From NCBI GenBank assembly GCA_947494145.1, contig CANLTZ010000005.1, forward strand, positions 124,001-188,000: DNA of 64,000 bases. The letters run 5' to 3'. This stretch comes from an uncultured Jannaschia sp. GTDB lineage: Bacteria > Pseudomonadota > Alphaproteobacteria > Rhodobacterales > Rhodobacteraceae. The position numbers and the translations under genes are program-made. Shown here piece by piece: positions 1 through 64,000 of this stretch (its first letter is position 1; every line of letters starts with the position of its first letter). Below the pieces are notes generated by a model. It had not been told where the DNA came from and did not search any database. It worked only from the letters and a program-made list of their open reading frames with translations.

Positions 1-565
<565 letters not shown>

Positions 566-622
566 CTATCTTTTGAATTTGTTACGAAGCGAAGTTCAGA
601 CGATCCGTAGATCCGGGCGCTT

Positions 623-934
623 TCAGGCAGCCTTGGCTGCGGCGCCGCCCTCGATGATGCCGAGGATGTCCGTTTCCTTCATGATCAGCAGCTCTTCGCC
701 GTCGATCGTGATCTCGGTGCCCGACCACTTGCCGAACAGGATACGGTCGCCAGCCTTGACGTCCATCGCGATGCGATCACCGTCTTCGTCACGGGCGCCC
801 GCGCCGACAGAGACGACTTCGCCCTCGGCGGGCTTTTCCTTGGCGGTGTCGGGGATGATCAGACCACCCTTGGTCTTGTCGTCGGATTCAACGCGACGGA
901 CCAGGACACGGTCATGCAGCGGTGTGAAAGCCAT
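623..934 (-). CDS. groES: Co-chaperonin GroES
   Basis: The 103-residue lid subunit of the GroEL chaperonin, a normal family length. It starts [14 protein letters not shown], carries the mobile loop region around [19 protein letters not shown] (residues about 16-35), then GEVVSVGAG and the C-terminal strand [16 protein letters not shown]. The reading frame is open further upstream, but the ATG at 934 gives the canonical N terminus and has an AGAGG ribosome site. First gene of the groESL operon; a CIRCE repeat lies 35 bp upstream, so heat-shock control through HrcA is expected. Confidence 0.97.
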
Positions 935-968
935 TGCGGTAGCCTCTTGAGCTAGATGTTTCTCCCTG

Positions 969-995
969 TTGTCACTCACCCAGGGGGAGTGCCAA
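969..995. promoter_or_regulatory. CIRCE operator (HrcA binding site) upstream of groESL
   Basis: Inverted repeat TTGTCACTC-N9-GAGTGCCAA, close to the CIRCE consensus TTAGCACTC-N9-GAGTGCTAA with exactly nine spacer bases. It lies 35 bp upstream of the groES start. CIRCE is the operator of the heat-inducible HrcA repressor; hrcA itself is not in the window. Confidence 0.88.
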
Positions 996-1157
996 CGCAC
1001 GGGGAGATAAGAGCCATCAGCCCCCCTGTCAACAGCCCGCCCGCGCGAAATCGGCCCTTGGCCAGCTTCCGCACCCTACCTTGCCAGATGGCGCCGCCCA
1101 CCCCCCGTGACAAGGCCCGGCGCGGGCCTTACACCCGCCCCAACGCGGGAGGGGCCC

Positions 1158-1940
1158 ATGAAAATCGCCACGTTCAATATCAACGGCATCAAGGCCCGCT
1201 ACGACACAGTCGCCACCTGGCTGCGGGACGACGCGCCCGACGTCGCCATCCTCCAGGAAATCAAATCCGTCGACGAAAACTTCCCCCGCCAGGTGGCCGA
1301 AGATGCAGGCTACGAATTGCATACCCATGGCCAGAAAGGCTTCAACGGCGTCGCATTGCTATCCAAGACCCCGCTGGAAGACGTCACCCGCGGCCTGCCC
1401 GGCGACGACAGCGACGAACAGGCCCGCTATATCGAAGGCACCGTGATCGGAGAGACGGGCTCCGTCCGCATCTGCGGGCTCTACCTGCCCAATGGTAACC
1501 CTGTGCCAGGACCCAAATATGACTACAAGCTTGCCTGGATGGCGCGGCTGGAAGCGCGGGCCCGCGCGCTTCTGGCATCCGAGGAACCCTTTTTGATGGC
1601 GGGCGATTACAACGTTATTCCCGATGCCCGCGACGCCGCCCGCCCCGACGCATGGACCAAGGACGCCCTGGCCCTACCCCAGACACGTGCCGCGTTCCGG
1701 CGCCTTCTGAACCTTGGGTTGACCGAGGCTTTCCGCACCCGCACCCCCGCGCCCGGCCACTACAGCTTCTGGGATTACCAAGCTGGCGCCTGGGATAGAA
1801 ACGACGGAATCCGCATCGACCATTTCCTGCTGTCGCCCGCCGTCGCGGACCGCATGACCGACTGCACCATCCAGTCCGACATGCGAGGCCGCGAAAAGCC
1901 ATCGGACCACGTGCCGGTCTGGCTGGACCTCGACCTCTAG
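1158..1940 (+). CDS. xthA: Exodeoxyribonuclease III (AP endonuclease, ExoIII family)
   Basis: DNA repair enzyme of the exonuclease III/APE family that incises at abasic sites and trims 3' ends in base excision repair. The 260-residue protein has the family hallmarks in order: MKIATFNINGIKAR at the N terminus, LQEIKSVD with the metal-binding Glu, GDYNV with the catalytic Asp and Asn, RIDHFLLS, and the terminal SDHVPVWLDL His. The ATG at 1158 was chosen because it gives the exact family N terminus and follows a GGGAGGGG ribosome site; the frame is open further upstream. It stands alone, divergent from groESL. Confidence 0.93.
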   Translation: MKIATFNINGIKARYDTVATWLRDDAPDVAILQEIKSVDENFPRQVAEDAGYELHTHGQKGFNGVALLSKTPLEDVTRGLPGDDSDEQARYIEGTVIGETGSVRICGLYLPNGNPVPGPKYDYKLAWMARLEARARALLASEEPFLMAGDYNVIPDARDAARPDAWTKDALALPQTRAAFRRLLNLGLTEAFRTRTPAPGHYSFWDYQAGAWDRNDGIRIDHFLLSPAVADRMTDCTIQSDMRGREKPSDHVPVWLDLDL

Positions 1941-1994
1941 CACCGCGCAGCGCGCCGCAACACTTCACACCCTCATCCTGACAGGAGCCGCGTC

Positions 1995-3023
1995 ATGCGC
2001 ATCATCCCCCTGGGCAAGACAGACACCATTTCGGAGATCATGCTGGGCACCATGACGTTCGGCACCCAAACGCCAGAGTCAGAGGCCCACCAGCAAATCG
2101 ACATGGCCATCGACGCGGGCGTTACCTGGCTCGACACCGCCGAGATGTATCCCGTGAACCCGGTCCGTGCCGAAACCACGGGCCTGACCGAAACCATCAT
2201 CGGTAATTGGATCGCCAAGGGAAATGCCGGCCGGATCGGGATCGCCACCAAACATTCCGGCGAAGGCGCCCATGCCCGCGCTGGTGCGCCGATCACGGCT
2301 GAAACCATCCCCGACGCCGTCGAAGGCTCGCTCAAGCGGCTCCAGTCGGAGGTCATCGACCTCTATCAGTTTCACTGGCCCAATCGCGGCTCCTTCCAAT
2401 TTCGCAAGAACTGGACCTATCGCCCCGAAGGCCAGCGCGCCGAGATCTTGCAGAACATGGCCGATTGCGTCGGCGCCCTGGAGCGAGAGGTGGAGCGGGG
2501 ACGCATCCGCACCTTTGGCCTGTCCAACGAATCCACCTGGGGCATGGACCAATGGCTGCGCCTGACAGAAGACGGCCCGGCCAGGCCCGTGGCTATACAA
2601 AACGAATACTCTCTCTTAGCGCGTCAAGCCGACACCGACCTGACCGAAATGATGGTCCATGAAGGCGTCACGATGCTCGCCTTCTCGCCCCTGGCCACCG
2701 GACTGATCACAGGCAAATACCAAAACGGCGCTGTGCCCGAAGGGTCGCGCAAATCCATCAATCCCGGGCTTGGTGGGCGCTGGTCGGACCGGGTAGAGCA
2801 GACGGTGGCGCTCTATCTCGATCTGGCGAACAAATTCGATATCGACCCGGTCCAAATGGCGCTTGCCTGGCTCCAAACCCGGCCCTTCGCCTGCTCAGCC
2901 ATCCTGGGCGCCACGACGTTGGCGCAGTTGAAACATGCGCTCAAAGCCGCTGACATGGTCCTACCGCAAGAACTGGTGGAGGCCATCGACGACACCAATC
3001 GCGCTGCGCCCCTTCCCTACTGA
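1995..3023 (+). CDS. Aldo/keto reductase (Tas-like)
   Basis: NADPH-dependent oxidoreductase of the aldo/keto reductase (beta/alpha)8-barrel family, 342 residues, resembling the Tas/YajO branch. The catalytic tetrad is visible: WLDTAEMYPV (Asp and Tyr), GIATKHSG (Lys) and YQFHWPN (His). The later FSPLATGLITGKY segment is typical of the cofactor-binding side. The ATG at 1995 follows ACAGGAGCC. The substrate cannot be deduced. It lies 54 bp after xthA on the same strand and could be co-transcribed with it. Confidence 0.88.
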   Translation: MRIIPLGKTDTISEIMLGTMTFGTQTPESEAHQQIDMAIDAGVTWLDTAEMYPVNPVRAETTGLTETIIGNWIAKGNAGRIGIATKHSGEGAHARAGAPITAETIPDAVEGSLKRLQSEVIDLYQFHWPNRGSFQFRKNWTYRPEGQRAEILQNMADCVGALEREVERGRIRTFGLSNESTWGMDQWLRLTEDGPARPVAIQNEYSLLARQADTDLTEMMVHEGVTMLAFSPLATGLITGKYQNGAVPEGSRKSINPGLGGRWSDRVEQTVALYLDLANKFDIDPVQMALAWLQTRPFACSAILGATTLAQLKHALKAADMVLPQELVEAIDDTNRAAPLPY

Positions 3024-3129
3024 ATCTGCAATTCTCATCCCCCGCGACGCCAGCGCCTGACAACGACATTGCAGAAGCGACAGGACCAGACCTCTCCCTG
3101 TTCATCCTGGCAGAAATACTCCGGGGGGA

Positions 3130-3162
3130 GTCGATCTTTGATCGACGGGGGGCTGGCCCCCC
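3130..3162. repeat. Double-hairpin, REP-like intergenic element
   Basis: Two adjacent perfect hairpins in the gap between the aldo/keto reductase and the convergent DUF1499 gene: GTCGATC-TTT-GATCGAC (3130-3146), then GGGGGG-CTGG-CCCCCC (3147-3162). The surrounding text (CAGAAATACTCCGGGGGG to CCCCCCGCCCCCGC) looks like a dispersed intergenic repeat of this lineage, though only one copy was noticed here. It could serve as a bidirectional transcription barrier. Confidence 0.5.
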
Positions 3163-3262
3163 GCCCCCGCTGCTACGCGGGCACGAGCGCTGAAGTCTCA
3201 CCCGACAAACCCTCACTCTGACGACCACGCTCAAGCGCCCGGATGACCGCCCTCCAAACGGC

Positions 3263-3730
3263 TCAACCCCCGACGGCCTCGGCCTCCAAAGCGGCCAGCC
3301 AACGCTCTACACGGGCCTGGTTTGCGCCCATATCGGAATAACCAAACCGCGACCGGCTATAGAGTGATAGCCGCGACCCATCGCCATCGGCCTCGGCCTT
3401 CACGGAGATCGCATCGGGATAGCCCATAAGAAACGAGCGCTGGACATAAGTGACCCAACCCTGGGCCGGGTCTCCGGCCAAGCGTTCGACCCGGTCGTCG
3501 GACATCGCGACAAAGTCAAAGGCCGCAGCCAACTCTGCCGGGGGAAGCGGACTGATGAAGGCAGGCTGATCGCCGCCCTCGCCCACGAGGTAATCATTGG
3601 GGCGGCCCGTGCGCGGCGTGTCGGTCGGGTCCACGTGCCAAACCTCGGGGTCCATCTGTGCCAGGCGCGGCGCAATCGGGGCGGCGACGGCCACCGCGAC
3701 GGCGGCGAAAAGAAGCGTGCGTTTAATCAT
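3263..3730 (-). CDS. DUF1499 family protein
   Basis: A 155-residue protein with an N-terminal hydrophobic segment (residues about 4-22, probable signal peptide or membrane anchor). The body matches the DUF1499 pattern: HVDPTDTPRTGRPNDYLVG, then VTYVQRSFLMGYPDAISVKAE and a closing SRSRFGYSDMGANQARVERWLAAL, which is the most diagnostic stretch. The family has no established function. The ATG at 3730 places the hydrophobic segment directly at the N terminus; the frame extends further upstream but those codons look non-coding. It lies just downstream of the glycerate kinase gene on the same strand, separated by 43 bp. Confidence 0.75.
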   Translation of the reverse strand: MIKRTLLFAAVAVAVAAPIAPRLAQMDPEVWHVDPTDTPRTGRPNDYLVGEGGDQPAFISPLPPAELAAAFDFVAMSDDRVERLAGDPAQGWVTYVQRSFLMGYPDAISVKAEADGDGSRLSLYSRSRFGYSDMGANQARVERWLAALEAEAVGG

Positions 3731-3773
3731 GGTGCAAATATAGGGTGCTGGCCGCCCAGCGCCATTGTCTGGG

Positions 3774-4973
3774 TCATGATACGCCCACCCGCAGAAGCTG
3801 AAGATCGGCCACATTCGTCCCCGTGCCACCGGTGATCAGCAGATCACCCGCTGCTTCAAGCGCCGGATAGCTGTTGTTGCGCGCCAGCATCGCCCGCACA
3901 TCTATCCCCGCCGCCGCGATGCGGCCCAGCGTGCCGCTATCCACCAGCGCGCCCGCCGCATCTGTCGGCCCGTCTCGTCCATCCGTGCCCCCCGATAGAA
4001 AGGCCCAGGGCGCTTTGAGCGCGTCAAGCGCCAACGCCACGCGCAGCGCGAGTTCCTGATTGCGACCGCCCCGCCCGTCACCCTTCAAGATGACGGTCGT
4101 CTCACCGCCCCAAAGGAACAGACCAGCACCCAGCCGCGCCGTGTCGGCGACGCGAGCGGCCGCTTCGGCCACATCCCCTTCCAACGGGATCGGATCGAGC
4201 TTGGCTTCAGGCGCAGCATCCGCCATGGCCTTGGCCGATATGCGATTGGAGCCGATAATGCGCAACGGGCCCGAAGGCACGGGGCCTGCGGGCGGGCCCT
4301 GCAGGGCGGCGCGGATGCTGTGGGGTAAGTCCGACCAAAGGCCTGCCGCCTCCAACACCTCGCGGGCATGGGCCGCGTCACCCTGGGGCGGCACCGTAGG
4401 GCCCGAGGCAATCGCCGCCGGGTCATCGCCGACCACATCCGATAGGATGAGCGTCTCTACGATGGCAGGCTGGGCGGCACGGGCCAATCCGCCACCCTTC
4501 AGACGGCTCAGGTTCTGCCGCACCAGGTTCATGGCCCGGATATCGAGCCCTGCGCCCAGCAACTTCCTTGAAAGATCGGCCATGTCGTCCAGGCTGACGC
4601 CCTTCGACGGCGCAACCGCCAGAGCCGACCCCCCGCCGGAGATGAGAGCGAGGCAGCGCTGCCCCGTCCCAAGCGCCTGCGCCGCCTCCAGAAGCGCCCG
4701 GCCACCTTCCAATGAGCCTTGATCCGGCACCGGATGGCCGCCCACGATGACACGGGCACCGGGCAGGTCTGCCGCATTTTCTAAGTTCGTGACCACGATG
4801 GCGGGGGTATCGGGGAAACAGGCCAAGGCCGCGCGCCCCATGGCGATGGCCGCTTTGCCCAGAGCCAGGATCAGGTCGGGTCGGGCTGCGTCTTGTAGGG
4901 CAGCAGCAACAGCCTTGGCCGGATCCGCCCGCGAAACGCCTATGTGAAACAGGTCAACAAGTCGGTCACGCAT
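3774..4973 (-). CDS. Glycerate 2-kinase (GckA/TtuD, MOFRL family)
   Basis: Cytoplasmic kinase converting D-glycerate to 2-phosphoglycerate; the family is often annotated hydroxypyruvate reductase (TtuD). The 399-residue protein shows the N-terminal DUF4147 half (LILALGKAAIAMGRAAL; GGHPVPDQGS; ALISGGGSAL at about residues 115-125; LSDVVGDDPAAIASGPT) and the C-terminal MOFRL half (LWGGETTVILKGDGRGGRNQELALR; SGGTDGRDGPTDAAGA; LITGGTGTNVADLQLL). The start at 4973 gives MRDRLVDLF and follows a GGGGGGC ribosome site. Codons upstream in the same frame run into the tRNA-Leu gene, so the longer reading is rejected. Confidence 0.9.
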   Translation of the reverse strand: MRDRLVDLFHIGVSRADPAKAVAAALQDAARPDLILALGKAAIAMGRAALACFPDTPAIVVTNLENAADLPGARVIVGGHPVPDQGSLEGGRALLEAAQALGTGQRCLALISGGGSALAVAPSKGVSLDDMADLSRKLLGAGLDIRAMNLVRQNLSRLKGGGLARAAQPAIVETLILSDVVGDDPAAIASGPTVPPQGDAAHAREVLEAAGLWSDLPHSIRAALQGPPAGPVPSGPLRIIGSNRISAKAMADAAPEAKLDPIPLEGDVAEAAARVADTARLGAGLFLWGGETTVILKGDGRGGRNQELALRVALALDALKAPWAFLSGGTDGRDGPTDAAGALVDSGTLGRIAAAGIDVRAMLARNNSYPALEAAGDLLITGGTGTNVADLQLLRVGVS

Positions 4974-5004
4974 GGGCTGCCCCCCGTGCAAAGGTCTGAA
5001 GTCT

Positions 5005-5089
5005 TGGTGCGGGTGAAGGGACTCGAACCCCCACGCCTCGCGGCGCCAGAACCTAAATCTGGTGCGTCTACCAGTTCCGCCACACCCGC
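5005..5089 (-). tRNA. tRNA-Leu (anticodon UAG)
   Basis: The reverse complement folds as a long-variable-arm tRNA: acceptor GCGGGTG pairs with CACCCGC, D-arm GGCGGAACTGGTAGACGC, anticodon loop TTTAGGT giving UAG, a variable arm, GGTTCGAGTCC T-arm, and an encoded CCA end. The 85-nt length and the D-loop style are typical of tRNA-Leu. It lies between the glycerate kinase and the first Hint gene. Confidence 0.95.
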
Positions 5090-5224
5090 ATTGGCGGCGG
5101 TCTAGCACCCTCTGCCGCCCCCGGAAAGGGCCCTGAGATCATCGCGGTCCTGCCCAGATCGTGCCCCAATTCCCGGTCACATACTTGTTATCGAGATCGG
5201 AAACCTGAAGACAGGATCACTGCC

Positions 5225-5740
5225 ATGACCGTCCAGCTTCGTCAGAATGCCGAAACACTAGCCGCCACCAGCGCCACCCCCGTCACAGCATCGAAGCCCG
5301 GCCTGAAAGGTGGCATAGCGCGCGGCACGCATATTCTGACGGCGAAAGGTGAGGTTCTGATCGAAAAGCTTAACCCCGGCGACCGCATCATCACGCGCGA
5401 GCGCGGCATGGCAACCCTAAAGGATGTCACGCGCGTTGCAGCCGGGGCCTGCACCATCCGGTCAGACAGCCTTGGGCTGGCCCGGCCTGAATGTGACACG
5501 ATCGTCACCGAATGCCAGCACGTCGCAGTTCGCGATTGGCGCGCCGAAGCCCTTTTTGACACCGCTGGCGCATTGGTCCCCGCGCGTCGCTTGGCGGACG
5601 GCAAGCACATTGCCGCTTCAGGGGAACAAGATTTCTATCGCCTCGGCTTCGACGCGCCCCTGACCGTCTATGCAAATGGTCTCGAAGTGCCCACAGGCCG
5701 GACCGAAATCGACGTGATCGAGATCACCCACGCTGACTGA
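5225..5740 (+). CDS. Small Hint-domain protein (degenerate, no nucleophile)
   Basis: A 171-residue protein built almost entirely of a Hint (Hedgehog/intein) fold segment of the Hint_2 type common in Rhodobacteraceae. The diagnostic stretch is THILTAKGEVLIEKLNPGDRIITRERGMATLKDV (residues about 36-69). The position that holds the autocatalytic Cys in active Hint domains is Thr here, so self-cleavage is unlikely. A later VYANGLEVPTGR segment corresponds to the end of Hint_2. There are no signal peptide or RTX repeats. The ATG at 5225 follows ACAGGATC. The paralogue at 5958 is its neighbour. Function unknown. Confidence 0.7.
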   Translation: MTVQLRQNAETLAATSATPVTASKPGLKGGIARGTHILTAKGEVLIEKLNPGDRIITRERGMATLKDVTRVAAGACTIRSDSLGLARPECDTIVTECQHVAVRDWRAEALFDTAGALVPARRLADGKHIAASGEQDFYRLGFDAPLTVYANGLEVPTGRTEIDVIEITHAD

Positions 5741-5777
5741 TCCACCGCGAAACGGGATAGGTGTCCCGTTAGGAAAG

Positions 5778-5810
5778 ACCCGGACGCCAAACGCGGCCGG
5801 GTTTTCTTCT
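5778..5810 (+). terminator. Rho-independent terminator after the first Hint gene
   Basis: Stem ACCCGG/CCGGGT around the loop ACGCCAAACGCGG, followed by TTTCTTCT. A second inverted repeat, AACGGGA-TAGGTG-TCCCGTT, lies immediately upstream. It ends the 5225-5740 transcript before the paralogous gene. Confidence 0.65.
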
Positions 5811-5957
5811 TCGCAAGCGGCGGATTTCAGCGGCAGCCTTAACGCCCTGGCAACACCTTCCTGCCAAGCCTCTGTCTGCGGAGTGATTTCGCATGCTCAT
5901 GGCGCAGGGGGCGCTACGGTGGTGACCAAAGATGCAAAGAAGCACTCGGGCGGATAT

Positions 5958-6485
5958 ATGGCAATGACCACTCCGAACCCCTCTCCGATCGGGGTGCCCG
6001 TGCTCTTGGGCGGCACGTTGCGTCATGCCTTGCCAAGCGACTGCACGGTGCTGACGGCGCGCGGTGACGTGGCGGTTGAAACAATTACCCCGGGCGAGCG
6101 GATTATCACGCGCGACCACGGAATGGTCCCGGTCCGCGACGTTGTCTGCTCTCAAACGCCGGAAGACACGCGCGCGGCACAGTTCCCTGCGGGAAGCCTT
6201 GGCCGCAATCGACCGCAACAGGACCTCTGCCTGCCCTTTGACCAGCCGGTGGTATTGCGGGGCTGGCGCGCAAAAACGCTGTTCCATGCACATGAAGCAC
6301 GGGTAGCGGCGGTCCGCCTCGTGGATGGCGTCGTCATCCGAGAGGTTGCAGCGCCGCGAGGCACCGTTTGGTCAATCATCTTGGATCGGCCATCGGCCAT
6401 CTACGTGAATGGGATGGAAGTGGTGTCAGGCGCCCCGCTGACGGATGGAATTGCGACGCGCGACGACCTGACCGGGCAAGGATAG
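5958..6485 (+). CDS. Small Hint-domain protein (paralogue)
   Basis: A 175-residue paralogue of the preceding Hint protein. The core reads DCTVLTARGDVAVETITPGERIITRDHGMVPVRDV and retains the Cys at the nucleophile position (about residue 29) that the neighbour lacks. The middle VVLRGWRAKTLFHAHEARVAAVRLVDG and late SAIYVNGMEVVSG segments align with the neighbour. No extein-like or RTX domains are present, so this is a free-standing Hint module of unknown role. The ATG at 5958 follows a GGGCGGA ribosome site; an alternative ATG is at 5964. The two genes look like an unequal tandem duplication. Confidence 0.68.
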   Translation: MAMTTPNPSPIGVPVLLGGTLRHALPSDCTVLTARGDVAVETITPGERIITRDHGMVPVRDVVCSQTPEDTRAAQFPAGSLGRNRPQQDLCLPFDQPVVLRGWRAKTLFHAHEARVAAVRLVDGVVIREVAAPRGTVWSIILDRPSAIYVNGMEVVSGAPLTDGIATRDDLTGQG

Positions 6486-6908
6486 AGCAACAGCTTAGGC
6501 GTGTCTGGCGATGGCCCCCTTCCTGCGGCGGGCCTCGGCGTTCTCTTTTGACGCACTGCGAATTGCCCGAGCGACCGGAGGCTGCGGATATCGGGACGTG
6601 ATCGAGCCTCTTCTCCACCGAGGAAACACGGGATCAGTCCATGCGTGTTGGCGGGCGAAGCGCACCCTTGACCCTGCGACAAGGGGTAAAGTCGGGTGCT
6701 TTGAGCGAGATCCCTTGTCTTGGACATGCGCCAATCTGGACACGGCCCGTCGATGCGCCAATCCCTTCTTCCAGCAAGGTGCGGCGTCCATGTCATTCAC
6801 GGCATCTCGCAAGGCGATAGGTGGACGAAAAATTCGGTCGGGCACGGCCTCAAGCCATGCAAATACGACGACTGCGACCTCAGTCCGCCACACTGCCCGG
6901 AAACACTT
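6486..6908. other. Gene-free stretch between Hint gene and nnrDE
   Basis: About 420 bp in which no reading frame on either strand looks like a real protein. The open frames have poor composition and no ribosome sites, and no RNA gene or repeat was recognised. It may hold decayed coding sequence. Confidence 0.5.
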
Positions 6909-9132
<2,224 letters not shown>

Positions 9133-9179
9133 CCGAAAACATCCTTAAACCACCGAGTACTTCAAGGAAGGGGAACCCC

Positions 9180-10586
9180 ATGAGCAAGGACGCCGTCCTC
9201 AAGCAGATCAAGGACGAGGACATCGCCTATGTCGATATCCGCTTCACCGACCCGCGCGGCAAGCTGCAGCACGTCACGGTGATGTCCGACCAGGTCGACG
9301 AAGACTTCCTGGAGGAGGGCTTTATGTTCGACGGCTCCTCCATCGCGGGTTGGAAGGGGATCGAAGCGTCAGACATGAAGCTGATGCCCGACACCGACAG
9401 CGCCTATGTCGACCCTTTCTATGCAGAGAAAACGCTCTGCGTGCATTGCTCTATCGTGGAACCCGACACGGGTGAGGCCTACAATCGCGACCCGCGCGGC
9501 ACGGCCGAGCGCGCCGAAGCCTATCTGAAATCCACCGGCATCGGTGACACGGCGTTCTTCGGTCCCGAGGCGGAATTCTTCCTGTTCGACGACGTGCGCT
9601 TCTCGAACTCCATGAACAAAGTGGGCTTTGAGGTGGACGCCTCCGACGCCGCCTGGAACACCGGCACCGAATACGAGATGGGCAATATGGGCCACCGGCC
9701 CGGCGTGAAGGGCGGGTATTTCCCAGTGAACCCCACCGACGCCGCCATGGACCTGCGGTCCGAGATGCTGTCGACTATGAAGAACATCGGCATGACCGTC
9801 GACAAGCACCACCACGAAGTGGCGTCCTGCCAGCATGAGCTTGGCCTGATCTTCGCCTCGCTGACAAAGCAGGCCGATGAGCTTCAGAAATATAAGTACG
9901 TGATCCACAATGTGGCCCATGCCTATGGCAAGTCGGCGACGTTCATGCCCAAGCCCATCGCGGGCGATAACGGTACGGGCATGCACGTGAACATGTCCAT
10001 CTGGAAAGACGGCAAGCCGCTTTTCGCGGGCGACCAATATGCCGATCTCAGCATGGAAGCGCTTTACTTCATTGGCGGTGTGCTCAAGCACGCCAAGGCG
10101 CTGAACGCGTTCACCAACCCCTCCACCAACTCCTACAAGCGTTTGATCCCGGGTTTTGAAGCGCCCGTGCTGCGCGCCTATTCGGCCCGCAATCGCTCGG
10201 GCTGCGTGCGCATCCCGTGGACGGAAAGCCCCAAGGCCAAGCGCGTGGAAGCCCGCTTCCCCGACCCGTCGGCCAACCCCTATCTGTGCTTCGCCGCCCT
10301 GCTGATGGCGGGCCTGGACGGTATCCAGAATAAGATCCACCCCGGCGATCCGTCCGACAAGGACCTCTACGATCTGCCCGCCGAAGAGCTGGCCTCGATC
10401 CCGACGGTTTGTGCCAGCTTGCGCGAGGCGCTGGACGAGTTGGAGAAGGATCACGAATTCCTGCTGGCAGGCGACGTGTTCAGCCGCGACCAGATCGAAG
10501 GCTACATGGCGCTCAAGTGGGAGGAGGTTTATTCCTTCGAGCACACGCCGCACCCGGTCGAGTACCAGATGTATTATTCCTGTTAA
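9180..10586 (+). CDS. glnA: Glutamine synthetase, type I
   Basis: ATP-dependent synthesis of glutamine from glutamate and ammonia, dodecameric GSI-beta form, 468 residues. Signatures in order: FDGSSIAGW (about residue 50), [12 protein letters not shown], the metal-site [28 protein letters not shown], and [10 protein letters not shown]. The adenylylation Tyr is at residue 397 in KDLYDLP, so activity should be controlled by GlnE. The ATG follows AAGGAAGGGG. Second gene of the glnBA operon, with a terminator 61 bp after its stop. Confidence 0.97.
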
Positions 10587-10646
10587 GGGGAGACGGGGAA
10601 ACTCGTTTCACAAGCGTGGATGGGGGGAAGCCTATCCCGAAATTCT

Positions 10647-10676
10647 GGGCGGCCATTTTGGTCGCCCTTTTCTTTT
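10647..10676 (+). terminator. Rho-independent terminator after glnA
   Basis: Stem GGGCGGCC / GGTCGCCC with loop ATTTT (one G-T pair), followed by TTTTCTTTT. It closes the glnBA operon just before aroQ. Confidence 0.78.
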
Positions 10677-10710
10677 GCCTCGGCGCGCGGGGGCAGGCAT
10701 AGACGCGGCC

Positions 10711-11124
10711 ATGAAGATACTTGTCCTCAATGGCCCGAACCTGAACCTGCTCGGCACCCGCGAGCCTGAAATCTACGGCGCGGACACGCTGGCGGATGTG
10801 GAAGCGTCCTGCCGTGCCTTGGGCCTTGCGGATTTGGAGTTTCGTCAGTCCAACCATGAGGGCCAGTTGGTCGACTGGATCCAGGAAGCGCGTGGGAATG
10901 CCGACGGGATCGTCATCAACCCCGGCGCCTATTCCCATACATCCGTAGCCATCCTGGACGCGCTCAACGCGTTCGAGGGGCGGGTGGTCGAGGTCCATGT
11001 CTCCAATATCCACAAGCGCGAGGCATTCCGGCACCATTCCTACGTATCGGCGCGCGCGGATGCCGTGATTGCCGGGCTTGGGGTTGAAGGCTACCGCGCG
11101 GCGTTGCGGTGGTTGGTGGCGTGA
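10711..11124 (+). CDS. aroQ: Type II 3-dehydroquinate dehydratase
   Basis: Third step of the shikimate pathway, 3-dehydroquinate to 3-dehydroshikimate, as a dodecameric type II enzyme of 137 residues. Clear motifs: [21 protein letters not shown] with the catalytic Tyr, [32 protein letters not shown] (Asn and His of the active site), [20 protein letters not shown], and [14 protein letters not shown]. The ATG at 10711 follows GCAGGC. It stands apart from glnA (terminator between them) and from the downstream sugar transporter. Confidence 0.96.
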
Positions 11125-11168
11125 GGACATTCCGAACAGACTGACCGCAGACCAACCCTCGCGGGCAC

Positions 11169-11327
11169 AAGCCGGTCCATCGACGGGCCGCGGTCTGGCG
11201 ATGTGACGATTCTGCTTCAGTCCTTTATGGCGACCATACCCGAACGCCGCCCGGAGCTTCGCGCCCACGGCATCCAAATCGCCGGGCCGGGGGGGGCCGT
11301 CGATGGACCGGCGCCCTTTGGGCTTGA
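11169..11327. repeat. Dispersed repeat with inverted-repeat ends, copy 1
   Basis: Ends form a 14-bp perfect inverted repeat, GCCGGTCCATCGAC (11171-11184) and GTCGATGGACCGGC (11299-11312), with an inner GGCGAT/ATCGCC pair. About 40 bp at the left end and 50 bp at the right end nearly match a second copy at 20085-20240, while the roughly 70-bp centres are unrelated. It fills most of the gap between aroQ and frcB. It could be an RNA structure, a MITE-like remnant or a REP-type element. Confidence 0.7.
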
Positions 11328-11435
11328 TTTCGGTGCAGGGCGAAGCAGAAGCGTGCAGGATCGTTGACGACCTGCCCTCGCTCTGTTCACCTGACGTCAT
11401 CGCGCCTCCAAACCGGCGTGAAATGGGAGGATATC

Positions 11436-12452
11436 ATGAAGAAACTGCTCGCTGGGTCGGCCCTTGCCGCCCTTTCCATGTCCAGCGCCGCCTTCGCCGA
11501 GGGCCATGAAACCACTGCCTGTCTGATCACCAAGACAGATATCAACCCCTTCTTCGTGAAGATGCGCGAAGGCGCCACGGCCAAGGCCGAAGAGTTGGGC
11601 ATCAACCTGCAAGCCTATGCGGGCGAGGTCGATGGCGACCATGAAGCCCAGGTCGACGCCATTGAGACCTGCATCGCAGCCGGGGCCAAGGGCATCTTGA
11701 TCACGGCGTCCGATACCAAAGCCATCGTGGAACCCGTGCAGCGCGCGCGGGACGCGGGCATCCTGGTCATCGCGCTGGACACCCCGCTTGAGCCCATCGA
11801 CAGCGCCGACGCCACCTTCGCCACCGACAATTTCGAAGCAGGCCGCCTGATTGGCGCCTGGGCCGCAGCATCGGTCGAGGATCCAGAAAATGCCCGCATC
11901 GCCATGCTGGATCTGGCCGAAAGCCAGCCTTCCGTGGGCGTGCTGCGCGACCAGGGCTTCCTGACGGGCTTCGGGATCGACGTGAAGGACCCGTCCCGTT
12001 GGGGCGATGAAGATGACCCACGCATCGTCGGCAACGAAGTCACCGCTGGCAACGAGGAAGGCGGCCGCACCGCCATGGAGAACCTGCTTCTGCAGGATCC
12101 CAGCATCAATGTCGTCTACACGATCAACGAACCGGCCGCGGCGGGCGCCTATGAAGCGCTGCGCGCCCTGGGCCGCGAAAACGATGTGCTGATCGTGTCC
12201 GTCGATGGCGGCTGCCCCGGTGTGCAGAATGTGGCCGAGGGTGTGATCGGGGCGACGTCGCAGCAATACCCGCTGCTGATGGCGTCGCTGGGCATCGAGG
12301 CTATCGCGCAATTCGCCGAAAACGGAACGGTGCCGCAACCCTCGGAAGGGTTGGACTTCTTCAACACGGGCGTCAATCTGGTGACGGATGTGCCGGTGGA
12401 CGGGGTCCCTTCGATCTCGGTCGAAGAAGGCACGGACCGCTGTTGGGGCTAA
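11436..12452 (+). CDS. frcB: Fructose-type ABC transporter substrate-binding protein
   Basis: Periplasmic sugar-binding protein (Peripla_BP_4 type) of an FrcBCA-like importer, 338 residues. A clear signal peptide runs to about residue 21 ([21 protein letters not shown]). The mature part has [51 protein letters not shown] and [15 protein letters not shown], all characteristic of fructose/ribose-type binding proteins. The ATG at 11436 follows GGGAGG. First gene of the frc operon and separated from frcC by a strong hairpin, consistent with higher expression of the binding protein. Fructose is inferred from the FrcK partner and family resemblance, not shown. Confidence 0.87.
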
Positions 12453-12458
12453 GCACGG

Positions 12459-12483
12459 CACGTGGCCCCATCGGGGCCACGTG
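12459..12483 (+). promoter_or_regulatory. Intercistronic hairpin between frcB and frcC
   Basis: Perfect 11-bp stem CACGTGGCCCC / GGGGCCACGTG with a three-base loop ATC, starting 6 bp after the frcB stop. It is not followed by a T run. Such hairpins commonly protect the binding-protein mRNA from 3' decay or partly stop transcription, giving excess binding protein over permease. Confidence 0.8.
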
Positions 12484-12554
12484 AACCCTTGAGACGTCCA
12501 ACCAAGTCCGAGGCCGGGGGCCCGACCCCCAGCCTTCCCCGCAGGGAGACCCAG

Positions 12555-13631
12555 ATGGCCGACAGCTATGAAGCGAGCGTGGCGAAAGCCGATGCCCGCG
12601 TGGCGGAATTCGAGCGGACCCATCGCGGCCCGCTCGCCCAAGTGCAGCACCTGCTGCACAATTTCCCAACGCTCGTTCCGATCATCATCTTGCTGCTGTC
12701 CGTCACAGCCTTCGCCTTCGTGACCGATGGCCGGTTGCTCAGCGGCCTGGCCATCAAGATCACCCTGGAACAGACGGCCATCATCGCACTTTTAGCCTGC
12801 GCGCAGACGCTCATAATCCTAACCGCTGGCATCGACCTGTCGGTGGGGGCGGTGATGGTGCTGTCTTACGTGGTCATGGGCCACTTGGCGGTGAATTACG
12901 GCTTCCCTGCCCCGCTGTCGGTCTTTGCTGGCATCCTGCTCGCCATGGCGCTTGGCGCCGTGAACGGGTTTCTGGTCACCCGTGTGAAGCTGCCGCCCTT
13001 CATCGTGACACTGGGCATGTGGCAAATCGTGCTGGCCACCGTGTTCCTATATACTGGATCCCAATCCATCCGTAGCCAGGACATCGACGCCGCCGCGCCC
13101 TTTCTGAAGCTCTTTGGCGAACGGGTGGAGGTCGGCGATTTCCAACTCACCATCATGGGCGCGCCCACCATCTATGCCGTGGTACTGGTCGTGCTGCTGT
13201 TTGGCACGTTTTGGTACGTACTCAACCGCACGGCCTGGGGCCGTCATGTCTATGCCGTGGGCGACGACCCAGAGGCCGCGCAACTGGCGGGCGTGCGCAC
13301 CGACAAGGTGCTGATGTCGGTCTATGTCGTCGCGGGCGCCATCGTGGGCCTGGCCGCTTGGGCCGCCATCGGGCGGGTCGGGTCGATTTCGCCCTCATCT
13401 TTCGCAGAAGCCAACCTGGATTCCATCGCCGCCGTGGTAATTGGGGGCACATCGCTTTTCGGCGGGCGCGGGACGATCCTGGGCACGCTCTTTGGCGCAT
13501 TGACCGTGGGGGTCTTCGCCACCGGTTTGAAGCTGGCCGGGGCGAACCCGCAATGGGTGCTATTCGCGTCGGGCTGTCTGATCATCCTGGCGGTGGCGCT
13601 TGACCAGTGGATCCGGAGGATCTCCACATGA
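12555..13631 (+). CDS. frcC: Fructose-type ABC transporter permease
   Basis: Inner-membrane permease of the BPD_transp_2 (ribose/fructose) family, 358 residues. It has a hydrophilic N terminus and then multiple hydrophobic helices. Family signatures include LLACAQTLIILTAGIDLSVGAVM (about residues 80-100), GFLVTRVKLPPFIVTLGMW, and the cytoplasmic-loop AVGDDPEAAQLAGVRTDKVL that contacts the ATPase. The C-terminal VIGGTSLFGGRGTILGTLFGAL is diagnostic. The ATG at 12555 follows GCAGGGAG. It overlaps the frcA start by ATGA, indicating translational coupling. Confidence 0.9.
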   Translation: MADSYEASVAKADARVAEFERTHRGPLAQVQHLLHNFPTLVPIIILLLSVTAFAFVTDGRLLSGLAIKITLEQTAIIALLACAQTLIILTAGIDLSVGAVMVLSYVVMGHLAVNYGFPAPLSVFAGILLAMALGAVNGFLVTRVKLPPFIVTLGMWQIVLATVFLYTGSQSIRSQDIDAAAPFLKLFGERVEVGDFQLTIMGAPTIYAVVLVVLLFGTFWYVLNRTAWGRHVYAVGDDPEAAQLAGVRTDKVLMSVYVVAGAIVGLAAWAAIGRVGSISPSSFAEANLDSIAAVVIGGTSLFGGRGTILGTLFGALTVGVFATGLKLAGANPQWVLFASGCLIILAVALDQWIRRIST

Positions 13632-14407
13632 CCCCTATCTTGTCGGCCAAGAACCTGGTGAAACGCTACGGGCGCGTGACCGCGTTGGACCATTGCGATT
13701 TTGAGCTGTATCCCGGCGAAATCCTGGCCGTTATCGGCGACAATGGCGCAGGGAAATCCACGCTTATCAAGGCGCTATCGGGCGCAGTTCAACCAGATGA
13801 CGGTGAGGTGCTGCTTGACAACCGGCCCGTCCAATTCGGCTCGCCCCTAGAGGCGCGGGATGCGGGGATCGAGACAGTCTATCAGACCCTCGCCATGTCG
13901 CCCGCACTGTCGATCGCCGACAACATGTTCATGGGGCGCGAATTGCGCAAACCGGGGCCACTGGGGACATGGTTTCGGATGCTGGATCGCAGCGCCATGG
14001 AAAAGATGGCCCGCGAAAAGCTGTCGGAGCTGGGGCTGATGACCATTCAGAACATCAACCAACCCGTGGAAACCCTGTCGGGCGGGCAGCGTCAGGGCGT
14101 GGCCGTCGCCCGCGCTGCGGCTTTTGGGTCCAAGGTCATCATCCTGGATGAACCCACGGCGGCCCTGGGGGTAAAAGAAAGCCGCAAGGTGTTGGAATTG
14201 ATCCTGGATGTGAAAGGTCGCGGCATCCCGATCATCCTGATTTCGCATAACATGCCCCATGTCTTCGAAGTGGCCGACCGCATCCATATCCACCGCCTGG
14301 GCAAGCGGCTGACGGTCATCGACCCCAAGGATCATTCCATGTCCGACGCAGTCGCCTACATGACCGGCGCCAAACTGCCCGACGGTGTGGAGGAGGCGTC
14401 AGCGTGA
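13628..14407 (+). CDS. frcA: Fructose-type ABC transporter ATP-binding protein
   Basis: Single-domain ATPase of the sugar importer, 259 residues. Walker A is GDNGAGKSTLIKALSG (about residues 38-53), the Q-loop follows in ETVYQTLAM, the ABC signature is LSGGQRQGVAVARA, Walker B is VIILDEPTAALGVKE, and the switch His lies in LISHNMPHV. Unlike RbsA/XylG it has one nucleotide-binding domain, as in FrcA. The start overlaps the frcC stop (ATGA) and its own stop overlaps frcK (GTGA), so the four genes form a tightly coupled operon. Confidence 0.9.
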   Translation: MTPILSAKNLVKRYGRVTALDHCDFELYPGEILAVIGDNGAGKSTLIKALSGAVQPDDGEVLLDNRPVQFGSPLEARDAGIETVYQTLAMSPALSIADNMFMGRELRKPGPLGTWFRMLDRSAMEKMAREKLSELGLMTIQNINQPVETLSGGQRQGVAVARAAAFGSKVIILDEPTAALGVKESRKVLELILDVKGRGIPIILISHNMPHVFEVADRIHIHRLGKRLTVIDPKDHSMSDAVAYMTGAKLPDGVEEASA

Positions 14408-15012
14408 GCGACTTGGCGCCCTTGGTGGCCGCCATCACCGCCTTGCCCCCGGGGCGGCGGCTGGTGGCGCTGGCGGGGCCGCCCGCTTCGGGCAAGTCCA
14501 CCACAGCGGAACATCTGGCGCGGGCCGTGTCGGCCGCCGGGCGCCGGGCAGAGGTCGTGCCCATGGATGGCTTCCACCTCGACAATTTGGAACTGGACAA
14601 GATCGGTCTGCGCGACCGAAAGGGCGCACCTGAAACGTTCGATATCAAAAGCTTCACAGACCTTCTTGAAGTGATTTCCGATGGCGGGGCCTGCCCCTAT
14701 CCCACCTTCGACCGCGCGGCGGACGCCACCGTGCCCGGCGGCGGACACCTGCACGCGGCGACCGAGATTGTGGTGGTGGAGGGCAATTACCTGCTGCTCG
14801 ACGCGCCGGGTTGGCGCGATCTGCATGGCCTTTGGGACCTGTCTATCGCGCTTACCCCGCCCGCAGATGTGCTGCGCGACCGCCTCGTGGCCCGCTGGCG
14901 CGATCACGGCTGGACAGAGGCCCGCGCCCATGCCTGGATCGAGGGCAACGACCTGCCCAATATCCGGCGTGTCCTCACCGGTTCCGTCCCGGCGGATATC
15001 ACGCTGCCCTGA
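14404..15012 (+). CDS. frcK: FrcK-like P-loop kinase
   Basis: A 202-residue cytoplasmic kinase of the uridine kinase/phosphoribulokinase P-loop group, matching the FrcK protein that accompanies FrcBCA in rhizobia. Walker A is ALAGPPASGKSTTAEHLA (about residues 22-39). MDGFHLDN carries the catalytic Asp region, RKGAPETFD and CPYPTFDRAAD form the substrate lip, and VVVEGNYLLLD the Walker B. The GTG start at 14404 overlaps the frcA stop. It is presumed to phosphorylate the imported sugar, but the substrate is inferred from context only. Confidence 0.8.
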   Translation: MSDLAPLVAAITALPPGRRLVALAGPPASGKSTTAEHLARAVSAAGRRAEVVPMDGFHLDNLELDKIGLRDRKGAPETFDIKSFTDLLEVISDGGACPYPTFDRAADATVPGGGHLHAATEIVVVEGNYLLLDAPGWRDLHGLWDLSIALTPPADVLRDRLVARWRDHGWTEARAHAWIEGNDLPNIRRVLTGSVPADITLP

Positions 15013-15024
15013 CCGGAGACCCTC

Positions 15025-15804
15025 ATGACCGAGACCGAAGACGCCGCCGCCATCCGCGATTGGTGGCGCACGGGGATCATCGATATGGCGCCGGGCCGCA
15101 TCGCCTTTCGCGGCCACCCGATCGAGGACCTGATCGGCAATGTCAGCTTCCCTCAGATGATCTGGCTCATGGTGCGCGGCGACCTGCCCAGCGACGTGCA
15201 AGCCCGTCTGTTCGAGGCCGCGCTGGTGGCGGGGGTTGATCACGGGCCGCAGGCACCCTCCATCGCGGCGGCGCGCATGGCTGCCACCTGCGGCGTTGGG
15301 CTGCAAAGCGCCATGGCCACGGGACTCAACATGTTGGGCGACGTTCATGGTGGTGCGGGCGCGCAATGCGCGGCGTTGCTGTATGATTTCGACCGCTTGG
15401 GGCCAGACGCGCTCGATACCTGGCGCGCAGTCCATGGCAAGATCATCCCTGGCTTCGGCCACCGCTTCCACAAACCCGTGGACCCCCGCGCGCCGCGCCT
15501 GATGGCGCTGGTGACGGAGGCGGCGGAGGCTGGCATCGTCACCGGCCGATTCCGCGACCATGCGGCGGCCTTGCAAGACCGTATCGGGGCGGACCGCGGC
15601 GCGCCCATCGCGCTCAACATCGATGGCGCCACGGCGGTCATCTTCTGCGAGTTGGGCTTCGACGCACCCCTGGCACGCGGGCTCTTCTGCCTGTCGCGCT
15701 CGGTCGGGCTACTGGCCCATGCATGGGAGCAGACCCAGCAAGGCGGGCGCAACAAAGGGCCCATGCCGCCGCGCTTTCTGCCGCGCCACGACCCGGATGC
15801 TTGA
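15025..15804 (+). CDS. Citrate synthase-like protein (citryl-CoA lyase family)
   Basis: A 259-residue member of the citrate synthase superfamily, much shorter than true citrate synthase (about 430 residues). Visible family motifs are GRIAFRGHPIEDLIG near the N terminus, GDVHGGAGAQCAAL (first active-site His, about residue 110), IPGFGHRFHKPVDPRAPRL (second active-site His) and the C-terminal RSVGLLAHAWEQTQQG. The short form is usually annotated citryl-CoA lyase, cleaving an acyl-CoA to acetyl-CoA and an oxoacid, but the reaction here is unproven. It is 12 bp after frcK and so in the sugar operon, an unexpected partner. Confidence 0.75.
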   Translation: MTETEDAAAIRDWWRTGIIDMAPGRIAFRGHPIEDLIGNVSFPQMIWLMVRGDLPSDVQARLFEAALVAGVDHGPQAPSIAAARMAATCGVGLQSAMATGLNMLGDVHGGAGAQCAALLYDFDRLGPDALDTWRAVHGKIIPGFGHRFHKPVDPRAPRLMALVTEAAEAGIVTGRFRDHAAALQDRIGADRGAPIALNIDGATAVIFCELGFDAPLARGLFCLSRSVGLLAHAWEQTQQGGRNKGPMPPRFLPRHDPDA

Positions 15805-15834
15805 CGGCACAGGGAAAGCCTGCGTGATGGCGCC

Positions 15835-16872
15835 ATGGCCTTCACGCTGACCGCCCTGACCGACCCCCTGCCCTTCGACGACATCATAGATGTGCGCGCG
15901 CCCTCGGAATTTGCCGAAGATCACATGCCAGGCGCCATCAACCTGCCGGTGCTGTCGGATGCGGAACGGGCCAAGGTCGGCACGATTTATGTGCAGCAGA
16001 ACCGCTTTCTGGCGCGCAAGATCGGTGCGGCCCTGGTGGCGCGAAACGCGGCAGATCACCTGCAAGGCGCCCTGGCCGACCGCGATGGCGGCTGGAAGCC
16101 CTTGGTCTATTGCTGGCGCGGCGGGCAGCGGTCGGGGTCGTTCGCGTCGATCCTGTCGCAAGTAGGCTGGCGGGTCGAGGTCGTCGACGGCGGCTATCGC
16201 CGCTATCGGCGCTTGGTGGTGGATCTGCTTTATCACCAGACGCTGGCGTTGGATCTGGTGCTGATCGACGGGGGCACGGGTACAGGCAAGACGGCCCTGC
16301 TGGACCACTTGGGCCAGGCGGGCGCGCAGGTGCTGGATCTGGAGGGGATGGCAGAGCATCGCGGCTCCAACTTCGGGGGATGGGCGCGCGCGCAGCCCTC
16401 GCAGAAGATGTTCGAATCCCGCCTGGCCGGGGCGTTGGCGCGGCTGGACCCGGCCCGCCCCGTCTTCCTGGAAGCCGAAAGCAACGCCATCGGCAGCGTC
16501 CTCATCCCGCCCACGCTCTGGTCGGCCATGGGCCAGGCGCGGGTGATCCGCGTCTCCGCCCAGGTGGCCGCACGCGCGCGGTTCCTGACAACGACCTATC
16601 CCGACCTGACGGAAGACCGCGCCCGCCTGCGCGACCGGATCGAAAGCCTGCGGCCCTACCAGCCCCGGGACCGGATCGAAGCCTGGCTGGGCCAAGCCGC
16701 CGAGGGCGATTTCGAAGGGCTGGCCGCCGGGCTGATCGAACATCATTACGACCCGAAATACCGCCGCGCCCTCAACCGGGCCGAGACAGCGCCCCTGGGT
16801 GAAATCGCCCTGGACGATCTGCAAGCGCCCGACCTTGAAGCCGCTGCGGCGCGCATTCTGGCGATGGTCTGA
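15835..16872 (+). CDS. mnmH: tRNA 2-selenouridine synthase
   Basis: Converts the wobble 2-thiouridine of tRNA Lys/Glu/Gln to 2-selenouridine via a geranylated intermediate, using selenophosphate. The 345-residue protein has the N-terminal rhodanese domain (DVRAPSEFAEDHMPGAINLPVL; active Cys in LVYCWRGGQRSGSFASIL, about residue 95) and a C-terminal P-loop domain (IDGGTGTGKTALLDHL). EAESNAIGSVLIPPTLW and YDPKYRRAL are also typical. It is convergent with selD, its selenophosphate supplier, only 6 bp apart. Functional pairing is therefore strong. Confidence 0.93.
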   Translation: MAFTLTALTDPLPFDDIIDVRAPSEFAEDHMPGAINLPVLSDAERAKVGTIYVQQNRFLARKIGAALVARNAADHLQGALADRDGGWKPLVYCWRGGQRSGSFASILSQVGWRVEVVDGGYRRYRRLVVDLLYHQTLALDLVLIDGGTGTGKTALLDHLGQAGAQVLDLEGMAEHRGSNFGGWARAQPSQKMFESRLAGALARLDPARPVFLEAESNAIGSVLIPPTLWSAMGQARVIRVSAQVAARARFLTTTYPDLTEDRARLRDRIESLRPYQPRDRIEAWLGQAAEGDFEGLAAGLIEHHYDPKYRRALNRAETAPLGEIALDDLQAPDLEAAAARILAMV

Positions 16873-16878
16873 GCGGGA

Positions 16879-19035
16879 TTAGGTGGCCCGCAAGCCCGGC
16901 GCGTCTGTGAAGGTGCCGATCCGCGCGGCCATATGGCCTGCGTCCAGCAAAGCCGCCACCAACCCGTCGGCATCTGACGCGGGAACAGCAGCTAACAGGC
17001 CCCCAGCAGTCTGCGGGTCATGCAAAAGCGCGGCCAATGGCCCCTCCGCCCTGGCCACAGGGACGCTTTGCCCATTGGCTGCGGCCAGGGCGGAGGCATG
17101 GCCCGCCTCAGCCAGCGCCAAGGCGCCAGCATAGGTGGGGATCGCGTCCAGCGCGATCTCGGCGCCGACACCGCTGGCCTTGCAAAGCCGCGCCAAATGG
17201 CCCGCAAGGCCAAAGCCCGTCACGTCCGTCATGGCCAGCGCGCCCTTCAACACGCGCGCTGCATCGCCTTGGGGGCGGGCCATGGCCTCCAGCATCGGCA
17301 TCACGTCATTACCCGACGCGGCGCCCGCCATTTCAGCGGCCAGGATGACCCCGGTCCCGATGGGCCGCGTCAACAGGATTGCATCGCCCGCCTCGGCACC
17401 CCCATGGCCGATGGGCGCGCGGTCCGTCAGGCCGGTGACCGTGAAGCCCAGCGTCATCTCTGCCCCCATGGAGGTATGGCCGCCTACGATTTCCGCCCCC
17501 TCGGCGGCAAAGACGGGCATGGCGGCCTCCATCACGTGGGCCAGGGTGCGGGCCTGAAGGGCCTCGGACATGTGCGGCAGGATGATGGACATCAGCACCG
17601 ATTGCGGCGCAGCCCCCATGGCCCAGATATCGCCCAAGGCATGGGTGGCGGCGATGCGCGTCATCAGCGCCGTGTCACCGCAAAAGGCCCGCAGGTGATC
17701 GGTGGTGATCACTTGCCGCCGGTTGGCACCCAGGTCCAGCACGGCGGCATCGTCACCTGGCCGCGACAGCACATCGGGCCGCTTGGGATCGGGCAGCGCG
17801 GCCAAAGCCCCCGCCAGGACATCACCCGACACCTTGGCGCCGCAACCGCCGCAAAGCGGCTTGGCCACCGCATCGGCGCCCAAGGCGATGGCGCGAGGCG
17901 GCTTGCCTTTAGCCATGGCGGGCAGCTTGGTGAGCTTATCCATGAATTCCCGGTCGATCTTGTCTTTCCACTGCCAAAGCATGTCGCCAGACAGGGTCAT
18001 TTTGCCCTTCTCGGCCAAGGCGGCCTTACGGCCCAGAGAGATGAGCTTGAGGTAGTTGCGCTGCGGGTCGTAGCGCCGCGTTGCATCGCCTGTCAGGACG
18101 GCGCGCAAATTGTTGTGCAGGATCGGGGCTTCGCGCACGGCGAAGACACCGGCCTTGGGCCGCGGGTCGTGGACGAGATAGGCGCAATCACCCGCGGCAA
18201 ACAGATTGTCATGGCCCTCGACACGCAGGCTGGGGCCCACGCGGATGAAGCCGTCTTCCAGCGGCAGGTCGGTCCCGGCGATCCAGTCATGGGGCCGCGC
18301 GCCCGCCGCGCCGACGGTGAAGACCGAAGGGATCGTATCGCCGTCGTCCAGCAAGACGTGGTCGGCAGCCACCGCCGCGACCTTCGCGCCAGAACGAAGC
18401 GTGACATTCTGCGCCGCCATCGCGTCAAGCAAGACCTGACGGGCCTTGCCGCCGATGCCGGTCAAATTGTCCGCCGCCTCGATCACAGTGACCTGGGCGC
18501 CCTCGACCGCGTGGGCCATGGCCATGGCCAGCTCCGTCCCCGCCACACCGCCACCGATCACGGCGATCTGCTTGGGCGCGTCGCCCGCCCGGGCCCGGTC
18601 GCGGTATGCGCGCCAGGCGACCGCAAAGGGGCCCAACGGCTTGGCGGGGATGCCGTGCTGGGCAAAGCCGTCGATCTGCGGCATCTCAGCGGTGATCCCC
18701 ACATCGACGGAGGCCACGTCATAGGCCATAGGCGCGCGGCCTTCGATGGTGACCACACCACGGCCTGCATCGATGTCGATGGCGCGCCCATCGATCAGGC
18801 CCGCCCCCGCAAACCGGCACAGCCTTACCAGATCAATGTCCAGATCGTCGCGCGTGTAATGCCCCGCCACATGGCCCGGCAGCATGCCCGTATAGGGCGC
18901 GGTGGGCCCCGGGTTGATCACCGTGAGCCGGGCGCCGGGCAGTGGGTCCATCCCCCAGCGGCGCAACACCAGCGCGTGGGCATGGCCGCCGCCAATCAGA
19001 ACGACATCGCGGGTCAGGGGGGCAATGGGGGTCAT
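16879..19035 (-). CDS. selD: Selenide, water dikinase fused to an FAD-dependent NADH dehydrogenase-like domain
   Basis: A 718-residue fusion. The first roughly 380 residues are a pyridine-nucleotide-disulphide oxidoreductase resembling type II NADH dehydrogenases (VVLIGGGHAHALVLRRWGMDP; AVIGGGVAGTELAMAMAHAV; DNLFAAGDCAYLVHD). The C-terminal part is SelD, which makes selenophosphate from selenide and ATP: LCGGCGAKVSGDVL with Cys at the active site, GDDAAVLDLGANRRQVITTDHLRAF, ATHALGDIWAMGA, and DVTGFGLAGHL. The ATG at 19035 precedes the FAD-binding GGGHAH motif. The oxidoreductase may keep selenium reduced; that is inference. It is convergent with mnmH. Confidence 0.92.
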   Translation of the reverse strand: MTPIAPLTRDVVLIGGGHAHALVLRRWGMDPLPGARLTVINPGPTAPYTGMLPGHVAGHYTRDDLDIDLVRLCRFAGAGLIDGRAIDIDAGRGVVTIEGRAPMAYDVASVDVGITAEMPQIDGFAQHGIPAKPLGPFAVAWRAYRDRARAGDAPKQIAVIGGGVAGTELAMAMAHAVEGAQVTVIEAADNLTGIGGKARQVLLDAMAAQNVTLRSGAKVAAVAADHVLLDDGDTIPSVFTVGAAGARPHDWIAGTDLPLEDGFIRVGPSLRVEGHDNLFAAGDCAYLVHDPRPKAGVFAVREAPILHNNLRAVLTGDATRRYDPQRNYLKLISLGRKAALAEKGKMTLSGDMLWQWKDKIDREFMDKLTKLPAMAKGKPPRAIALGADAVAKPLCGGCGAKVSGDVLAGALAALPDPKRPDVLSRPGDDAAVLDLGANRRQVITTDHLRAFCGDTALMTRIAATHALGDIWAMGAAPQSVLMSIILPHMSEALQARTLAHVMEAAMPVFAAEGAEIVGGHTSMGAEMTLGFTVTGLTDRAPIGHGGAEAGDAILLTRPIGTGVILAAEMAGAASGNDVMPMLEAMARPQGDAARVLKGALAMTDVTGFGLAGHLARLCKASGVGAEIALDAIPTYAGALALAEAGHASALAAANGQSVPVARAEGPLAALLHDPQTAGGLLAAVPASDADGLVAALLDAGHMAARIGTFTDAPGLRAT

Positions 19036-19177
19036 CGGGACATCCGGTCGTCTTGGGTCGGGGGTTGATACGATAGCGCGGCGCAGGGCGCGACCCGACG
19101 TTTGCGTGAGCTTTTGGGCGGGTTTACGACAATCGCGCGGCGCTTGCGGTCCCGCGTTCGGCCTGGGACATATTGCC

Positions 19178-20044
19178 ATGACATTGGACCAATTGCGCAC
19201 GTTTCTTTGGGTGGCCCGGCTGGGCGGGGTGCGGCGCGCGGCGGCCCGGCTCAACATCTCGCAACCGGCGGTATCGGGCCGCATCGCAACGTTGGAGCAG
19301 GCGTTGTGCCAGACGCTGTTCCAGCGGCGGCCCGGCGGGCTGGTGCTGACGCGCCACGGCCAGATGCTGCTGACCTATGCCGAGCAGATGCTGTTCGTGG
19401 AGGAAGAAATCCGCAAGCGCGTGGCCGACCCGTCCGAGGCCCAGGGCCTGTTTCGCATCGGCGCCTCAGAGACCATCGCCCAAAGCTGGCTCCCCGCCTT
19501 TATGAAGGCGTTCAGCGACGCGTTTCCCCGGGTGACGCTGGACCTGACCGTCGATATCTCGGTCAACCTACGCGCCGCGCTGTTGGAGCGGGGATTGGAC
19601 TTGGCCTTCCTAATGGGCCCGGTCTCCGACTTCACGGTGGAAAACGTGGCGCTGCCCAGCTTCGATCTGCAATGGTACAAGGCCAGCGATATGGGCGAGG
19701 TGGATTTGGCGCGCGTGCCCGTGATCTCCTACGCGACCCGAACCCGGCCCCACCGCGAAGTATCCGAAGCGCTGACCCAGCGCCATGGGCCGGGGGTGCG
19801 GGTCTATTCTTCAGCCTCGCTCTCGGCGAGTTTGCAGATGATTGCCGCCGGGGTTGCCGTGGGGGCCTATCCCCACGCCTTGGCACGCGGACTGTTGGAG
19901 GCCGGGGCCATCGCACCCTTCGATGCAGGCTTTCAGCCGTCCCCTTTGCAATTCACGGCATCCTACCTGACGGAGCCGCGCAGCTACCTGGCGGAACGGG
20001 GGGCCGAGATCGCGCAGGCCGTGGCGGGGGAGTGGTGTGGGTAG
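19178..20044 (+). CDS. LysR-family transcriptional regulator
   Basis: DNA-binding regulator of 288 residues with the N-terminal winged helix (MTLDQLRTFLWVARLGGVRRAAARLNISQPAVSGRIATLEQAL; residues 1-43) and a LysR substrate-binding domain (GLFRIGASETIAQSWLPAFMKAFSDAFPRVTLDL; VYSSASLSASLQMIAAGVAVGAYP). The ATG at 19178 gives the exact family start. It diverges from selD and converges with the TRAP operon 266 bp away, so it could control either the TRAP operon or an unlinked target. Confidence 0.88.
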   Translation: MTLDQLRTFLWVARLGGVRRAAARLNISQPAVSGRIATLEQALCQTLFQRRPGGLVLTRHGQMLLTYAEQMLFVEEEIRKRVADPSEAQGLFRIGASETIAQSWLPAFMKAFSDAFPRVTLDLTVDISVNLRAALLERGLDLAFLMGPVSDFTVENVALPSFDLQWYKASDMGEVDLARVPVISYATRTRPHREVSEALTQRHGPGVRVYSSASLSASLQMIAAGVAVGAYPHALARGLLEAGAIAPFDAGFQPSPLQFTASYLTEPRSYLAERGAEIAQAVAGEWCG

Positions 20045-20084
20045 GGGGTCAATATGCATGGGCCCGATAATGGGGCTGGGGCGC

Positions 20085-20240
20085 AAGCCGGTTCATCGAT
20101 GGGCCGCGGTTCGGCGATCAGGCGGTCCTTCTGACGCAGTCTATATCTGCAACATCCGTAAGCGGCCCCAGCCGCGCACCAGCGTCATCCAAATCGCCGG
20201 ACGGGGGGGGCCCGTCGATGGACCGGCGCCCTACGGGCTT
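20085..20240. repeat. Dispersed repeat with inverted-repeat ends, copy 2
   Basis: Second copy of the element at 11169-11327. The ends are GCCGGTTCATCGAT (20087-20100) and GTCGATGGACCGGC (20214-20227). Compared with copy 1 the left arm has two C-to-T changes, both keeping G-U pairing with the unchanged right arm. The ATCCAAATCGCCGG and GGACCGGCGCCCT blocks at the right are shared. It lies between the convergent LysR and TRAP genes. Confidence 0.7.
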
Positions 20241-20310
20241 GCCTCCGGTCCTGGGTGGAGCGGGGCTGCCCGCGGCATTTAGCCTCCCAGGCGGGCCTCT
20301 CGACCGCAGA

Positions 20311-21594
20311 TCAGTTCACCACCCCCGGCAACCAAAGCGCAATCTGCGGAAACGCGATCAGCGCAAAGGCCATGGCCAGCATCACCAGAACGAAAGGCAC
20401 GGCACCCAGCATCACCTCGTTGAGGTGTCCCGACTTCCGCGCGCCCTGCACCACGTAAAGGTTCAGCCCCACCGGCGGCGTGATCAGCGCCATCTCGATG
20501 AGCACAATCATCAGGATGCCGAACCAAATCGGATCATAACCCAACTCCACCACCAACGGCACCACGATGGGGATAGTCACCACCATCAGCGACAGCGTCT
20601 CGATGAAGAAGCCAAGCACCACATACATGGCCACGATGACCAGAATGGTCGAAAGCGGCGTAAGGCCCAGGCCGGTCAGGAAAGCATCCAACTCGCGCCC
20701 CAACCCAGCCGACGCGAGCGTGAAGTTCAGAAACGACGCCCCGATTACGATCAGCATGATCATGGAGGTGACTTTGACGGTGCCCAGCATCGCTTCGCCC
20801 AGCATGGACACGGACACGCCGCCCGTGACAGCCGCGATGACCAAGGCACCCGCGACGCCAACGGCCGCAGCCTCGGTCGGTGTCGCCCAGCCCGCATAGA
20901 TGGAGCCGACGATGGCCGCGAAAAGCAGCAGGATCGGGATCAGGTGGACGAGCGCACGCAGCATGTCGACCAGGGGAAAGCGGCGCTGATCGCCGCCCAG
21001 GCCAGGTCGCATCAAGCAGATGAGCGCGGTCGTCGCCATGAAGGCCAGCGCCAGGCCCAGCCCCGGCAAAAGCCCCGCCAGGAAAAGCTGCGGAATCGAG
21101 GATTGAGTGAGGAAGCCATAGACAATCAGGTTGATCGAGGGCGGGATCATGATGCCCAGCGTGCCCCCCGCGGCAATCGCGCCCGAGAAGAGCTTCGGGT
21201 CGTAGCCCAGCTTTTCTGCCTGGGGCATAGCCACCGTCGCCACCGTGGCCGCCGTCGCCACCGACGAGCCGGAGGTGGCCGAAAACATCGTGGCGGTGGC
21301 CACATTGGCATGGACCAACCCGCCCGGCAGCCAACTGACCCATTTGTCGAGCGCGGCATAAGTGCGCGCGGCAATGCCCGACCGCACCAGCACCTCCCCC
21401 AGCAGCACGAAGAAGGGGATGGCGATCAGCGTGGCCGAGTTGGTCGAAGACCAGACCATGTTGCCCAAGCCCCGGCTTAGCGGGAAGGCGCTGAAGAATT
21501 GGTCCACGCCAAAACCCAGCAGGAACAGCACGATGCCCACAGGGATCGACAGAGCCAGAAGGCCCAGAAGGCCCGCAGCAACGGCGCCGATCAT
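20311..21594 (-). CDS. dctM: TRAP transporter large permease (DctM)
   Basis: Twelve-helix-type membrane subunit of a tripartite ATP-independent periplasmic transporter, 427 residues, energised by an ion gradient. Family motifs: IPFFVLLGEVLVRSGIAARTYAALDKWVSWLPGGL, SATSGSSVATAATVATVAMPQAEKLGYDPKL, GAIAAGGTLGIMIPPSINLIVYG and the C-terminal ITPPVGLNLYVVQGA. The ATG at 21594 overlaps the dctQ stop (ATGA). The frame is open much further upstream but that part is the antisense shadow of dctQ. Last gene of the dctPQM-type operon. Confidence 0.92.
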   Translation of the reverse strand: MIGAVAAGLLGLLALSIPVGIVLFLLGFGVDQFFSAFPLSRGLGNMVWSSTNSATLIAIPFFVLLGEVLVRSGIAARTYAALDKWVSWLPGGLVHANVATATMFSATSGSSVATAATVATVAMPQAEKLGYDPKLFSGAIAAGGTLGIMIPPSINLIVYGFLTQSSIPQLFLAGLLPGLGLALAFMATTALICLMRPGLGGDQRRFPLVDMLRALVHLIPILLLFAAIVGSIYAGWATPTEAAAVGVAGALVIAAVTGGVSVSMLGEAMLGTVKVTSMIMLIVIGASFLNFTLASAGLGRELDAFLTGLGLTPLSTILVIVAMYVVLGFFIETLSLMVVTIPIVVPLVVELGYDPIWFGILMIVLIEMALITPPVGLNLYVVQGARKSGHLNEVMLGAVPFVLVMLAMAFALIAFPQIALWLPGVVN

Positions 21595-22139
21595 GGGGGC
21601 GACGCCTCTCCGAAGGCGCCGATGGTGCGCTCGGACGCGGCGGTGTCTCCGCGCAGGACCATGGCCAACGCGGCCAGCGTCGTCAGGCAGCACATGATGG
21701 CAAACCAGACCCAGCCCGCGAACCACGGGCCCTGGACAAGCGCCAGGGGCGTCTCCAACGGGGTGTTGGCCCGGCTGCCATTGGTCAGCGACCGCTCCAA
21801 GACCGGCCAGCACTTGATGGCCACCGTGACGATCACCGCGCTTGTGGCCACCATTGAAAACAGATCGAGCAGCGCACGCCCCAGGGGACGCGGGCGGCGG
21901 CGTACCAGGTCGATGCGGACATGGCCCAATTCCAACAGGGTGTAGGCCATGCCCCAACTGGTCGCGATGGCCATGACATAGCCGCTGATTTCATCGGTGC
22001 CGCCAAAGGACTGGCCGATCTGGCGCAGCAGGATATCGGCCAGAACGAAGGCCGCGCAGCCCAGCAGCAAAAGGCCCACCAGATAGGCGACGCCCCGGTT
22101 GAGGCGTCGCAGAAGGGCGATCAGGGCGTCGGCGCTCAC
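21591..22139 (-). CDS. dctQ: TRAP transporter small permease (DctQ)
   Basis: Four-helix small membrane subunit, 182 residues. Hydrophobic segments include AYLVGLLLLGCAAFVLADILLRQ and WFAIMCCLTTLAALAMV; the conserved DctQ stretch is SGYVMAIATSWGMAYTLLELGHVRIDLV. The start is taken as the GTG at 22139, overlapping the dctP stop as GTGA. Codons before it (arginine-rich) belong to the dctP overlap and look non-coding. It sits between dctP and dctM with coupled overlaps on both sides. Confidence 0.87.
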   Translation of the reverse strand: MSADALIALLRRLNRGVAYLVGLLLLGCAAFVLADILLRQIGQSFGGTDEISGYVMAIATSWGMAYTLLELGHVRIDLVRRRPRPLGRALLDLFSMVATSAVIVTVAIKCWPVLERSLTNGSRANTPLETPLALVQGPWFAGWVWFAIMCCLTTLAALAMVLRGDTAASERTIGAFGEASPP

Positions 22140-23167
22140 TCGATCTGCACGCCGACGACTTCGCCGACCGAAGCGTTCCAACGGTCTTTCCACTCATCGC
22201 CCGCGCGCGACGCCCAATCGGGCAGCACATCGGCGCGCAGCACGTCGCCTGCCTTGGCCATGTCGGCATCGCTGGCTTCCACCAAGGTCATACCGCGCGC
22301 ATCGCCAGCGGGGCAGTCGCCATTCCCGGTCAGGCAGGCAATGTCGTTGACCAGAGCATTCTGAGCGGTGGCCCAGGCCGGATCTTCGAAATCGGCCTTT
22401 ACCTGCGCTTCGATCAGGGCCTGAGCATCAGCATCGAGCGCATTCCAGCGGTCCATGTTCATGGCGGTGACGACCGGATCCCAGCCGCCCAGCGGTATGG
22501 GCAGCAGATGGGTCGACACCTCCCACCAACCGGCGGAATAGCCCGATCCGGCGCCGGTCACCGCGCAATCCACCACGCCGCGTTGCAAGGCGCCAGGGAC
22601 TTCCGCGAAGGAGACATTGACGCCTTCCGCGCCCAAGGCCTCCAGGAACTTCGCGGTCATGCGCCCACTGGCGCGCACCTTCAGGCCTTGCAAATCGTCC
22701 AGACTGGCGATCTCGGCGTTGCAAAAGACGACCTGGGGCGGATAGGGCGCGATGGCCAGGACCTTGGCGTTGAAACGGTCGGCGAAGATGTCATCGACCA
22801 TGGGCCGCGCGGCGTCCACCATCGCGCGGGCGCTGTCGGCATCGGTGGCGATCATGGGCACGTCCAGCCCTTCCAACTCCGGCGCGTCGGCCACGGCGTA
22901 ATCGGCCACCGTCATGGCCACGTCATAGACCCCGTCGCCCAGCAGCGGATAGATATCGCCCAGACCCAGGCCCATCTGGTCGTGGGTCGTCAACTCCACC
23001 GTCAGAGTGCCGTCGGACGCGGCGGGCAGCGTCTCGGACCAGAACGGCGCCTCGTATTCCTTGTGAAGCGGCAGGCCCGACCAGGACCCCACGACCGAAA
23101 GCGTCTCAGCCGCGGCGGGCGCGGCCAGGGCGGTGCAGCCCATTAGCAGGATGGATAGCTTACGCAT
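22136..23167 (-). CDS. dctP: TRAP transporter substrate-binding protein (DctP)
   Basis: Periplasmic solute receptor, 343 residues, with a signal peptide MRKLSILLMGCTALAAPAAA. The mature part has the DctP hinge motif ASLDDLQGLKVRASGRMTAKFLEALGAEGVNVSFAEVPGALQRGVVDCAVTG (residues about 160-215), where the conserved Arg in KVRASG binds the substrate carboxylate. The substrate is therefore a carboxylic acid, identity unknown. The ATG at 23167 overlaps the last codons of the upstream DUF1445 gene, so the four genes form one operon. Confidence 0.9.
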   Translation of the reverse strand: MRKLSILLMGCTALAAPAAAETLSVVGSWSGLPLHKEYEAPFWSETLPAASDGTLTVELTTHDQMGLGLGDIYPLLGDGVYDVAMTVADYAVADAPELEGLDVPMIATDADSARAMVDAARPMVDDIFADRFNAKVLAIAPYPPQVVFCNAEIASLDDLQGLKVRASGRMTAKFLEALGAEGVNVSFAEVPGALQRGVVDCAVTGAGSGYSAGWWEVSTHLLPIPLGGWDPVVTAMNMDRWNALDADAQALIEAQVKADFEDPAWATAQNALVNDIACLTGNGDCPAGDARGMTLVEASDADMAKAGDVLRADVLPDWASRAGDEWKDRWNASVGEVVGVQIE

Positions 23168-24026
23168 GATGAAAACTCCCTGTTTTATGTGTTGTATCTG
23201 GGGCGCGGTGGCCCGGGATGCGCGCATCTTCCCGCTCACCTATATCGGCGATCAACATGCAGCCGGGCTTGTGGGTGATGCAAAACGGCAGGCGCGCTTC
23301 CAGCAGAACGTTCTGTGGGGTCACGCCGCAAGCCCAGAAGACCGGCACGTCGCCGGGGCGAATGTCGATGGGGTCCCCGTAATCGGGGCGGGACAGGTCC
23401 ACGATGCCGATTGCCCCAGGGTCGCCGACGGCCACGGGCGCGCCATGGGCCTGGGGATAGGCGCCGCTGATACGGATGGCGTCGTCGACCCGGTCTTCTG
23501 CAATGGGCCGCATGGTCACGACCATCCCGCCTTGGAAGCACCCCACCCCATCAAGCGCAATGGAGGAGCGGAACATGGGCACAGTGCGATCAGCCTCGAT
23601 ATGGCGGACGGGGATGCCCGCCTCGATCAACGCGGTCTCGAAGGTGAAGGAACAGCCAAGCGCCACCGTCACCAGGTCGTCGCGCCAAAGGTCCGCAATG
23701 TCGGTGCGTTCTTCGACCAGGGCGCCGTCGCGCCAGACGCGGTAGGCGGGCACATCGCTGCGAATGTCTATCCCTTTGCCCAAGGCGGGGATGTGGGGCA
23801 CGCCCGGTGCGCCCACCCCCACGACGGGACAGGGCTTCGGGTTCAGACGGCAGAATTCCAGGAAGTCATCGGCCATGTCGGTCGCCACAATGGCCAAGTT
23901 GCATTGCAGCCGCCCCTTGGCCAACCCCGCCGTGTGCCGCGTCCACCGCCCCGCGCGGATCGCGGCCCGCAGGTCGGGCAGCGGCAGACGGGACATTTCG
24001 GCATGGCTGGCAAGGGGGGCGGGCAT
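23160..24026 (-). CDS. DUF1445 family putative hydro-lyase
   Basis: A 288-residue protein of the DUF1445 family (related to mammalian D-glutamate cyclase), often annotated putative hydro-lyase. Diagnostic stretches: RHTAGLAKGRLQCNLAIVATDMADDFLEFCRLNPKPCPVVG near the N terminus, VTVALGCSFTFETALIEAGIPVRHIE, and PVFWACGVTPQNVLLEARLPFCITHKPGCMLIADI near the C terminus. First gene of the TRAP operon, overlapping dctP by 8 nt. Co-transcription with an acid transporter suggests it acts on the imported substrate, perhaps an amino-acid or cyclic-acid derivative; that is inference. Confidence 0.85.
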   Translation of the reverse strand: MPAPLASHAEMSRLPLPDLRAAIRAGRWTRHTAGLAKGRLQCNLAIVATDMADDFLEFCRLNPKPCPVVGVGAPGVPHIPALGKGIDIRSDVPAYRVWRDGALVEERTDIADLWRDDLVTVALGCSFTFETALIEAGIPVRHIEADRTVPMFRSSIALDGVGCFQGGMVVTMRPIAEDRVDDAIRISGAYPQAHGAPVAVGDPGAIGIVDLSRPDYGDPIDIRPGDVPVFWACGVTPQNVLLEARLPFCITHKPGCMLIADIGEREDARIPGHRAPDTTHKTGSFHHA

Positions 24027-24100
24027 GGCACCTCGGCACTGGCAATCCCCCGGACTGTCACACGAGATGGCGGGTCAGGCAAATCGAAGATTCTGGTCGG

Positions 24101-24125
24101 AAGTGATAAGTTTGACCGATCACTT
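24101..24125. promoter_or_regulatory. Inverted repeat operator candidate between divergent DUF1445 and DUF2848 genes
   Basis: Perfect arms AAGTGAT (24101-24107) and ATCACTT (24119-24125) separated by 11 bp, in the 176-bp gap between two divergently transcribed genes. The layout suits a dimeric regulator controlling both operons. The regulator is not identified; the LysR protein at 19178 is one candidate. Confidence 0.5.
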
Positions 24126-24202
24126 AGGCGCGGACTTGCGCATGGACTGCCCCGCACGCCAGTGTAGAGCGCGGGGGCGCCGAGGCGAGAAGGGACATCC
24201 CA

Positions 24203-24856
24203 TTGGAGTTCGACACATCTGACGGCCCGCTCAGCGTGCAGCCCGCGGGACTGACCATCGCAGGTTGGACGGCGCGGGACCCGGCCGCCGTCACCCACCA
24301 CATCGAGGAACTGGCTGCCATCGGCATCCCGCCCCCGTCGAAAACGCCGCTTTTCTACCGGGTGGGCGCAAGCCTTCTGACGCAGGATGGGCAAATCGAC
24401 GTTTTGGGCACGGAAAGTTCCGGTGAGGTGGAGCCGGTCATCCTGCGCGCGCAACACAGGCTTTGGCTCGGGATCGGGTCGGACCACACGGATCGCGGGT
24501 TGGAGAAGGTCTCCGTCGCCGCGTCGAAACAGGCCTGCCCGAAGCCCGTGGGCGGCGCACTCTGGCGGCTCGATGAGGTGGCGGACCGGCTCGACAGTCT
24601 GGAACTGCGCGCCGAGATCGAGGAGGAGGGCCAATGGGTGACCTATCAGTCCGGCACGCTCGCCGCCATTCGGCCCCTGCCCGACCTGGTCGCCGCTACG
24701 CGCTTGAATGAAGGGGATGTTCTGTTCTGTGGCACGTTGGGGGCCCTTGGCGGTGTGCGCCCGGCCGCCCACTTTCGCGCCACCTTGTCCGACCCCGAAA
24801 CCGGCGCAGAGTTGTCGCTTTCTTACAAGGCGAAACCCCTTCCCGTCGTGACTTGA
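24203..24856 (+). CDS. DUF2848 family protein
   Basis: A 217-residue protein matching the DUF2848 family, distantly like fumarylacetoacetate hydrolases. Key stretches: LTIAGWTARDPAAVTHHIEELAAIGIPPPSKTPLFYRV (about residues 17-54), SSGEVEPVILRAQHRLWLGIGSDHTDRGLE, and SVAASKQACPKPVGGALWRLDEV. GDVLFCGTLGALGG near the C terminus resembles the FAH-fold metal loop. The start is a TTG at 24203 behind AGAAGGGA. It is divergent from the TRAP/DUF1445 operon and shares its intergenic region, so it may act in the same pathway. Confidence 0.82.
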   Translation: MEFDTSDGPLSVQPAGLTIAGWTARDPAAVTHHIEELAAIGIPPPSKTPLFYRVGASLLTQDGQIDVLGTESSGEVEPVILRAQHRLWLGIGSDHTDRGLEKVSVAASKQACPKPVGGALWRLDEVADRLDSLELRAEIEEEGQWVTYQSGTLAAIRPLPDLVAATRLNEGDVLFCGTLGALGGVRPAAHFRATLSDPETGAELSLSYKAKPLPVVT

Positions 24857-24894
24857 CACGCGTCAAGGCACTCCCCGTGCACCCCACGTAGAAT
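24853..24894 (+). promoter_or_regulatory. FNR/FixK-type box and -10 element of the phasin gene
   Basis: Box TTGACACGCGTCAA (24853-24866), a perfect TTGA-N6-TCAA dyad, followed by TAGAAT at 24889-24894. With a start point about 7 bp after the -10, the box centre falls near -41.5, the class II activator position. Confidence 0.75.
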
Positions 24895-24921
24895 GGGCAT
24901 CATGCTGGGAGGAAGACAAAG

Positions 24922-25329
24922 ATGACGCGCAAGACTTCGACACAGCCTGCCAAATCCACTGCCGCTGACCCGGAATGGCCGCACCCGGCAAGCACGTTGG
25001 CACACAAGCTTTCGGCCAACGGTAGCTTTCCCATGGTGGTGGCCGCGGAACACATGCTCGATTCCATGGCGCAGGTGCAGGCGGAACTGACGCGCTTCGG
25101 CGCCCAACGGGTCCACCGTGCCATGAGCGCGCAGGAAGAGATGCTGGGCTGCCGCAACTTGGGCGAAATGCGCCACGTGCAGGCGGAATACATCAACGGG
25201 ATGATGGGCGACTATGTCCGCGAATGGCTGCGCATCATGCAATACGGCATGAGCATTACCGGCGGCCACGACATTGAACCCGTCCGCGAACCAGCAGGTC
25301 AGGCAGATGCGAAGTCAGTGACGGTCTAA
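24922..25329 (+). CDS. Phasin-like protein
   Basis: A 135-residue, mostly helical protein resembling phasins that coat polyhydroxyalkanoate granules. The central part AAEHMLDSMAQVQAELTRFGAQRVHRAMSAQEEMLGCRNLGEMRHVQAEYINGMMGDYVREWLRIMQYG (residues about 40-110) has the amphipathic repeats of the phasin fold. The ATG follows GGGAGGAAG. It has its own FNR/FixK-type promoter 56 bp upstream, suggesting induction at low oxygen, when PHA serves as an electron sink. No PHA synthase is in the window. Confidence 0.72.
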   Translation: MTRKTSTQPAKSTAADPEWPHPASTLAHKLSANGSFPMVVAAEHMLDSMAQVQAELTRFGAQRVHRAMSAQEEMLGCRNLGEMRHVQAEYINGMMGDYVREWLRIMQYGMSITGGHDIEPVREPAGQADAKSVTV

Positions 25330-25337
25330 GCGCTTCT

Positions 25338-25940
25338 TCAACGGGAAATCAGGCGCAGCAGCCATTCGCCGGTCAGACCGATCCCGGCGATCAGCCCTCC
25401 GAGCGCGACGAGGCCCAGCAGAACGAAAAGCCCGTCGCGCTGGACAAGCCCCCAAGCCAAAAAGACCAGGACAAGCGCAGGCGGCACGTTTAAAAGCGGG
25501 ATCGGCAGGAACAGCATCAGCGACATGGCCACAGCCAACAGGCCGATCAGCCGTTCGCGTTCAGCCAGAACGGCCAGGCGCGCAGCGCTCATCCGTTCGG
25601 CACGCCGCAGGATCGGCGCGCCATAGCGCGCCAAGGCGTCAAGCATCCGGCTGGGGATTTCGCGTTGCAGGGCCCGGGGAGGCAGGCGGACATCTTCCCC
25701 GAAGATGGCCAGGTGGGTCGCGACAATCAGCAATGGAACCCCCAACACGGCACCAAAACTGGGAATGGGCAGCGGCAGCGCCTCGGGGAGGGCCAGCAGC
25801 AAGATCGCCACGCCATGGGCCCGGCTGCCCGTCAGCCGGAGCACATCGCCCAAACACACATCTTCGCCTGCCGCGGCGCGCGCGCCCAGTTCATCGAAGA
25901 TCCGCGCCAAAGACGCGGAGGGTTCGCGCGCATGTGTCAA
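25338..25940 (-). CDS. exoD: ExoD-family membrane protein
   Basis: A 200-residue protein of the ExoD family (named for exopolysaccharide synthesis and alkaline tolerance in rhizobia). It shows DVLRLTGSRAHGVAILLLALPEALPLPIPSFGAVLGVPLLIVA (residues about 32-75), then RERLIGLLAVAMSLMLFLPIPLLNVPPALVLVFLAWGLVQRDGLFVLLGLV, giving four or so membrane helices. The start appears to be TTG at 25940, because no ATG occurs in the N-terminal part. It is convergent with the phasin gene, 8 bp apart. Molecular function is not established. Confidence 0.8.
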   Translation of the reverse strand: MTHAREPSASLARIFDELGARAAAGEDVCLGDVLRLTGSRAHGVAILLLALPEALPLPIPSFGAVLGVPLLIVATHLAIFGEDVRLPPRALQREIPSRMLDALARYGAPILRRAERMSAARLAVLAERERLIGLLAVAMSLMLFLPIPLLNVPPALVLVFLAWGLVQRDGLFVLLGLVALGGLIAGIGLTGEWLLRLISR

Positions 25941-25986
25941 AGCAGACCCCTTTCGCCGCTGGTCAGGTTGCCGGGGTGCAGTCCCG

Positions 25987-27009
25987 CTAAATTCGCAACA
26001 CGATCCGTCCTTCGATCTTGCCTTGCCGCATCTGGTCGAAGATGTCGTTGATATTGTCCAGGTCGTCCCAGGCGAACTGTGTCTCTACCTTGCCCTCACC
26101 CGCCAGCGCCAGCGCCTCGGACAGATCGTTGCGCGTCCCCACGATGGAGCCGCGGATGGTGAGGCGTTTCAGCACGACCTCGAAGATGGGCAGTGGGAAG
26201 TCTCCGGGCGGAATGCCCACCAGCGACAGCGTCCCATGCTTGCGCAGCATCCCCACCGCTTGCGAGAAAGCGGGCCGCGACGGCGCCGTCACCAGAACGC
26301 CCTGCACCCCGCCCAGGTTCGACGCGATCTCAGTCGCGGGGTCGGTCTTGGCAGCGTTCACCACCTCGTCGGCACCCAGCCGCTTCGCCAGCTCCAACTT
26401 GTCATCGGCCACATCCACGGCGACGACATGCATCCCCATGGCCTTGGCATATTGCACCGCCATGTGCCCCAGCCCGCCGATGCCGCTGATGGCCACCCAT
26501 TCGCCGGGCTTCACTTCGGTTTCCTTGAGGCCCTTATAGACCGTCACGCCCGCGCACAGCACCGGTGAGGCCGGGCCCCAGTCCAACGGGCCCGGGATGA
26601 CGCCCACATAATTGGCATCCGCCGCAACGTAGTCGGCATAGGCGCCGTTGACGGTGTAGCCGGTCATCTGCTGGCTGTCGCACAGCGTCTCCCACCCGCC
26701 GACGCAATGTTCGCAGCGCCCGCAGGCCGTGTGCAGCCAGGGCACGCCCACCCGGTCACCTTCCTTCAGATGGGTGACACCGGGCCCAATGCGCGCCACT
26801 TCGCCCACGCCTTCATGGCCGGGGATGAAGGGCGTGCCGGGCTTGACCGGCCAATCGCCTTCCGCGGCATGGAGGTCGGTGTGACACACGCCCGAGGCCT
26901 TGACCCGCACCAGGACCTGTCCATGACCGATCTCGGGCACCGGCACCTCTCGGATATCGAGCGGCTTGCCCAGCTCGGTCACCACAGCGGCCTTCATTGT
27001 CTTTTCCAT
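25987..27009 (-). CDS. adhP: Zinc-dependent alcohol dehydrogenase (AdhP type)
   Basis: NAD-dependent, zinc-containing medium-chain dehydrogenase, 340 residues, close to AdhP. Catalytic zinc ligands are visible in GVCHTDLHAAEGDWP (Cys) and PGHEGVGEVARIG (His); the structural zinc lobe is CGRCEHCVGGWETLC (residues about 95-109). The Rossmann motif is ISGIGGLGHMAVQYAKAMG. The ATG at 27009 follows CGGAGAG, with MKAAVV at 26997 as alternative. An FNR/FixK-type box at 27068 lies in the divergent promoter region, consistent with a fermentative or micro-oxic role. Confidence 0.9.
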   Translation of the reverse strand: MEKTMKAAVVTELGKPLDIREVPVPEIGHGQVLVRVKASGVCHTDLHAAEGDWPVKPGTPFIPGHEGVGEVARIGPGVTHLKEGDRVGVPWLHTACGRCEHCVGGWETLCDSQQMTGYTVNGAYADYVAADANYVGVIPGPLDWGPASPVLCAGVTVYKGLKETEVKPGEWVAISGIGGLGHMAVQYAKAMGMHVVAVDVADDKLELAKRLGADEVVNAAKTDPATEIASNLGGVQGVLVTAPSRPAFSQAVGMLRKHGTLSLVGIPPGDFPLPIFEVVLKRLTIRGSIVGTRNDLSEALALAGEGKVETQFAWDDLDNINDIFDQMRQGKIEGRIVLRI

Positions 27010-27067
27010 CACATGCTCTCCGGTCGGAATCCTCTGGTCAAAATGGTTCGGGGGACGTGACTGCGCC

Positions 27068-27081
27068 TTGACCGACATCAA
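27068..27081. promoter_or_regulatory. FNR/FixK-type box between adhP and the cation ATPase
   Basis: TTGACCGACATCAA, TTGA-N6-TCAA, midway between two divergent genes and therefore able to serve either. No convincing -10 was seen at the class II distance on either side. Confidence 0.6.
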
Positions 27082-27139
27082 AGAAATGGAGCCGTCGGGC
27101 GCCCATTGATCGGGCGTTCCTGGTTCCCGAAAGCCCGCC

Positions 27140-29647
27140 ATGCCCGATCACCCAAACCGAGTCGGCCTGACCGATGCCGACGCGAAGGCGCGGCTGGCCC
27201 AGTTCGGCCCAAACGCGCTGCCGCGCGGCCAAGGCCCACGCGCACCGGTGGTTCTTTTGCGGCAACTCGCCGACCCGTTGGTTTTGCTTCTATTGGCGGC
27301 CATCGGTGTGGCCTTGGCGCTGGGGCAAGGGGTGGACGCGGCGGCCATTGCGGTCGTTGTGGTCTTGAACGCCGCGTTGGGGTTCGTGCAGGAATGGCGG
27401 GCCGAGCGGACATTGGAGGCGCTGCGCAACCTGATGGTGGCAGACGTCACGGTCCGTCGAAACGGCGTTCTGGTGCGCCTGCCATCCTCCCAAATCGTGC
27501 CGGATGATCTGGTGTTGCTAGCCGCGGGCGACAAGGTTCCGGCCGATATCGAAGTCGTCGAGGCGCGCGAGTTGCGCGTGGATGAAAGCGTGCTGACGGG
27601 TGAAAGCGTACCCGTTGCCCACGCTCTAGGCGATACGTTGCGTGCCTCCACCAGTGTCGTGGCGGGGCGGGCCGAAGGTGTCGTGCGTGCCACCGGCGCC
27701 GGGACTGAATTCGGCCGCATCTCTCGCCTTACCGCCGGAATCGAGCGGCACGCGACCGAATTGCAGCGCAACCTGAGCAATCTGGCCCGCAATATCGGGG
27801 TGGCCGCAATCCTGCTGGCCCTGGCCATTCTGGGGCTGGGCGTCTGGCTGGCCTACGGCCTGGGTGAGATGGTGATGATCGCCCTGTCGCTGGCCGTCAG
27901 CATTGTGCCCGAAGGCCTGCCCGCCGTGGTCACCGTGACGCTGGCCCTGGGCGCTGGCGCCATGGCGCGCCGTCGGGCCCTGGTGCGCCGGTTGCGCGCG
28001 ATCGAGACGCTGGGCGCTGCGTCGGTCATCTGCACCGACAAGACGGGCACGCTGACCGAAAACGCCATGACGGTGGTCGAACTTTGGGCGCCAACAGGCA
28101 GCTACGAGGTGACCGGCACAGGCTATGCCCCGGAGGGCCGGATCAAGGGACCGGGGTGGCCGGACAGGCTGCTGCATGTCGCCGCATCTTGCAACGACGC
28201 GGAACTGCGTCAGACGCCGGACGGCTGGACCCTGGTGGGTGAACCCACGGAAGGCGCGCTGCTGACATTGGCCGCCAAGGCGGGCACCGCCCGTGCGCCG
28301 CGCCGGGGCGAGCGGCCTTTCGACAGTGATCGCAAGATGATGTCTGTCCTGGTGGATGACGAAGATGGGCGGCGTCTGCTCGTCAAGGGGGCGCCTGAAG
28401 CGGTGCTGGCGGGCTGTTCGGGCGCCGATGGCAGTACGCTGGACGTTGCCGCCGCTCAAGCCGCGGCGGACGCCATGGCCGCGAAGGGCCTGCGCGTGCT
28501 GGCGCTCGCCTCCCGCAGTGAGCCGGGTGATGACCTGACAGAAGCGGCACTGACCCTTCACGGCTTTGCCGGGTTGATCGACCCGCCCCGCCCCGAGGTC
28601 GGCGACGCCGTGGCACTGGCGCAATCGGCGGGCGTTACCCCGATCATGATCACCGGCGACAGCCCCGTCACCGCCGCCGCCATCGGCGAACGCCTGGGCA
28701 TCGCAGGCCAGACCGTCACCGGCACGGACCTGGAGGCAATGGATGACCAGACGCTGGACACGACCCTGAAAGGCGGTGCGATCTTCGCGCGCACGACGCC
28801 AGCCCACAAGATGCGCATCGTGGGGGCGCTTCAGGCACAGGGCCGCATCGTCGCGATGACAGGCGACGGCGTGAACGACGCCCCCGCCCTGCGCCGCGCC
28901 GATATCGGCATCGCAATGGGCCAACGCGGAACGGATGTCGCGCGCGAAGCGGCCGATGTGGTCCTGCTGGACGACAATTTCGCCACGATCGTCGCCGCCA
29001 TCGAAGAAGGGCGCCGCCAATTCGCCAATGTGCGCAAATTCGTCCGTTACCTGCTCGCGTCCAATGCGGGCGAGGTGATCGCCTTGCTGGGCGCGCTGCT
29101 GTTGGGTGGGGCGCTTATCTTCCTGCCTATCCAGATCCTCTGGATGAACCTGGTCACCGATGGTGTCACCGCCATGGCCCTGGGTCTGGAACGGGCGGAG
29201 CCCGATCAGATGCGCCGCCCACCGCGCCCCAAGGGCACCCCCATTCTGGGCCGTCCGGGCCTTGGGCTGGTGCTCGCCTTCGGGCTTTATACGGGCGGGG
29301 CGGCGCTTGCGATCTTCCTGATCCTGCTGCCCCAGGGCGAGGTTTTGGCCCGCAGTGCGGCCTTCACCGGAATGGTTGTTTTCGAAAAGGTCTCGGTCTT
29401 CGCGTTCCGGTCGCTGCGCAATCCCAACCGGGTCCTCGGCTGGACGTCGAACCGCTGGCTTCTGGTCGCGCTGGCCGCGACGCTGGGGGCGCAGGTGGCG
29501 GCGCTTCATGTGCCCATCCTGAAGGTAGTGTTACATACGGTGCCGCTTGGCCTCGCCGAATGGGGTCTGATCTTCACCGCCGCCTTGCCCCTTATCATCC
29601 TGCCCGAAGCGGTGAAGGAAGTGCGCCGCTACCGCGCAGCCCAATAG
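27140..29647 (+). CDS. P-type cation-transporting ATPase (P2 family)
   Basis: An 835-residue inner-membrane pump of the P2-type (Ca2+-ATPase-like) family. Domains in order: N-terminal cation-ATPase domain (LTDADAKARLAQFGPNALP), actuator loop with DESVLTGESVPV, membrane motif SIVPEGLPAVVTVTLALGAGAMARR, phosphorylation site ICTDKTGTLTENAMTVVELW (about residue 300), nucleotide domain with KGAPEAVL, the hinge MTGDGVNDAPALRRADIGIAMG, and four or more C-terminal helices. The ion cannot be fixed from sequence; a Ca/Na antiporter gene is the convergent neighbour. It shares an intergenic FNR-type box with adhP and ends 19 bp inside that neighbour. Confidence 0.9.
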   Translation: MPDHPNRVGLTDADAKARLAQFGPNALPRGQGPRAPVVLLRQLADPLVLLLLAAIGVALALGQGVDAAAIAVVVVLNAALGFVQEWRAERTLEALRNLMVADVTVRRNGVLVRLPSSQIVPDDLVLLAAGDKVPADIEVVEARELRVDESVLTGESVPVAHALGDTLRASTSVVAGRAEGVVRATGAGTEFGRISRLTAGIERHATELQRNLSNLARNIGVAAILLALAILGLGVWLAYGLGEMVMIALSLAVSIVPEGLPAVVTVTLALGAGAMARRRALVRRLRAIETLGAASVICTDKTGTLTENAMTVVELWAPTGSYEVTGTGYAPEGRIKGPGWPDRLLHVAASCNDAELRQTPDGWTLVGEPTEGALLTLAAKAGTARAPRRGERPFDSDRKMMSVLVDDEDGRRLLVKGAPEAVLAGCSGADGSTLDVAAAQAAADAMAAKGLRVLALASRSEPGDDLTEAALTLHGFAGLIDPPRPEVGDAVALAQSAGVTPIMITGDSPVTAAAIGERLGIAGQTVTGTDLEAMDDQTLDTTLKGGAIFARTTPAHKMRIVGALQAQGRIVAMTGDGVNDAPALRRADIGIAMGQRGTDVAREAADVVLLDDNFATIVAAIEEGRRQFANVRKFVRYLLASNAGEVIALLGALLLGGALIFLPIQILWMNLVTDGVTAMALGLERAEPDQMRRPPRPKGTPILGRPGLGLVLAFGLYTGGAALAIFLILLPQGEVLARSAAFTGMVVFEKVSVFAFRSLRNPNRVLGWTSNRWLLVALAATLGAQVAALHVPILKVVLHTVPLGLAEWGLIFTAALPLIILPEAVKEVRRYRAAQ

Positions 29648-30660
29648 GCCAGCAGGCTGAGGCCATAGCAGGCCAAGACAGCCAGGGAGTCCACGCCGAG
29701 TCGCCGGATAGAAGGCTTACGCCGGACTGTCAGCCCAATCAGGTAGATGACGGTGACAAGGATGCCGAAACCAATGGAAAGCGGCGCAAGCGGGCCCGCT
29801 TCGCGCAAGATCGGCCCGCCGCCATGCAGCAAATCGGCGGGCAAGATCAGGCCAAGCATGATCAGATTGGACCCGAAGACATTGGAAATCGCCAAACCAT
29901 AGGCCCGGATGCGCACCGCGGCGATGGTCGTCGTGAGTTCCGGCAAGGACGTGGCCGCCGCCAGCATGGTCACGCCCACGAAACCCGTCCCGAGACCCGA
30001 TTTGGACGCCAGCGGCCCCGAGATGGCGATGAGGGCGAGGCCAAGGACCAAGATCACCACACAGCTCAGCGATATTCGCACCAACAGGGCTTTCAGGCTG
30101 GGTTCGACCTGCGGAATGAGGGGTGCAGCGTCGCTTTCTTCGGGCAGATCCACGGGCACCCAATCGCCCGCATTGTCATAGCGGCGCAAAAGGGCGATGG
30201 CGGCAATATAGGCGAGGCCCGCGCCCACAGCCCCTGCGCCGACATGGCCGAAGGCCACGGGTTCGCCCATGGCGATAGCCACCAGCGCAACGGCCAGCAT
30301 GCCGATCAGCACCGACGCCTCCAGAACGTGGTTGTGACGGCGCGGATAGCCGCTGATGGCGCTGCGCGCCCAAAGGTCGGCCACGGCAAGGATGGCGGTT
30401 TGCAGGGCGACGCCGCCCAAAAGGTTGCCCATGACCAGTTCCGACGCACAGCGGGCCGCCCCCGTCAGCGTCGTGGCGATTTCGGGAAGCGACGTGGCCA
30501 CCGCCAGAAGCAAAAGCCCCACAAGTGAGCGGGCCAGGTTGAACCCTTCGGCCAGGTCGTCGGCGGCACGGGCCAGTGCCGTGCCCGCCACCCAGATGCC
30601 ACCAGAGGCGGCCGCAAAGGCCAAGACCAGCGTCCCCAGGGGCCAGGCCGCCAGATCCAT
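29629..30660 (-). CDS. Sodium/calcium exchanger family protein
   Basis: A 343-residue inner-membrane cation antiporter of the CaCA family. Both alpha-repeat signatures are present: LLAVATSLPEIATTLTGAARCASELVMGNLLGGVALQT (about residues 52-90) and MLAAATSLPELTTTIAAVRIRAYGLAISNVFGSNLIML (second half). Many hydrophobic helices flank a central acidic loop (PVDLPEESDAAPLIP). The ATG is at 30660. It is convergent with the P-type ATPase (19-bp overlap) and co-directional with the DUF3775 and bactofilin-like genes 13 bp and further upstream. Confidence 0.88.
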   Translation of the reverse strand: MDLAAWPLGTLVLAFAAASGGIWVAGTALARAADDLAEGFNLARSLVGLLLLAVATSLPEIATTLTGAARCASELVMGNLLGGVALQTAILAVADLWARSAISGYPRRHNHVLEASVLIGMLAVALVAIAMGEPVAFGHVGAGAVGAGLAYIAAIALLRRYDNAGDWVPVDLPEESDAAPLIPQVEPSLKALLVRISLSCVVILVLGLALIAISGPLASKSGLGTGFVGVTMLAAATSLPELTTTIAAVRIRAYGLAISNVFGSNLIMLGLILPADLLHGGGPILREAGPLAPLSIGFGILVTVIYLIGLTVRRKPSIRRLGVDSLAVLACYGLSLLAYWAAR

Positions 30661-30672
30661 GGGCCCAGACCC

Positions 30673-31029
30673 CTAGTAAGAGCCGTCGAGCAGCAAGTGA
30701 TCGTGGCCGATCTCTTCCAGGCCGGCCGCGATTTCGTCGGCTGCCAAGGGCCGGGTCATGATGTAGTCGAAACAGGGGCCTACATGGCGTTCTTCAGCCA
30801 GTTTGACGGCCTCTTCCCATTCGGCTTCGGAAAAGTCGCCGCGCCCGACCCATAGAAGCGCCACAAGCTCATGCTGCTGGTCGCGATCGAGTCCTTCGAT
30901 CTCGGCACGCAACTCATTGCTGCGCATATCCTCCCCCTCATCCAGGGGCACGTCCTCACCCGCGCCGAGCCCCCGAAGCTGTTCAAGCATCGCGCGCAGG
31001 GCCGCGGGTGGAATGGACAGATCCTTCAT
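30673..31029 (-). CDS. DUF3775 family protein
   Basis: A small acidic cytoplasmic protein of 118 residues. It reads IPPAALRAMLEQLRGLGAGED, then ELRAEIEGLDRDQQHELVALLWVGRGDFSEAEWEEAVKLAEE (residues about 40-82) and ends MTRPLAADEIAAGLEEIGHDHLLL, the pattern of DUF3775. The family has no known function. It lies 2 bp downstream of the bactofilin-like gene and 12 bp upstream of the antiporter gene, forming a three-gene unit. Confidence 0.75.
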   Translation of the reverse strand: MKDLSIPPAALRAMLEQLRGLGAGEDVPLDEGEDMRSNELRAEIEGLDRDQQHELVALLWVGRGDFSEAEWEEAVKLAEERHVGPCFDYIMTRPLAADEIAAGLEEIGHDHLLLDGSY

Positions 31030-31031
31030 TG

Positions 31032-32219
31032 TCAGTCGTCCTTCTCGGATTTGAGCATCTCGTTATCCGGCGATGGCTCCACCCCCGGCATGAACGAGCG
31101 TAGCAGACCCTCGGTCATTGCGCCTATGCCCAGAAAAACCAGCGCGACATTGCCGATCCAACCCAGGAACGGGATGAAGTTCAAAAGCGCCGCACCCGTG
31201 ATGGCGGCCGCAAGCACGGCGATGCGGATCGGCAGCGACGGACTGTCACCCAGGCCAGCAGCCCGCGCGATGGCCATGGCAAGGACATAGGCCCCCAACA
31301 GATAGCCCAGCACCCAGGCCAGGATCAGCGTCAAGATGGCCATGGGCAAAAGCGGTAGGCCAATGATCGTCATGGCAGAGACCGGGACGAGGCCGACCAG
31401 CGTCGAAAACCCGATGAACCCCAGCAGGATCGTCAGGCCGGGGCGGTCGATGGCCATGCGGCGCATACTGGCGACCCGTCCGGGCACCAGCGCCAGGAAC
31501 GCGGCGCCCACGGCCAACAGGAACGCAAGCGAGATCAGATAGCCCCCTGCAAGCGCCGCGGCGGAGGGCGCTTGTGGCATCCCTTCCCAGGCGAGTTCGT
31601 CGAATTCCCGCCATTCGGGTGTGTCGATCGCCACATAGGTCACGCGCCCCGAAGGGATGACCTCTGTTGGGATGTCGACGTCTTCCGATGTGGCCAGCGT
31701 CAACTGCCCGTCGATGCGCGCCTCGGGCCCGAAGGACAGATTGGCGACGTTCAACATCACATCGCCGCTCACGGGCCCGTTCAGCCGTGCCTCCCCCGCC
31801 GAAATCAATAGGGCGCCGGACACGGCGCCATCCATGGTCACGGACGCCCCGAAAAGCCGCAGGTTGCCCGCGACATCGGCGCTATCGGATACGGTCAAAA
31901 CGGCGCCAGCCAGAACCGCGTCGCCGCCCACTTCGGAACCCAGCGTCACTTGCGCCCCGGCTGCGTTCGCATCCGCCCCCACCCGCGCCGCGATATCGAT
32001 GGAAAAGCCAGAGGCGTAAAGGTCTTCGGCCACCGGGCCGTTCACCAGCACACGCCCCCCGGTGATCAACAGATCCCGTGGCGCTGCGCCCGTCCCTTCC
32101 ACGCGGCCACCTGCGGCCAGAAGGTCACCGCCGATCTGCGCCTCGATCGGTTCAGCATGCACCGGACCGGCCCAGAGCATGAGCGCCAGAATAGGGGCCA
32201 GGATACGAAGCTTGGTCAT
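31032..32219 (-). CDS. Polymer-forming (bactofilin-like) membrane protein
   Basis: A 395-residue protein with signal peptide MTKLRILAPILALMLWAGPVHA. A repetitive beta-helix-like region with many Gly/Ala/Val turns follows (residues about 25-175: GGDLLAAGGRVEGTG, LITGGRVLVNGPVAEDLYASG, LGSEVGGDAVLAGA, LRLFGASVTMDGAVSGALLISAGEARLNGPV). It then has three to four hydrophobic helices at the C terminus. This matches proteins annotated polymer-forming cytoskeletal or bactofilin-like. A role in envelope structure is inferred. It starts an operon with DUF3775 and the antiporter, and shares an intergenic region with the usp gene and its FNR-type box. Confidence 0.7.
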   Translation of the reverse strand: MTKLRILAPILALMLWAGPVHAEPIEAQIGGDLLAAGGRVEGTGAAPRDLLITGGRVLVNGPVAEDLYASGFSIDIAARVGADANAAGAQVTLGSEVGGDAVLAGAVLTVSDSADVAGNLRLFGASVTMDGAVSGALLISAGEARLNGPVSGDVMLNVANLSFGPEARIDGQLTLATSEDVDIPTEVIPSGRVTYVAIDTPEWREFDELAWEGMPQAPSAAALAGGYLISLAFLLAVGAAFLALVPGRVASMRRMAIDRPGLTILLGFIGFSTLVGLVPVSAMTIIGLPLLPMAILTLILAWVLGYLLGAYVLAMAIARAAGLGDSPSLPIRIAVLAAAITGAALLNFIPFLGWIGNVALVFLGIGAMTEGLLRSFMPGVEPSPDNEMLKSEKDD

Positions 32220-32275
32220 TGGACTGCTCCCTTGATGGTTCGCAATCGGGGTGCCCCAGCACCGGGTGGCAAGCC

Positions 32276-32317
32276 TTGACGGGCATCAAGTCCCGCCAGG
32301 TGCCGCCTTGCTAGCCT
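32276..32317 (+). promoter_or_regulatory. FNR/FixK-type box and -10 element of the usp gene
   Basis: Box TTGACGGGCATCAA (32276-32289) followed by TAGCCT at 32312-32317, the same spacing as at 24853 and 42564. The predicted start near 32324 leaves a 26-nt leader before the usp ATG at 32350. Confidence 0.72.
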
Positions 32318-32349
32318 GAGCAAACAAATTACCGACGCGGAGGCCCAGA

Positions 32350-33186
32350 ATGACAATCCGAACAATCCTCGCTTGCCTGACGACCGAAACGGCGGCCCCG
32401 AACCTGTCGGCCGCAGGCGCGGCCCTTGCCGCGCGCTTCGATGCCCACCTGATCGGGCAACACACGATCGAGGCGTTGATGGTCTATCCGGGCATTGCCA
32501 TGCACGTGCCGCCGCCCGCATTCGAGGCGTTCAATTCAGGTCAACTGGCCCAAGCCGACGCCATCGAGGCCATCTTTCAGGAGGTCACGCGCCGGGACGC
32601 TATCCGGGGCGAATGGCGCCTCGTGAAGACGGAATCGATCACCGCAGCCGACCGCATGATCGAAAGCGCGCGAAGCTGCGACTTGGTTCTGATGTCACGC
32701 CCCGACCGCGAACATGACCGTACCGATCAACGACATGCCGTGCAGGTGGTGATCCGCGGCGCGGGCCGCCCTGTCCTTCTCGTGCCCCCTGGCGGGATCG
32801 GCGACGGCGTGGGCAAACGCGCCATCGTGGCCCATTCCGGCACTCGCGAAGCCGCGCGCGCCACTTTCGATCTGCTACCGCTTTTGGCCGATGGGGCCGA
32901 TGTCCATGTCGTCCATATCGGCGACGAACGCGACGAATTGCGTGATGATGCCATGACAGAACTGTCAGCAGCACTTGCGCGCCATGGCTATAGCGTGACG
33001 CTGACCCACCGTGTCCCCCATGGGGACCCCGTGGCAGCGGTGCTGGCCCGCGAAGCTGCCGAAATCGGCGCCGATGTGATCGCGGCGGGCGCCTTCGGCC
33101 ATTCCCGTGCCTACGATCTGTTCTTCGGTGCTGTCACCGAGTCGCTTATCCGCGACGCGGATGTGCCGGTTCTCTTCTCAACGTAA
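32350..33186 (+). CDS. Universal stress protein (tandem UspA-like)
   Basis: Cytoplasmic stress protein of 278 residues with a first, more divergent Usp half (TIRTILACLTTETAAPNLSAAGAALAARFDAHLIGQHTI; DLVLMSRPDRE). The second, better conserved half is KRAIVAHSGTREAARATFDLLPLLADGADVHVVHIGDE, ending ADVIAAGAFGHSRAYDLFFGAVTESLIRDADVPVLFS, whose GAFGHSR is the usual nucleotide-binding G-x-H/GHS segment. The ATG follows CGGAGGCCC. It has its own FNR/FixK-type promoter and shares a bidirectional terminator with hsp20. Usp proteins in such regions typically support survival at low oxygen. Confidence 0.87.
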   Translation: MTIRTILACLTTETAAPNLSAAGAALAARFDAHLIGQHTIEALMVYPGIAMHVPPPAFEAFNSGQLAQADAIEAIFQEVTRRDAIRGEWRLVKTESITAADRMIESARSCDLVLMSRPDREHDRTDQRHAVQVVIRGAGRPVLLVPPGGIGDGVGKRAIVAHSGTREAARATFDLLPLLADGADVHVVHIGDERDELRDDAMTELSAALARHGYSVTLTHRVPHGDPVAAVLAREAAEIGADVIAAGAFGHSRAYDLFFGAVTESLIRDADVPVLFST

Positions 33187-33201
33187 AGGCGTCTGCACAG
33201 C

Positions 33202-33244
33202 AAAAAGCCCCATCCAACACAGACGGTTGGATGGGGCTCTTTCG
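33202..33244. terminator. Bidirectional terminator between usp and hsp20
   Basis: Perfect 12-bp stem AGCCCCATCCAA / TTGGATGGGGCT with loop CACAGACGG. CAAAA precedes it and CTTTC follows it, so it can stop transcription from both converging genes. Confidence 0.88.
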
Positions 33245-33246
33245 TG

Positions 33247-33711
33247 TCAGGTCGCGTCGATGGCGATCTTGTGGGGCTTCGAGGCAGGCGCCTTGGGCTT
33301 GGCGACGGAAATCCGCAGAATGCCGTCCGACAGTTTGGCCGAGAAGCCATCCTTGTCCGGCTTGAACCCAAGCGGGATCACGCGCCGAAAGCGGCCCGAG
33401 CGGCGTTCGACCATGTGCCAGTCCTTGCCTTCTTCTTCACGCTTTTCGTCATGGCCACCGCGCAGCAGCAGGCTGTCTTCGACGATGGACGCGTCGATCT
33501 CATCGGCACTGACACCGGGGACCTCGGCGGTGATCTCGACCGCATCGTCCGTTTCGGACATGTCGACCGCCGGGAACGAGGGCGGCATGAAATCAGCGCG
33601 CAGGTCACCCAGACGGTCCATGAACGGGTTCAGATCGAACTGGAACGGCGTCAGAAAGGGCCAGCCACCCATCCGGGCCGGAAGCGCGTCAGTATGATGC
33701 TTCTTGGACAT
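33247..33711 (-). CDS. Small heat-shock protein Hsp20
   Basis: Alpha-crystallin-type chaperone of 154 residues that holds unfolding proteins. The crystallin domain runs from about residue 50 (MSETDDAVEITAEVPGVSADEIDASIVEDSLLLRG) through RRSGRFRRVIPLGFKPDKDGFSAKLSDGILRISVAKP. The ATG at 33711 is preferred over one at 33717, because the GGGAGA ribosome site is too close to the latter. It is convergent with usp and has an FNR/FixK-type box 72 bp upstream (33783). Confidence 0.92.
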   Translation of the reverse strand: MSKKHHTDALPARMGGWPFLTPFQFDLNPFMDRLGDLRADFMPPSFPAVDMSETDDAVEITAEVPGVSADEIDASIVEDSLLLRGGHDEKREEEGKDWHMVERRSGRFRRVIPLGFKPDKDGFSAKLSDGILRISVAKPKAPASKPHKIAIDAT

Positions 33712-33782
33712 CGTCATTCTCCCTCAGTTTAGAACTGCCTGAATTGGCAAAGTGGTCTTGCATGGTGAAACGGCGGCGCGCC

Positions 33783-33796
33783 TTGACAGCCGTCAA
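33783..33796. promoter_or_regulatory. FNR/FixK-type box upstream of hsp20
   Basis: TTGACAGCCGTCAA, TTGA-N6-TCAA, in the gap between the hsp20 start and the 3' end of the FixK-like gene. Both genes run leftward, so this box can only serve hsp20. Confidence 0.65.
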
Positions 33797-33811
33797 GCCA
33801 ACACGGCGCAA

Positions 33812-34459
33812 TCAAGCGTTGCTGGCGATCCGGGCCAGGGCAGAGACATCCGGGATACGGACATTGCCCGCACGGTCCGCCCGCAGCACGCCTTCGTCGC
33901 GGAGCCGTCCGAAGGCCCGGCTGACCGTCTCGATGGAGGTGCCCAGATAGTCGGCGATATCGGTCCGCGTCATCGGCAGATGCAGATCGACTGTTCCCGA
34001 ATTGGGACAATCCGCCGGGCGAAGAAGCGACAACAGGAACGCCGCAAGCCGTTCGCGCAGGCTGGCGCGGCCCAGAAGCATGAAATGATCCTGCAACCGT
34101 GCGATTTCGTCCAAGGCGCCTTCGACCAGAAAGACCCGATGGGAAGCCTCACCCGTGGAAAGCGCGCTGGCCCGGTGGGCCACGACATCGGCGGCCTCGA
34201 TGGCTTCGCAATCGCAATGACGCTCACCATCGGGCGCGAAGCCCACGATGTCGCCTGGCCGGCAAAAGGAGATGACCTGGCGACGGCCGCTTGGGCTGAC
34301 GCGGGTCAAGCGCAACGTTCCGGTCAACACCTCATAGAGATAATCGACATCGTCCCCTTCGTGGAAAAGGTAAGCCCCGCGGGCAAGATGTCGCACTGGC
34401 CGGATATGGTCCGATCCGCCGGATTGGCTGTGATGATCACTTGTGTAGGCTAGTTGCAT
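33812..34459 (-). CDS. Crp/Fnr-family regulator (FixK-like)
   Basis: A 215-residue transcription factor with an N-terminal cyclic-nucleotide-binding-type fold (HLARGAYLFHEGDDVDYLYEVLTGTLRLTRVSPSGRRQVISFCRPGDIVGF) and a C-terminal HTH_CRP domain (LPMTRTDIADYLGTSIETVSRAFGRLRDEGVL). The recognition helix has Glu177, Ser180 and Arg181, the E-xx-SR pattern of FNR that reads TTGA half-sites. There is no N-terminal Cys cluster, so it is FixK-like rather than a direct Fe-S oxygen sensor. The ATG at 34459 follows GGGGAGAG. It lies among seven TTGA-N6-TCAA boxes and next to a FixL-like kinase and response regulator. Confidence 0.88.
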   Translation of the reverse strand: MQLAYTSDHHSQSGGSDHIRPVRHLARGAYLFHEGDDVDYLYEVLTGTLRLTRVSPSGRRQVISFCRPGDIVGFAPDGERHCDCEAIEAADVVAHRASALSTGEASHRVFLVEGALDEIARLQDHFMLLGRASLRERLAAFLLSLLRPADCPNSGTVDLHLPMTRTDIADYLGTSIETVSRAFGRLRDEGVLRADRAGNVRIPDVSALARIASNA

Positions 34460-34627
34460 CGAGTCTCTCCCCAGAAATCGCGGCAGAGGGATCATGACGT
34501 GCTGGTGTCGCAGCAGGTCTGGCCGAATGTATCGTTTTGTAACAAGACGTCGGTCTAGGCGCGGGCCGACTGGTGCGACGGGTTTGGGACCCTATGTTTT
34601 CATGGACGCCACAGGGGGCGGGACCCG

Positions 34628-35356
34628 ATGGGCACGAAAGACATACTTGTCGTAGATGACGACGCGAAGGTACGCCGATTGCTGCGCCGGTGCCTGGAAG
34701 GTGACGGTCACAGCGTCCGTGAAGCCTGCGACGCGACCGCCGCCCGGCGGGCCTTTGCCCATGGCGCACCCGACCTTGTGACGCTCGACCTTACGCTGGG
34801 CGAAGAAGATGGGCTGGATTTCGCCCGTGAGATCAGGCGCAGCCACGACGTGCCTATTGTCATGGTTACCGGGCGCGATGACGTGATCGACAAGGTGGTT
34901 GGGTTGGAAATTGGGGCGGACGACTATGTCACCAAGCCCTTCCATGTCCGCGAAGTGCAGGCGCGCATCCGTTCTGTACTGCGGCGGGCGCAGGGTGCGG
35001 GCGTGGTGCACGTTGAAGACGCCGAAACGGCACTGGATCTCGATGGATTGACCATTGATCTGGACCGCATGGCCGTCACCGACCGGAACGGCGCACCCTG
35101 CGATGTGACCACCGCCGATATCAAGCTGCTGCGCGCCTTCGTGGAAAACCCCAAACGCGCCCTGTCCCGTGACCGGCTGATGGATCTAATCGACGGGCCG
35201 CAATGGACACCGCTGGACCGCACCATCGACAACCAGGTGGCGCGCCTGCGCAAGAAGATCGAACGGGATGCCACGCGGCCGGAACTGATCCGCACGGTGC
35301 GTGGCGTGGGCTATATGCTGTCCGAAGCCCCGCATGCCGCAAGCGCGGACACTTAG
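34628..35356 (+). CDS. OmpR-family response regulator
   Basis: A 242-residue two-component regulator. The receiver domain has Asp10-Asp12, phospho-acceptor Asp54 in LVTLDLTLG, MVTGRDDVIDKVVGLEIGADDYVTKPFHVREV with the conserved Lys, and then a winged-helix output domain (LDLDGLTIDLDRMAVTDRNGAPCDVTTADIKLLRAFVENPKRALSRDRLMDLIDG; VDNQVARLRKKIE-like IDNQVARLRKKIERD). It is convergent with the FixL-like hybrid kinase (4-bp overlap) and divergent from the FixK-like regulator. Partnership with that kinase is inferred from position. Confidence 0.92.
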   Translation: MGTKDILVVDDDAKVRRLLRRCLEGDGHSVREACDATAARRAFAHGAPDLVTLDLTLGEEDGLDFAREIRRSHDVPIVMVTGRDDVIDKVVGLEIGADDYVTKPFHVREVQARIRSVLRRAQGAGVVHVEDAETALDLDGLTIDLDRMAVTDRNGAPCDVTTADIKLLRAFVENPKRALSRDRLMDLIDGPQWTPLDRTIDNQVARLRKKIERDATRPELIRTVRGVGYMLSEAPHAASADT

Positions 35357-36882
35357 GCGTCAAACAAAGACCGAAGGGCCTGGGCTAGATCGGCCTGACG
35401 GTAGGGCTTGCGCAGAAGCGCGGGGCGGCCCACCCGTTCATCTATGGTTTGCATGCCCTCGGAATAGCCCGAACTCAGCAAGACGCGCACATTGGGCCGC
35501 GTCTCGGCCAGCCGGTCGGCCAGATCGCGGCCCGTCATGCTGCCGGGCATGACCAAATCCGTGAAGACATGATCGATATCGTCGCGCGCCATCACGATGT
35601 CCCAGGCCTCATCGGCATCGCGCGCCTCAACCACACGGAAACCCAGTGACGACACCCGCGCAACCGTCAGCCGCCTGACGGCTGGGTCGTCTTCCACAAC
35701 CAGAAGCGGCCGGTCCGCACCGAAAGGTTCGGGCCCCTCGCTTTGGATCGACGGCAGCTCGGGTCCGTCATCGCCTGCCTGTACGGCCGGGAAATAAAGA
35801 CCCACGGTCGTGCCCCGCCCTGGTTCTGAATAGAGCGTCAGATGCCCCCCCGATTGATGCGCAAAACCATAGACCATCGACAGGCCAAGCCCCGTCCCCT
35901 TGCCCGCGGGCTTCGTTGTGAAGAAAGGCTCCAACACGCGCATGCGCGTGGGGGTATCCATGCCGACGCCGTTATCTGACACGGTCAGACGCACATAGAG
36001 ACCCGGCGTGATATCGGTATCTTGCGCGACATAGGCGTCGTCGATGGCAACGTTTTCCGTTCGCAGAACCAACCGGCCGCCCGACGGCATCGCATCTTGG
36101 GCATTCAAGGCCAGATTAACGATCGCCGTTTGGAACTGCGTCGGGTCGATTTCCACCGGCCAAAGGTCTTCGGCCAGACGTATCTCAACCCGGCATCGCG
36201 CAGACATCGTGCGCTTGAGCAGGGAGACGGCCTCCCCGATGGCGCAATTCACGTCGAGCCGCCGGGGCCGCAACTCCCCCTTGCGCGAAAAGAGCAGCAG
36301 GCGGGATGTCAGGTCAGCCCCCAGTTCCGCCGCATGAAGCGCATCCTGGATCAGTTCGGTCGTCGCGGCGTCATCCGTCTGCATCTCCAGCAATTCCAGA
36401 TTGCCGATGACGACAGTCAACAGGTTATTGAAATCGTGCGCAATTCCCCCTGTCATCTGCCCTACGGCATCCATGCGTTGGGATCGGGTCAGTGCCTCTT
36501 CGGCGGATCGTCTTTGGCTTTGGTCGTGCAGAACGGCAATGAAGGTCGCTTTTCCATCCGTCTCGGTACGGCCCACCGACAAGTGCAGCGGAAAGGTCGT
36601 GCCATCGCCGCGAAGGCCTTCCACATCGCGCCCGATGCCGATGATCCGCTGTTTGCCAGTGGTCAGGTGCCGATGCATGAAACCATCATGTTGCGCGGCC
36701 ATGTCCTGGGGCATCAGCATCTTAACATTGCTGCCAAGCATGGCCTGGGCCGGTTGGCGAAATAGCCGAGACGCCGCGTCGTTGACCCGCAGGATCGTCC
36801 CGTCGGCATCGGCGACGACAATCGCGTCCACAGCCGCCTCAAGCAAAGCGCCCAGCAAGGCAGCATCCTGGGTTTGGCCCAC
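35353..36882 (-). CDS. FixL-like heme-PAS hybrid histidine kinase
   Basis: A 509-residue soluble sensor kinase. The N-terminal PAS domain (residues about 10-120) closely follows the FixL oxygen sensor: HDGFMHRHLTTGKQRIIGIGRDVEG, then LRGDGTTFPLHLSVG. His65 lies at the heme-ligand position, and Arg71 and Arg85 match the FixL regulatory arginines. A kinase core follows (phospho-His149 in GGIAHDFNNLL; NLALNAQDAMPSGG; DNGVGMD; GKGTGLGLSMVYGFAHQSGG), then a C-terminal receiver (Asp in VFTDLVMPGSMTG). The start is GTG at 36882 behind GGAGGG. No membrane segment is present. Oxygen sensing is inferred from the conserved heme residues. Confidence 0.88.
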   Translation of the reverse strand: MGQTQDAALLGALLEAAVDAIVVADADGTILRVNDAASRLFRQPAQAMLGSNVKMLMPQDMAAQHDGFMHRHLTTGKQRIIGIGRDVEGLRGDGTTFPLHLSVGRTETDGKATFIAVLHDQSQRRSAEEALTRSQRMDAVGQMTGGIAHDFNNLLTVVIGNLELLEMQTDDAATTELIQDALHAAELGADLTSRLLLFSRKGELRPRRLDVNCAIGEAVSLLKRTMSARCRVEIRLAEDLWPVEIDPTQFQTAIVNLALNAQDAMPSGGRLVLRTENVAIDDAYVAQDTDITPGLYVRLTVSDNGVGMDTPTRMRVLEPFFTTKPAGKGTGLGLSMVYGFAHQSGGHLTLYSEPGRGTTVGLYFPAVQAGDDGPELPSIQSEGPEPFGADRPLLVVEDDPAVRRLTVARVSSLGFRVVEARDADEAWDIVMARDDIDHVFTDLVMPGSMTGRDLADRLAETRPNVRVLLSSGYSEGMQTIDERVGRPALLRKPYRQADLAQALRSLFDA

Positions 36883-36903
36883 GCATATCCCTCCGTCTGC
36901 CCA

Positions 36904-38040
36904 TCAGCCGGGTCGATCATGGGGTATCGGGATCGCGCGCGCCAGACGTAACCGCGCCATGATATCACTCAGGGTGACGACCCCCAGAAGCCGCCTGCCT
37001 TCGACAACCAGAAACTTGTGACGGCCCAGGCGCTGCATCCGCTCCCACAGGGTTTGAGCTTCGGCATTCGGTCCGACCACGGCATCGTCATCGAGCGCGG
37101 CGAAGATGTCGTCGACGCGGGTCGCGCCCCAATTCTCCCTCTCGATCTGTTGCATCGCGCGCAGGTCCAGATACCCGAGCAACAGCCCGTTTTCGACCAC
37201 CGGCACGAAGGACACCGCATGGCGCAGCATGGCGTCATTGGCCACGTCATCCAGCGTCATATCGGGGTGCACAATCACCGGGTCGCGCCGCATCAGATCC
37301 CCCACATGGAGCGTGGAGAGCGCCGCCTGCGTTTCAACCTGCACCCGCGCCCCCGTGGCCGCCGCCAATAGGAAGAGGCCCAGCAATATGGGCCACAAGC
37401 CGGCTGCAGGCCCCACGGCAAACATCGTCCAAAGCCCCAGGCCGATCAGCCCATAGGCAAATAGCGCCGATATCCGTGACGCCGTGCCTGTTGCTTCAGC
37501 AAAACTGCCAGAGCGTTTCCATAGGACGGCCCGAAGCACGCGCCCCCCGTCGAGCGGAAAGGCGGGGATCAGGTTGAAGATGGCCAGAACGCCGTTGGCA
37601 AAACTCAGATACCCAAGCGGCACCGCGATCACCGGCCAAGGGGTCAGTGCCACGCTCAGCACCCAAAAGCCGATGGCCAGCGCAAAGCTCGCCACTGGGC
37701 CCGCGAGCGCCACGCGGTATTCCGCGCCCGGATCCGGTGCCTCGCTTTCCAGCTCTGCCACGCCGCCAAAGAGGAAAAGCGTGATGGCCCGCACGCGCAT
37801 GCCGTAGGCCCGAGCCACGACGGCATGGGCCAATTCGTGCAAGGTCAGCGACCCGAAGAAACCGAGCATGGTGACAATGGCCAGCAGCACAAGGGTACCG
37901 GTGCCCGCCTGCGGCAAAGCCTGTGGGAAGTATGCACGGGCCAGCGTCCAGACGAAAAGGCCCGCAATCAGGAACCAACTGGGATCAAGGCGGATTTCGT
38001 ATCCTGCCACACGCCCGATGGGGAAGGCCTTACCCCACAT
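36904..38040 (-). CDS. Site-2 protease (M50) with CBS domains
   Basis: A 378-residue intramembrane zinc metalloprotease. The N-terminal multi-helix part has [14 protein letters not shown] (HExxH, about residue 60) and the second zinc motif [21 protein letters not shown] (NxxPxxPLDGG). The C-terminal third carries paired CBS domains ([46 protein letters not shown]) that may bind adenine nucleotides. The ATG at 38040 starts [23 protein letters not shown], the normal family N terminus. Substrate unknown. It lies opposite the ABC exporter operon, sharing a region with two FNR-type boxes. Confidence 0.9.
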
Positions 38041-38139
38041 CTTTCGCCTCCATCTGCCTGTCCCGTTGTCTATGCGCCCGGGGCCACTTGGCGTTGCTGT
38101 CCATGGTCCGACCCTGCCCCAAGCGGGTCGCAGCGCGCC

Positions 38140-38153
38140 TTGATGGACGTCAA
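38140..38153. promoter_or_regulatory. FNR/FixK-type box between the M50 protease and the ABC operon (distal)
   Basis: TTGATGGACGTCAA, TTGA-N6-TCAA, 100 bp upstream of the protease start on one side and 92 bp from the ABC gene on the other. It pairs with a second box 36 bp away. Confidence 0.62.
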
Positions 38154-38175
38154 AGCTGCGCATCGATCCCGCTGT

Positions 38176-38189
38176 TTGATCGGGGTCAA
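38176..38189. promoter_or_regulatory. FNR/FixK-type box upstream of the ABC exporter operon (proximal)
   Basis: TTGATCGGGGTCAA; the extended TTTGAT...GTCAAA is also symmetric. A weak CAATCT hexamer at 38212 falls at class II spacing for the rightward operon. Confidence 0.66.
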
Positions 38190-38244
38190 AGTGGCGGCCG
38201 TGGCGATGGCGCAATCTGCACAAATCACCATTGCAGGAAGGATG

Positions 38245-38985
38245 ATGGCTGTGCCCGTCGCTGCCCCCGCCCCTTTGGCCGACGCGGCCGTGTTCCATAC
38301 CGAAGCCCTGACCAAGGTCTATGAAACGGGGCCGGTACGCGTCGTGGCCCTGGATGGGATCGACCTGACCTTGCGGAGCGGTGAATTGACGGTGCTGCTG
38401 GGCGCCTCCGGGTCCGGCAAGTCCACCCTTCTCAACATTCTGGGCGGGCTCGACCGCGCCACATCGGGCAAGGTGTGGTTTCGCGACCGGGAGTTGACGG
38501 CATTGGGCGACCGGGCGCTGACGCGCTACCGCCGCGACCATGTGGGCTTCGTCTTCCAGTTCTACAATCTGGTCGCTTCGCTGACGGCGCGCGAAAACGT
38601 GCGGCTGGTCACCGATATCTCCCACACGCCGATGCCACCGGAAGAGGCGCTGGACCTTGTGGGGCTGGGCCACCGGCTCGACCACTTTCCTGCCCAGCTT
38701 TCGGGCGGGGAACAGCAGCGCGTGGCCATTGCCCGGGCCGTGGCCAAGCGCCCCGAGGTCCTGCTGTGCGATGAACCCACCGGCGCGCTCGACAGCAAGA
38801 CGGGGGTGCAGGTCCTGGAAGTGCTCGATGAGGTCAACAACCGCTTCGGCACCACCACCATCGTCATCACCCATAACGCCATGATCCAACGCATGGCCCA
38901 CCGGATGCTGCGTTTCGCCGATGGCCAATTGGTGGAAGAGCGGGTGATCGAAGACCGCCTGAAACCCGCCGAGATCGACTGGTGA
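38245..38985 (+). CDS. ABC transporter ATP-binding protein (LolD/MacB type)
   Basis: ATPase subunit of 246 residues for an FtsX-type exporter. Motifs: [20 protein letters not shown], Walker [19 protein letters not shown] (about residues 50-67), the family-typical [19 protein letters not shown]-loop, signature [16 protein letters not shown], Walker [17 protein letters not shown], and the switch in VITHNA. The second of two adjacent ATGs (38245) fits the AGGA spacing better. It is first in an operon with the FtsX permease and HlyD adaptor, downstream of two FNR-type boxes. Confidence 0.9.
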
Positions 38986-41345
38986 TGCGCGCGCTCGACC
39001 TCAAGCTGCTGCGCGATCTGCGCAGGCTTTGGGCGCAATCGCTGGCCATTGCGCTGGTCATGGGCTGCGGTGTGGCGGTGCTGTTGATGTCCATGGGGAT
39101 GTCCGGCGCGCTCAGCGACTCGCGGGCGGCTTATTACGAGCGCAACCGTTTCGCGGAGGTCTTCGCGGGCGCGACCCGCGTGCCGCAATCCCGCGATGTG
39201 GCCATCGCCGCCATCCCGGGCGTGCGTCATCTGGAGACGCGCATCTTGCGGGGCGTCGTACTGGACTTGCCGGGCCGCATCCGCCCGGCCAGCGGCTTGA
39301 TCGTGTCGCTGCCCGAAGCGGGACTGCCATCGCTGAATGTGCCGCTTCTGCGCAGCGGTCGCTGGCCCGACGCTGCGGCGCCCTTCGACGTCGTCGTCAG
39401 CGAACCCTTCGCCGATGCCAATGGCTTCCGCCCCGGTGACCGCTTCGCGGCAAACCTCGATGGCACAAGGCGGGAGTTGACGGTGACCGGCACCGCGCTC
39501 AGCCCTGAATTCATCTACACGATCGGGCCTGGCGCCATGATGCCCGACCCTGCGGGCCACGGCATCATCTGGATGCCTGCCCGCGCTGCCGAGGCTGCGT
39601 TCGACATGGCCGGCGCCTTCAACGACATGTCGCTGACATTGGAGCCAGGGGGCAGCGAAGACGCCGTAATCGACGCGCTGGACGACATCCTGGCGGCCTA
39701 TGGGGGCGATGGTGCCGTGGGCCGGGTAGACCAGCTTTCCAATGCGTTTCTGGAGGCGGAGATCGAGCAGCTGGACGTGATCGGGCGCATCCTGCCGCCT
39801 ATCTTCCTGGGTATTTCGATCTTTCTGGTCAACATGGTGGTGGCCCGCATCATCGCGTTGGAGCGCGAAGAAATCGGCCTGCTGAAAGCCCTTGGCTACA
39901 CCGACGGCGCGGTGCTGGCCCATTACCTGGCCATGGCGGGGTTGATCGCCGTGGTGGGCATCTTGTTTGGCTGGGCCGGGGGCACGTGGCTCGCGCGGAT
40001 GTTGGCCGAACTCTACACCCAGTTCTACGATTTCCCTTACATGATCTTCCACCTTTCCCCCGTCGCCTATGCCATCGGCGCGGTGGCCGCCCTTTCGGCA
40101 GCAGGGCTGGGGGCGGCGCGGGCGGCTTGGTCGGCGGCGCGCCTACCGCCTGCGGTGGCCATGTCCCCCGCGCCGCCGCCGCGCTTTTCGCGCACGCCGC
40201 TGGACCGAGCCATCGCCGCCCTGCGCCTGTCGGAGCCCAGCATGATGATCGCCCGTTCGATCCTACGCTGGCCCGTCCGCGCGGGGCTAAGCGCGCTCGG
40301 CTACGCATTGGCCACTGCCGTGCTGATCGTGTCGAACTACTTCAACGACGCGCTCGACACGATTGTGGTGACCGCCTTCGATATGTCGAACCGGCAGGAC
40401 GCCATCATCACATTCCTGCCGGACCAATCCATCTCGGTTCTTGAAGACGTGCGCCGTCTGCCCGGCATTCTTCAGGTGGAAGGGCAAACCTATGTGAACG
40501 CGGTTCTGCGCAACGGCCATCTGGAAAAGACCCTGCCCATCGAAGGCCGCCGCCCCGGCGCGGACTTGGCGCGCATCGTGGCGGATGATCGGGCCGTGGA
40601 CCCGCCCGCATCGGGCCTTCTGCTTTCGGAGCGTCTGGCCGACCAGCTTGACCTGGCCGTCGGCGACTTGGTGGAGGTCGAGCTGCGCGGCGAACGGCGC
40701 GAAACCCACCACCTGCCCGTCACCGGCACCGTCACCCAGCTTTTCGGCCTGGGCGCCTACATGGAGGCGGGGGCGCTTGACGCGCTGATGCGCCGGGCAC
40801 CGCGCGTTTCGGTGGCCAATGTCACGCTGCAACAGGACGAAACCGCCGTCTTCTACGCCCGCATCAAGGAAACCCCAGGCGTCACGGGCGCCATCCTTCT
40901 ATCGGACAACCGCGCCTCGTTCGAGGACACGCTGGATCAGAACGTGCGCGTCACCTCGCTGATCTATACCGTGCTGGCGGCCATCATCACCATCGGCGTG
41001 GCCTATAACGGCGCCCGTATCCAATTGTCGGAGCGTGCACGCGAATTGGCCTCTCTGCGGGTGCTGGGCTTTGGGCGGGCCGAGGTGTCGTGGATCCTGC
41101 TGGGCGAAGTGATGATCCTGGCCGCACTTGCGCAGCCCATGGGCTGGGCCATGGGCGCGGGGCTTGCCGCCGCGATGTCGGCGGCGTTTTCGTCCGACCT
41201 CTACATCCTGCCCTTCGTGGTGCAGCCGTCGACCTTCGCACGCGCCAGCCTTGTCGTACTGATCGTGGCGCTGGCCTCTGTCCTCGTAGTGCGCCGCCGC
41301 ATCGACAGCTTCGACCTTGTCGCCGTCCTCAAGACCCGGGAGTAA
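38985..41345 (+). CDS. FtsX-family ABC transporter permease
   Basis: A 786-residue permease with two FtsX repeats. An N-terminal helix (RRLWAQSLAIALVMGCGVAVLLMSMG) is followed by a large periplasmic region (MacB-PCD-like), a first FtsX core around residues 265-390 (PPIFLGISIFLVNMVVARIIALEREEIGLLKALGYTDG), a second periplasmic region, and a C-terminal core (VLAAIITIGVAYNGARIQLSERARELASLRVLGFGRAEVSWILLGEV). The ATG at 38985 overlaps the ATPase stop by one base; a GTG one codon earlier is possible. With the HlyD protein it forms a macrolide/lipid-type tripartite exporter; the substrate is unknown. Confidence 0.88.
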   Translation: MRALDLKLLRDLRRLWAQSLAIALVMGCGVAVLLMSMGMSGALSDSRAAYYERNRFAEVFAGATRVPQSRDVAIAAIPGVRHLETRILRGVVLDLPGRIRPASGLIVSLPEAGLPSLNVPLLRSGRWPDAAAPFDVVVSEPFADANGFRPGDRFAANLDGTRRELTVTGTALSPEFIYTIGPGAMMPDPAGHGIIWMPARAAEAAFDMAGAFNDMSLTLEPGGSEDAVIDALDDILAAYGGDGAVGRVDQLSNAFLEAEIEQLDVIGRILPPIFLGISIFLVNMVVARIIALEREEIGLLKALGYTDGAVLAHYLAMAGLIAVVGILFGWAGGTWLARMLAELYTQFYDFPYMIFHLSPVAYAIGAVAALSAAGLGAARAAWSAARLPPAVAMSPAPPPRFSRTPLDRAIAALRLSEPSMMIARSILRWPVRAGLSALGYALATAVLIVSNYFNDALDTIVVTAFDMSNRQDAIITFLPDQSISVLEDVRRLPGILQVEGQTYVNAVLRNGHLEKTLPIEGRRPGADLARIVADDRAVDPPASGLLLSERLADQLDLAVGDLVEVELRGERRETHHLPVTGTVTQLFGLGAYMEAGALDALMRRAPRVSVANVTLQQDETAVFYARIKETPGVTGAILLSDNRASFEDTLDQNVRVTSLIYTVLAAIITIGVAYNGARIQLSERARELASLRVLGFGRAEVSWILLGEVMILAALAQPMGWAMGAGLAAAMSAAFSSDLYILPFVVQPSTFARASLVVLIVALASVLVVRRRIDSFDLVAVLKTRE

Positions 41346-41348
41346 GCC

Positions 41349-42551
41349 ATGAAACCGTCCCTTCGCACCATCATCACCAGCCTGGTGGCCATCGCTATCT
41401 TTGGCGGGCTTGCCTTCATCGGTTTCCGCACGGACCCGGTCCCGGTTGACCTGCATACGGTTGATCGCGGGCCGCTCGAAGTGCTGATCAATGCCGATGG
41501 CGTCACGCGCATCCGCGAGATTTACGAAGTCGCCGCGCCGGTCACCGGCACCGCGCGACGCTCGCCCGTGCGGGTTGGGGATGCGGTCACCGCAGGGGAA
41601 ACCGTCGTCGCCGTTGTTCAGCCCGCCGCGTCGCCCATCTTGGACGCGCGCAGCCGGGCCGAGGCAGAGGCCGTCTTGCACGAAGCGATTGCGGCCCTGG
41701 CCGCCTCCGACGCCGATATCATGGCCGCGCGGGAAGAACTGAACTACGCGGAAAGCAACCATTCCCGCATCTTGCGATTGGTTGACCGGGGCATCGCGTC
41801 CATCGCCGCGCTGGAAGATAGCGGGCGGCAACTGGCCTCGGCCGAAGCCGCCCATGACGCCGCCTTGTCGCGGCGCGAAATGGCGGCGGGCGGGGTGGAC
41901 CGGGCGCGCGCCACGCTGGACGAGCCTACGCTGAGCGATGCCACATCCTGCTGCATGGAGCTTCGCGCCCCCGCCACCGGTGTCGTGCTCAGCATCGACA
42001 CCATAAGCGCCCGGCCTGTGCAGTCCGGCGCGCGCCTGCTGACCATCGGCGACCCGTCCGATCTGGAAATCGTGGCCGACCTGTTGTCTGCCGACGCCGT
42101 GCGCTTGCCTGCGGACGCGGCCGCGCGGGTCGAACGCTGGGGCGGGGAGGACGCGCTGGACGCAACCTTGCGCCAGGTGGAGCCCATCGCGCGCGAAGAG
42201 GTTTCGGCCCTGGGCATCGAAGAACAACGTGCCGATGCGATCTTCGATCTGACTTCGCCCCTGGCCGACCGCGCAGGTCTGGGCGAAGGCTATGCCGTTT
42301 TCCTGCGCATCATCCGTTGGCGCACCGAAGACGCGCTGCGCATCCCCATCAGCGCCACCTTCCGCCACGACGACGGTTGGGCAACTTTCGTCGCCGTCGA
42401 TGGCACGGCAAAACTGCGCCCCATCGCGTTGGGCCGGATGGGCGAGCTTCTGGCCGAGGTGACAGGCGGGCTGGACGCCGGCGAAGACGTCGTGCTGCAC
42501 CCCTCAGACAAGGTGGGCGATGATGTGCCGATTGTTGCCCGGGCCGAATGA
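41349..42551 (+). CDS. HlyD-type periplasmic adaptor protein
   Basis: Membrane-fusion protein of 400 residues with one N-terminal membrane anchor (TIITSLVAIAIFGGLAFIGF, residues about 6-25). It has lipoyl half-motifs (VTRIREIYEVAAPVTGTARRSPVRVGDAVTAGETVVAVV and ELRAPATGVVLSIDTISARPVQSGARLLTIGD) flanking a coiled-coil hairpin (residues about 105-185), then beta-barrel and proximal domains. It lies 3 bp after the FtsX permease gene, completing an inner-membrane plus adaptor export system. No outer-membrane channel gene is seen nearby. Confidence 0.87.
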   Translation: MKPSLRTIITSLVAIAIFGGLAFIGFRTDPVPVDLHTVDRGPLEVLINADGVTRIREIYEVAAPVTGTARRSPVRVGDAVTAGETVVAVVQPAASPILDARSRAEAEAVLHEAIAALAASDADIMAAREELNYAESNHSRILRLVDRGIASIAALEDSGRQLASAEAAHDAALSRREMAAGGVDRARATLDEPTLSDATSCCMELRAPATGVVLSIDTISARPVQSGARLLTIGDPSDLEIVADLLSADAVRLPADAAARVERWGGEDALDATLRQVEPIAREEVSALGIEEQRADAIFDLTSPLADRAGLGEGYAVFLRIIRWRTEDALRIPISATFRHDDGWATFVAVDGTAKLRPIALGRMGELLAEVTGGLDAGEDVVLHPSDKVGDDVPIVARAE

Positions 42552-42563
42552 TCGGCGCGCCCC

Positions 42564-42604
42564 TTGACCTCCATCAAAGCAGCGTCACGAGGCCGCGCTA
42601 GCCT
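42564..42604 (+). promoter_or_regulatory. FNR/FixK-type box and -10 element of ppsA
   Basis: Box TTGACCTCCATCAA (42564-42577) followed by TAGCCT (42599-42604), the same hexamer as at the usp promoter and at nearly identical spacing. The predicted start is near 42611, about 20 bp before the ppsA ATG. Confidence 0.74.
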
Positions 42605-42632
42605 GGTCTGATCGGAGATGAGGGAGCCTGCC

Positions 42633-45029
42633 ATGAACGACCAAAGCAACCGCCCATCCTATGCCCTGCCGTTTGAGACTCTGGCCCGGGGCGACGTGCC
42701 GAAAGTGGGCGGCAAGAATGCGTCCTTGGGTGAAATGGTCCAAACACTGGGGGCCGTGGGTGTCCACGTCCCGCCGGGCTTCGCGACGACCGCTGACGCT
42801 TTCCGCGCGTTCCTGCAGCGCAATGACCTGAATGCTCGGATCGACGCTGCCGTCGCCGCCATGGATGACGGGCGTGCCACCCTGTCGGAGACCGGCCAGA
42901 CCATCCGCGAGGCCATTCTGGGTGGTCACTGGCCCGAGGACATCGCCGCCGATATCGAGGCATCCTATGCCGCGCTTTGTGCCACCCACGGCACCGATAT
43001 CCCCGTGGCTGTCCGCTCATCCGCCACCGCCGAAGACTTGCCCGAAGCGTCCTTCGCGGGCCAGCAGGAAACCTTCCTGAACGTCACCGGCCTGCGCGAT
43101 CTGCTCTCGGCCTGCCGCCGCTGCTATGCGTCGCTTTATACCGACCGGGCCATTGCCTATCGCCAGGCCCAGGGCTTCGGCCAGACCGAGGTGGCCCTGT
43201 CGGTTGGCGTCCAACTCATGGTACGCTCCGACACGGGGGGGTCGGGGGTGATGTTTTCCATCGACACGGAATCGGGTTTCCCGGATGCCGTCGTCATCGA
43301 CGCCGCCTGGGGCCTGGGGGAAACCGTCGTGCAGGGCAGCGTCGACCCCGATGGCTATCAGGTGTTCAAGCCCTTCCTCGACAACCCGGATCTGCGCCCG
43401 GTGGTCGAAAAGCGCCGCGGCGCCAAGGAAGAAAAGATGATACTGGCCGCGCGCAGCGGCGCCCAAGGCACGACCACCCGCGTCGTGCCCACGTCCCAGG
43501 CCGAACGCGCGCGCTTCGTGCTGTCGGATGCGGAAATCGTCGATCTGGCCCGCCAGGCCGTGGCCATCGAAAAGCACTATGGCTGCCCAATGGATATCGA
43601 ATGGGCCCGCGACGGGGTCACCGGCAAAATCTGGATTGTCCAAGCCCGGCCCGAAACCGTCCAATCCCGCGCCCATGACCGGCTTAGCACCTACCGGGTG
43701 CCCTATCCGGGGCCGGTGGTGCTGCGCGGCCTTTCCGTGGGTGCAGCGGCCATTGCAGGCGAGGCCTGCCTGATCCGCAGCGCGGGCGATATAGACCGGT
43801 TCCGCGATGGGAGCATCCTGATCACCGGCACCACAGACCCTGACTGGGTGCCCATCATGAAACGCGCCGCCGCCATCGTCACCGACCATGGCGGGCGCAC
43901 GTCACACGCAGCCATCGTTAGCCGGGAACTGGGCGTCCCTGCTGTGGTGGGCACTGGCGATGCCACGCATATCCTGCATGACGGTCAGGAAATCACCGTC
44001 AATTGCGCAGGCGGCACGGAAGGTACCGTCCATGACGGCATTGCACAAATCGAGGTCGAGGAAATCGCCCCCGATGCCCTGCCAGCCACCCATACCAAGG
44101 TCATGCTCAATATGGCCAATCCGGGCGCGGCATTCCAATGGTGGCGCCTGCCTGCCGATGGCGTGGGCCTTGCGCGGATGGAATTCGTCGTGAACGCCTT
44201 CGTGCAAGCCCACCCGATGGCGCTATTGAACCCCCAGGGCATCGACGACCCGTCCGATGCTGCCCGGATCGCGCAGTTGACCGCCGACCATGCCAGCGGC
44301 GCCGACTACTTCGTCGACCGCCTGTCAACCGGCCTGGCCAGGATTGCGGCGGTGGTGCATCCCCATCCCTGCACCGTCCGCATGAGCGACTTCAAAAGCA
44401 ACGAATATGCCAGCCTGCTGGGCGGCCGCGCCTTTGAGCGGCCCGAGGAAAACCCCATGCTCGGCCTGCGCGGGGCTTCGCGCTATTACGCGCCCAGCTA
44501 CCGGGAGGCCTTCAAGCTGGAATGCCAGGCCATCCACCGGCTGCGCGAGACGCTGGGCTTCGCCAATGTCCGCGTCATGATCCCCTTCTGCCGCACCGTG
44601 GAAGAAGCCGACCGCGTGCTGGAGGTCATGGCCGAGGCAGGCCTGTCGCGCGGGGCCGCGGGGCTGGAGATCTGGATGATGTGCGAAATTCCCTCCAACG
44701 TTATCCGCGCGCAGGAATTCGCCAAGCGCTTCGACGGCTTTTCCATCGGGTCCAACGACCTGACGCAGCTCACCCTGGGCGTGGACCGCGATTCCGAGGA
44801 ATTGGCCGCGCTGTTCCAGGAAGACGACCCGGCAGTGATGTGGATGATCGAACATGTTGTGGCCGAGGCGCATAAGGCGGGCGCCAAGGTGGGCTTCTGC
44901 GGGCAGGCCCCGTCCAACGACCCGGAATATGCCCGCCGCCTGGTGGCCGCCGGCATCGACAGCGTGTCGGTCACGCCCGATGCCTTCGTGGCGGTCAAGC
45001 ACACCATCGCAAAGGCCGAAGCTGGATGA
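42633..45029 (+). CDS. ppsA: Phosphoenolpyruvate synthase
   Basis: Converts pyruvate, ATP and water to PEP, AMP and phosphate for gluconeogenesis. The 798-residue protein has the N-terminal ATP-binding domain (VGGKNASLGEMVQTLG; VAVRSSATAEDLPEASFAGQQETFLNV; IDAAWGLGETVVQGSVDPD), the central phospho-His domain (TDHGGRTSHAAIVSRELGVPAVVGTGDAT, His near residue 430) and the C-terminal PEP-binding barrel (GLEIWMMCEIPSNVIRAQEFAKRFDGFSIGSNDLTQLTLGVDRDS; VGFCGQAPSNDPEYARRLV with the acid/base Cys). The ATG at 42633 follows GAGGGAGCC. It is controlled by its own FNR/FixK-type promoter; the 2-hydroxyacid dehydrogenase follows 45 bp downstream. Confidence 0.94.
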   Translation: MNDQSNRPSYALPFETLARGDVPKVGGKNASLGEMVQTLGAVGVHVPPGFATTADAFRAFLQRNDLNARIDAAVAAMDDGRATLSETGQTIREAILGGHWPEDIAADIEASYAALCATHGTDIPVAVRSSATAEDLPEASFAGQQETFLNVTGLRDLLSACRRCYASLYTDRAIAYRQAQGFGQTEVALSVGVQLMVRSDTGGSGVMFSIDTESGFPDAVVIDAAWGLGETVVQGSVDPDGYQVFKPFLDNPDLRPVVEKRRGAKEEKMILAARSGAQGTTTRVVPTSQAERARFVLSDAEIVDLARQAVAIEKHYGCPMDIEWARDGVTGKIWIVQARPETVQSRAHDRLSTYRVPYPGPVVLRGLSVGAAAIAGEACLIRSAGDIDRFRDGSILITGTTDPDWVPIMKRAAAIVTDHGGRTSHAAIVSRELGVPAVVGTGDATHILHDGQEITVNCAGGTEGTVHDGIAQIEVEEIAPDALPATHTKVMLNMANPGAAFQWWRLPADGVGLARMEFVVNAFVQAHPMALLNPQGIDDPSDAARIAQLTADHASGADYFVDRLSTGLARIAAVVHPHPCTVRMSDFKSNEYASLLGGRAFERPEENPMLGLRGASRYYAPSYREAFKLECQAIHRLRETLGFANVRVMIPFCRTVEEADRVLEVMAEAGLSRGAAGLEIWMMCEIPSNVIRAQEFAKRFDGFSIGSNDLTQLTLGVDRDSEELAALFQEDDPAVMWMIEHVVAEAHKAGAKVGFCGQAPSNDPEYARRLVAAGIDSVSVTPDAFVAVKHTIAKAEAG

Positions 45030-45074
45030 CGCCCGCCGGAACCTGGCCCCCGCATATGGGGGCAGGCTGACCCC

Positions 45075-46085
45075 ATGCGCATCGTCATCTTCAACGCCAA
45101 GCCTTATGACCACGCCACATTCAACGCCGCCAACACGGCCCTGGATACGCCCCATGACCTGAGCTTCCTGCGCCCCCATCTCGATGCCCATACGGCGGTG
45201 CTGGCCCAGGGGGCAGAGGCCGTCTGCGCCTTCGTCAACGACACGCTCGATGTGGCGACATTGCGGGCGCTTCATGGGGTAGGCGTACGACTGATCCTTA
45301 TGCGCTGCGCCGGTTTCAACAATGTGGACCTGGCCGCCGCGACGGATCTGGGCCTCTCCATCGGTCGGGTCCCGGCCTATTCGCCCCATGCCGTAGCCGA
45401 ACACACGGTGGGCCTGCTCCTGACGCTGAACCGCCGCCTGCACCGCGCCTATAACCGGGTCCGTGAGGGGAATTTCGAGCTTGATGGCCTCATGGGTTTC
45501 GATCTGCACGGCAAGGTCGTCGGTGTGGTCGGCACGGGCCGCATCGGCATCTGCGCCATCCGCATCCTTGCGGGCTTCGGCTGCGAGGTGCTGGCCTTCG
45601 ATCCATTCCCCTCCGACGCCGCCCGTGCAGCCGGGGCCCGCTACGCGCCCCTGCCCGAGGTCCTGGGCCAATCCGATGTGGTCACGCTGCACTGCCCGCT
45701 CACGCCCGACACCCACCATCTGATCGGCACTGCGGCCCTTGCGCAGATGCGACGTGGCGCCCTGCTTATCAACACCAGCCGCGGCGGGCTGGTGGATACG
45801 CGCGCCGTCATCGTCGCGCTCAAATCCAGCCAATTGGGCGGCCTCGCCATCGACGTCTATGAAGAAGAAGGCGACCTTTTCTTCGAAAACCTGTCCGATC
45901 AGGTGCTGCAAGACGACGTCTTCGCCCGCCTGCTGACCTTTCCCAACGTGGTCATCACCGGCCACCAGGCCTTCTTCACACGCGAAGCCCTGGATGCCAT
46001 TGCCCAGACGACCCTGGCCAATGCCGACGCCTTCCAACAAGGCGGGGCGCCGCTGCATCCGGTCACGCTGGACATGGTCGCCTGA
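45075..46085 (+). CDS. D-2-hydroxyacid dehydrogenase (D-lactate dehydrogenase-like)
   Basis: NAD-dependent dehydrogenase of 336 residues, closest to fermentative D-lactate dehydrogenases (LdhA). Visible are ILMRCAGFNNVDLAAA (catalytic-domain loop), GVVGTGRIGICAIRILAGFGCEVLAFDPFP (Rossmann motif, about residues 148-175), LLINTSRGGLVDTRAVIVAL with the active-site Arg context, DVYEEEGDLFFEN, and VVITGHQAFFTREALDAIA with the catalytic His. It is the probable second gene of the ppsA operon, consistent with pyruvate reduction under low oxygen. Confidence 0.88.
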   Translation: MRIVIFNAKPYDHATFNAANTALDTPHDLSFLRPHLDAHTAVLAQGAEAVCAFVNDTLDVATLRALHGVGVRLILMRCAGFNNVDLAAATDLGLSIGRVPAYSPHAVAEHTVGLLLTLNRRLHRAYNRVREGNFELDGLMGFDLHGKVVGVVGTGRIGICAIRILAGFGCEVLAFDPFPSDAARAAGARYAPLPEVLGQSDVVTLHCPLTPDTHHLIGTAALAQMRRGALLINTSRGGLVDTRAVIVALKSSQLGGLAIDVYEEEGDLFFENLSDQVLQDDVFARLLTFPNVVITGHQAFFTREALDAIAQTTLANADAFQQGGAPLHPVTLDMVA

Positions 46086-46184
46086 CCCACGCCCCTTCGG
46101 CATCAGTCGCAGCATGCTTCGCACCCGCCTTCTGGCAGGTCAAAAAGCGGGCAAGTATACCGCAAAAACAAGTGTCTGATGTAA

Positions 46185-46230
46185 TGGTGCCCGGGGGCGG
46201 AATCGAACCACCGACACGAGGATTTTCAAT
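46185..46230. repeat. attL: 46-bp copy of the tRNA-Phe 3' end
   Basis: Identical to 60924-60969, the 3' 46 bp of the intact tRNA-Phe(GAA) gene (CCA end through part of the anticodon stem). Identity stops at both sides (T versus C at the inner edge, A versus G at the outer). This is the leftover chromosomal half-site created by island integration; it is not a functional tRNA. The rest of the 331-bp gap from 46086 to 46417 shows no gene. Confidence 0.95.
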
Positions 46231-46417
46231 TAGGCTTGTGATCCGCACGGGCTGTCTCAGGATCGCTCAACCCTTAACGTAGCAGATTGATTATTTTGAT
46301 CTTTGCGCTCGGCAGATCGTCTCGAACCTGCGCACTCCGCCACATTCAAGCCCACTGCTTCCGCTACCCCAGCGATACCCACAATGCTACATAGCTGCCT
46401 AAACATCGCCATATAGC

Positions 46418-49378
46418 TCACTGCGGACTCTCTGAATTTAAGGGAGTTTCATATATCTCTGCGTATTCTTCATACAGTTCTTCGCGAGTTGCTCCATCCT
46501 GATATCTAACAATAAATTCTCGCATGGCTGGGCTGAAAACACGAATGAAACTGTCGGCCTTGATCTTTGGCAACGCAGTAATTGCGCTGGCCAGTTCAGT
46601 GATCGCGTCGAGGTTCGCCCCATGCTCGAAGCTTGCCAGCGCCATGTTTCCCTGCTGGGGGTGCGGGGGAGCAATACCAGCGTGCCTTATGGCGACGTAA
46701 TACACTGAAAGAAAAAAACTTACGGCCTCCAGTTCTACACTCAGAACAGAGGCGGGATAGCGCACAACCATCAATTTTTCATCGTGGTAGTAAGACAAAT
46801 CAAACTTTTCAGAGCTAAAGACAACAAACGAAATTCCAGCGCGCTCCAAAAAGAGTGTCAGCAGGGCATCCTTGTCAAATCTAAGCAAGCCTTTCTTTAG
46901 CTTGGCGACAATGCTTGCTTCTTTTGGGTGGCGAGTTGCTTCAACGTATTTGATAGGATCGCCCGAAAGAACGTTTCGAAGCAGCTCTTGATCCAATTCG
47001 TTGAACCGGAAACCGGAGCGATGGTCAGCAAACTCCCTTGCAGAGTTCGGTTCAAAAACTCTGGGAAGGGGATCGAACAATGCCCTTCTAAAAAGAGGTT
47101 CAGAAGTGAAACTAAAATTTGATACGTCAAGGTTTTCGGCTGAGATTGAGGGATCAAGACCCACTTCTGTTGCGTTCTCCAGCAAAAACCAAGAATCAAC
47201 GAAGGAATCTACAGCAAGACGCAAGAGAGGTTCCGCCTCATCAACTCGCCCTTGCAGCAATAGAGTTTGAGCGAGATCATGGATCGAAGCCGCCACATTC
47301 TTGTTATTGGCCGCTCCAGTTTCTATGTGCCCACGAACCGCTCTAATGGCATAAAGTTCGGCATCGAGGATGTCATTTTGTCGTCTCTTGATGTGGGAAA
47401 GGCATCCATTGATTGCCGCAGAGGCCGAGCTGTCCAGAGGTCGATTTCTTGCAAACCACTCTTCAACACCTGACAGCATAATTTCTGCAACTTCCAAATC
47501 GTCAGATGAAAGCAACGATTGAGAGAGGTTCCAACGAATATACCAAGGTGTAGGGTCATCCGTGGTGGCAGAGTCGTCGATTAGCTTCTCCGCCAAACGG
47601 AATTCTTCTAAAGCGTCTGCCAATCTGCCTTGGCTCTCTATTGCATATGCCAAGTTGTTTTGCAAAATGGCACCCAGCAAGGCATTTGGTTGATTTTGCT
47701 TATCCAAGTTTCTCAGAACAACTTCGTAGCATGATTGCAAAAGGTCCCAGCCTTCGAGAACTTCCAGCATCGGTCGAAGTTCAAAAATCCATGAAGCCAG
47801 TTGTTCGGGCTTGCCGTACTCAAGATGAAACAATGCGCTCTCGATAGAAGCCAAGTTTAACTGTCTCGCGCCGAGCCAATCTTCGTCCGATGGGTCTCTG
47901 CGTATCTTCGCATCGGCCCACTCATGAAGCTGTGAGTGAATTTGCCTGAAGTCCGAGTTCAGCCCGGCTGCATCCAACCTTTGGAGTTCGTCCTTTAAAA
48001 GTGAATGAATTTCATAGGTATCCAACGAAATCTCGACGAAGGAACTTCGGGCTACCATTTGATCAAAGCTGTAATTGATTGCATGAGTAGGAAATGCCCC
48101 GACCAACTCGTCCATCGCCTCCCGTGTGATGATCTGAAGGTAGGATGCGAGGCGTAGTGTTGCTTGGTCATTGTCACTGAGGTGCTCTAAGAACCGGGCA
48201 AGAATGTCTGACGGTGTTCCACCAAAGTTGGCTTCAGACGGTGTTTCACCCCGTTCCTTCAACGTCTCATAGTGCGAAACCTGCAGATCAAGATAGAACG
48301 GCAAGCCCTGAGAACTGTCGATGATTTTGGCTCGGACATCGTTCTCCACAATCGGTACTTCCAGAAGAAACTGATCTGCGTCTTCATCAGACAAGGCGCC
48401 TAAGAGGCGGGATTCCACGACTTCACCCCAAGCGTCGTCTATTTCGCTCCATCTTAGTTTGTCGCGTCCTGCGATCACAAAGAGCGCTCCGGGGGCATCT
48501 TGGATAAACAATCGGACCCAAGCGTCCGCCCTCCTATCCGCCAAACCATCCTTTTGACCACGGTTTCTCCAAAGGGCCTCATATGTATCAAGCAGTACAA
48601 CAGGTCGGCGGTCCGGTTTCGCTTCGATCCCATCGCACAGGTCAATGCCGAGGAATGTCGGCAGCTTCTCAAGGATTTGCTCTGGTTGCAGAGCTTCGAT
48701 CCCCGCGATCAACTCGTTTCCGCGTGTCTTCCACCACTTCGCGAGTTTGCCGGTCAGCCTCGCTCCCCATTTGTAGATCAAGCCCGCGCCGGGAAGGGCT
48801 GCCGATGCTAGATGCGACGCAACAGCCAAAGGGTCATCAAGGACATCGATCAGGTCCATCATGCCCTCCTTTTCACCTTTGAAAAGTTCTGGATATGTCG
48901 AGCCGATATCCATGCCCGGGCGCGTTTTCGTGTGGTAGGCGACGAATGCGGCGTCGAAGGTATGGAACGCAAAGCCCGAGAATTGCGCCAGTTGACGGCG
49001 CAAGGAATACAGCGCTGCATCGACGCGTTTCAGGCGCTCATCCTCGAAATCAATTTTCGCAGGTATCAGCCGGGTCCCGCTCTTGTTCTCTTTCACCTTT
49101 CCGTTGTGGGCAGCAATCTGGCGTTGGAATTCTCGGAGCAAAGACGATTTGCCCTGTCCGCCAACCCCGAACCAGTTCAAAACTCTGTATGTACCCTTTG
49201 TGTCCGTTTGGTTGCAGGCTTCCGAGAACAAGTCGCGCTCTTCTTTCCGACCTGAGAACACGCGGTTGGCTTTGAACTGTTTTTTGGCGTGTGTTGGGCG
49301 AAGCATAAGATGATCTGTGTTGGTGACTACAACGTCAACTTCACATGAACCGAAATCAAAAGCCACCAACCTAAACAT
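46418..49378 (-). CDS. STAND-type NTPase with C-terminal TPR-like repeats (candidate antiphage protein)
   Basis: A 986-residue protein. Residues 71-80 are a P-loop (GVGGQGKSSL), 258-264 a Walker B (RPVVLLD), about 305-315 FVIAGRDKLRW as sensor, and the downstream SSQGLPFYLDL matches the GLP motif of STAND ATPases. A winged-helix-like stretch and TPR-like repeats follow (LQNNLAYAIESQGRLADALEEFRLAEKLI; VAASIHDLAQTLLLQGRVDEAEPLLRLAV). The last 250 residues are unrecognised. STAND proteins of this build include bacterial immune sensors (Avs-like), but no nuclease or other effector domain could be named. It lies between attL and the integrase, divergent from the latter. The AT-rich 3' half suggests foreign origin. 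Confidence 0.7.
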   Translation of the reverse strand: MFRLVAFDFGSCEVDVVVTNTDHLMLRPTHAKKQFKANRVFSGRKEERDLFSEACNQTDTKGTYRVLNWFGVGGQGKSSLLREFQRQIAAHNGKVKENKSGTRLIPAKIDFEDERLKRVDAALYSLRRQLAQFSGFAFHTFDAAFVAYHTKTRPGMDIGSTYPELFKGEKEGMMDLIDVLDDPLAVASHLASAALPGAGLIYKWGARLTGKLAKWWKTRGNELIAGIEALQPEQILEKLPTFLGIDLCDGIEAKPDRRPVVLLDTYEALWRNRGQKDGLADRRADAWVRLFIQDAPGALFVIAGRDKLRWSEIDDAWGEVVESRLLGALSDEDADQFLLEVPIVENDVRAKIIDSSQGLPFYLDLQVSHYETLKERGETPSEANFGGTPSDILARFLEHLSDNDQATLRLASYLQIITREAMDELVGAFPTHAINYSFDQMVARSSFVEISLDTYEIHSLLKDELQRLDAAGLNSDFRQIHSQLHEWADAKIRRDPSDEDWLGARQLNLASIESALFHLEYGKPEQLASWIFELRPMLEVLEGWDLLQSCYEVVLRNLDKQNQPNALLGAILQNNLAYAIESQGRLADALEEFRLAEKLIDDSATTDDPTPWYIRWNLSQSLLSSDDLEVAEIMLSGVEEWFARNRPLDSSASAAINGCLSHIKRRQNDILDAELYAIRAVRGHIETGAANNKNVAASIHDLAQTLLLQGRVDEAEPLLRLAVDSFVDSWFLLENATEVGLDPSISAENLDVSNFSFTSEPLFRRALFDPLPRVFEPNSAREFADHRSGFRFNELDQELLRNVLSGDPIKYVEATRHPKEASIVAKLKKGLLRFDKDALLTLFLERAGISFVVFSSEKFDLSYYHDEKLMVVRYPASVLSVELEAVSFFLSVYYVAIRHAGIAPPHPQQGNMALASFEHGANLDAITELASAITALPKIKADSFIRVFSPAMREFIVRYQDGATREELYEEYAEIYETPLNSESPQ

Positions 49379-49451
49379 CTGGTCGCAAAGGATTTCAGTT
49401 CATCTAGGATTGTCCCTGACGTGACACGTCCACCCATCTTATCATGGGCCT

Positions 49452-50669
49452 ATGAAACGCAAACTCACCACCAAGTTCATCGAGGGCCAGAAGCCGAACC
49501 CGTCCAAGCGTCTCGATTTCCGTGACGAATTGATGCCGGGCCTCGTCCTGCGCATCAGCACGTCCGGCACCAAGACGTTCTGCCTGCACAAGCGTATCAA
49601 CGGCAGGATGCGTCGCCTAACCATCGGGCGCTTCCCTGTCTTATCGCTGGCCGAAGCGCGTGAGCGGGTGCGGCAGGTCCTATATGAAATCGAGGCGGGC
49701 CGGTTCGAGGACCGAACTGGTGTGGAGGTCGAAACAAAACCTACGCTGGGCGCGGTGATCCCTGACTACATGGAGAAGTACGCCAAGGTTCACAACCGTG
49801 ACTGGAAGCGCAAGGAAGCGTTGTTGGCGAAGTTCACGACCCTGCACGACAAGCAGATCGACCAGATCAAGCGTGCCGATGTCGTGAAAGCCTGCGACGT
49901 GATCCACAAATCAGCGCCAACGAGCGCAAACCGGGCGCTGGCCCACCTCAAGCACCTGATGGGCTGGTGCGTCGAGCGCGGCATGATCGATGCCAACCCC
50001 ATCGCTGGGATGAAGCCGTTGTCCAAGGAAAGGTCGCGCGAGCGTGTCCTGACTGATGGAGAGCTGGGCGCGCTGTGGGCGACCTGTGACGCCGAAGGCT
50101 ATCCTTTCGGGGATTGCATGAAGCTGTTGATCCTGAGTGGCCAGAGACGCGCTGAGGTCGCCGAAATGCGATGGTCGGAAATCGACCTCGAAAAACGCCT
50201 GTGGACCCTTCCTTCGCAGCGCGCCAAGAACGGCAGGCAGCACGCCGTTCCGATCACCGACGCGATGTTGGACGTTCTGCACAGGGTGCCGAGGTTCCTC
50301 GGTTCGGACTACGTATTCACGACCACCGGCAAATCTCCCGTGTCGGGCTTCGGGCGCGTGAAAAAACGGCTCGATAGGGCATTGCCCGAAGGCACGGAGC
50401 CGTGGATCATTCACGACCTGCGACGCACGATGTCCACGAACATGGCGATGCTGGGCGTCCCACAGCCCGTCACCGAGGCGCTGTTGAACCACAAAACGGG
50501 TGTGGTCTCAGGCGTGGCGGCTATCTACAATGTTTATTCATACGCGGACGAGAAGCGCGAGGCGCTTGAGCTTTGGAATAGCCATGTCGAAAAAGTCACC
50601 AGATCAGCCGTATTATCTGAAGTACCGCGAGTTGGGGTGGCTGGATCGACCGCTCCCACAAGCGCCTGA
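49452..50669 (+). CDS. int: Tyrosine-type site-specific integrase (P4-like, DUF4102 arm domain)
   Basis: A 405-residue recombinase that inserts and excises the island at tRNA-Phe. The N-terminal arm-binding DUF4102 domain reads FIEGQKPNPSKRLDFRDELMPGLVLRIS; a core-binding domain lies at about residues 100-190. The catalytic domain has Arg232 (LSGQRRAEVAEMRW), Lys259, His321 and Arg324 (IHDLRRT), His347 and the nucleophile Tyr359 (AAIYNVYSY). It is divergent from the STAND gene, with 73 bp between them. The integrase is not at the island edge; the STAND gene separates it from attL. Confidence 0.93.
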   Translation: MKRKLTTKFIEGQKPNPSKRLDFRDELMPGLVLRISTSGTKTFCLHKRINGRMRRLTIGRFPVLSLAEARERVRQVLYEIEAGRFEDRTGVEVETKPTLGAVIPDYMEKYAKVHNRDWKRKEALLAKFTTLHDKQIDQIKRADVVKACDVIHKSAPTSANRALAHLKHLMGWCVERGMIDANPIAGMKPLSKERSRERVLTDGELGALWATCDAEGYPFGDCMKLLILSGQRRAEVAEMRWSEIDLEKRLWTLPSQRAKNGRQHAVPITDAMLDVLHRVPRFLGSDYVFTTTGKSPVSGFGRVKKRLDRALPEGTEPWIIHDLRRTMSTNMAMLGVPQPVTEALLNHKTGVVSGVAAIYNVYSYADEKREALELWNSHVEKVTRSAVLSEVPRVGVAGSTAPTSA

Positions 50670-51285
50670 GTTTTTTTCACAAAAAGCAATTGACCGGCTT
50701 TGCCGCATTGGTGGGGCGGACGATGAAACCGACCGAATACGCCTAGCTGATGATCTTCGAACCATCGCCAAAGTCTTTTGGGGCGCGGCTATGTCCAGTC
50801 CTCTCGGCGTTCAAGGTGGGCCAGAGGCACAGACGCCTGACGCCAGAAAACGAACGATGACGAGTTCGGTCTTGCGTCCCGCCGAGAAGTTGATCGAGGC
50901 GCTTTCCGACGACAACCTAACTCTTCTTTCAGAATGGCCTGATGAATTGCCGTCGGTCCCGCCAAACCGGCATATACTCATCCAAGAATTGACCAGACTC
51001 AGAAATCGCACGAGCGACCTTTTCGAGGTCTTGGATGACCGAAAACGAAAAGGTTCGTCGGTTTCTCAGGAGTTCAAGATCGATTTCGGGAACGCACTTG
51101 CTGGCGTGCTTGAACGGTATTTTCCAGACATCAGAGCATCGCGTGGTGGATATGATCGCACTCCGGGTCCCAGCAGCGAATATCAGGAATTCCTGAATGC
51201 ATGTGCACAAGAGGTCTTCGGTGAAGGTTTCAAGTTCTCAGGCGCCGTGCTGGACGAGATAGCGAAGCTGCCCCGAAATCAATAA
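50584..51285 (+). CDS. Hypothetical protein next to the integrase
   Basis: A 233-residue protein starting MSKKSPDQPYYLKYRELGWLDRP, overlapping the last 86 nt of the integrase gene in another frame. The continuous, protein-like composition well beyond the overlap supports it as real. It is predicted soluble and helical, with charged middle regions (LLSEWPDELPSVPPNRHILIQELTRLRNRTSDLFEVLDDRKRK). No known domain was recognised. Position suggests co-transcription with int, perhaps as an excision or regulatory accessory; this is a guess. Confidence 0.6.
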   Translation: MSKKSPDQPYYLKYRELGWLDRPLPQAPEFFSQKAIDRLCRIGGADDETDRIRLADDLRTIAKVFWGAAMSSPLGVQGGPEAQTPDARKRTMTSSVLRPAEKLIEALSDDNLTLLSEWPDELPSVPPNRHILIQELTRLRNRTSDLFEVLDDRKRKGSSVSQEFKIDFGNALAGVLERYFPDIRASRGGYDRTPGPSSEYQEFLNACAQEVFGEGFKFSGAVLDEIAKLPRNQ

Positions 51286-51363
51286 ACCTACGTACAAAAT
51301 GCGCAGCCTTAGCTATGCCTCTGATATCACTGCGTTTCAGTCTGTCATATGTTGTCCAAACAT

Positions 51364-51375
51364 GGAGCCGGCTCC
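51364..51375. promoter_or_regulatory. Perfect 12-bp palindrome upstream of the AlpA gene
   Basis: GGAGCCGGCTCC, 28 bp before the AlpA-like start codon. A possible operator for the AlpA protein or another island regulator; only one copy was noticed. Confidence 0.35.
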
Positions 51376-51402
51376 TTTGTCTAACCGACGAAAGGGAAAT
51401 CC

Positions 51403-51627
51403 ATGAAGGACGAAACAGACAGACCATTGCTTGTAACGCGCGACGACCTCAAGCGCTTTGGCATCCGCGTAAGCAATACGACTTTGCTTCGCTGGGAGGC
51501 CCGTGGGCGCTTTCCGCGCAGGGCCAGAATGGGCGGCACCACGGTTACGTGGTTCATGTCGGAAATTGAGGACTGGCTTGCTGAACGCGCCGAAGAACGC
51601 GCTCGCACGCACTACGCCGACTACTGA
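51403..51627 (+). CDS. alpA: AlpA-family regulator / excisionase-like protein
   Basis: A 74-residue helix-turn-helix protein of the MerR-like AlpA group, reading TRDDLKRFGIRVSNTTLLRWEARGRFPRRARMGGTTVTWFMSEIEDWLAERAE. This is the standard AlpA layout: HTH, wing with basic residues, then the W-x-x-xEIxxWL helix. AlpA proteins control integrase expression or act as excisionases in P4-like elements. The ATG follows AAAGGGA. It lies 23 bp before the primase gene, with which it probably forms an operon. Confidence 0.85.
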   Translation: MKDETDRPLLVTRDDLKRFGIRVSNTTLLRWEARGRFPRRARMGGTTVTWFMSEIEDWLAERAEERARTHYADY

Positions 51628-51650
51628 TCACCCCGAAAAGGAGAATTGGG

Positions 51651-53423
51651 ATGCGAAAAGTATTTCGCTTCGAGGGTGACATGTTGTCGTCCTCGATTAT
51701 CAAAGCCGCGCTCGCTTGGGCGCGGCATGGCGGCAAAATCATCGCCTTGCATGGCATTGATGATGACGGCCAATGCACTTGCGGCAAGCCTGATTGCAAG
51801 AGTCCGGGCAAGCATCCAATCGCGGAATTGTTTCCGAAGGGGCAGCATAGCGCCACGAGTAGCGCGGTTAAAATCCGTCGCGCGTTCAAGAAGTACCCCA
51901 ATGCCAACTTCGGCGTGATCCTTCCGCCGGGGCTGGTTGTGCTCGATGTTGACGGCCCGGAGGGGGCCAAAACCTTCAAGAAGCTGAACCTGCCACCCAC
52001 TCTTTCAGTTCGAACCGGCCGCGGGACACACTACTATTTCCGCGCCTCGGAGGCCCTACCCAAGAGGAAAGCACCGCTTACCGGCATAGACATCAAGGAC
52101 AATGCCAGTGGATATCTCGTAGGCCCACCCAGTATGCACAAATGCGGTAGCCGGTATCGTGTGCAGCGTGGAGAGGGCCGCTTGGCGGCGTTGCCTGCCG
52201 ATTTCGTGCGAGCGCTGAAACGCGACAAGAGCCGGACAGCGAACTTCGACGCGGTCGGGGCCTTTAAGGTCGGGAGCCGCAACAGTGAGCTGACCAAGAT
52301 TGCCGGGTCACTTAGGTTTCGCGGTTTGGCCGAAACGGCCATCGCAGGTGCGTTGCAGGCGATCAACGCAGCGGCGTGTAGTCCACCCCTCGACGCCGAT
52401 GAGGTCGAGCGTATTGCCTCCAGCGTTGGCAAATACGAGGCCGGGCACGAAGCGGCTTTTGGCTGGCTCGGAGACGTCGAGGAGTCCACGCCGCAATTCT
52501 CGATGTATCCTTATGTCGTGAAAGGTGCCTTGACTGTCCTCGACGGGAACATGGGGCAAGGGAAATCTACCTTTACCTGTGCCATCGCTGCCGCCGTGAC
52601 GACCGGGAAGCCGCCGCCATTCGTGGATGAGATAGAGGCCGGTTCGGTGCTGTTCATGTCCGCCGAGGATGACCCGTCGCGGGTGCTGAAACCCCGCCTC
52701 ATGCAGGCCGGGGCCGATGTTTCAAAGGTCCGCTTCCAACAGGAGCCGTTTTCCTTGGACGAGCGCGGTTTGGCGTTGCTCCGGCAGGAACTGTCGGCAA
52801 ACACGCCCGCCCTCGTCGTGATCGATCCGATTATCGCCTTCATGAAGGAGGGTGCGGACGGGAACAAGGCAACCGAGACCATGCAATTCATGGTGCAGAT
52901 AGACCAGTTGGCGCGCGAGTTCGACACGGCCATTCTGATCGTGCGGCACCTTCGGAAGGCGCGGGCTGACCATGCCATGCACCAAGGTATCGGGTCGATT
53001 TCGATATCGGCTCGGGTGCGGTCTGGCCTGATCCTCGCGCCGCATCCCGACGACCCGCGCTTGCGCGCGGTGGCCCACGCTAAGTCAAACTATGCCGAGC
53101 CGGGTCCGACAATTGTGTTTGAGATGCAGAGCACCGGGCCACGCTCACACCCCCGCGTGAAATGGCATGCCTGCGAGCCTGAATTGACGGTGGGCGAACT
53201 ACTCGCGCCTCCCGAGGCCGAACGGGGCCGACCGCCACGAGAACGCGACACTGCGACCGCGTGGCTGGAAAGCGTACTCCGAAAGGGGCCGGTCAAGAAG
53301 AAGGCGCTCGACGGCTGGGCCAAGGAAAAAGGGATCTCACTCCCTACGCTCCGACGCGCAGGCGAAGCCCTCGGCGTGGTGAAGTCGAAAGACGGGAAAG
53401 CCTCCGTCTGGTCGCTGCCCTGA
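51651..53423 (+). CDS. Bifunctional primase-polymerase with RepA-like AAA ATPase domain
   Basis: A 590-residue replication protein. The N-terminal prim-pol domain has Asp99 and Asp101 in VVLDVDGPEG, His127 in RTGRGTHYYF and the GIDIKDNASGYLVGPPSMH loop. A PriCT-like segment follows at about residues 205-260 (RNSELTKIAGSLRFRGL). The RecA/RepA-like ATPase domain has Walker A DGNMGQGKSTF (about residue 300), Walker B LVVIDPIIAFM, and AILIVRHLRKA. The tail KGISLPTLRRAGEALGVVKSKDGKASVW looks like a winged helix. The ATG follows AAGGAGAA. It should let the excised island replicate, as in P4-like satellites. A small Cys cluster (CTCGKPDCK) sits near residue 45. Confidence 0.87.
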   Translation: MRKVFRFEGDMLSSSIIKAALAWARHGGKIIALHGIDDDGQCTCGKPDCKSPGKHPIAELFPKGQHSATSSAVKIRRAFKKYPNANFGVILPPGLVVLDVDGPEGAKTFKKLNLPPTLSVRTGRGTHYYFRASEALPKRKAPLTGIDIKDNASGYLVGPPSMHKCGSRYRVQRGEGRLAALPADFVRALKRDKSRTANFDAVGAFKVGSRNSELTKIAGSLRFRGLAETAIAGALQAINAAACSPPLDADEVERIASSVGKYEAGHEAAFGWLGDVEESTPQFSMYPYVVKGALTVLDGNMGQGKSTFTCAIAAAVTTGKPPPFVDEIEAGSVLFMSAEDDPSRVLKPRLMQAGADVSKVRFQQEPFSLDERGLALLRQELSANTPALVVIDPIIAFMKEGADGNKATETMQFMVQIDQLAREFDTAILIVRHLRKARADHAMHQGIGSISISARVRSGLILAPHPDDPRLRAVAHAKSNYAEPGPTIVFEMQSTGPRSHPRVKWHACEPELTVGELLAPPEAERGRPPRERDTATAWLESVLRKGPVKKKALDGWAKEKGISLPTLRRAGEALGVVKSKDGKASVWSLP

Positions 53424-53542
53424 TCCGCGCGTCACGATCACTTGCTCAGAAGTCGCGCACGTGTGGGATTTTTGAGCAAGTGTTTATCCAAAACCGAAAA
53501 CCGCGCTCATACGAGTGCAAAGTGGAAGAGTATGGTGATAAA

Positions 53543-53761
53543 ATGCAAGATCGCGATGAACACTTGAACCAATTAGAAAATGCAATTTTTGACGCTCTGG
53601 AAATCGAAGTAGAGAGACAAGAAAGGGAGCAGACTGGCTTGAGCTGTATTGAAATCGCTAAAGTACTAATCGCGATTGCGCACGTTCACTTATCATTTGA
53701 CATGCCGAGCGACGAAGAGCTTTCCGAAATTGAGGATAGCGACGCGCGAAAATTGAACTAG
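53543..53761 (+). CDS. Small acidic hypothetical protein
   Basis: A 72-residue acidic protein, MQDRDEHLNQLENAIFDALEIEVERQEREQTG and onward, ending DEELSEIEDSDARKLN. Its AT-richer codons and helical, charge-patterned sequence look real, although the ribosome site (GGTGA) is weak; a GTG at 53522 is an alternative start. No family recognised. It follows the primase gene after 119 bp. The next 250 bp (53762-54010) show no convincing gene. Confidence 0.45.
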   Translation: MQDRDEHLNQLENAIFDALEIEVERQEREQTGLSCIEIAKVLIAIAHVHLSFDMPSDEELSEIEDSDARKLN

Positions 53762-54010
53762 CGCATAGATCAGCTTCAGAAACAGAACCATGGCGGGGGC
53801 TGACACCCGAGGTGGCCCGCGCCCAATTCTCTATTGGCAGATGACCTACAAAGAAACGAGCGGCTGGGGGTCGAAAACCTCGGCAATCAATATGACCCCT
53901 TGTCCACCCACGAGGCGCGAGCCGATAAAAAAACGCCTCCCCCCATCCCCCTTTGGTCGCCTTGTGACAGCGCCGCGCGGAACGCCTCGGACCGACCCGT
54001 TGACTATCTA

Positions 54011-54115
54011 TCAGTCTGTCGGATGCGTGCCGGACCCAAATTGCCATGCCTTTTCAAGCAGTCCGCATTCGCGCTGGGTTTCGGCATAGCGCGCCGGGTT
54101 CCACTCGGGTGGCAA
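54011..54115 (-). CDS. Possible very small protein
   Basis: A 34-residue reading frame from a TTG at 54115 (LPPEWNPARYAETQRECGL, then LEKAWQFGSGTHPTD). The composition is protein-like and the same frame is open upstream into the preceding gene, so it could be the tail of a longer or frameshifted protein. No ribosome site was identified. Offered as a weak candidate. Confidence 0.25.
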   Translation of the reverse strand: MPPEWNPARYAETQRECGLLEKAWQFGSGTHPTD

Positions 54116-54140
54116 ACTGCTTGGGCGGAGGTGCTGGCGG

Positions 54141-54371
54141 TCATCCCTGCACCCACCCCTTGCGATGGTAGTGGCGCAGCACGATGGCGCGGTTGAACAG
54201 GGGGAAGCCGATCCACAGGCCGTTTGCAGTGATCAGCGACAGGATCGCCCACAGGAACATGCCCTTGAACAGGTAGTAGAACGGGCCGAAAAGCAGGCAC
54301 CACAGGCGGTGCCAGTTGCCCAGAATGATTTTCGTCTGGCCGTTGAAAGCCCATGTCGCGCGTATCGTCAT
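54141..54371 (-). CDS. Small membrane protein, DUF2628-like
   Basis: A 76-residue protein starting MTIRATWAFNGQTKIILGNWHRL with two hydrophobic segments (LWCLLFGPFYYLFKGMFLWAIL and LITANGLWIGFPLFNRAIVL), ending HYHRKGWVQG. The G-PFYYL-KG-F motif and the C-terminal HY-RKGW match DUF2628-type proteins. Function unknown. The 280 bp upstream (54372-54651) contain no recognised gene. It may be island cargo or a passenger gene. Confidence 0.6.
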   Translation of the reverse strand: MTIRATWAFNGQTKIILGNWHRLWCLLFGPFYYLFKGMFLWAILSLITANGLWIGFPLFNRAIVLRHYHRKGWVQG

Positions 54372-54651
54372 TGCCGATTTCCTCGCTGGCCGGTTTCGAT
54401 GCCAGCGCAATAAGATCGGGGACCATTGCCCGTCAGGGTAATTCCCGCGCGGCCTATGGAGACCATAGGGGTGCCGATGCACCGCTTCCGTGCAGATGCC
54501 GGGATGATCGCCATGAGCGCGCCGCACAGCGCGCCAGCCAGTATTGCGACGGGATCACCATGCCCGAGGCACGCCCCGGCGCTTCTGGCTCAACACAACG
54601 CCGCCGCGCGCGCGCTTCGCTCTCGATGTTCGGGGTTAGTTGCAGGCGCAT

Positions 54652-55266
54652 TCAGTTTCGCCCCAGCGCGCGGCGCAGGTCGCTCAGCGTCGGTTTGAAC
54701 GGATGCCCTGACATGCTCAGGTTCAGGGGTAAGGGTGGGCCGTTCCTGATTAGCGTTTCCTCAAGGGACCACGGTTCGTCATGCTGCACGACCGAGATCG
54801 CCGCGTGCTCGGCGATCCAATCTGACAGCTTGTTTTCGTGGTAGCGGTCCATGCGAACACGGTTCCTCTTGTCGCGCCAGAACGCAAGATCAAGCTCTCG
54901 CTCAAGAAGGGCCGCAAGCGACAAACGCAGGGTCGAGGAGCGCACGGTCCCGCGTAGGTGGTTGCGCCAAAGTCGGCTTTTCACAGGTGTTGGCCCACCT
55001 CGGCGCACTGGCCGATCCTTTGGCGGTGCGATGCCAATGTAGAGCAGGTGTTTCCCGTCACGCTCTATGCAACCGTCCCTTGGCACCAAAGGCAGGCGGT
55101 GGTCTAACCACCAGCCGTAGACGCCGTGCGTGACCGCGTGCCGATCGATGAAATCCAAGACATGATCGGGCAGCAGCAGGGCCTCGGGCGACTGGATGGC
55201 CCTCGCCTCGCTAGATAGACTATGAGTCAACCACGAGGGCGCACGTCCCCCTGCCTCTTCCTGCAT
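54652..55266 (-). CDS. GIY-YIG nuclease-fold protein
   Basis: A 204-residue protein with GIY-YIG elements: GVY (48-50), LLYIGIA (74-80), Arg98 and His103 in KSRLWRNHLRG, Glu169/Glu170 in SLEETLI and Asn182 in PLPLN. The GIY-to-YIG spacing is longer than in homing enzymes. STLRLSLAALL and the HPF near the C terminus are typical of a bacterial subgroup. The N terminus is uncertain: the ATG at 55266 places a C-box-like palindrome inside codons 13-18, and a TTG at 55230 would start within that palindrome. It is divergent from the C-protein-like gene. A restriction-like role is inferred from that context; no DNA methyltransferase is nearby. Confidence 0.68.
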   Translation of the reverse strand: MQEEAGGRAPSWLTHSLSSEARAIQSPEALLLPDHVLDFIDRHAVTHGVYGWWLDHRLPLVPRDGCIERDGKHLLYIGIAPPKDRPVRRGGPTPVKSRLWRNHLRGTVRSSTLRLSLAALLERELDLAFWRDKRNRVRMDRYHENKLSDWIAEHAAISVVQHDEPWSLEETLIRNGPPLPLNLSMSGHPFKPTLSDLRRALGRN

Positions 55267-55331
55267 TCCTGAATGTCGCCAGTGACTTCGGGCCTTCCGT
55301 CAGCCTAAGTCGAATATGACTCATAGTCTAT
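55215..55331. promoter_or_regulatory. Pair of C-box-type operators (GACT-N3-AGTC) in inverted arrangement
   Basis: Two identical 15-bp sequences in opposite orientation, ATAGACTATGAGTCA at 55215-55229 and TGACTCATAGTCTAT at 55317-55331. Each contains a perfect GACT-N3-AGTC dyad, the established recognition motif of restriction-modification controller (C) proteins. Centres are 102 bp apart. They flank the divergent promoters of the GIY-YIG and XRE genes. Confidence 0.75.
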
Positions 55332-55357
55332 GGTCGAGAGCGTGACCGCCATGCGCC

Positions 55358-55576
55358 ATGCCGCGCATGTCAATTCAATCGCGCGTTTCGAGAAATATCC
55401 AGAGGATCAGGAGGGAGAAGGACCTTTCGCAAGAAGAGGTCGCCCATCGCGCGGACATTCACCAGACCTACCTAAGCGGCGTCGAAACCGGGAAGCGCAA
55501 CCCGTCGATCTTGGTAGTCGAGCGCATCGCCAAGGCCCTCGGCGTGGACGTCTCGGAAATCTTCAAGCCGAACTAG
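55358..55576 (+). CDS. XRE-family regulator resembling restriction-modification controller (C) proteins
   Basis: A 72-residue single-domain helix-turn-helix protein: RNIQRIRREKDLSQEEVAHRADIHQTYLSGVETGKRNPSILVVERIAKALGV. Its size and the TYLSG-E-GKRNPS recognition region resemble C proteins of type II restriction-modification systems, and GACT-N3-AGTC sites lie 27 bp upstream. An alternative ATG is at 55367. Expected role: auto-regulation and timing of the divergent GIY-YIG gene. It is followed by a small gene at 55642. Confidence 0.82.
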   Translation: MPRMSIQSRVSRNIQRIRREKDLSQEEVAHRADIHQTYLSGVETGKRNPSILVVERIAKALGVDVSEIFKPN

Positions 55577-55641
55577 GGTTATCCCTGACACGCTCCGATC
55601 TTGCGTCTTATCGATCTTCATCAGCAACTTAGGAGATCGAA

Positions 55642-55854
55642 ATGACCGACATCGTGACGCTCAAGGCCATCTGCGAAGAACTCAAGATCGACCCGCGCGA
55701 GGCCCGTGAACGCCTACGCGCCGCCGCCAGCGACGCCAAGGCGAACCCTGAACTGGTTAAGGCAAGAAAGCCCCGGACCCCGTGGCAATGGGTGAAGGGG
55801 TCAGCCGCCGAGAAGGAGGCTCGGCGCGCCTTGCAGCCGAAAAAGCCTTCGTAG
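55642..55854 (+). CDS. Small conserved hypothetical protein
   Basis: A 70-residue basic protein starting MTDIVTLKAICEELKIDPRE, with an AREKLR-like helix (AREARERLRAAASDAKANPELVKA in part) and a PRTPWQWVKGSAAEKEARRAL tail. Similar small proteins are common in alphaproteobacterial mobile elements. The leading part could form an HTH-like fold. The ATG follows TAGGAGA, a strong ribosome site. Function unknown. A terminator lies 29 bp downstream. Confidence 0.68.
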   Translation: MTDIVTLKAICEELKIDPREARERLRAAASDAKANPELVKARKPRTPWQWVKGSAAEKEARRALQPKKPS

Positions 55855-55883
55855 GGCTACCCAACACATCAGCGAACAACGAG

Positions 55884-55910
55884 AGGGGCGCACATCGCGC
55901 CCCTTTCCTT
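55884..55910 (+). terminator. Rho-independent terminator
   Basis: Perfect 8-bp stem AGGGGCGC / GCGCCCCT with loop ACATC, followed by TTCCTT. It ends the C-protein-like transcript before the toxin-antitoxin-like pair. Confidence 0.7.
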
Positions 55911-56122
55911 GGTCAACACTGGCGTCGGAACCGCTCACCGCATCGTTCCCGAACAGATCGGTGTGGCAGATGTCGTCAGCCAATCCTAGCCTCACGACAG
56001 TTCGCTCGTGACTTTTGCGGCTAAGCCCGCTACACCCGCTGCATGTATGACTGCTGGGAAGATGTTGTAAGCGACGTGCCTTCCAAGGCTCCATTTTGTG
56101 CAACTTTTGGGATGCTGGATCC

Positions 56123-56446
56123 TTGGAACCGACTTTTTCGAGCAAGCTCATGAGGGACTTGGCAACAGAACCCAAGAAAGCCTACCGTCACCTCGGAAGT
56201 GAAAACGGTCAGGCGTTCATTGGTTTGGTGGCGGATTTCAGGGCGGCGTTCTTTGCCGGTGACGTGCCTATGGGACCGCTTTCGGCGACGAAAGTCGAAG
56301 GCACCTTTGAGCTGGACTGGTTCGTATCCACTGGCTGCACACTGAAGACGTTGATAGCTGCATCCGGCGTTGGAGACGAAGCGTGGAAGGATGCTCATCG
56401 AATCCACCTAAACGCTATCGTAATTGAAGGGGAGGTGTTTGCTTGA
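56123..56446 (+). CDS. HigB/RelE-superfamily toxin-like protein
   Basis: A protein of about 107 residues. The pattern FSSKLMRDLATEPKKAYRHLGSENGQAFIGLVADFRAAFFAGD, then FELDWFVSTGCTLKTLIAA and a closing AHRIHLNAIVIEGEVFA follows the secondary structure of RelE/HigB-like toxins. Key catalytic residues could not be assigned. The start is uncertain: TTG 56123 keeps the usual first strand, ATG 56150 is shorter, TTG 56096 longer. Its stop overlaps the next start (TGATG), the usual arrangement of reverse-order HigBA pairs. Toxin activity is an inference. Confidence 0.6.
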   Translation: MEPTFSSKLMRDLATEPKKAYRHLGSENGQAFIGLVADFRAAFFAGDVPMGPLSATKVEGTFELDWFVSTGCTLKTLIAASGVGDEAWKDAHRIHLNAIVIEGEVFA

Positions 56447-57570
56447 TGTTTGAACCAAACTGGGCTTCCCCACCGGGCGACACAATCGCACGGCTGGCTG
56501 CGGCTGGAAAAACATCAGTTCACGATTTGGCCGAACGCATCGGGTTCGAAGAAGACTTGTTTTCTGGAATAATGGAAGGGCGCGTTGTGATTTCCGATGA
56601 AATCGCAGACGCCCTATCTTCGGAGCTTGGTGCATCGCGCCAGTTCTGGATCGAACGCTATAACCAGTTTCTGGGCGATAGAGCGCGGCTTGCAGGTTCT
56701 GCGTCAACCGAAGAGCTGTCTAGGTGGGGGCAGTCGTTTCCAGTTCGAGCCCTCCGAGAACTCGGTTGGCTGCCGAAAGGCTCTCGCGGTGAGCGTCTAT
56801 CCGAGGACATCCTGAGCTTTTTTGGATGCGATAGCATCAGCGGTTGGAACGAGCGGTACTCCGCTGGGATTGGCCAAGTTGCATTTCGAACATCTTTTGC
56901 CTTTGAGACCGACGAGATGGCGACTTTGGCTTGGCTGCGTATCGGAGAGATGCAAGCTGAAAACCTGACCTTGGCGAAGTTTTCAGCGAGCAATTTCAAG
57001 AAACGTCTGACTGAGTTGAAGAAGCTATGTGCGCTCAAGCGCCCCGAGTTATTCTTTTCAAAACTGCAGCAAGCTTGCGCTGAGGAAGGTGTTGGTCTGG
57101 TAAGCTCGAAGGCCCCGAAAGGTTGTCGAGCAAGCGGTGCCACTTGGACATCCCAAAACGGCAACCCGATTATCTTGCTAAGCTTTCGCTATTTGAGTGA
57201 AGACCATTTCTGGTTCACTTTTTTCCACGAGGCCGCACACGTGGTTCTGCATGGCACTGACCACATTTCGGTGGATGGCGCTGATCCGTCACCGCTAGGC
57301 GCGTCTGTATTCGAAGATGAAGCTGACATTTTCGCTCAAGATACGCTTGTTCCGGCTGACTTGCGAGATGAGATGTTAAACGCAATGCCGACCCGTCCTC
57401 ATGCAAGGAGAATCGCTCGTAAAGCCGGGGTAACACCGGGCATTATTGTCGGACAGCTTCAAAAAGCTGGGGCACTCCAGCCGCACCAATTTAATGATCT
57501 AAAGCGCCGTTACAAATGGGAAGGGAGCACTAAACTGCCGGTCCTTTCTCAACCTCGGAAATATTCGTAA
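56446..57570 (+). CDS. XRE HTH protein fused to ImmA/IrrE-type metallopeptidase
   Basis: A 374-residue protein. The N-terminal 70 residues are an XRE/HigA-like HTH (ETIARLAAAG-type GDTIARLAAAGKTSVHDLAERIGFEEDLFSGIMEG); the C-terminal part is a DUF955/ImmA-IrrE zinc peptidase with FTFFHEAAHVVLHG (HExxH, about residue 265) and DEADIFAQDTLVP downstream. Such fusions act as antitoxins or as anti-repressors that cleave regulators. It is translationally coupled to the HigB-like gene. It ends 22 bp inside the convergent pyrophosphorylase-like gene. The ATG at 56446 follows GGGGAGG. Confidence 0.82.
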   Translation: MFEPNWASPPGDTIARLAAAGKTSVHDLAERIGFEEDLFSGIMEGRVVISDEIADALSSELGASRQFWIERYNQFLGDRARLAGSASTEELSRWGQSFPVRALRELGWLPKGSRGERLSEDILSFFGCDSISGWNERYSAGIGQVAFRTSFAFETDEMATLAWLRIGEMQAENLTLAKFSASNFKKRLTELKKLCALKRPELFFSKLQQACAEEGVGLVSSKAPKGCRASGATWTSQNGNPIILLSFRYLSEDHFWFTFFHEAAHVVLHGTDHISVDGADPSPLGASVFEDEADIFAQDTLVPADLRDEMLNAMPTRPHARRIARKAGVTPGIIVGQLQKAGALQPHQFNDLKRRYKWEGSTKLPVLSQPRKYS

Positions 57571-58484
57571 ACATCAGGGCTTTTTTGCCAATTGCAGAGG
57601 CTGTCTTCGATCACCTGTTTTCCCACGCCAAGAATCCCGTCCAAGGCATCAACGCGAGGCTCCAAGGCTCTACCGGTAATGTGATGGTCGCGATCACCGA
57701 AAAACAGTAGCCGCGCCCCTACAAGCGGTCCTGTTGCCTTATCCAAGTAGACGCTGCCTGGTGTAATCGGAGCAAGCTGAAGTTTGCCGAGCATCGTAAG
57801 GAAATCGAACCTTCCGAGGCGTCCTCCACCGAAGCCAAACACCCCCTTCATGGACTTGTAGAGAGCATCGAAAGCCGCTTGGGGTTCCTGACCAACACTT
57901 GCATGTGTCGCGATCATTCGATCACGAAATCCGCCGAACTCAGTCTGCCACTCATAGTACGTGCGAAACGTCTTCGCTATGGCTTGAGGTTTCTTGCTCT
58001 GAAATTTGCGATGGTTAGAAAAACTACCCGAAATGCTGGCGTCCGCCAACCGGCCAGAGTTTGCGGCCAACATGTTCTCGAACCCTGCAGGGTCTGCAGC
58101 ATACTGTGCGAACGTCCAAACTGGTCCCACGCCAAACGAACCATAGACATTTGCAGCCAGCTTCCATTCGTCTACCGCATGTTTTCCGAAATGGGTGAGG
58201 ACGAAAGTTAACCAGACCGCTTCGTCGAGTTGTCCGCTTCTCTGAAAGTGAAGCGCCCCTCGTACAGGGTCGAAAATACCAGAATGCGGATCACACCTCG
58301 CCGCATTCACGCTACGCATCAACAAAGTATCAGTATATGAAATTCGACGTAGGCTGGACACGATCTGTTGCGCCCAGCACTGTCTCCGTTGAGCAGTCGC
58401 GATTCCGGGAAGGGGGCCAAGCTGTTCAATTTTTTCAATGAACTCATTTAATCTGTCTTTGTGGATGCCGTTCATGCCTTGCAC
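57549..58484 (-). CDS. Alpha-glutamyl/putrescinyl thymine pyrophosphorylase-like protein (aGPT-PPlase, probably clade 3)
   Basis: A 311-residue protein with signature segments of this family: LGPLPGIATAQRRQCWAQQIVSSLRRISYTD (about 22-52), FDPVRGALHFQRSGQLDEAVWLTFVLTHFGKH, NHRKFQSKKP, GRFDFLTMLGKLQLAPITPGSVYL, and the C-terminal LGVGKQVIEDSLCNWQKSP. In phages, aGPT-PPlases are predicted (Iyer et al. 2013) to attach amino acids or polyamines to activated hydroxymethyl-pyrimidines in DNA; bacterial members are uncharacterised. The start is GTG 58484, 1 nt after the upstream thymidylate-synthase-like gene, or ATG 58475. Family assignment is from recalled motifs, and activity is unproven. Confidence 0.8.
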   Translation of the reverse strand: MQGMNGIHKDRLNEFIEKIEQLGPLPGIATAQRRQCWAQQIVSSLRRISYTDTLLMRSVNAARCDPHSGIFDPVRGALHFQRSGQLDEAVWLTFVLTHFGKHAVDEWKLAANVYGSFGVGPVWTFAQYAADPAGFENMLAANSGRLADASISGSFSNHRKFQSKKPQAIAKTFRTYYEWQTEFGGFRDRMIATHASVGQEPQAAFDALYKSMKGVFGFGGGRLGRFDFLTMLGKLQLAPITPGSVYLDKATGPLVGARLLFFGDRDHHITGRALEPRVDALDGILGVGKQVIEDSLCNWQKSPDVYEYFRG

Positions 58485-58485
58485 C

Positions 58486-59562
58486 TTAACCTGCGTTCTC
58501 GAATAGGTCTCGAACGGGCGATTGCTTTCTCTGCAGCTTGTCGCGAATATATATTTCGTAGATCGGCGAAATTTCCTTCATTGTCTTAACAATTCGGCGC
58601 AACTCGGGCCTTTCAGTTGTAAGGTCATCGCCGCGTTTCCTCATGTCTTCAAACATCTTGTGAATTCTAAAAAGTTCAATGAAGTCCTTCCAGTACCGAG
58701 CGAGGTCTGTCGGCGCGGTATATTCGATGTTTCCGCCCCTAATTTCCCGCTCGGCGATCTTCACCTGTTCGATGTCCGGCCAAGGGTTTCCTGAGGGCAT
58801 CTCAGGCATTGGACGAGATTCATGAAAGCCTTCTCGATAATAGGCCTCAGCACCAGACGTTGAAGTGTTCGCAGGACGATCTTCCGTTGCTGCGCTGTCA
58901 TGGTATAAATGTAAACTTGCCACTGAGTGCGTGTACCTTCCCAGCCCGTAGCCAAGTTCACGAGACGCTATCTCTTGCAGCATGGTAAATGTAAAAATGT
59001 CATGGGGAAGCCCGAAGAATGCATCATTGGAACGCATATGCGTGTGCATCAACAACTGCCCGTTCCTGACCGCGAACTGAATGGTGCAGGTGCATGGCTT
59101 GTCTCCGTTCTTCGGCTTTGCATCGGTATTGGCGTAAATCTGAATAAGAGCGTTACGGGAGCCTTCTCGTTCACGCAGAGTGCGGATCACCCGATCCCAT
59201 TCACTGGTTTGATCGCTCTTCTTAGACGCCATATCGCCGAATATACGTGGTCCGTAGGCCCCATTCGCCGTAATTTCGTTTTTGATCAGCTTCGGGTAGT
59301 TGGGGATGTAGTGTTTGATGAACTCGACGCTATCACTGCCCGCCAAGTACCAAAACAACTCGCCAAGCGGACTGAAGGCTTTGGCTTTCGAGAATGACCT
59401 GCTCAGTCGCGCGCGCGGGTTCTTAAGCTCTAAGAGCGCGCCGAAGACCTCAGTGCTTCTACCTTTGCTGGAGTCGACTTCGAAATTCCCGCGCCCTGTG
59501 AGCAGCTGCTTGAAAACGGCTCTCAATAGGTCGTCTAGGCTATCCTCGCTCGCGTGAAACAC
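58486..59562 (-). CDS. Thymidylate synthase-family protein, predicted dCMP (hydroxy)methylase
   Basis: A 358-residue thymidylate synthase homologue. Conserved: GRSTEVFG (phosphate Arg), SPLGELFWYLAGSDSVEFI, GAYGPRIFG, catalytic Cys157 in KPCTCTIQF (canonical PPCHxxxQF), phosphate-binding RS at 177-178 with Asp180, and HLY at 218-220. The residue equivalent to E. coli ThyA Asn177, which selects uracil, is Asp188 (GLPHDI instead of GxPFNI). Asp there is found in T4 dCMP hydroxymethylase and converts L. casei TS to dCMP use. The substrate is therefore predicted to be dCMP. GTG start. Middle gene of an operon with a Shedu-like and an aGPT-PPlase-like gene. Confidence 0.85.
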   Translation of the reverse strand: MFHASEDSLDDLLRAVFKQLLTGRGNFEVDSSKGRSTEVFGALLELKNPRARLSRSFSKAKAFSPLGELFWYLAGSDSVEFIKHYIPNYPKLIKNEITANGAYGPRIFGDMASKKSDQTSEWDRVIRTLREREGSRNALIQIYANTDAKPKNGDKPCTCTIQFAVRNGQLLMHTHMRSNDAFFGLPHDIFTFTMLQEIASRELGYGLGRYTHSVASLHLYHDSAATEDRPANTSTSGAEAYYREGFHESRPMPEMPSGNPWPDIEQVKIAEREIRGGNIEYTAPTDLARYWKDFIELFRIHKMFEDMRKRGDDLTTERPELRRIVKTMKEISPIYEIYIRDKLQRKQSPVRDLFENAG

Positions 59563-59657
59563 TATCGCTCAACCTCATCTGTCGGTTGAATGTCTGCCTT
59601 CCACGATACGCTTTCAAGAGTAAGCCTAGGATTAATTCGCTCTGCCACATCAGATGG

Positions 59658-60743
59658 CTAGGTCATGCGCTGCACGCTTACTACCACGCCGTGCTCGGAG
59701 ACGTTTTTGGATATTCTCTCGGCTCGCTCAAGCAACCAGTCGAAGCCCACAACCTTCACCCGATGGCGGGCACCATTAAGTGCCGCCAAGGTCGCCTTTT
59801 GCTCGGGTGTCAAAGTGCTTTCCAAGCCGACGACAACCAAGCAGTCTGGATCAGAGAAGCCAGAAAAGAAGTCTTTCACAGTTCCGATATGACTAAGCAT
59901 GTAATTCCGGTAATCTGTCACTTGATGTTCGGCGTGGGTGACCTCTGCAGAAGGGTGTCCTGCCCAAGTAATAAGCGTCTTTGCGGGGCATTCGATTTCG
60001 ACAACCAGATAACTTCCGTCCGAACGCTTTACAACGAAGTCAGGTTTTCGAGAGCCGAACAAGTTCGGTTCCGGCCAAACCTCAATTGCCATTGGATCCA
60101 AGAGTTGAGGGTTAGTCTCTAAGAAACGCTGAAAAGCAGGTTCATCATTTGGGTTAGTTGTGATTAGGTCGCCGAAGTCTTTCAATACGCGATCACCAAT
60201 GGCAAGCCATCGACTTGATGCTGATCGGATAAGCTCAATGGCAGCACTATCGTCCCTGAAGCTTTGTTTTTGAAGTACTCCACCGATCAAACTAGCAACG
60301 TCATCGATGGCTTCCACAGAAAGCACCAAGTCGACTAAGGCCCTTCGCGCTGCTTGTTGGACAGCAGACGGCACTTCACCTGCCACCGCTATCTGGTCCC
60401 AAATATCTGTTGAAGCGCCTAGTTCTACTCTCGTTGGTCCCTTTCCCGCCGCCGCTCCCGAAAGGATGTCAAAAACCAACGTACGATTGGCATAGCTTTC
60501 GTTTTCCGAGAAAACGCGTTTCAGTTCTTCCACGCCCGCCTCTCCCCACGCAAGTAACGCAGTTCCTGCAGGTTCTTTGAATTCCCATTTGTAAGTATGA
60601 CCACCATAGTCGTCGGCAAATAGCCGTCGGACGTGTTCAATCGCTGTTTTGCCCCCATCGTCCATACATATCGTCAGGAACTTATGGAGCACCTGAAGGT
60701 TCATTGGGGACGAATAAAACTCTTCGATAGCGTCTTCTAGCAA
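59658..60743 (-). CDS. Shedu-like DUF4263 nuclease-fold protein
   Basis: A 361-residue protein. Residues 1-190 are helical and unrecognised. The C-terminal DUF4263 domain reads EPAFQRFLETNPQLL (201-215), KPDFVV (Asp235), LVVEIECP (Glu249, Glu251) and HQVTDYRNYM (273-282), the layout of the PD-(D/E)xK Shedu antiphage nuclease SduA. The usual catalytic Lys is Glu251 here; an ExE site also occurs in BamHI, so activity is not excluded. The start is TTG 60743 behind AGGACG. It is the first gene of the three-gene leftward set, 95 bp upstream of the thymidylate-synthase-like gene. Confidence 0.8.
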   Translation of the reverse strand: MLEDAIEEFYSSPMNLQVLHKFLTICMDDGGKTAIEHVRRLFADDYGGHTYKWEFKEPAGTALLAWGEAGVEELKRVFSENESYANRTLVFDILSGAAAGKGPTRVELGASTDIWDQIAVAGEVPSAVQQAARRALVDLVLSVEAIDDVASLIGGVLQKQSFRDDSAAIELIRSASSRWLAIGDRVLKDFGDLITTNPNDEPAFQRFLETNPQLLDPMAIEVWPEPNLFGSRKPDFVVKRSDGSYLVVEIECPAKTLITWAGHPSAEVTHAEHQVTDYRNYMLSHIGTVKDFFSGFSDPDCLVVVGLESTLTPEQKATLAALNGARHRVKVVGFDWLLERAERISKNVSEHGVVVSVQRMT

Positions 60744-60923
60744 GCTGTCGTCCTATTCTTTCTGTCCATCGTAGCAGCACAGGCAGCTGCATCTAGCGAA
60801 AAGACCAACGTGCGACGACCTCGATTTCATCATGTAATGCTACCCAAATGATACCCACACCAAGTTGTGCAGTCTCGTGGCGCTAGACACCATGGGTTAG
60901 TCGCTTGTTTTATTTTGTTTTTG

Positions 60924-60969
60924 TGGTGCCCGGGGGCGGAATCGAACCACCGACACGAGGATTTTCAAT
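60924..60969. repeat. attR: 46-bp direct repeat within tRNA-Phe
   Basis: Right boundary of the island; perfect match to 46185-46230. Excision between the two repeats would remove about 14.7 kb and leave one intact tRNA-Phe gene. Confidence 0.95.
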
Positions 60970-60998
60970 CCACTGCTCTACCCCTGAGCTACCCGGGC
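60924..60998 (-). tRNA. tRNA-Phe (anticodon GAA), island integration site
   Basis: The reverse complement gives acceptor GCCCGGG/CCCGGGC, D-arm AGCTCAGGGGTAGAGC, anticodon loop TTGAAAA (GAA), T-arm GGTTCGATTCC and encoded CCA. The second pair of the anticodon stem is a T-T mismatch. The 3' 46 bp are island-derived and duplicated at 46185-46230, so integration restored an intact gene. The gap from 60999 to 61269 has no recognised gene. Confidence 0.94.
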
Positions 60999-61269
60999 AC
61001 GGATTTTCGAAGGGATGGCCTTCGATGGGTCGCGTTCGTCTAGGCCACGCCCGGTGCGGTGTCCAGACCCGATTTCCCACCGGATCACGCAGCCCGATGG
61101 CGTGTTCATGACAGGCTTGGAACAGACCCGTCCGATGATTGCCGACCCATACAGCATTCTCGGCCAGTTCCTGCCGTTTCCTTAGCGTCACGGGCGCCGC
61201 CCTCGCCACGTCCCGGAATTCGAGGCGACCGTCTGATCTGGCCTGATGCTCACCAGCGGGAGGATGACC

Positions 61270-62841
61270 ATGGCACGGATAGGCGGCGACAGCGACCTTC
61301 GTGACGCCGGGATGGCGGAAACCATCCGCGCCTTCGACGGCAACGATGCGATCGACCTGCAAAGCGGAGTCGATCTGGTGCGTGTTGGCATGGGCGCTGA
61401 CATCATCTTCGAAGCCGATACGGACTTTGCGGGAAGCGGAAACAGCAATTCTGCTCTCCTTGCCAGTCCCCACGCCGCGGGCATGGACCTGGCTGGCGAT
61501 GACGCGGCATTTCTGGCTACTTTTCCTGCCAGCCAAAGCGTCCGCATTGATGCCAGCAATGGCTTGGACATACTGAGCTTTGGCACCATCCCGATCGCCG
61601 ACGTGGATGTGACCATCTCCGACGCCAGCAGCCTCAGATTTGATGGTGTGCTCTCACCGCTCAACCAGAACACCAATTTCGAAAGCATCACTGGCAGCGA
61701 CGCAGATGACAAGTTGTCCGGCAATGCCAGTGACAGCCTCTTTGTTGCGGGCGGCGGCGACGATACCGTCATGGCCCGCAGCGGGGATGACACCGTCCTG
61801 GGCGGCACCGGTGATGATCGGCTTTCCGGCGGCCCGGGCGACGACATTGTGGAGGGCGGGACAGGTGATGACACGCTCTTTGGCGGCGACGGCGATGACA
61901 GCTTGGTGGCCGGCGACGGCACCGACCGGCTTTACGGCGGGACGGGGGAAGACACGCTGGTCGGCGGCGGTGACGGCGACCTGCTGAACGGGCGCGACGA
62001 TGCCGACCTGATTATCATCGCCAGCGTGGGCTCGGGCCCGACAACGACCACCACCGTCTTGGGCGGGCTTGGCGGCGATGACAATGACACGCTGGATATC
62101 GGCCCCTTGCTGGATCAGGGCTTCATCGTTCAGAATTTCTCCCGCCGTCCCGACGTGGGTGGGGATGGCTTTGATTATCGGATCGAGTTGTTCAATCCCG
62201 ATACGGGTCAAACCGCCATCATCGGCGCCCACGACATCGAAAACCTGGCGACGCCCATCTGTTTTACCTGTGGCACGATGATCGCGACGGCCCATGGCGA
62301 ACGCCCGGTCGAAACCTTGCGCCCCGGGGATCGGATCATTACCCGCGATGACGGCATCCAGCCCCTGGCCTGGGCTGGCGCCCGCCATCTGAGTGCTGCC
62401 GAACTGCGCCTGCGGCCGCATCTGCGACCTGTGCGCATCCGTGCGGGCGCGCTGTGCCCCGGCCTGCCCGCGCAGGACATGCTGGTCAGCCCCCAGCACC
62501 GGATGCTCGTCGCTGACACGGCGCTGGCGCTGGTTGCTGCCGAGACCGAGGGGCTCGCCGCAGCCAAGCACATGACTGGCTGGGGTGGCATCGAACGCTG
62601 CCTGCCTCTGGGCGGCGTCACCTATCGGCATCTGTTGTTTGAGCGGCACCAGATCGTACTGGCCAACGGCACTTGGTCGGAAAGCTTCCAACCGGGGCTG
62701 CAATCGCTGCGCGGCTTGGGGGCGGCCCAGCGCCGCGAGATCCTGACGTTGTTCCCGGTTCTAGAGACCGAGCCGGGCCTGGCCAGCTATATCGCCGCAC
62801 GCCCCGCACTCAGCCGTCGGGTGGTGGCAGCGATGGGCTGA
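61270..62841 (+). CDS. RTX calcium-binding repeat protein with C-terminal Hint domain
   Basis: A 523-residue protein. Residues about 155-250 contain tandem RTX nonapeptides (GGGDDTV, GGTGDDRLSGGPGDDIVEGGTGDDTLFGGDGDDSL), which bind calcium after export, usually by a type I secretion system. From residue 331 a Hint_2 domain begins with Cys (CFTCGTMIATAHGERPVETLRPGDRIITRDDG) and continues with LVSPQHRMLV and the late HLLFERHQIVLANGTWSESFQPG. There is no N-terminal signal peptide. The ATG at 61270 follows GGGAGG. The Hint may self-cleave or act as a secretion/anchoring module; the family is common in Rhodobacteraceae. Confidence 0.88.
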   Translation: MARIGGDSDLRDAGMAETIRAFDGNDAIDLQSGVDLVRVGMGADIIFEADTDFAGSGNSNSALLASPHAAGMDLAGDDAAFLATFPASQSVRIDASNGLDILSFGTIPIADVDVTISDASSLRFDGVLSPLNQNTNFESITGSDADDKLSGNASDSLFVAGGGDDTVMARSGDDTVLGGTGDDRLSGGPGDDIVEGGTGDDTLFGGDGDDSLVAGDGTDRLYGGTGEDTLVGGGDGDLLNGRDDADLIIIASVGSGPTTTTTVLGGLGGDDNDTLDIGPLLDQGFIVQNFSRRPDVGGDGFDYRIELFNPDTGQTAIIGAHDIENLATPICFTCGTMIATAHGERPVETLRPGDRIITRDDGIQPLAWAGARHLSAAELRLRPHLRPVRIRAGALCPGLPAQDMLVSPQHRMLVADTALALVAAETEGLAAAKHMTGWGGIERCLPLGGVTYRHLLFERHQIVLANGTWSESFQPGLQSLRGLGAAQRREILTLFPVLETEPGLASYIAARPALSRRVVAAMG

Positions 62842-62904
62842 AGGACCTGCTCGACAGTTCGAACTTGAGCGGGTCCCAAAGCGGCGCGGCTACGTCCCAA
62901 GCCT

Positions 62905-63084
62905 TCAATGCAGCCGCGATTCCCGTGCAATTTCCTCGGTTGCTTCTTCTGCATCTTCGGGCGCGTCCGACGGCACCGAATAGGACCCGTTTAACCACTT
63001 CCCCAAATCCACATCCGCGCAGCGCCGCGAACAGAACGGACGGTACTTCGCGTCGGTGTCTTTTTGGCAAATTGGGCAGCTCAT
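62905..63084 (-). CDS. yacG: DNA gyrase inhibitor YacG (zinc-binding)
   Basis: A 59-residue zinc protein that binds and inhibits GyrB. The four zinc Cys are in MSCPICQKDTD (Cys3, Cys6) and RPFCSRRCADVDLGKWLNGSYSVP (Cys18, Cys22), the exact family pattern. The ATG at 63084 overlaps the upstream RNase gene stop as ATGA, so it is translationally coupled. The C-terminal acidic tail (DAPEDAEEATEE) is typical. Confidence 0.93.
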   Translation of the reverse strand: MSCPICQKDTDAKYRPFCSRRCADVDLGKWLNGSYSVPSDAPEDAEEATEEIARESRLH

Positions 63085-64000
63085 AGCAGCTCCTCCAGCG
63101 GGCGCCGCTCGCGGCGGCGGGTCAGTTCGAAATGGCCCAGCGGCGTCCACCCGATCATCGAGGTTTCCACCGGGTCGGCCTTGAGCGCCCCGCGCAGCGC
63201 GCTTTCGAAAACGCGACGATCCTTCTTGGCCATGGGGGCCAGGTCCAGCACGATCTGGCCGCCCAGACCACGCAAGCGCAACTGTCGCGGTAATTCCTTG
63301 GCCAAGGCCAAATTCGCCTTGAGCCCGCCCGCCCCGCCTTCTGGCGTGTTAACGTCGACGGCAACCAAAGCGCGCGTGGGTTCGATGAAGGCGGTGGCTT
63401 GCCCCAGGGAGACATCTGGCAGACGCAACGCCTCGATCAAGTCAGCGGCTTGGTCCCAATCCTCCGAAATTGGTGCCGCAGGCCAATCGCGCCAAGCCAA
63501 GACATGGGCATCGGGCGCGTCCAGCAGCAACTCGGGTCCCTCGCCTGCATCGCCCAGAACCTGTTCGGCCAAGGCCCAGGTCGTTTCCAGGTCATCGGTC
63601 AAGGCGTCCTCATCCGCGGTCTCTGCATTGCTGCGCAAGATGATCCCCAGATCGCCCGGTCCCTTCGGCGCCACGCCGTGGGCAATCTCCAACAGGCGGT
63701 CGCGTTCGTCGTCATCGCGGATCGACCTTGCCACGTTGATGCCCGGGGCGCCGGGCGTGACGATGCAGTAGCGCGATTTGAACAGCACCCGGTCGGTGAC
63801 AGGCACGGCCTTCCCAGGCTCGGCGCTGCCTGTGACCTGCACCAGCATTTCCTGCCCCGGGGCCAGGCCTTTGGCGTTGCGATGCCAACCCGTCAGTCCG
63901 TCGGGCAGCTTCATGAACATGCCGCCCTGGCCCTTCACCGGCCGGTCACAAACCGCACGAAAAATCGCCCCGGGGCCTGGCTGCCCATCGCTGGCATCGA
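63081..64000 (-). CDS. Ribonuclease E/G family protein, 5' end outside window
   Basis: C-terminal about 306 residues of an RNase G/E-type protein (short alphaproteobacterial Rng-like form). The frame is open to the window edge, reading DASDGQPGPGAIFRAVCDRP, followed by KGQGGMFMKLPDGLTGWHRN. Other signatures: QMLVQVTG-like EMLVQVTGSAEPGKAVPVTD, LPDVSLGQATAFIEPTRALVAVDVNTPEGG with the catalytic Asp region, LRLRGLGGQIVLDLAPMAKKDRRVFE, and GWTPLGHFELTRRRERRPL. The true start is beyond 64000; an internal GTG at 63938 is not the start. Followed by yacG. Confidence 0.87.
   Translation of the reverse strand, partial: DASDGQPGPGAIFRAVCDRPVKGQGGMFMKLPDGLTGWHRNAKGLAPGQEMLVQVTGSAEPGKAVPVTDRVLFKSRYCIVTPGAPGINVARSIRDDDERDRLLEIAHGVAPKGPGDLGIILRSNAETADEDALTDDLETTWALAEQVLGDAGEGPELLLDAPDAHVLAWRDWPAAPISEDWDQAADLIEALRLPDVSLGQATAFIEPTRALVAVDVNTPEGGAGGLKANLALAKELPRQLRLRGLGGQIVLDLAPMAKKDRRVFESALRGALKADPVETSMIGWTPLGHFELTRRRERRPLEELL

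Follow-up and report, generated by a model that had tools for sequence, protein, structure and literature searches.

Two genes, encoding a thymidylate synthase (TS)-superfamily enzyme and an aGPT-PPlase clade 3/ADDT enzyme (here aGPT), almost certainly form a single conserved unit with two genes convergent to them, encoding a small HigB-like protein and an HTH-ImmA/IrrE (M78) peptidase (Table 1). This compact four-gene module, found across distant phyla, joins predicted nucleotide-modifying enzymes of a phage type with an immune switch of a TA/ImmA type. We analysed it in a 64,000-nt stretch of DNA (the window) and at genome loci elsewhere.

A preliminary description of the window had proposed a three-gene system of Shedu, TS and aGPT. 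Its three leftward ORFs were confirmed, and TS and aGPT are 1 nt apart in the ORFs as called. The three-gene system itself was not borne out, as Shedu is present in few of the loci, and the boundaries were drawn wrongly, with the conserved peptidase and HigB-like genes left outside the interval. Same-strand adjacency alone had chosen the accessory Shedu gene and overlooked the conserved convergent partner.

Table 1. Positions of the module genes and associated features in the window.
Feature	Position	Strand	Evidence
Integrated island	46185..60969		46-nt exact direct repeats as bounds; right copy in tRNA-Phe
Tyrosine integrase of island	49452..50669	+	Arm-DNA-bind_3, Phage_integrase domains
Small HigB-like protein	56096..56446	+	Family in 45/49 assessable loci
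HTH (Xre/HigA-like) + ImmA/IrrE M78 peptidase	56443..57570	+	PF06114 2.1e-9; PD-Lambda-2_B 1.3e-28
aGPT-PPlase clade 3/ADDT family enzyme	57549..58484	-	PF18746, PF18724
TS-superfamily enzyme, predicted dCMP 5-hydroxymethylase-like	58486..59562	-	PF00303, MilA relatives, residue counts
Shedu-type (SduA_C) protein	59658..60743	-	PF14082 6.4e-12; PADLOC SduA 2.1e-20

Linkage and distribution of the four genes

There is strong support for the linkage within the module. We scanned one genome per species and obtained 52 loci, with assessable subsets of 48 or 49. The aGPT gene had TS upstream in all 48 assessable loci. The convergent peptidase gene abutted the 3′ end of aGPT in 46 of 49 and was preceded by the small HigB-like gene in 45 of 49. 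The linkage was also seen in all seven plasmid loci examined and in five of five viral-contig loci; L001 and L012 represent one and the same DNA, and L003 and L004 are near-identical. Distances between the genes of the module were correlated (Spearman 0.56-0.74 over 48 loci, host phylogeny ignored), with none of 500 permutations as high.

All four genes were found together in six phyla, where islands, plasmids and viral contigs carry them. Carriage is rare, yet the spread is wide. TS-aGPT was patchy, occurring in 2 of 387 sampled genomes of the class, the window's own genome counted, and in none of 19 other genomes searched from the genus. A single locus (L055) had TS-aGPT but no peptidase, and no full-length peptidase of the module family was detected in its genome; six of the 387 genomes (L089-L094) had the peptidase pair but no TS-aGPT. 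This imbalance would be expected if TS-aGPT were an arm that needs control.

The neighbourhoods of the module were rich in defence genes against a random control, and included Type III R-M, Gabija-, CBASS- and Bil-type genes. Neither a kinase nor a polymerase was seen as a conserved partner across them. In the window, the proposal of a mobile island was borne out: copies of a 46-nt exact direct repeat (46185-46230 and 60924-60969, the second within tRNA-Phe, 60924-60998) bound a segment of 14.7 kb that encloses an integrase gene.

Shedu was found beside TS only in 4 of the 52 genome loci (L009, L011, L013 and L019) and in the window, which ruled it out as an obligatory component. It is an accessory, add-on nuclease of one branch and the least conserved member. 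In the window it is separated from TS by 95 nt, and its motif PDx...EIExP was present in 115 of 116 relatives in a simple pattern search. The search for a recurring neighbourhood suggested by the preliminary description thus bore out the TS-aGPT pair and the defence-rich surroundings, and not a constant Shedu. That description had also held that a TS/aGPT pair with a housekeeping role in genomes without the nuclease would speak against it; as regards Shedu, pairs without it do occur, with no sign of such a role.

The sole further conserved gene beside the TS-aGPT pair, c6, is an extra gene between the two. Pfam gave no match for the two c6 members scanned and PDB no credible match. Its assignment as a uracil-DNA glycosylase was rejected (0.3% profile probability against 25 motif-picked UDG sequences), and a 'GLNPS' resemblance spotted by eye was discounted as evidence. 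The idea that both operons have the same Xre operator upstream was likewise rejected, the best 16-mer matches per locus being about those of shuffles (mostly 11-13 of 16, few 14). An operator motif spotted by eye in the window has two copies there, as many as in 6 of 100 shuffles and near chance, and was present in 2 of 68 loci, both cuts from the window's own genome.

Properties of the encoded proteins

TS matched the Pfam model Thymidylat_synt (PF00303) partially, over residues 65-223 (5.6e-20), and its closest PDB relatives are the MilA CMP hydroxymethylases (E 1.4e-41). Residue roles were drawn from the accessible text of PMC6400193 and PMC5175136, and the T4-to-TS mapping was verified on the MilA alignment. 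The nucleophilic Cys (C157; T4 Cys148) and the cytosine-determining Asp (D188; T4 Asp179) were each found in 54 of 54 relatives. Three positions ahead of the Cys, an acidic residue (T4 Asp145; D154 in the window) was kept in 48 of 54 (D in 42, E in 6). The Ser/Arg pair for deoxyribose, which stands where MilA has Ala176/Lys133, was also kept (S178 in 54, R136 in 52). The substrate is predicted to be dCMP, and the earlier label of a 'dCMP-type' TS holds at the residue level, with D188 in all aligned relatives. An ordinary thymidylate synthase was ruled out by D188 and by NCBIfam equivalog scores far under the cut-offs, and a CMP-type enzyme like MilA by R136 and S178. At the position two before the active-site Tyr (T4 Ser94/Tyr96), where Ser or Thr is expected, 50 of 54 had Gly, including the window (G101). 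Because this T4 Ser94 signature is replaced, we call TS dCMP-hydroxymethylase-like and not a member.

aGPT matched aGPT-Pplase3 (PF18746; 5.3e-86, 288.9 bits against a curated cut-off of 25) and ADDT (PF18724; 2.6e-81, 273.2 bits against 26.2). A fold relation between aGPT-PPlases and HhH-GPD glycosylases is found in the literature. An assignment of aGPT as an HhH-GPD DNA glycosylase was not supported by profile comparison (0.2% with 16 Nth-like and 0.1% with 8 MutY-like sequences, all motif-picked). Two tblastn queries found no aGPT relative in 50,697 phage records, and a phage origin of this aGPT branch was rejected on that result. A phage bearing clade-3 aGPT domains is reported in the accessible part of PMC8878043, so phages do have more distant members.

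The peptidase gene overlaps the 3′ end of aGPT by 22 nt and the small gene by 4 nt. The nearest PADLOC model of the peptidase was PD-Lambda-2_B (1.3e-28), and its HExxH residues were kept in nearly all relatives (H262 in 52 of 53, E263 and H266 in 53 of 53). A FastTree tree, built without L058 and without L003, a near-duplicate of L004, grouped 58 of 59 module-linked members in a single clade (support 0.896), with six peptidases that lack TS-aGPT as its sister group; L049 lay outside the clade. The tree shows that module-linked peptidases are a dedicated subfamily. The small-protein family consists of two halves, connected by HHalign at 98.7%. The larger half matched HigB at 86.6%, and the window's half reaches HigB only via the other. 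The start of the small protein in the window may be further in than called.

The preliminary description held that all three leftward genes had non-ATG starts and took this as a hint of limited expression. The claim, which was based on longest-ORF calls, did not hold up. The GTG start of TS agrees with its relatives, which begin MFHASE in 24 of 39 examined. Relatives of aGPT start from the ATG that is codon 4 here, with M-x-G-I/L-H-K/R, so the ATG at 58475 is its likely start, and the argument for limited expression does not apply to it. For Shedu the evidence goes both ways: in the database, the protein of the window (P0241, 348 aa) starts from the ATG at codon 14, and several close relatives have a longer form of 361 aa.

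Possible modes of action

The module probably has a role in antiphage defence or in conflict between mobile elements. In the best reading, to which we give an even chance, it is a TA-derived antiphage module of an abortive type, with the HigB-like/HTH-peptidase pair controlling the enzymatic arm. The pair would be a switch that senses infection and otherwise keeps the module off. TS would produce 5-hydroxymethyl-dCMP, aGPT/ADDT would process the hydroxymethyl-pyrimidine as a nucleotide or in DNA, and the product would poison DNA synthesis. We infer the defence function, the direction of control, the aGPT product and the trigger. This reading is supported by the four-gene linkage, the dedicated peptidase subfamily, the kept catalytic residues, the dCMP-type residues, the defence-rich mobile context and the nearness of the peptidase to PD-Lambda-2_B, itself a component of an antiphage system. 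Locus L055, retaining TS and aGPT in a genome without a full-length family peptidase, counts against it, as do the Gly for T4 Ser94, the merely indirect match of the window's small protein to HigB, the failure to find a shared operator and the opposite polarity of PD-lambda-2, where the peptidase protein itself is toxic in the accessible text of PMC9519451.

That the enzymatic arm is the output under HTH-peptidase control is a tentative view that falls somewhat short of an even chance. It is unlikely that the immune effector is a dedicated biosynthetic pathway for a modified deoxycytidine, in which the ADDT-family enzyme turns 5-hydroxymethyl-dCMP into a nucleotide or base that is antiviral or suicidal, under a HigB-like/HTH-ImmA peptidase switch. 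If it were, phage base-modification chemistry would have been borrowed for defence, and metabolic enzymes would take the part of the toxin in a TA system.

A wiring like that of PD-lambda-2 has a modest chance of being right. The toxin would then be the HTH-peptidase, neutralised by the HigB-like protein. TS and aGPT would act as a sensor or provide a safety signal, by making a modified deoxycytidine that silences the pair until phage takeover of the dCMP pools or DNA removes it. The same source reports that overexpression of PD-lambda-2B is toxic and is rescued by A, in line with a PD-Lambda-2_B-like peptidase that keeps HExxH and a HigB-like small protein here. The peptidase pair without TS-aGPT (L089-L094) can be held silent in their absence, which argues against this wiring, and TS-aGPT without the peptidase in L055 argues in the same direction. 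With the enzymatic arm as effector, cells would turn modified-pyrimidine chemistry offensively on phages; with the arm as sensor, a modified nucleotide would license a peptidase toxin. Either would give the bacterial clade-3 aGPT-PPlase branch a concrete, testable role.

Self-marking is improbable. TS and aGPT would mark the DNA or the dNTP pool of the cell itself, much as in restriction-modification, and unmarked targets would fall to the peptidase arm or to a nuclease, which would be Shedu here and another enzyme at other loci. In phages, relatives of aGPT/ADDT and of the hydroxymethylase serve to modify DNA bases (PMC8878043, accessible part), and Shedu adjoins TS in five loci, but no nuclease is constant and the neighbourhoods seen lack a conserved kinase or polymerase partner. 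The TA-like pair and its carriage by plasmids and an att-bounded island would suit an addiction module that stabilises these elements without antiphage activity; with defence neighbours so frequent, the chance of this is small. A metabolic or antibiotic-type pathway, for thymidylate supply or a MilA-like nucleoside route, is very improbable: the best solved TS relative is indeed an antibiotic-pathway enzyme, MilA, but the presence of Asp, not Asn, where the base is recognised speaks against dUMP, the deoxy-type R136 and S178 against CMP, ThyX is present elsewhere in the host genome, and the HTH-peptidase partner is constant.

Comparison with known systems

No description of the four-gene composition was found in our literature searches. 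DefensePredictor 2026 (PMC13092281, accessible part) had already predicted an aGPT-PPlase system as defensive, a likeness assessed at the level of the domain. PD-lambda-2, an E. coli antiphage TA-like system (PMC9519451, accessible part), has the same gene order, HigB-like first and HTH-M78 peptidase second, and its B model is matched by the peptidase here. In contrast, the small protein of the module had no PADLOC match to the A model, no third gene C is conserved downstream, and there is a convergent TS and aGPT arm instead. Because the A and C components were not found, the module is not filed as PD-lambda-2. RosmerTA, described in the accessible text of PMC10440598 as ImmA-domain antitoxins paired with varied toxins, also has an HTH and ImmA protein with a variable partner. 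However, the match to RmrA was weak (5.6e-5) and below that to PD-Lambda-2_B, the HTH-ImmA protein of the module is paired with a nucleotide-modifying arm of two genes on the other strand, and no known RmrT was recognised.

The phage thymidine-hypermodification enzymes share the aGPT-Pplase3 and ADDT domains. Unlike them, the module's hydroxymethylase has the cytosine-type Asp, not the uracil-type Asn, no kinase was seen alongside in the neighbourhoods, and the phage records gave no aGPT relative. Shedu (SduA) has its counterpart in a protein with the SduA_C domain that is encoded upstream of TS in the window's branch and is accessory here. TS shares with the T4 dCMP and MilA CMP hydroxymethylases the catalytic Cys, the cytosine-type Asp and the acidic residue before the Cys. 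It differs from the T4 enzyme in the Gly for Ser94 and from MilA in its deoxy-type residues, and its home is a bacterial mobile module, not a phage genome or an antibiotic cluster.

Gene order, distribution and joint inheritance of a four-gene module

One genome per species, from a collection of 84,980 species, was scanned with the alignment of the aGPT-PPlase clade 3/ADDT protein (aGPT; alignment A1), and 52 loci were found, an undercount since the scan ran on two degenerate peptide patterns. In all 48 loci with enough sequence, the gene of a dCMP-hydroxymethylase-like thymidylate-synthase homologue (TS) lay upstream of aGPT and in the same orientation. The gap was 60 nt or less in 40 of them; the other 8 had an extra gene (c6) in between, two with further small ORFs. 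At the 3′ end of aGPT, a convergent gene for an HTH-M78 (ImmA/IrrE) peptidase was found in 46 of 49 loci, and a small gene preceded it in 45 of 49. The peptidase gene and aGPT overlapped in 33 of the 46, and their spacing ranged from -22 to +20 nt. Among the misses, L019 has a shortened aGPT, and L059 in the same genome has both peptidase and small gene; L060, where a contig ends, is a fragment of 93 aa. L055 is a real exception, where a carB-like gene follows and the genome has no full-length peptidase of the module's family. L056 was counted as a miss for the small gene, which is present there beyond the distance limit. The four genes were also present in 5 of 5 loci on viral contigs (L001 and L012 are one and the same DNA; L003 and L004 are near-identical) and in 7 of 7 plasmid loci opened, of 8 plasmid matches, the TS of plasmid locus L064 being taken from the record annotation after it was missed in the ORF calls.

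The full set of four was seen in Pseudomonadota (alpha, beta and gamma), Acidobacteriota (L044), Actinomycetota (L049, L063), Chloroflexota (L042), Verrucomicrobiota (L052) and Spirochaetota (L066). The last is a Leptospira interrogans plasmid, on which the aGPT gene reads as two overlapping ORFs (3941-4874). A Bacteroidota record (L058) ends inside aGPT and shows TS, c6 and part of aGPT. The module is rare: it was found in 2 of 387 genomes of the class, the window's own included, in 0 of 19 further genomes from the genus, and in 1 of 60 relatives overall.

Pairwise distances of the four genes were correlated (Spearman 0.56-0.74; 0 of 500 permutations as high). This was computed for 48 loci that have the full set, after removal of L001 and L003 and of three duplicates (L006, L007 and L012). 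Because host phylogeny is still in these distances, the correlation is support for joint inheritance, not proof of interaction. A tree of 73 peptidases placed 58 of 59 module-linked ones in one clade (support 0.896), and the sole one outside, from L049, was on an actinobacterial long branch. The sister group of the module clade (support 0.994) was six peptidases whose genomes gave no aGPT match, and a long branch set both clades apart from PD-Lambda-2_B-like peptidases.

The Shedu-type gene, the island and defence genes nearby

The preliminary description had joined three leftward genes, for a Shedu-type protein, TS and aGPT, into one candidate system on a mobile island, all with non-ATG starts. 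They are real ORFs of the families it named, and they lie at the right-hand edge of an island of 14.7 kb, which has an integrase gene, a lower average G+C and a perfect 46-nt direct repeat at both ends. The GTG start of TS is consistent with its relatives, but relatives of aGPT start at ATG, codon 4, and for aGPT the non-ATG claim fails. For the Shedu-type gene both forms occur: the database entry of the window's own protein (P0241, 348 aa) begins at codon 14, and in several close relatives the protein is the longer one, at 361 aa.

Features of the window, with matches
Feature	Position (strand)	Match or character
Direct repeat, first copy	46185-46230	
986-aa protein gene, adjoining the repeat	46418-49378 (-)	TPRs; weak AAA_16 match
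GIY-YIG nuclease-domain protein gene, same island	54652-55266 (-)	PF20815, 2.2e-20
Small gene	56096-56446 (+)	HigB-like
Peptidase gene	56443-57570 (+)	HTH-M78
aGPT	57549-58484 (-)	Pfam aGPT-Pplase3/ADDT, 5.3e-86/2.6e-81
TS	58486-59562 (-)	Pfam Thymidylat_synt, 5.6e-20, partial
Shedu-type gene	59658-60743 (-)	Pfam SduA_C, E 6.4e-12
Direct repeat, second copy	60924-60969	within tRNA-Phe
ORF just beyond the island	61246-62841 (+)	GGxGxD-type repeats, Hint-like C-terminal part (by eye)

The grouping of the three genes as a unit did not hold: the Shedu profile matched the window and four other loci only (L009, L011, L013 and L019), at 95, 95, 95, 92 and 31 nt from TS, respectively. Elsewhere, the gene upstream of TS was for Mrr (L020), AbiV (L023) or BilD (L056), or was of unrelated appearance. 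With the best 120 aGPT and TS matches taken, 18 of 116 Shedu relatives, drawn from a protein search limited to 8000 candidates, were on putatively the same contig (by a size proxy) as an aGPT or TS match, and 16 of these were among the best 33; a shifted-size control gave 0-4. From these loci and this contig sharing, we therefore concluded that Shedu recurs as an add-on within one branch of the module. The 986-aa protein is STAND-like and possibly another defence gene of the island.

Neighbours were sampled as the 157 nearest genes (at most 3 per locus, 57 loci, naive ORF calls). The 148 scanned matched 156 PADLOC models at E≤1e-10, a count inflated by redundancy, and among the 25 listed were SduA, Type III R-M, CapP, CBASS cyclase and GajA. 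In a control set, which was not balanced for mobile elements, 138 proteins taken from 19 stretches of chromosome in other genomes matched 22 models (a count subject to the same redundancy), including RtcR, ShosA, PsyrA and DpdF, which we read as generic helicase- or DprA-like matches. A second scan of 10 neighbours gave 6 with matches, among them two Type III R-M genes (L042), Avs2-like/REase and RecD-like (L025), PDC-S06 (L067) and capP (L051). In L010 and L067, a gene of about 290 aa with a sub-threshold DUF5677 match adjoins TS; that of L010 clusters with genes located upstream of TS in L022 and L028.

Predicted activities of TS and aGPT

The nearest solved structures to TS were MilA CMP hydroxymethylases (E 1.4e-41), far above thymidylate synthases (1e-13). 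Residues were counted in 54 sequences, one from the window, 48 from genome loci and 5 from loci on viral contigs, with excerpts on T4 dCMP hydroxymethylase (PMC6400193) and MilA (PMC5175136) as reference. By these, the nucleophile C157, the cytosine-specific D188 and the deoxy-preferring S178 were kept in 54 of 54, and R136 in 52; the position three residues ahead of the Cys was acidic in 48. The T4 enzyme has Ser two before the Tyr, whereas 50 of 54 have Gly. Given the nucleophile and the cytosine- and deoxy-type residues, TS is predicted to be a dCMP-directed hydroxymethylase-like enzyme. A role as backup thymidylate supply is unlikely because its own genome has ThyX and has no other ThyA-family match.

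Across 29 relatives of the aGPT protein, 71 alignment columns are invariant. No relative was found in PDB by sequence, and no similarity to Nth/MutY was detectable. A tblastn search with aGPT gave no match in 50,697 phage records. Amino-acid transfer onto hydroxymethyl bases is the activity of phage relatives. In the neighbourhoods of the loci, no third enzyme gene recurred beside TS and aGPT except c6. The c6 family (about 265 aa; L040, L042, L043, L045, L046, L050, L052, L058 and the Leptospira plasmid L066) has many invariant residues.

The peptidase, the small protein and related systems

Among the results listed, literature searches on the module's families and on defence showed no description of the four-gene module and no test of its composition, which may have been drawn earlier. 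In excerpts, the DefensePredictor paper (PMC13092281) names thymidylate synthase and 5-hydroxymethyluracil kinase as domains that occur in validated systems, predicts a defensive role for an aGPT-PPlase system, and credits Burroughs 2015 with earlier prediction of several such domains.

The peptidase has a HigA-like HTH (PDB HigA, E 3.4e-11) and a Pfam M78 domain with HExxH kept, with weak PDB matches to CapP and IrrE (0.0035 and 0.0076). Its closest PADLOC model is PD-Lambda-2_B (1.3e-28). The small protein had no match in Pfam, PADLOC or PDB. Its family falls into two halves that match each other (98.7%); the larger half matched a motif-selected set of 8 HigB sequences at 86.6% (E 4.5e-6), against 0.5% or less for three controls, and the window's own half had no direct match to HigB.

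Two precedents have opposite polarity, as far as excerpts of the papers tell: the peptidase protein of PD-lambda-2 is the toxic one, with A giving rescue (PMC9519451), whereas the ImmA protein of RosmerTA acts as antitoxin (PMC10440598). We lean toward the RosmerTA polarity, with the peptidase as putative antitoxin, because the peptidase pair occurs without TS and aGPT in six genomes and the reverse was seen once. These HigB-like and HTH-M78 pairs (L089-L094, the sister clade) are possible stand-alone TA systems. We file the four-gene module as a variant among TA-derived, ImmA-type antiphage systems. In eight other loci (L095-L100, L102 and L103), a PD-Lambda-2_B-like peptidase gene is followed by a gene of about 150-170 aa; because L100 matched only the B model in PADLOC, the A and C parts of these loci may be variants that the models do not cover.
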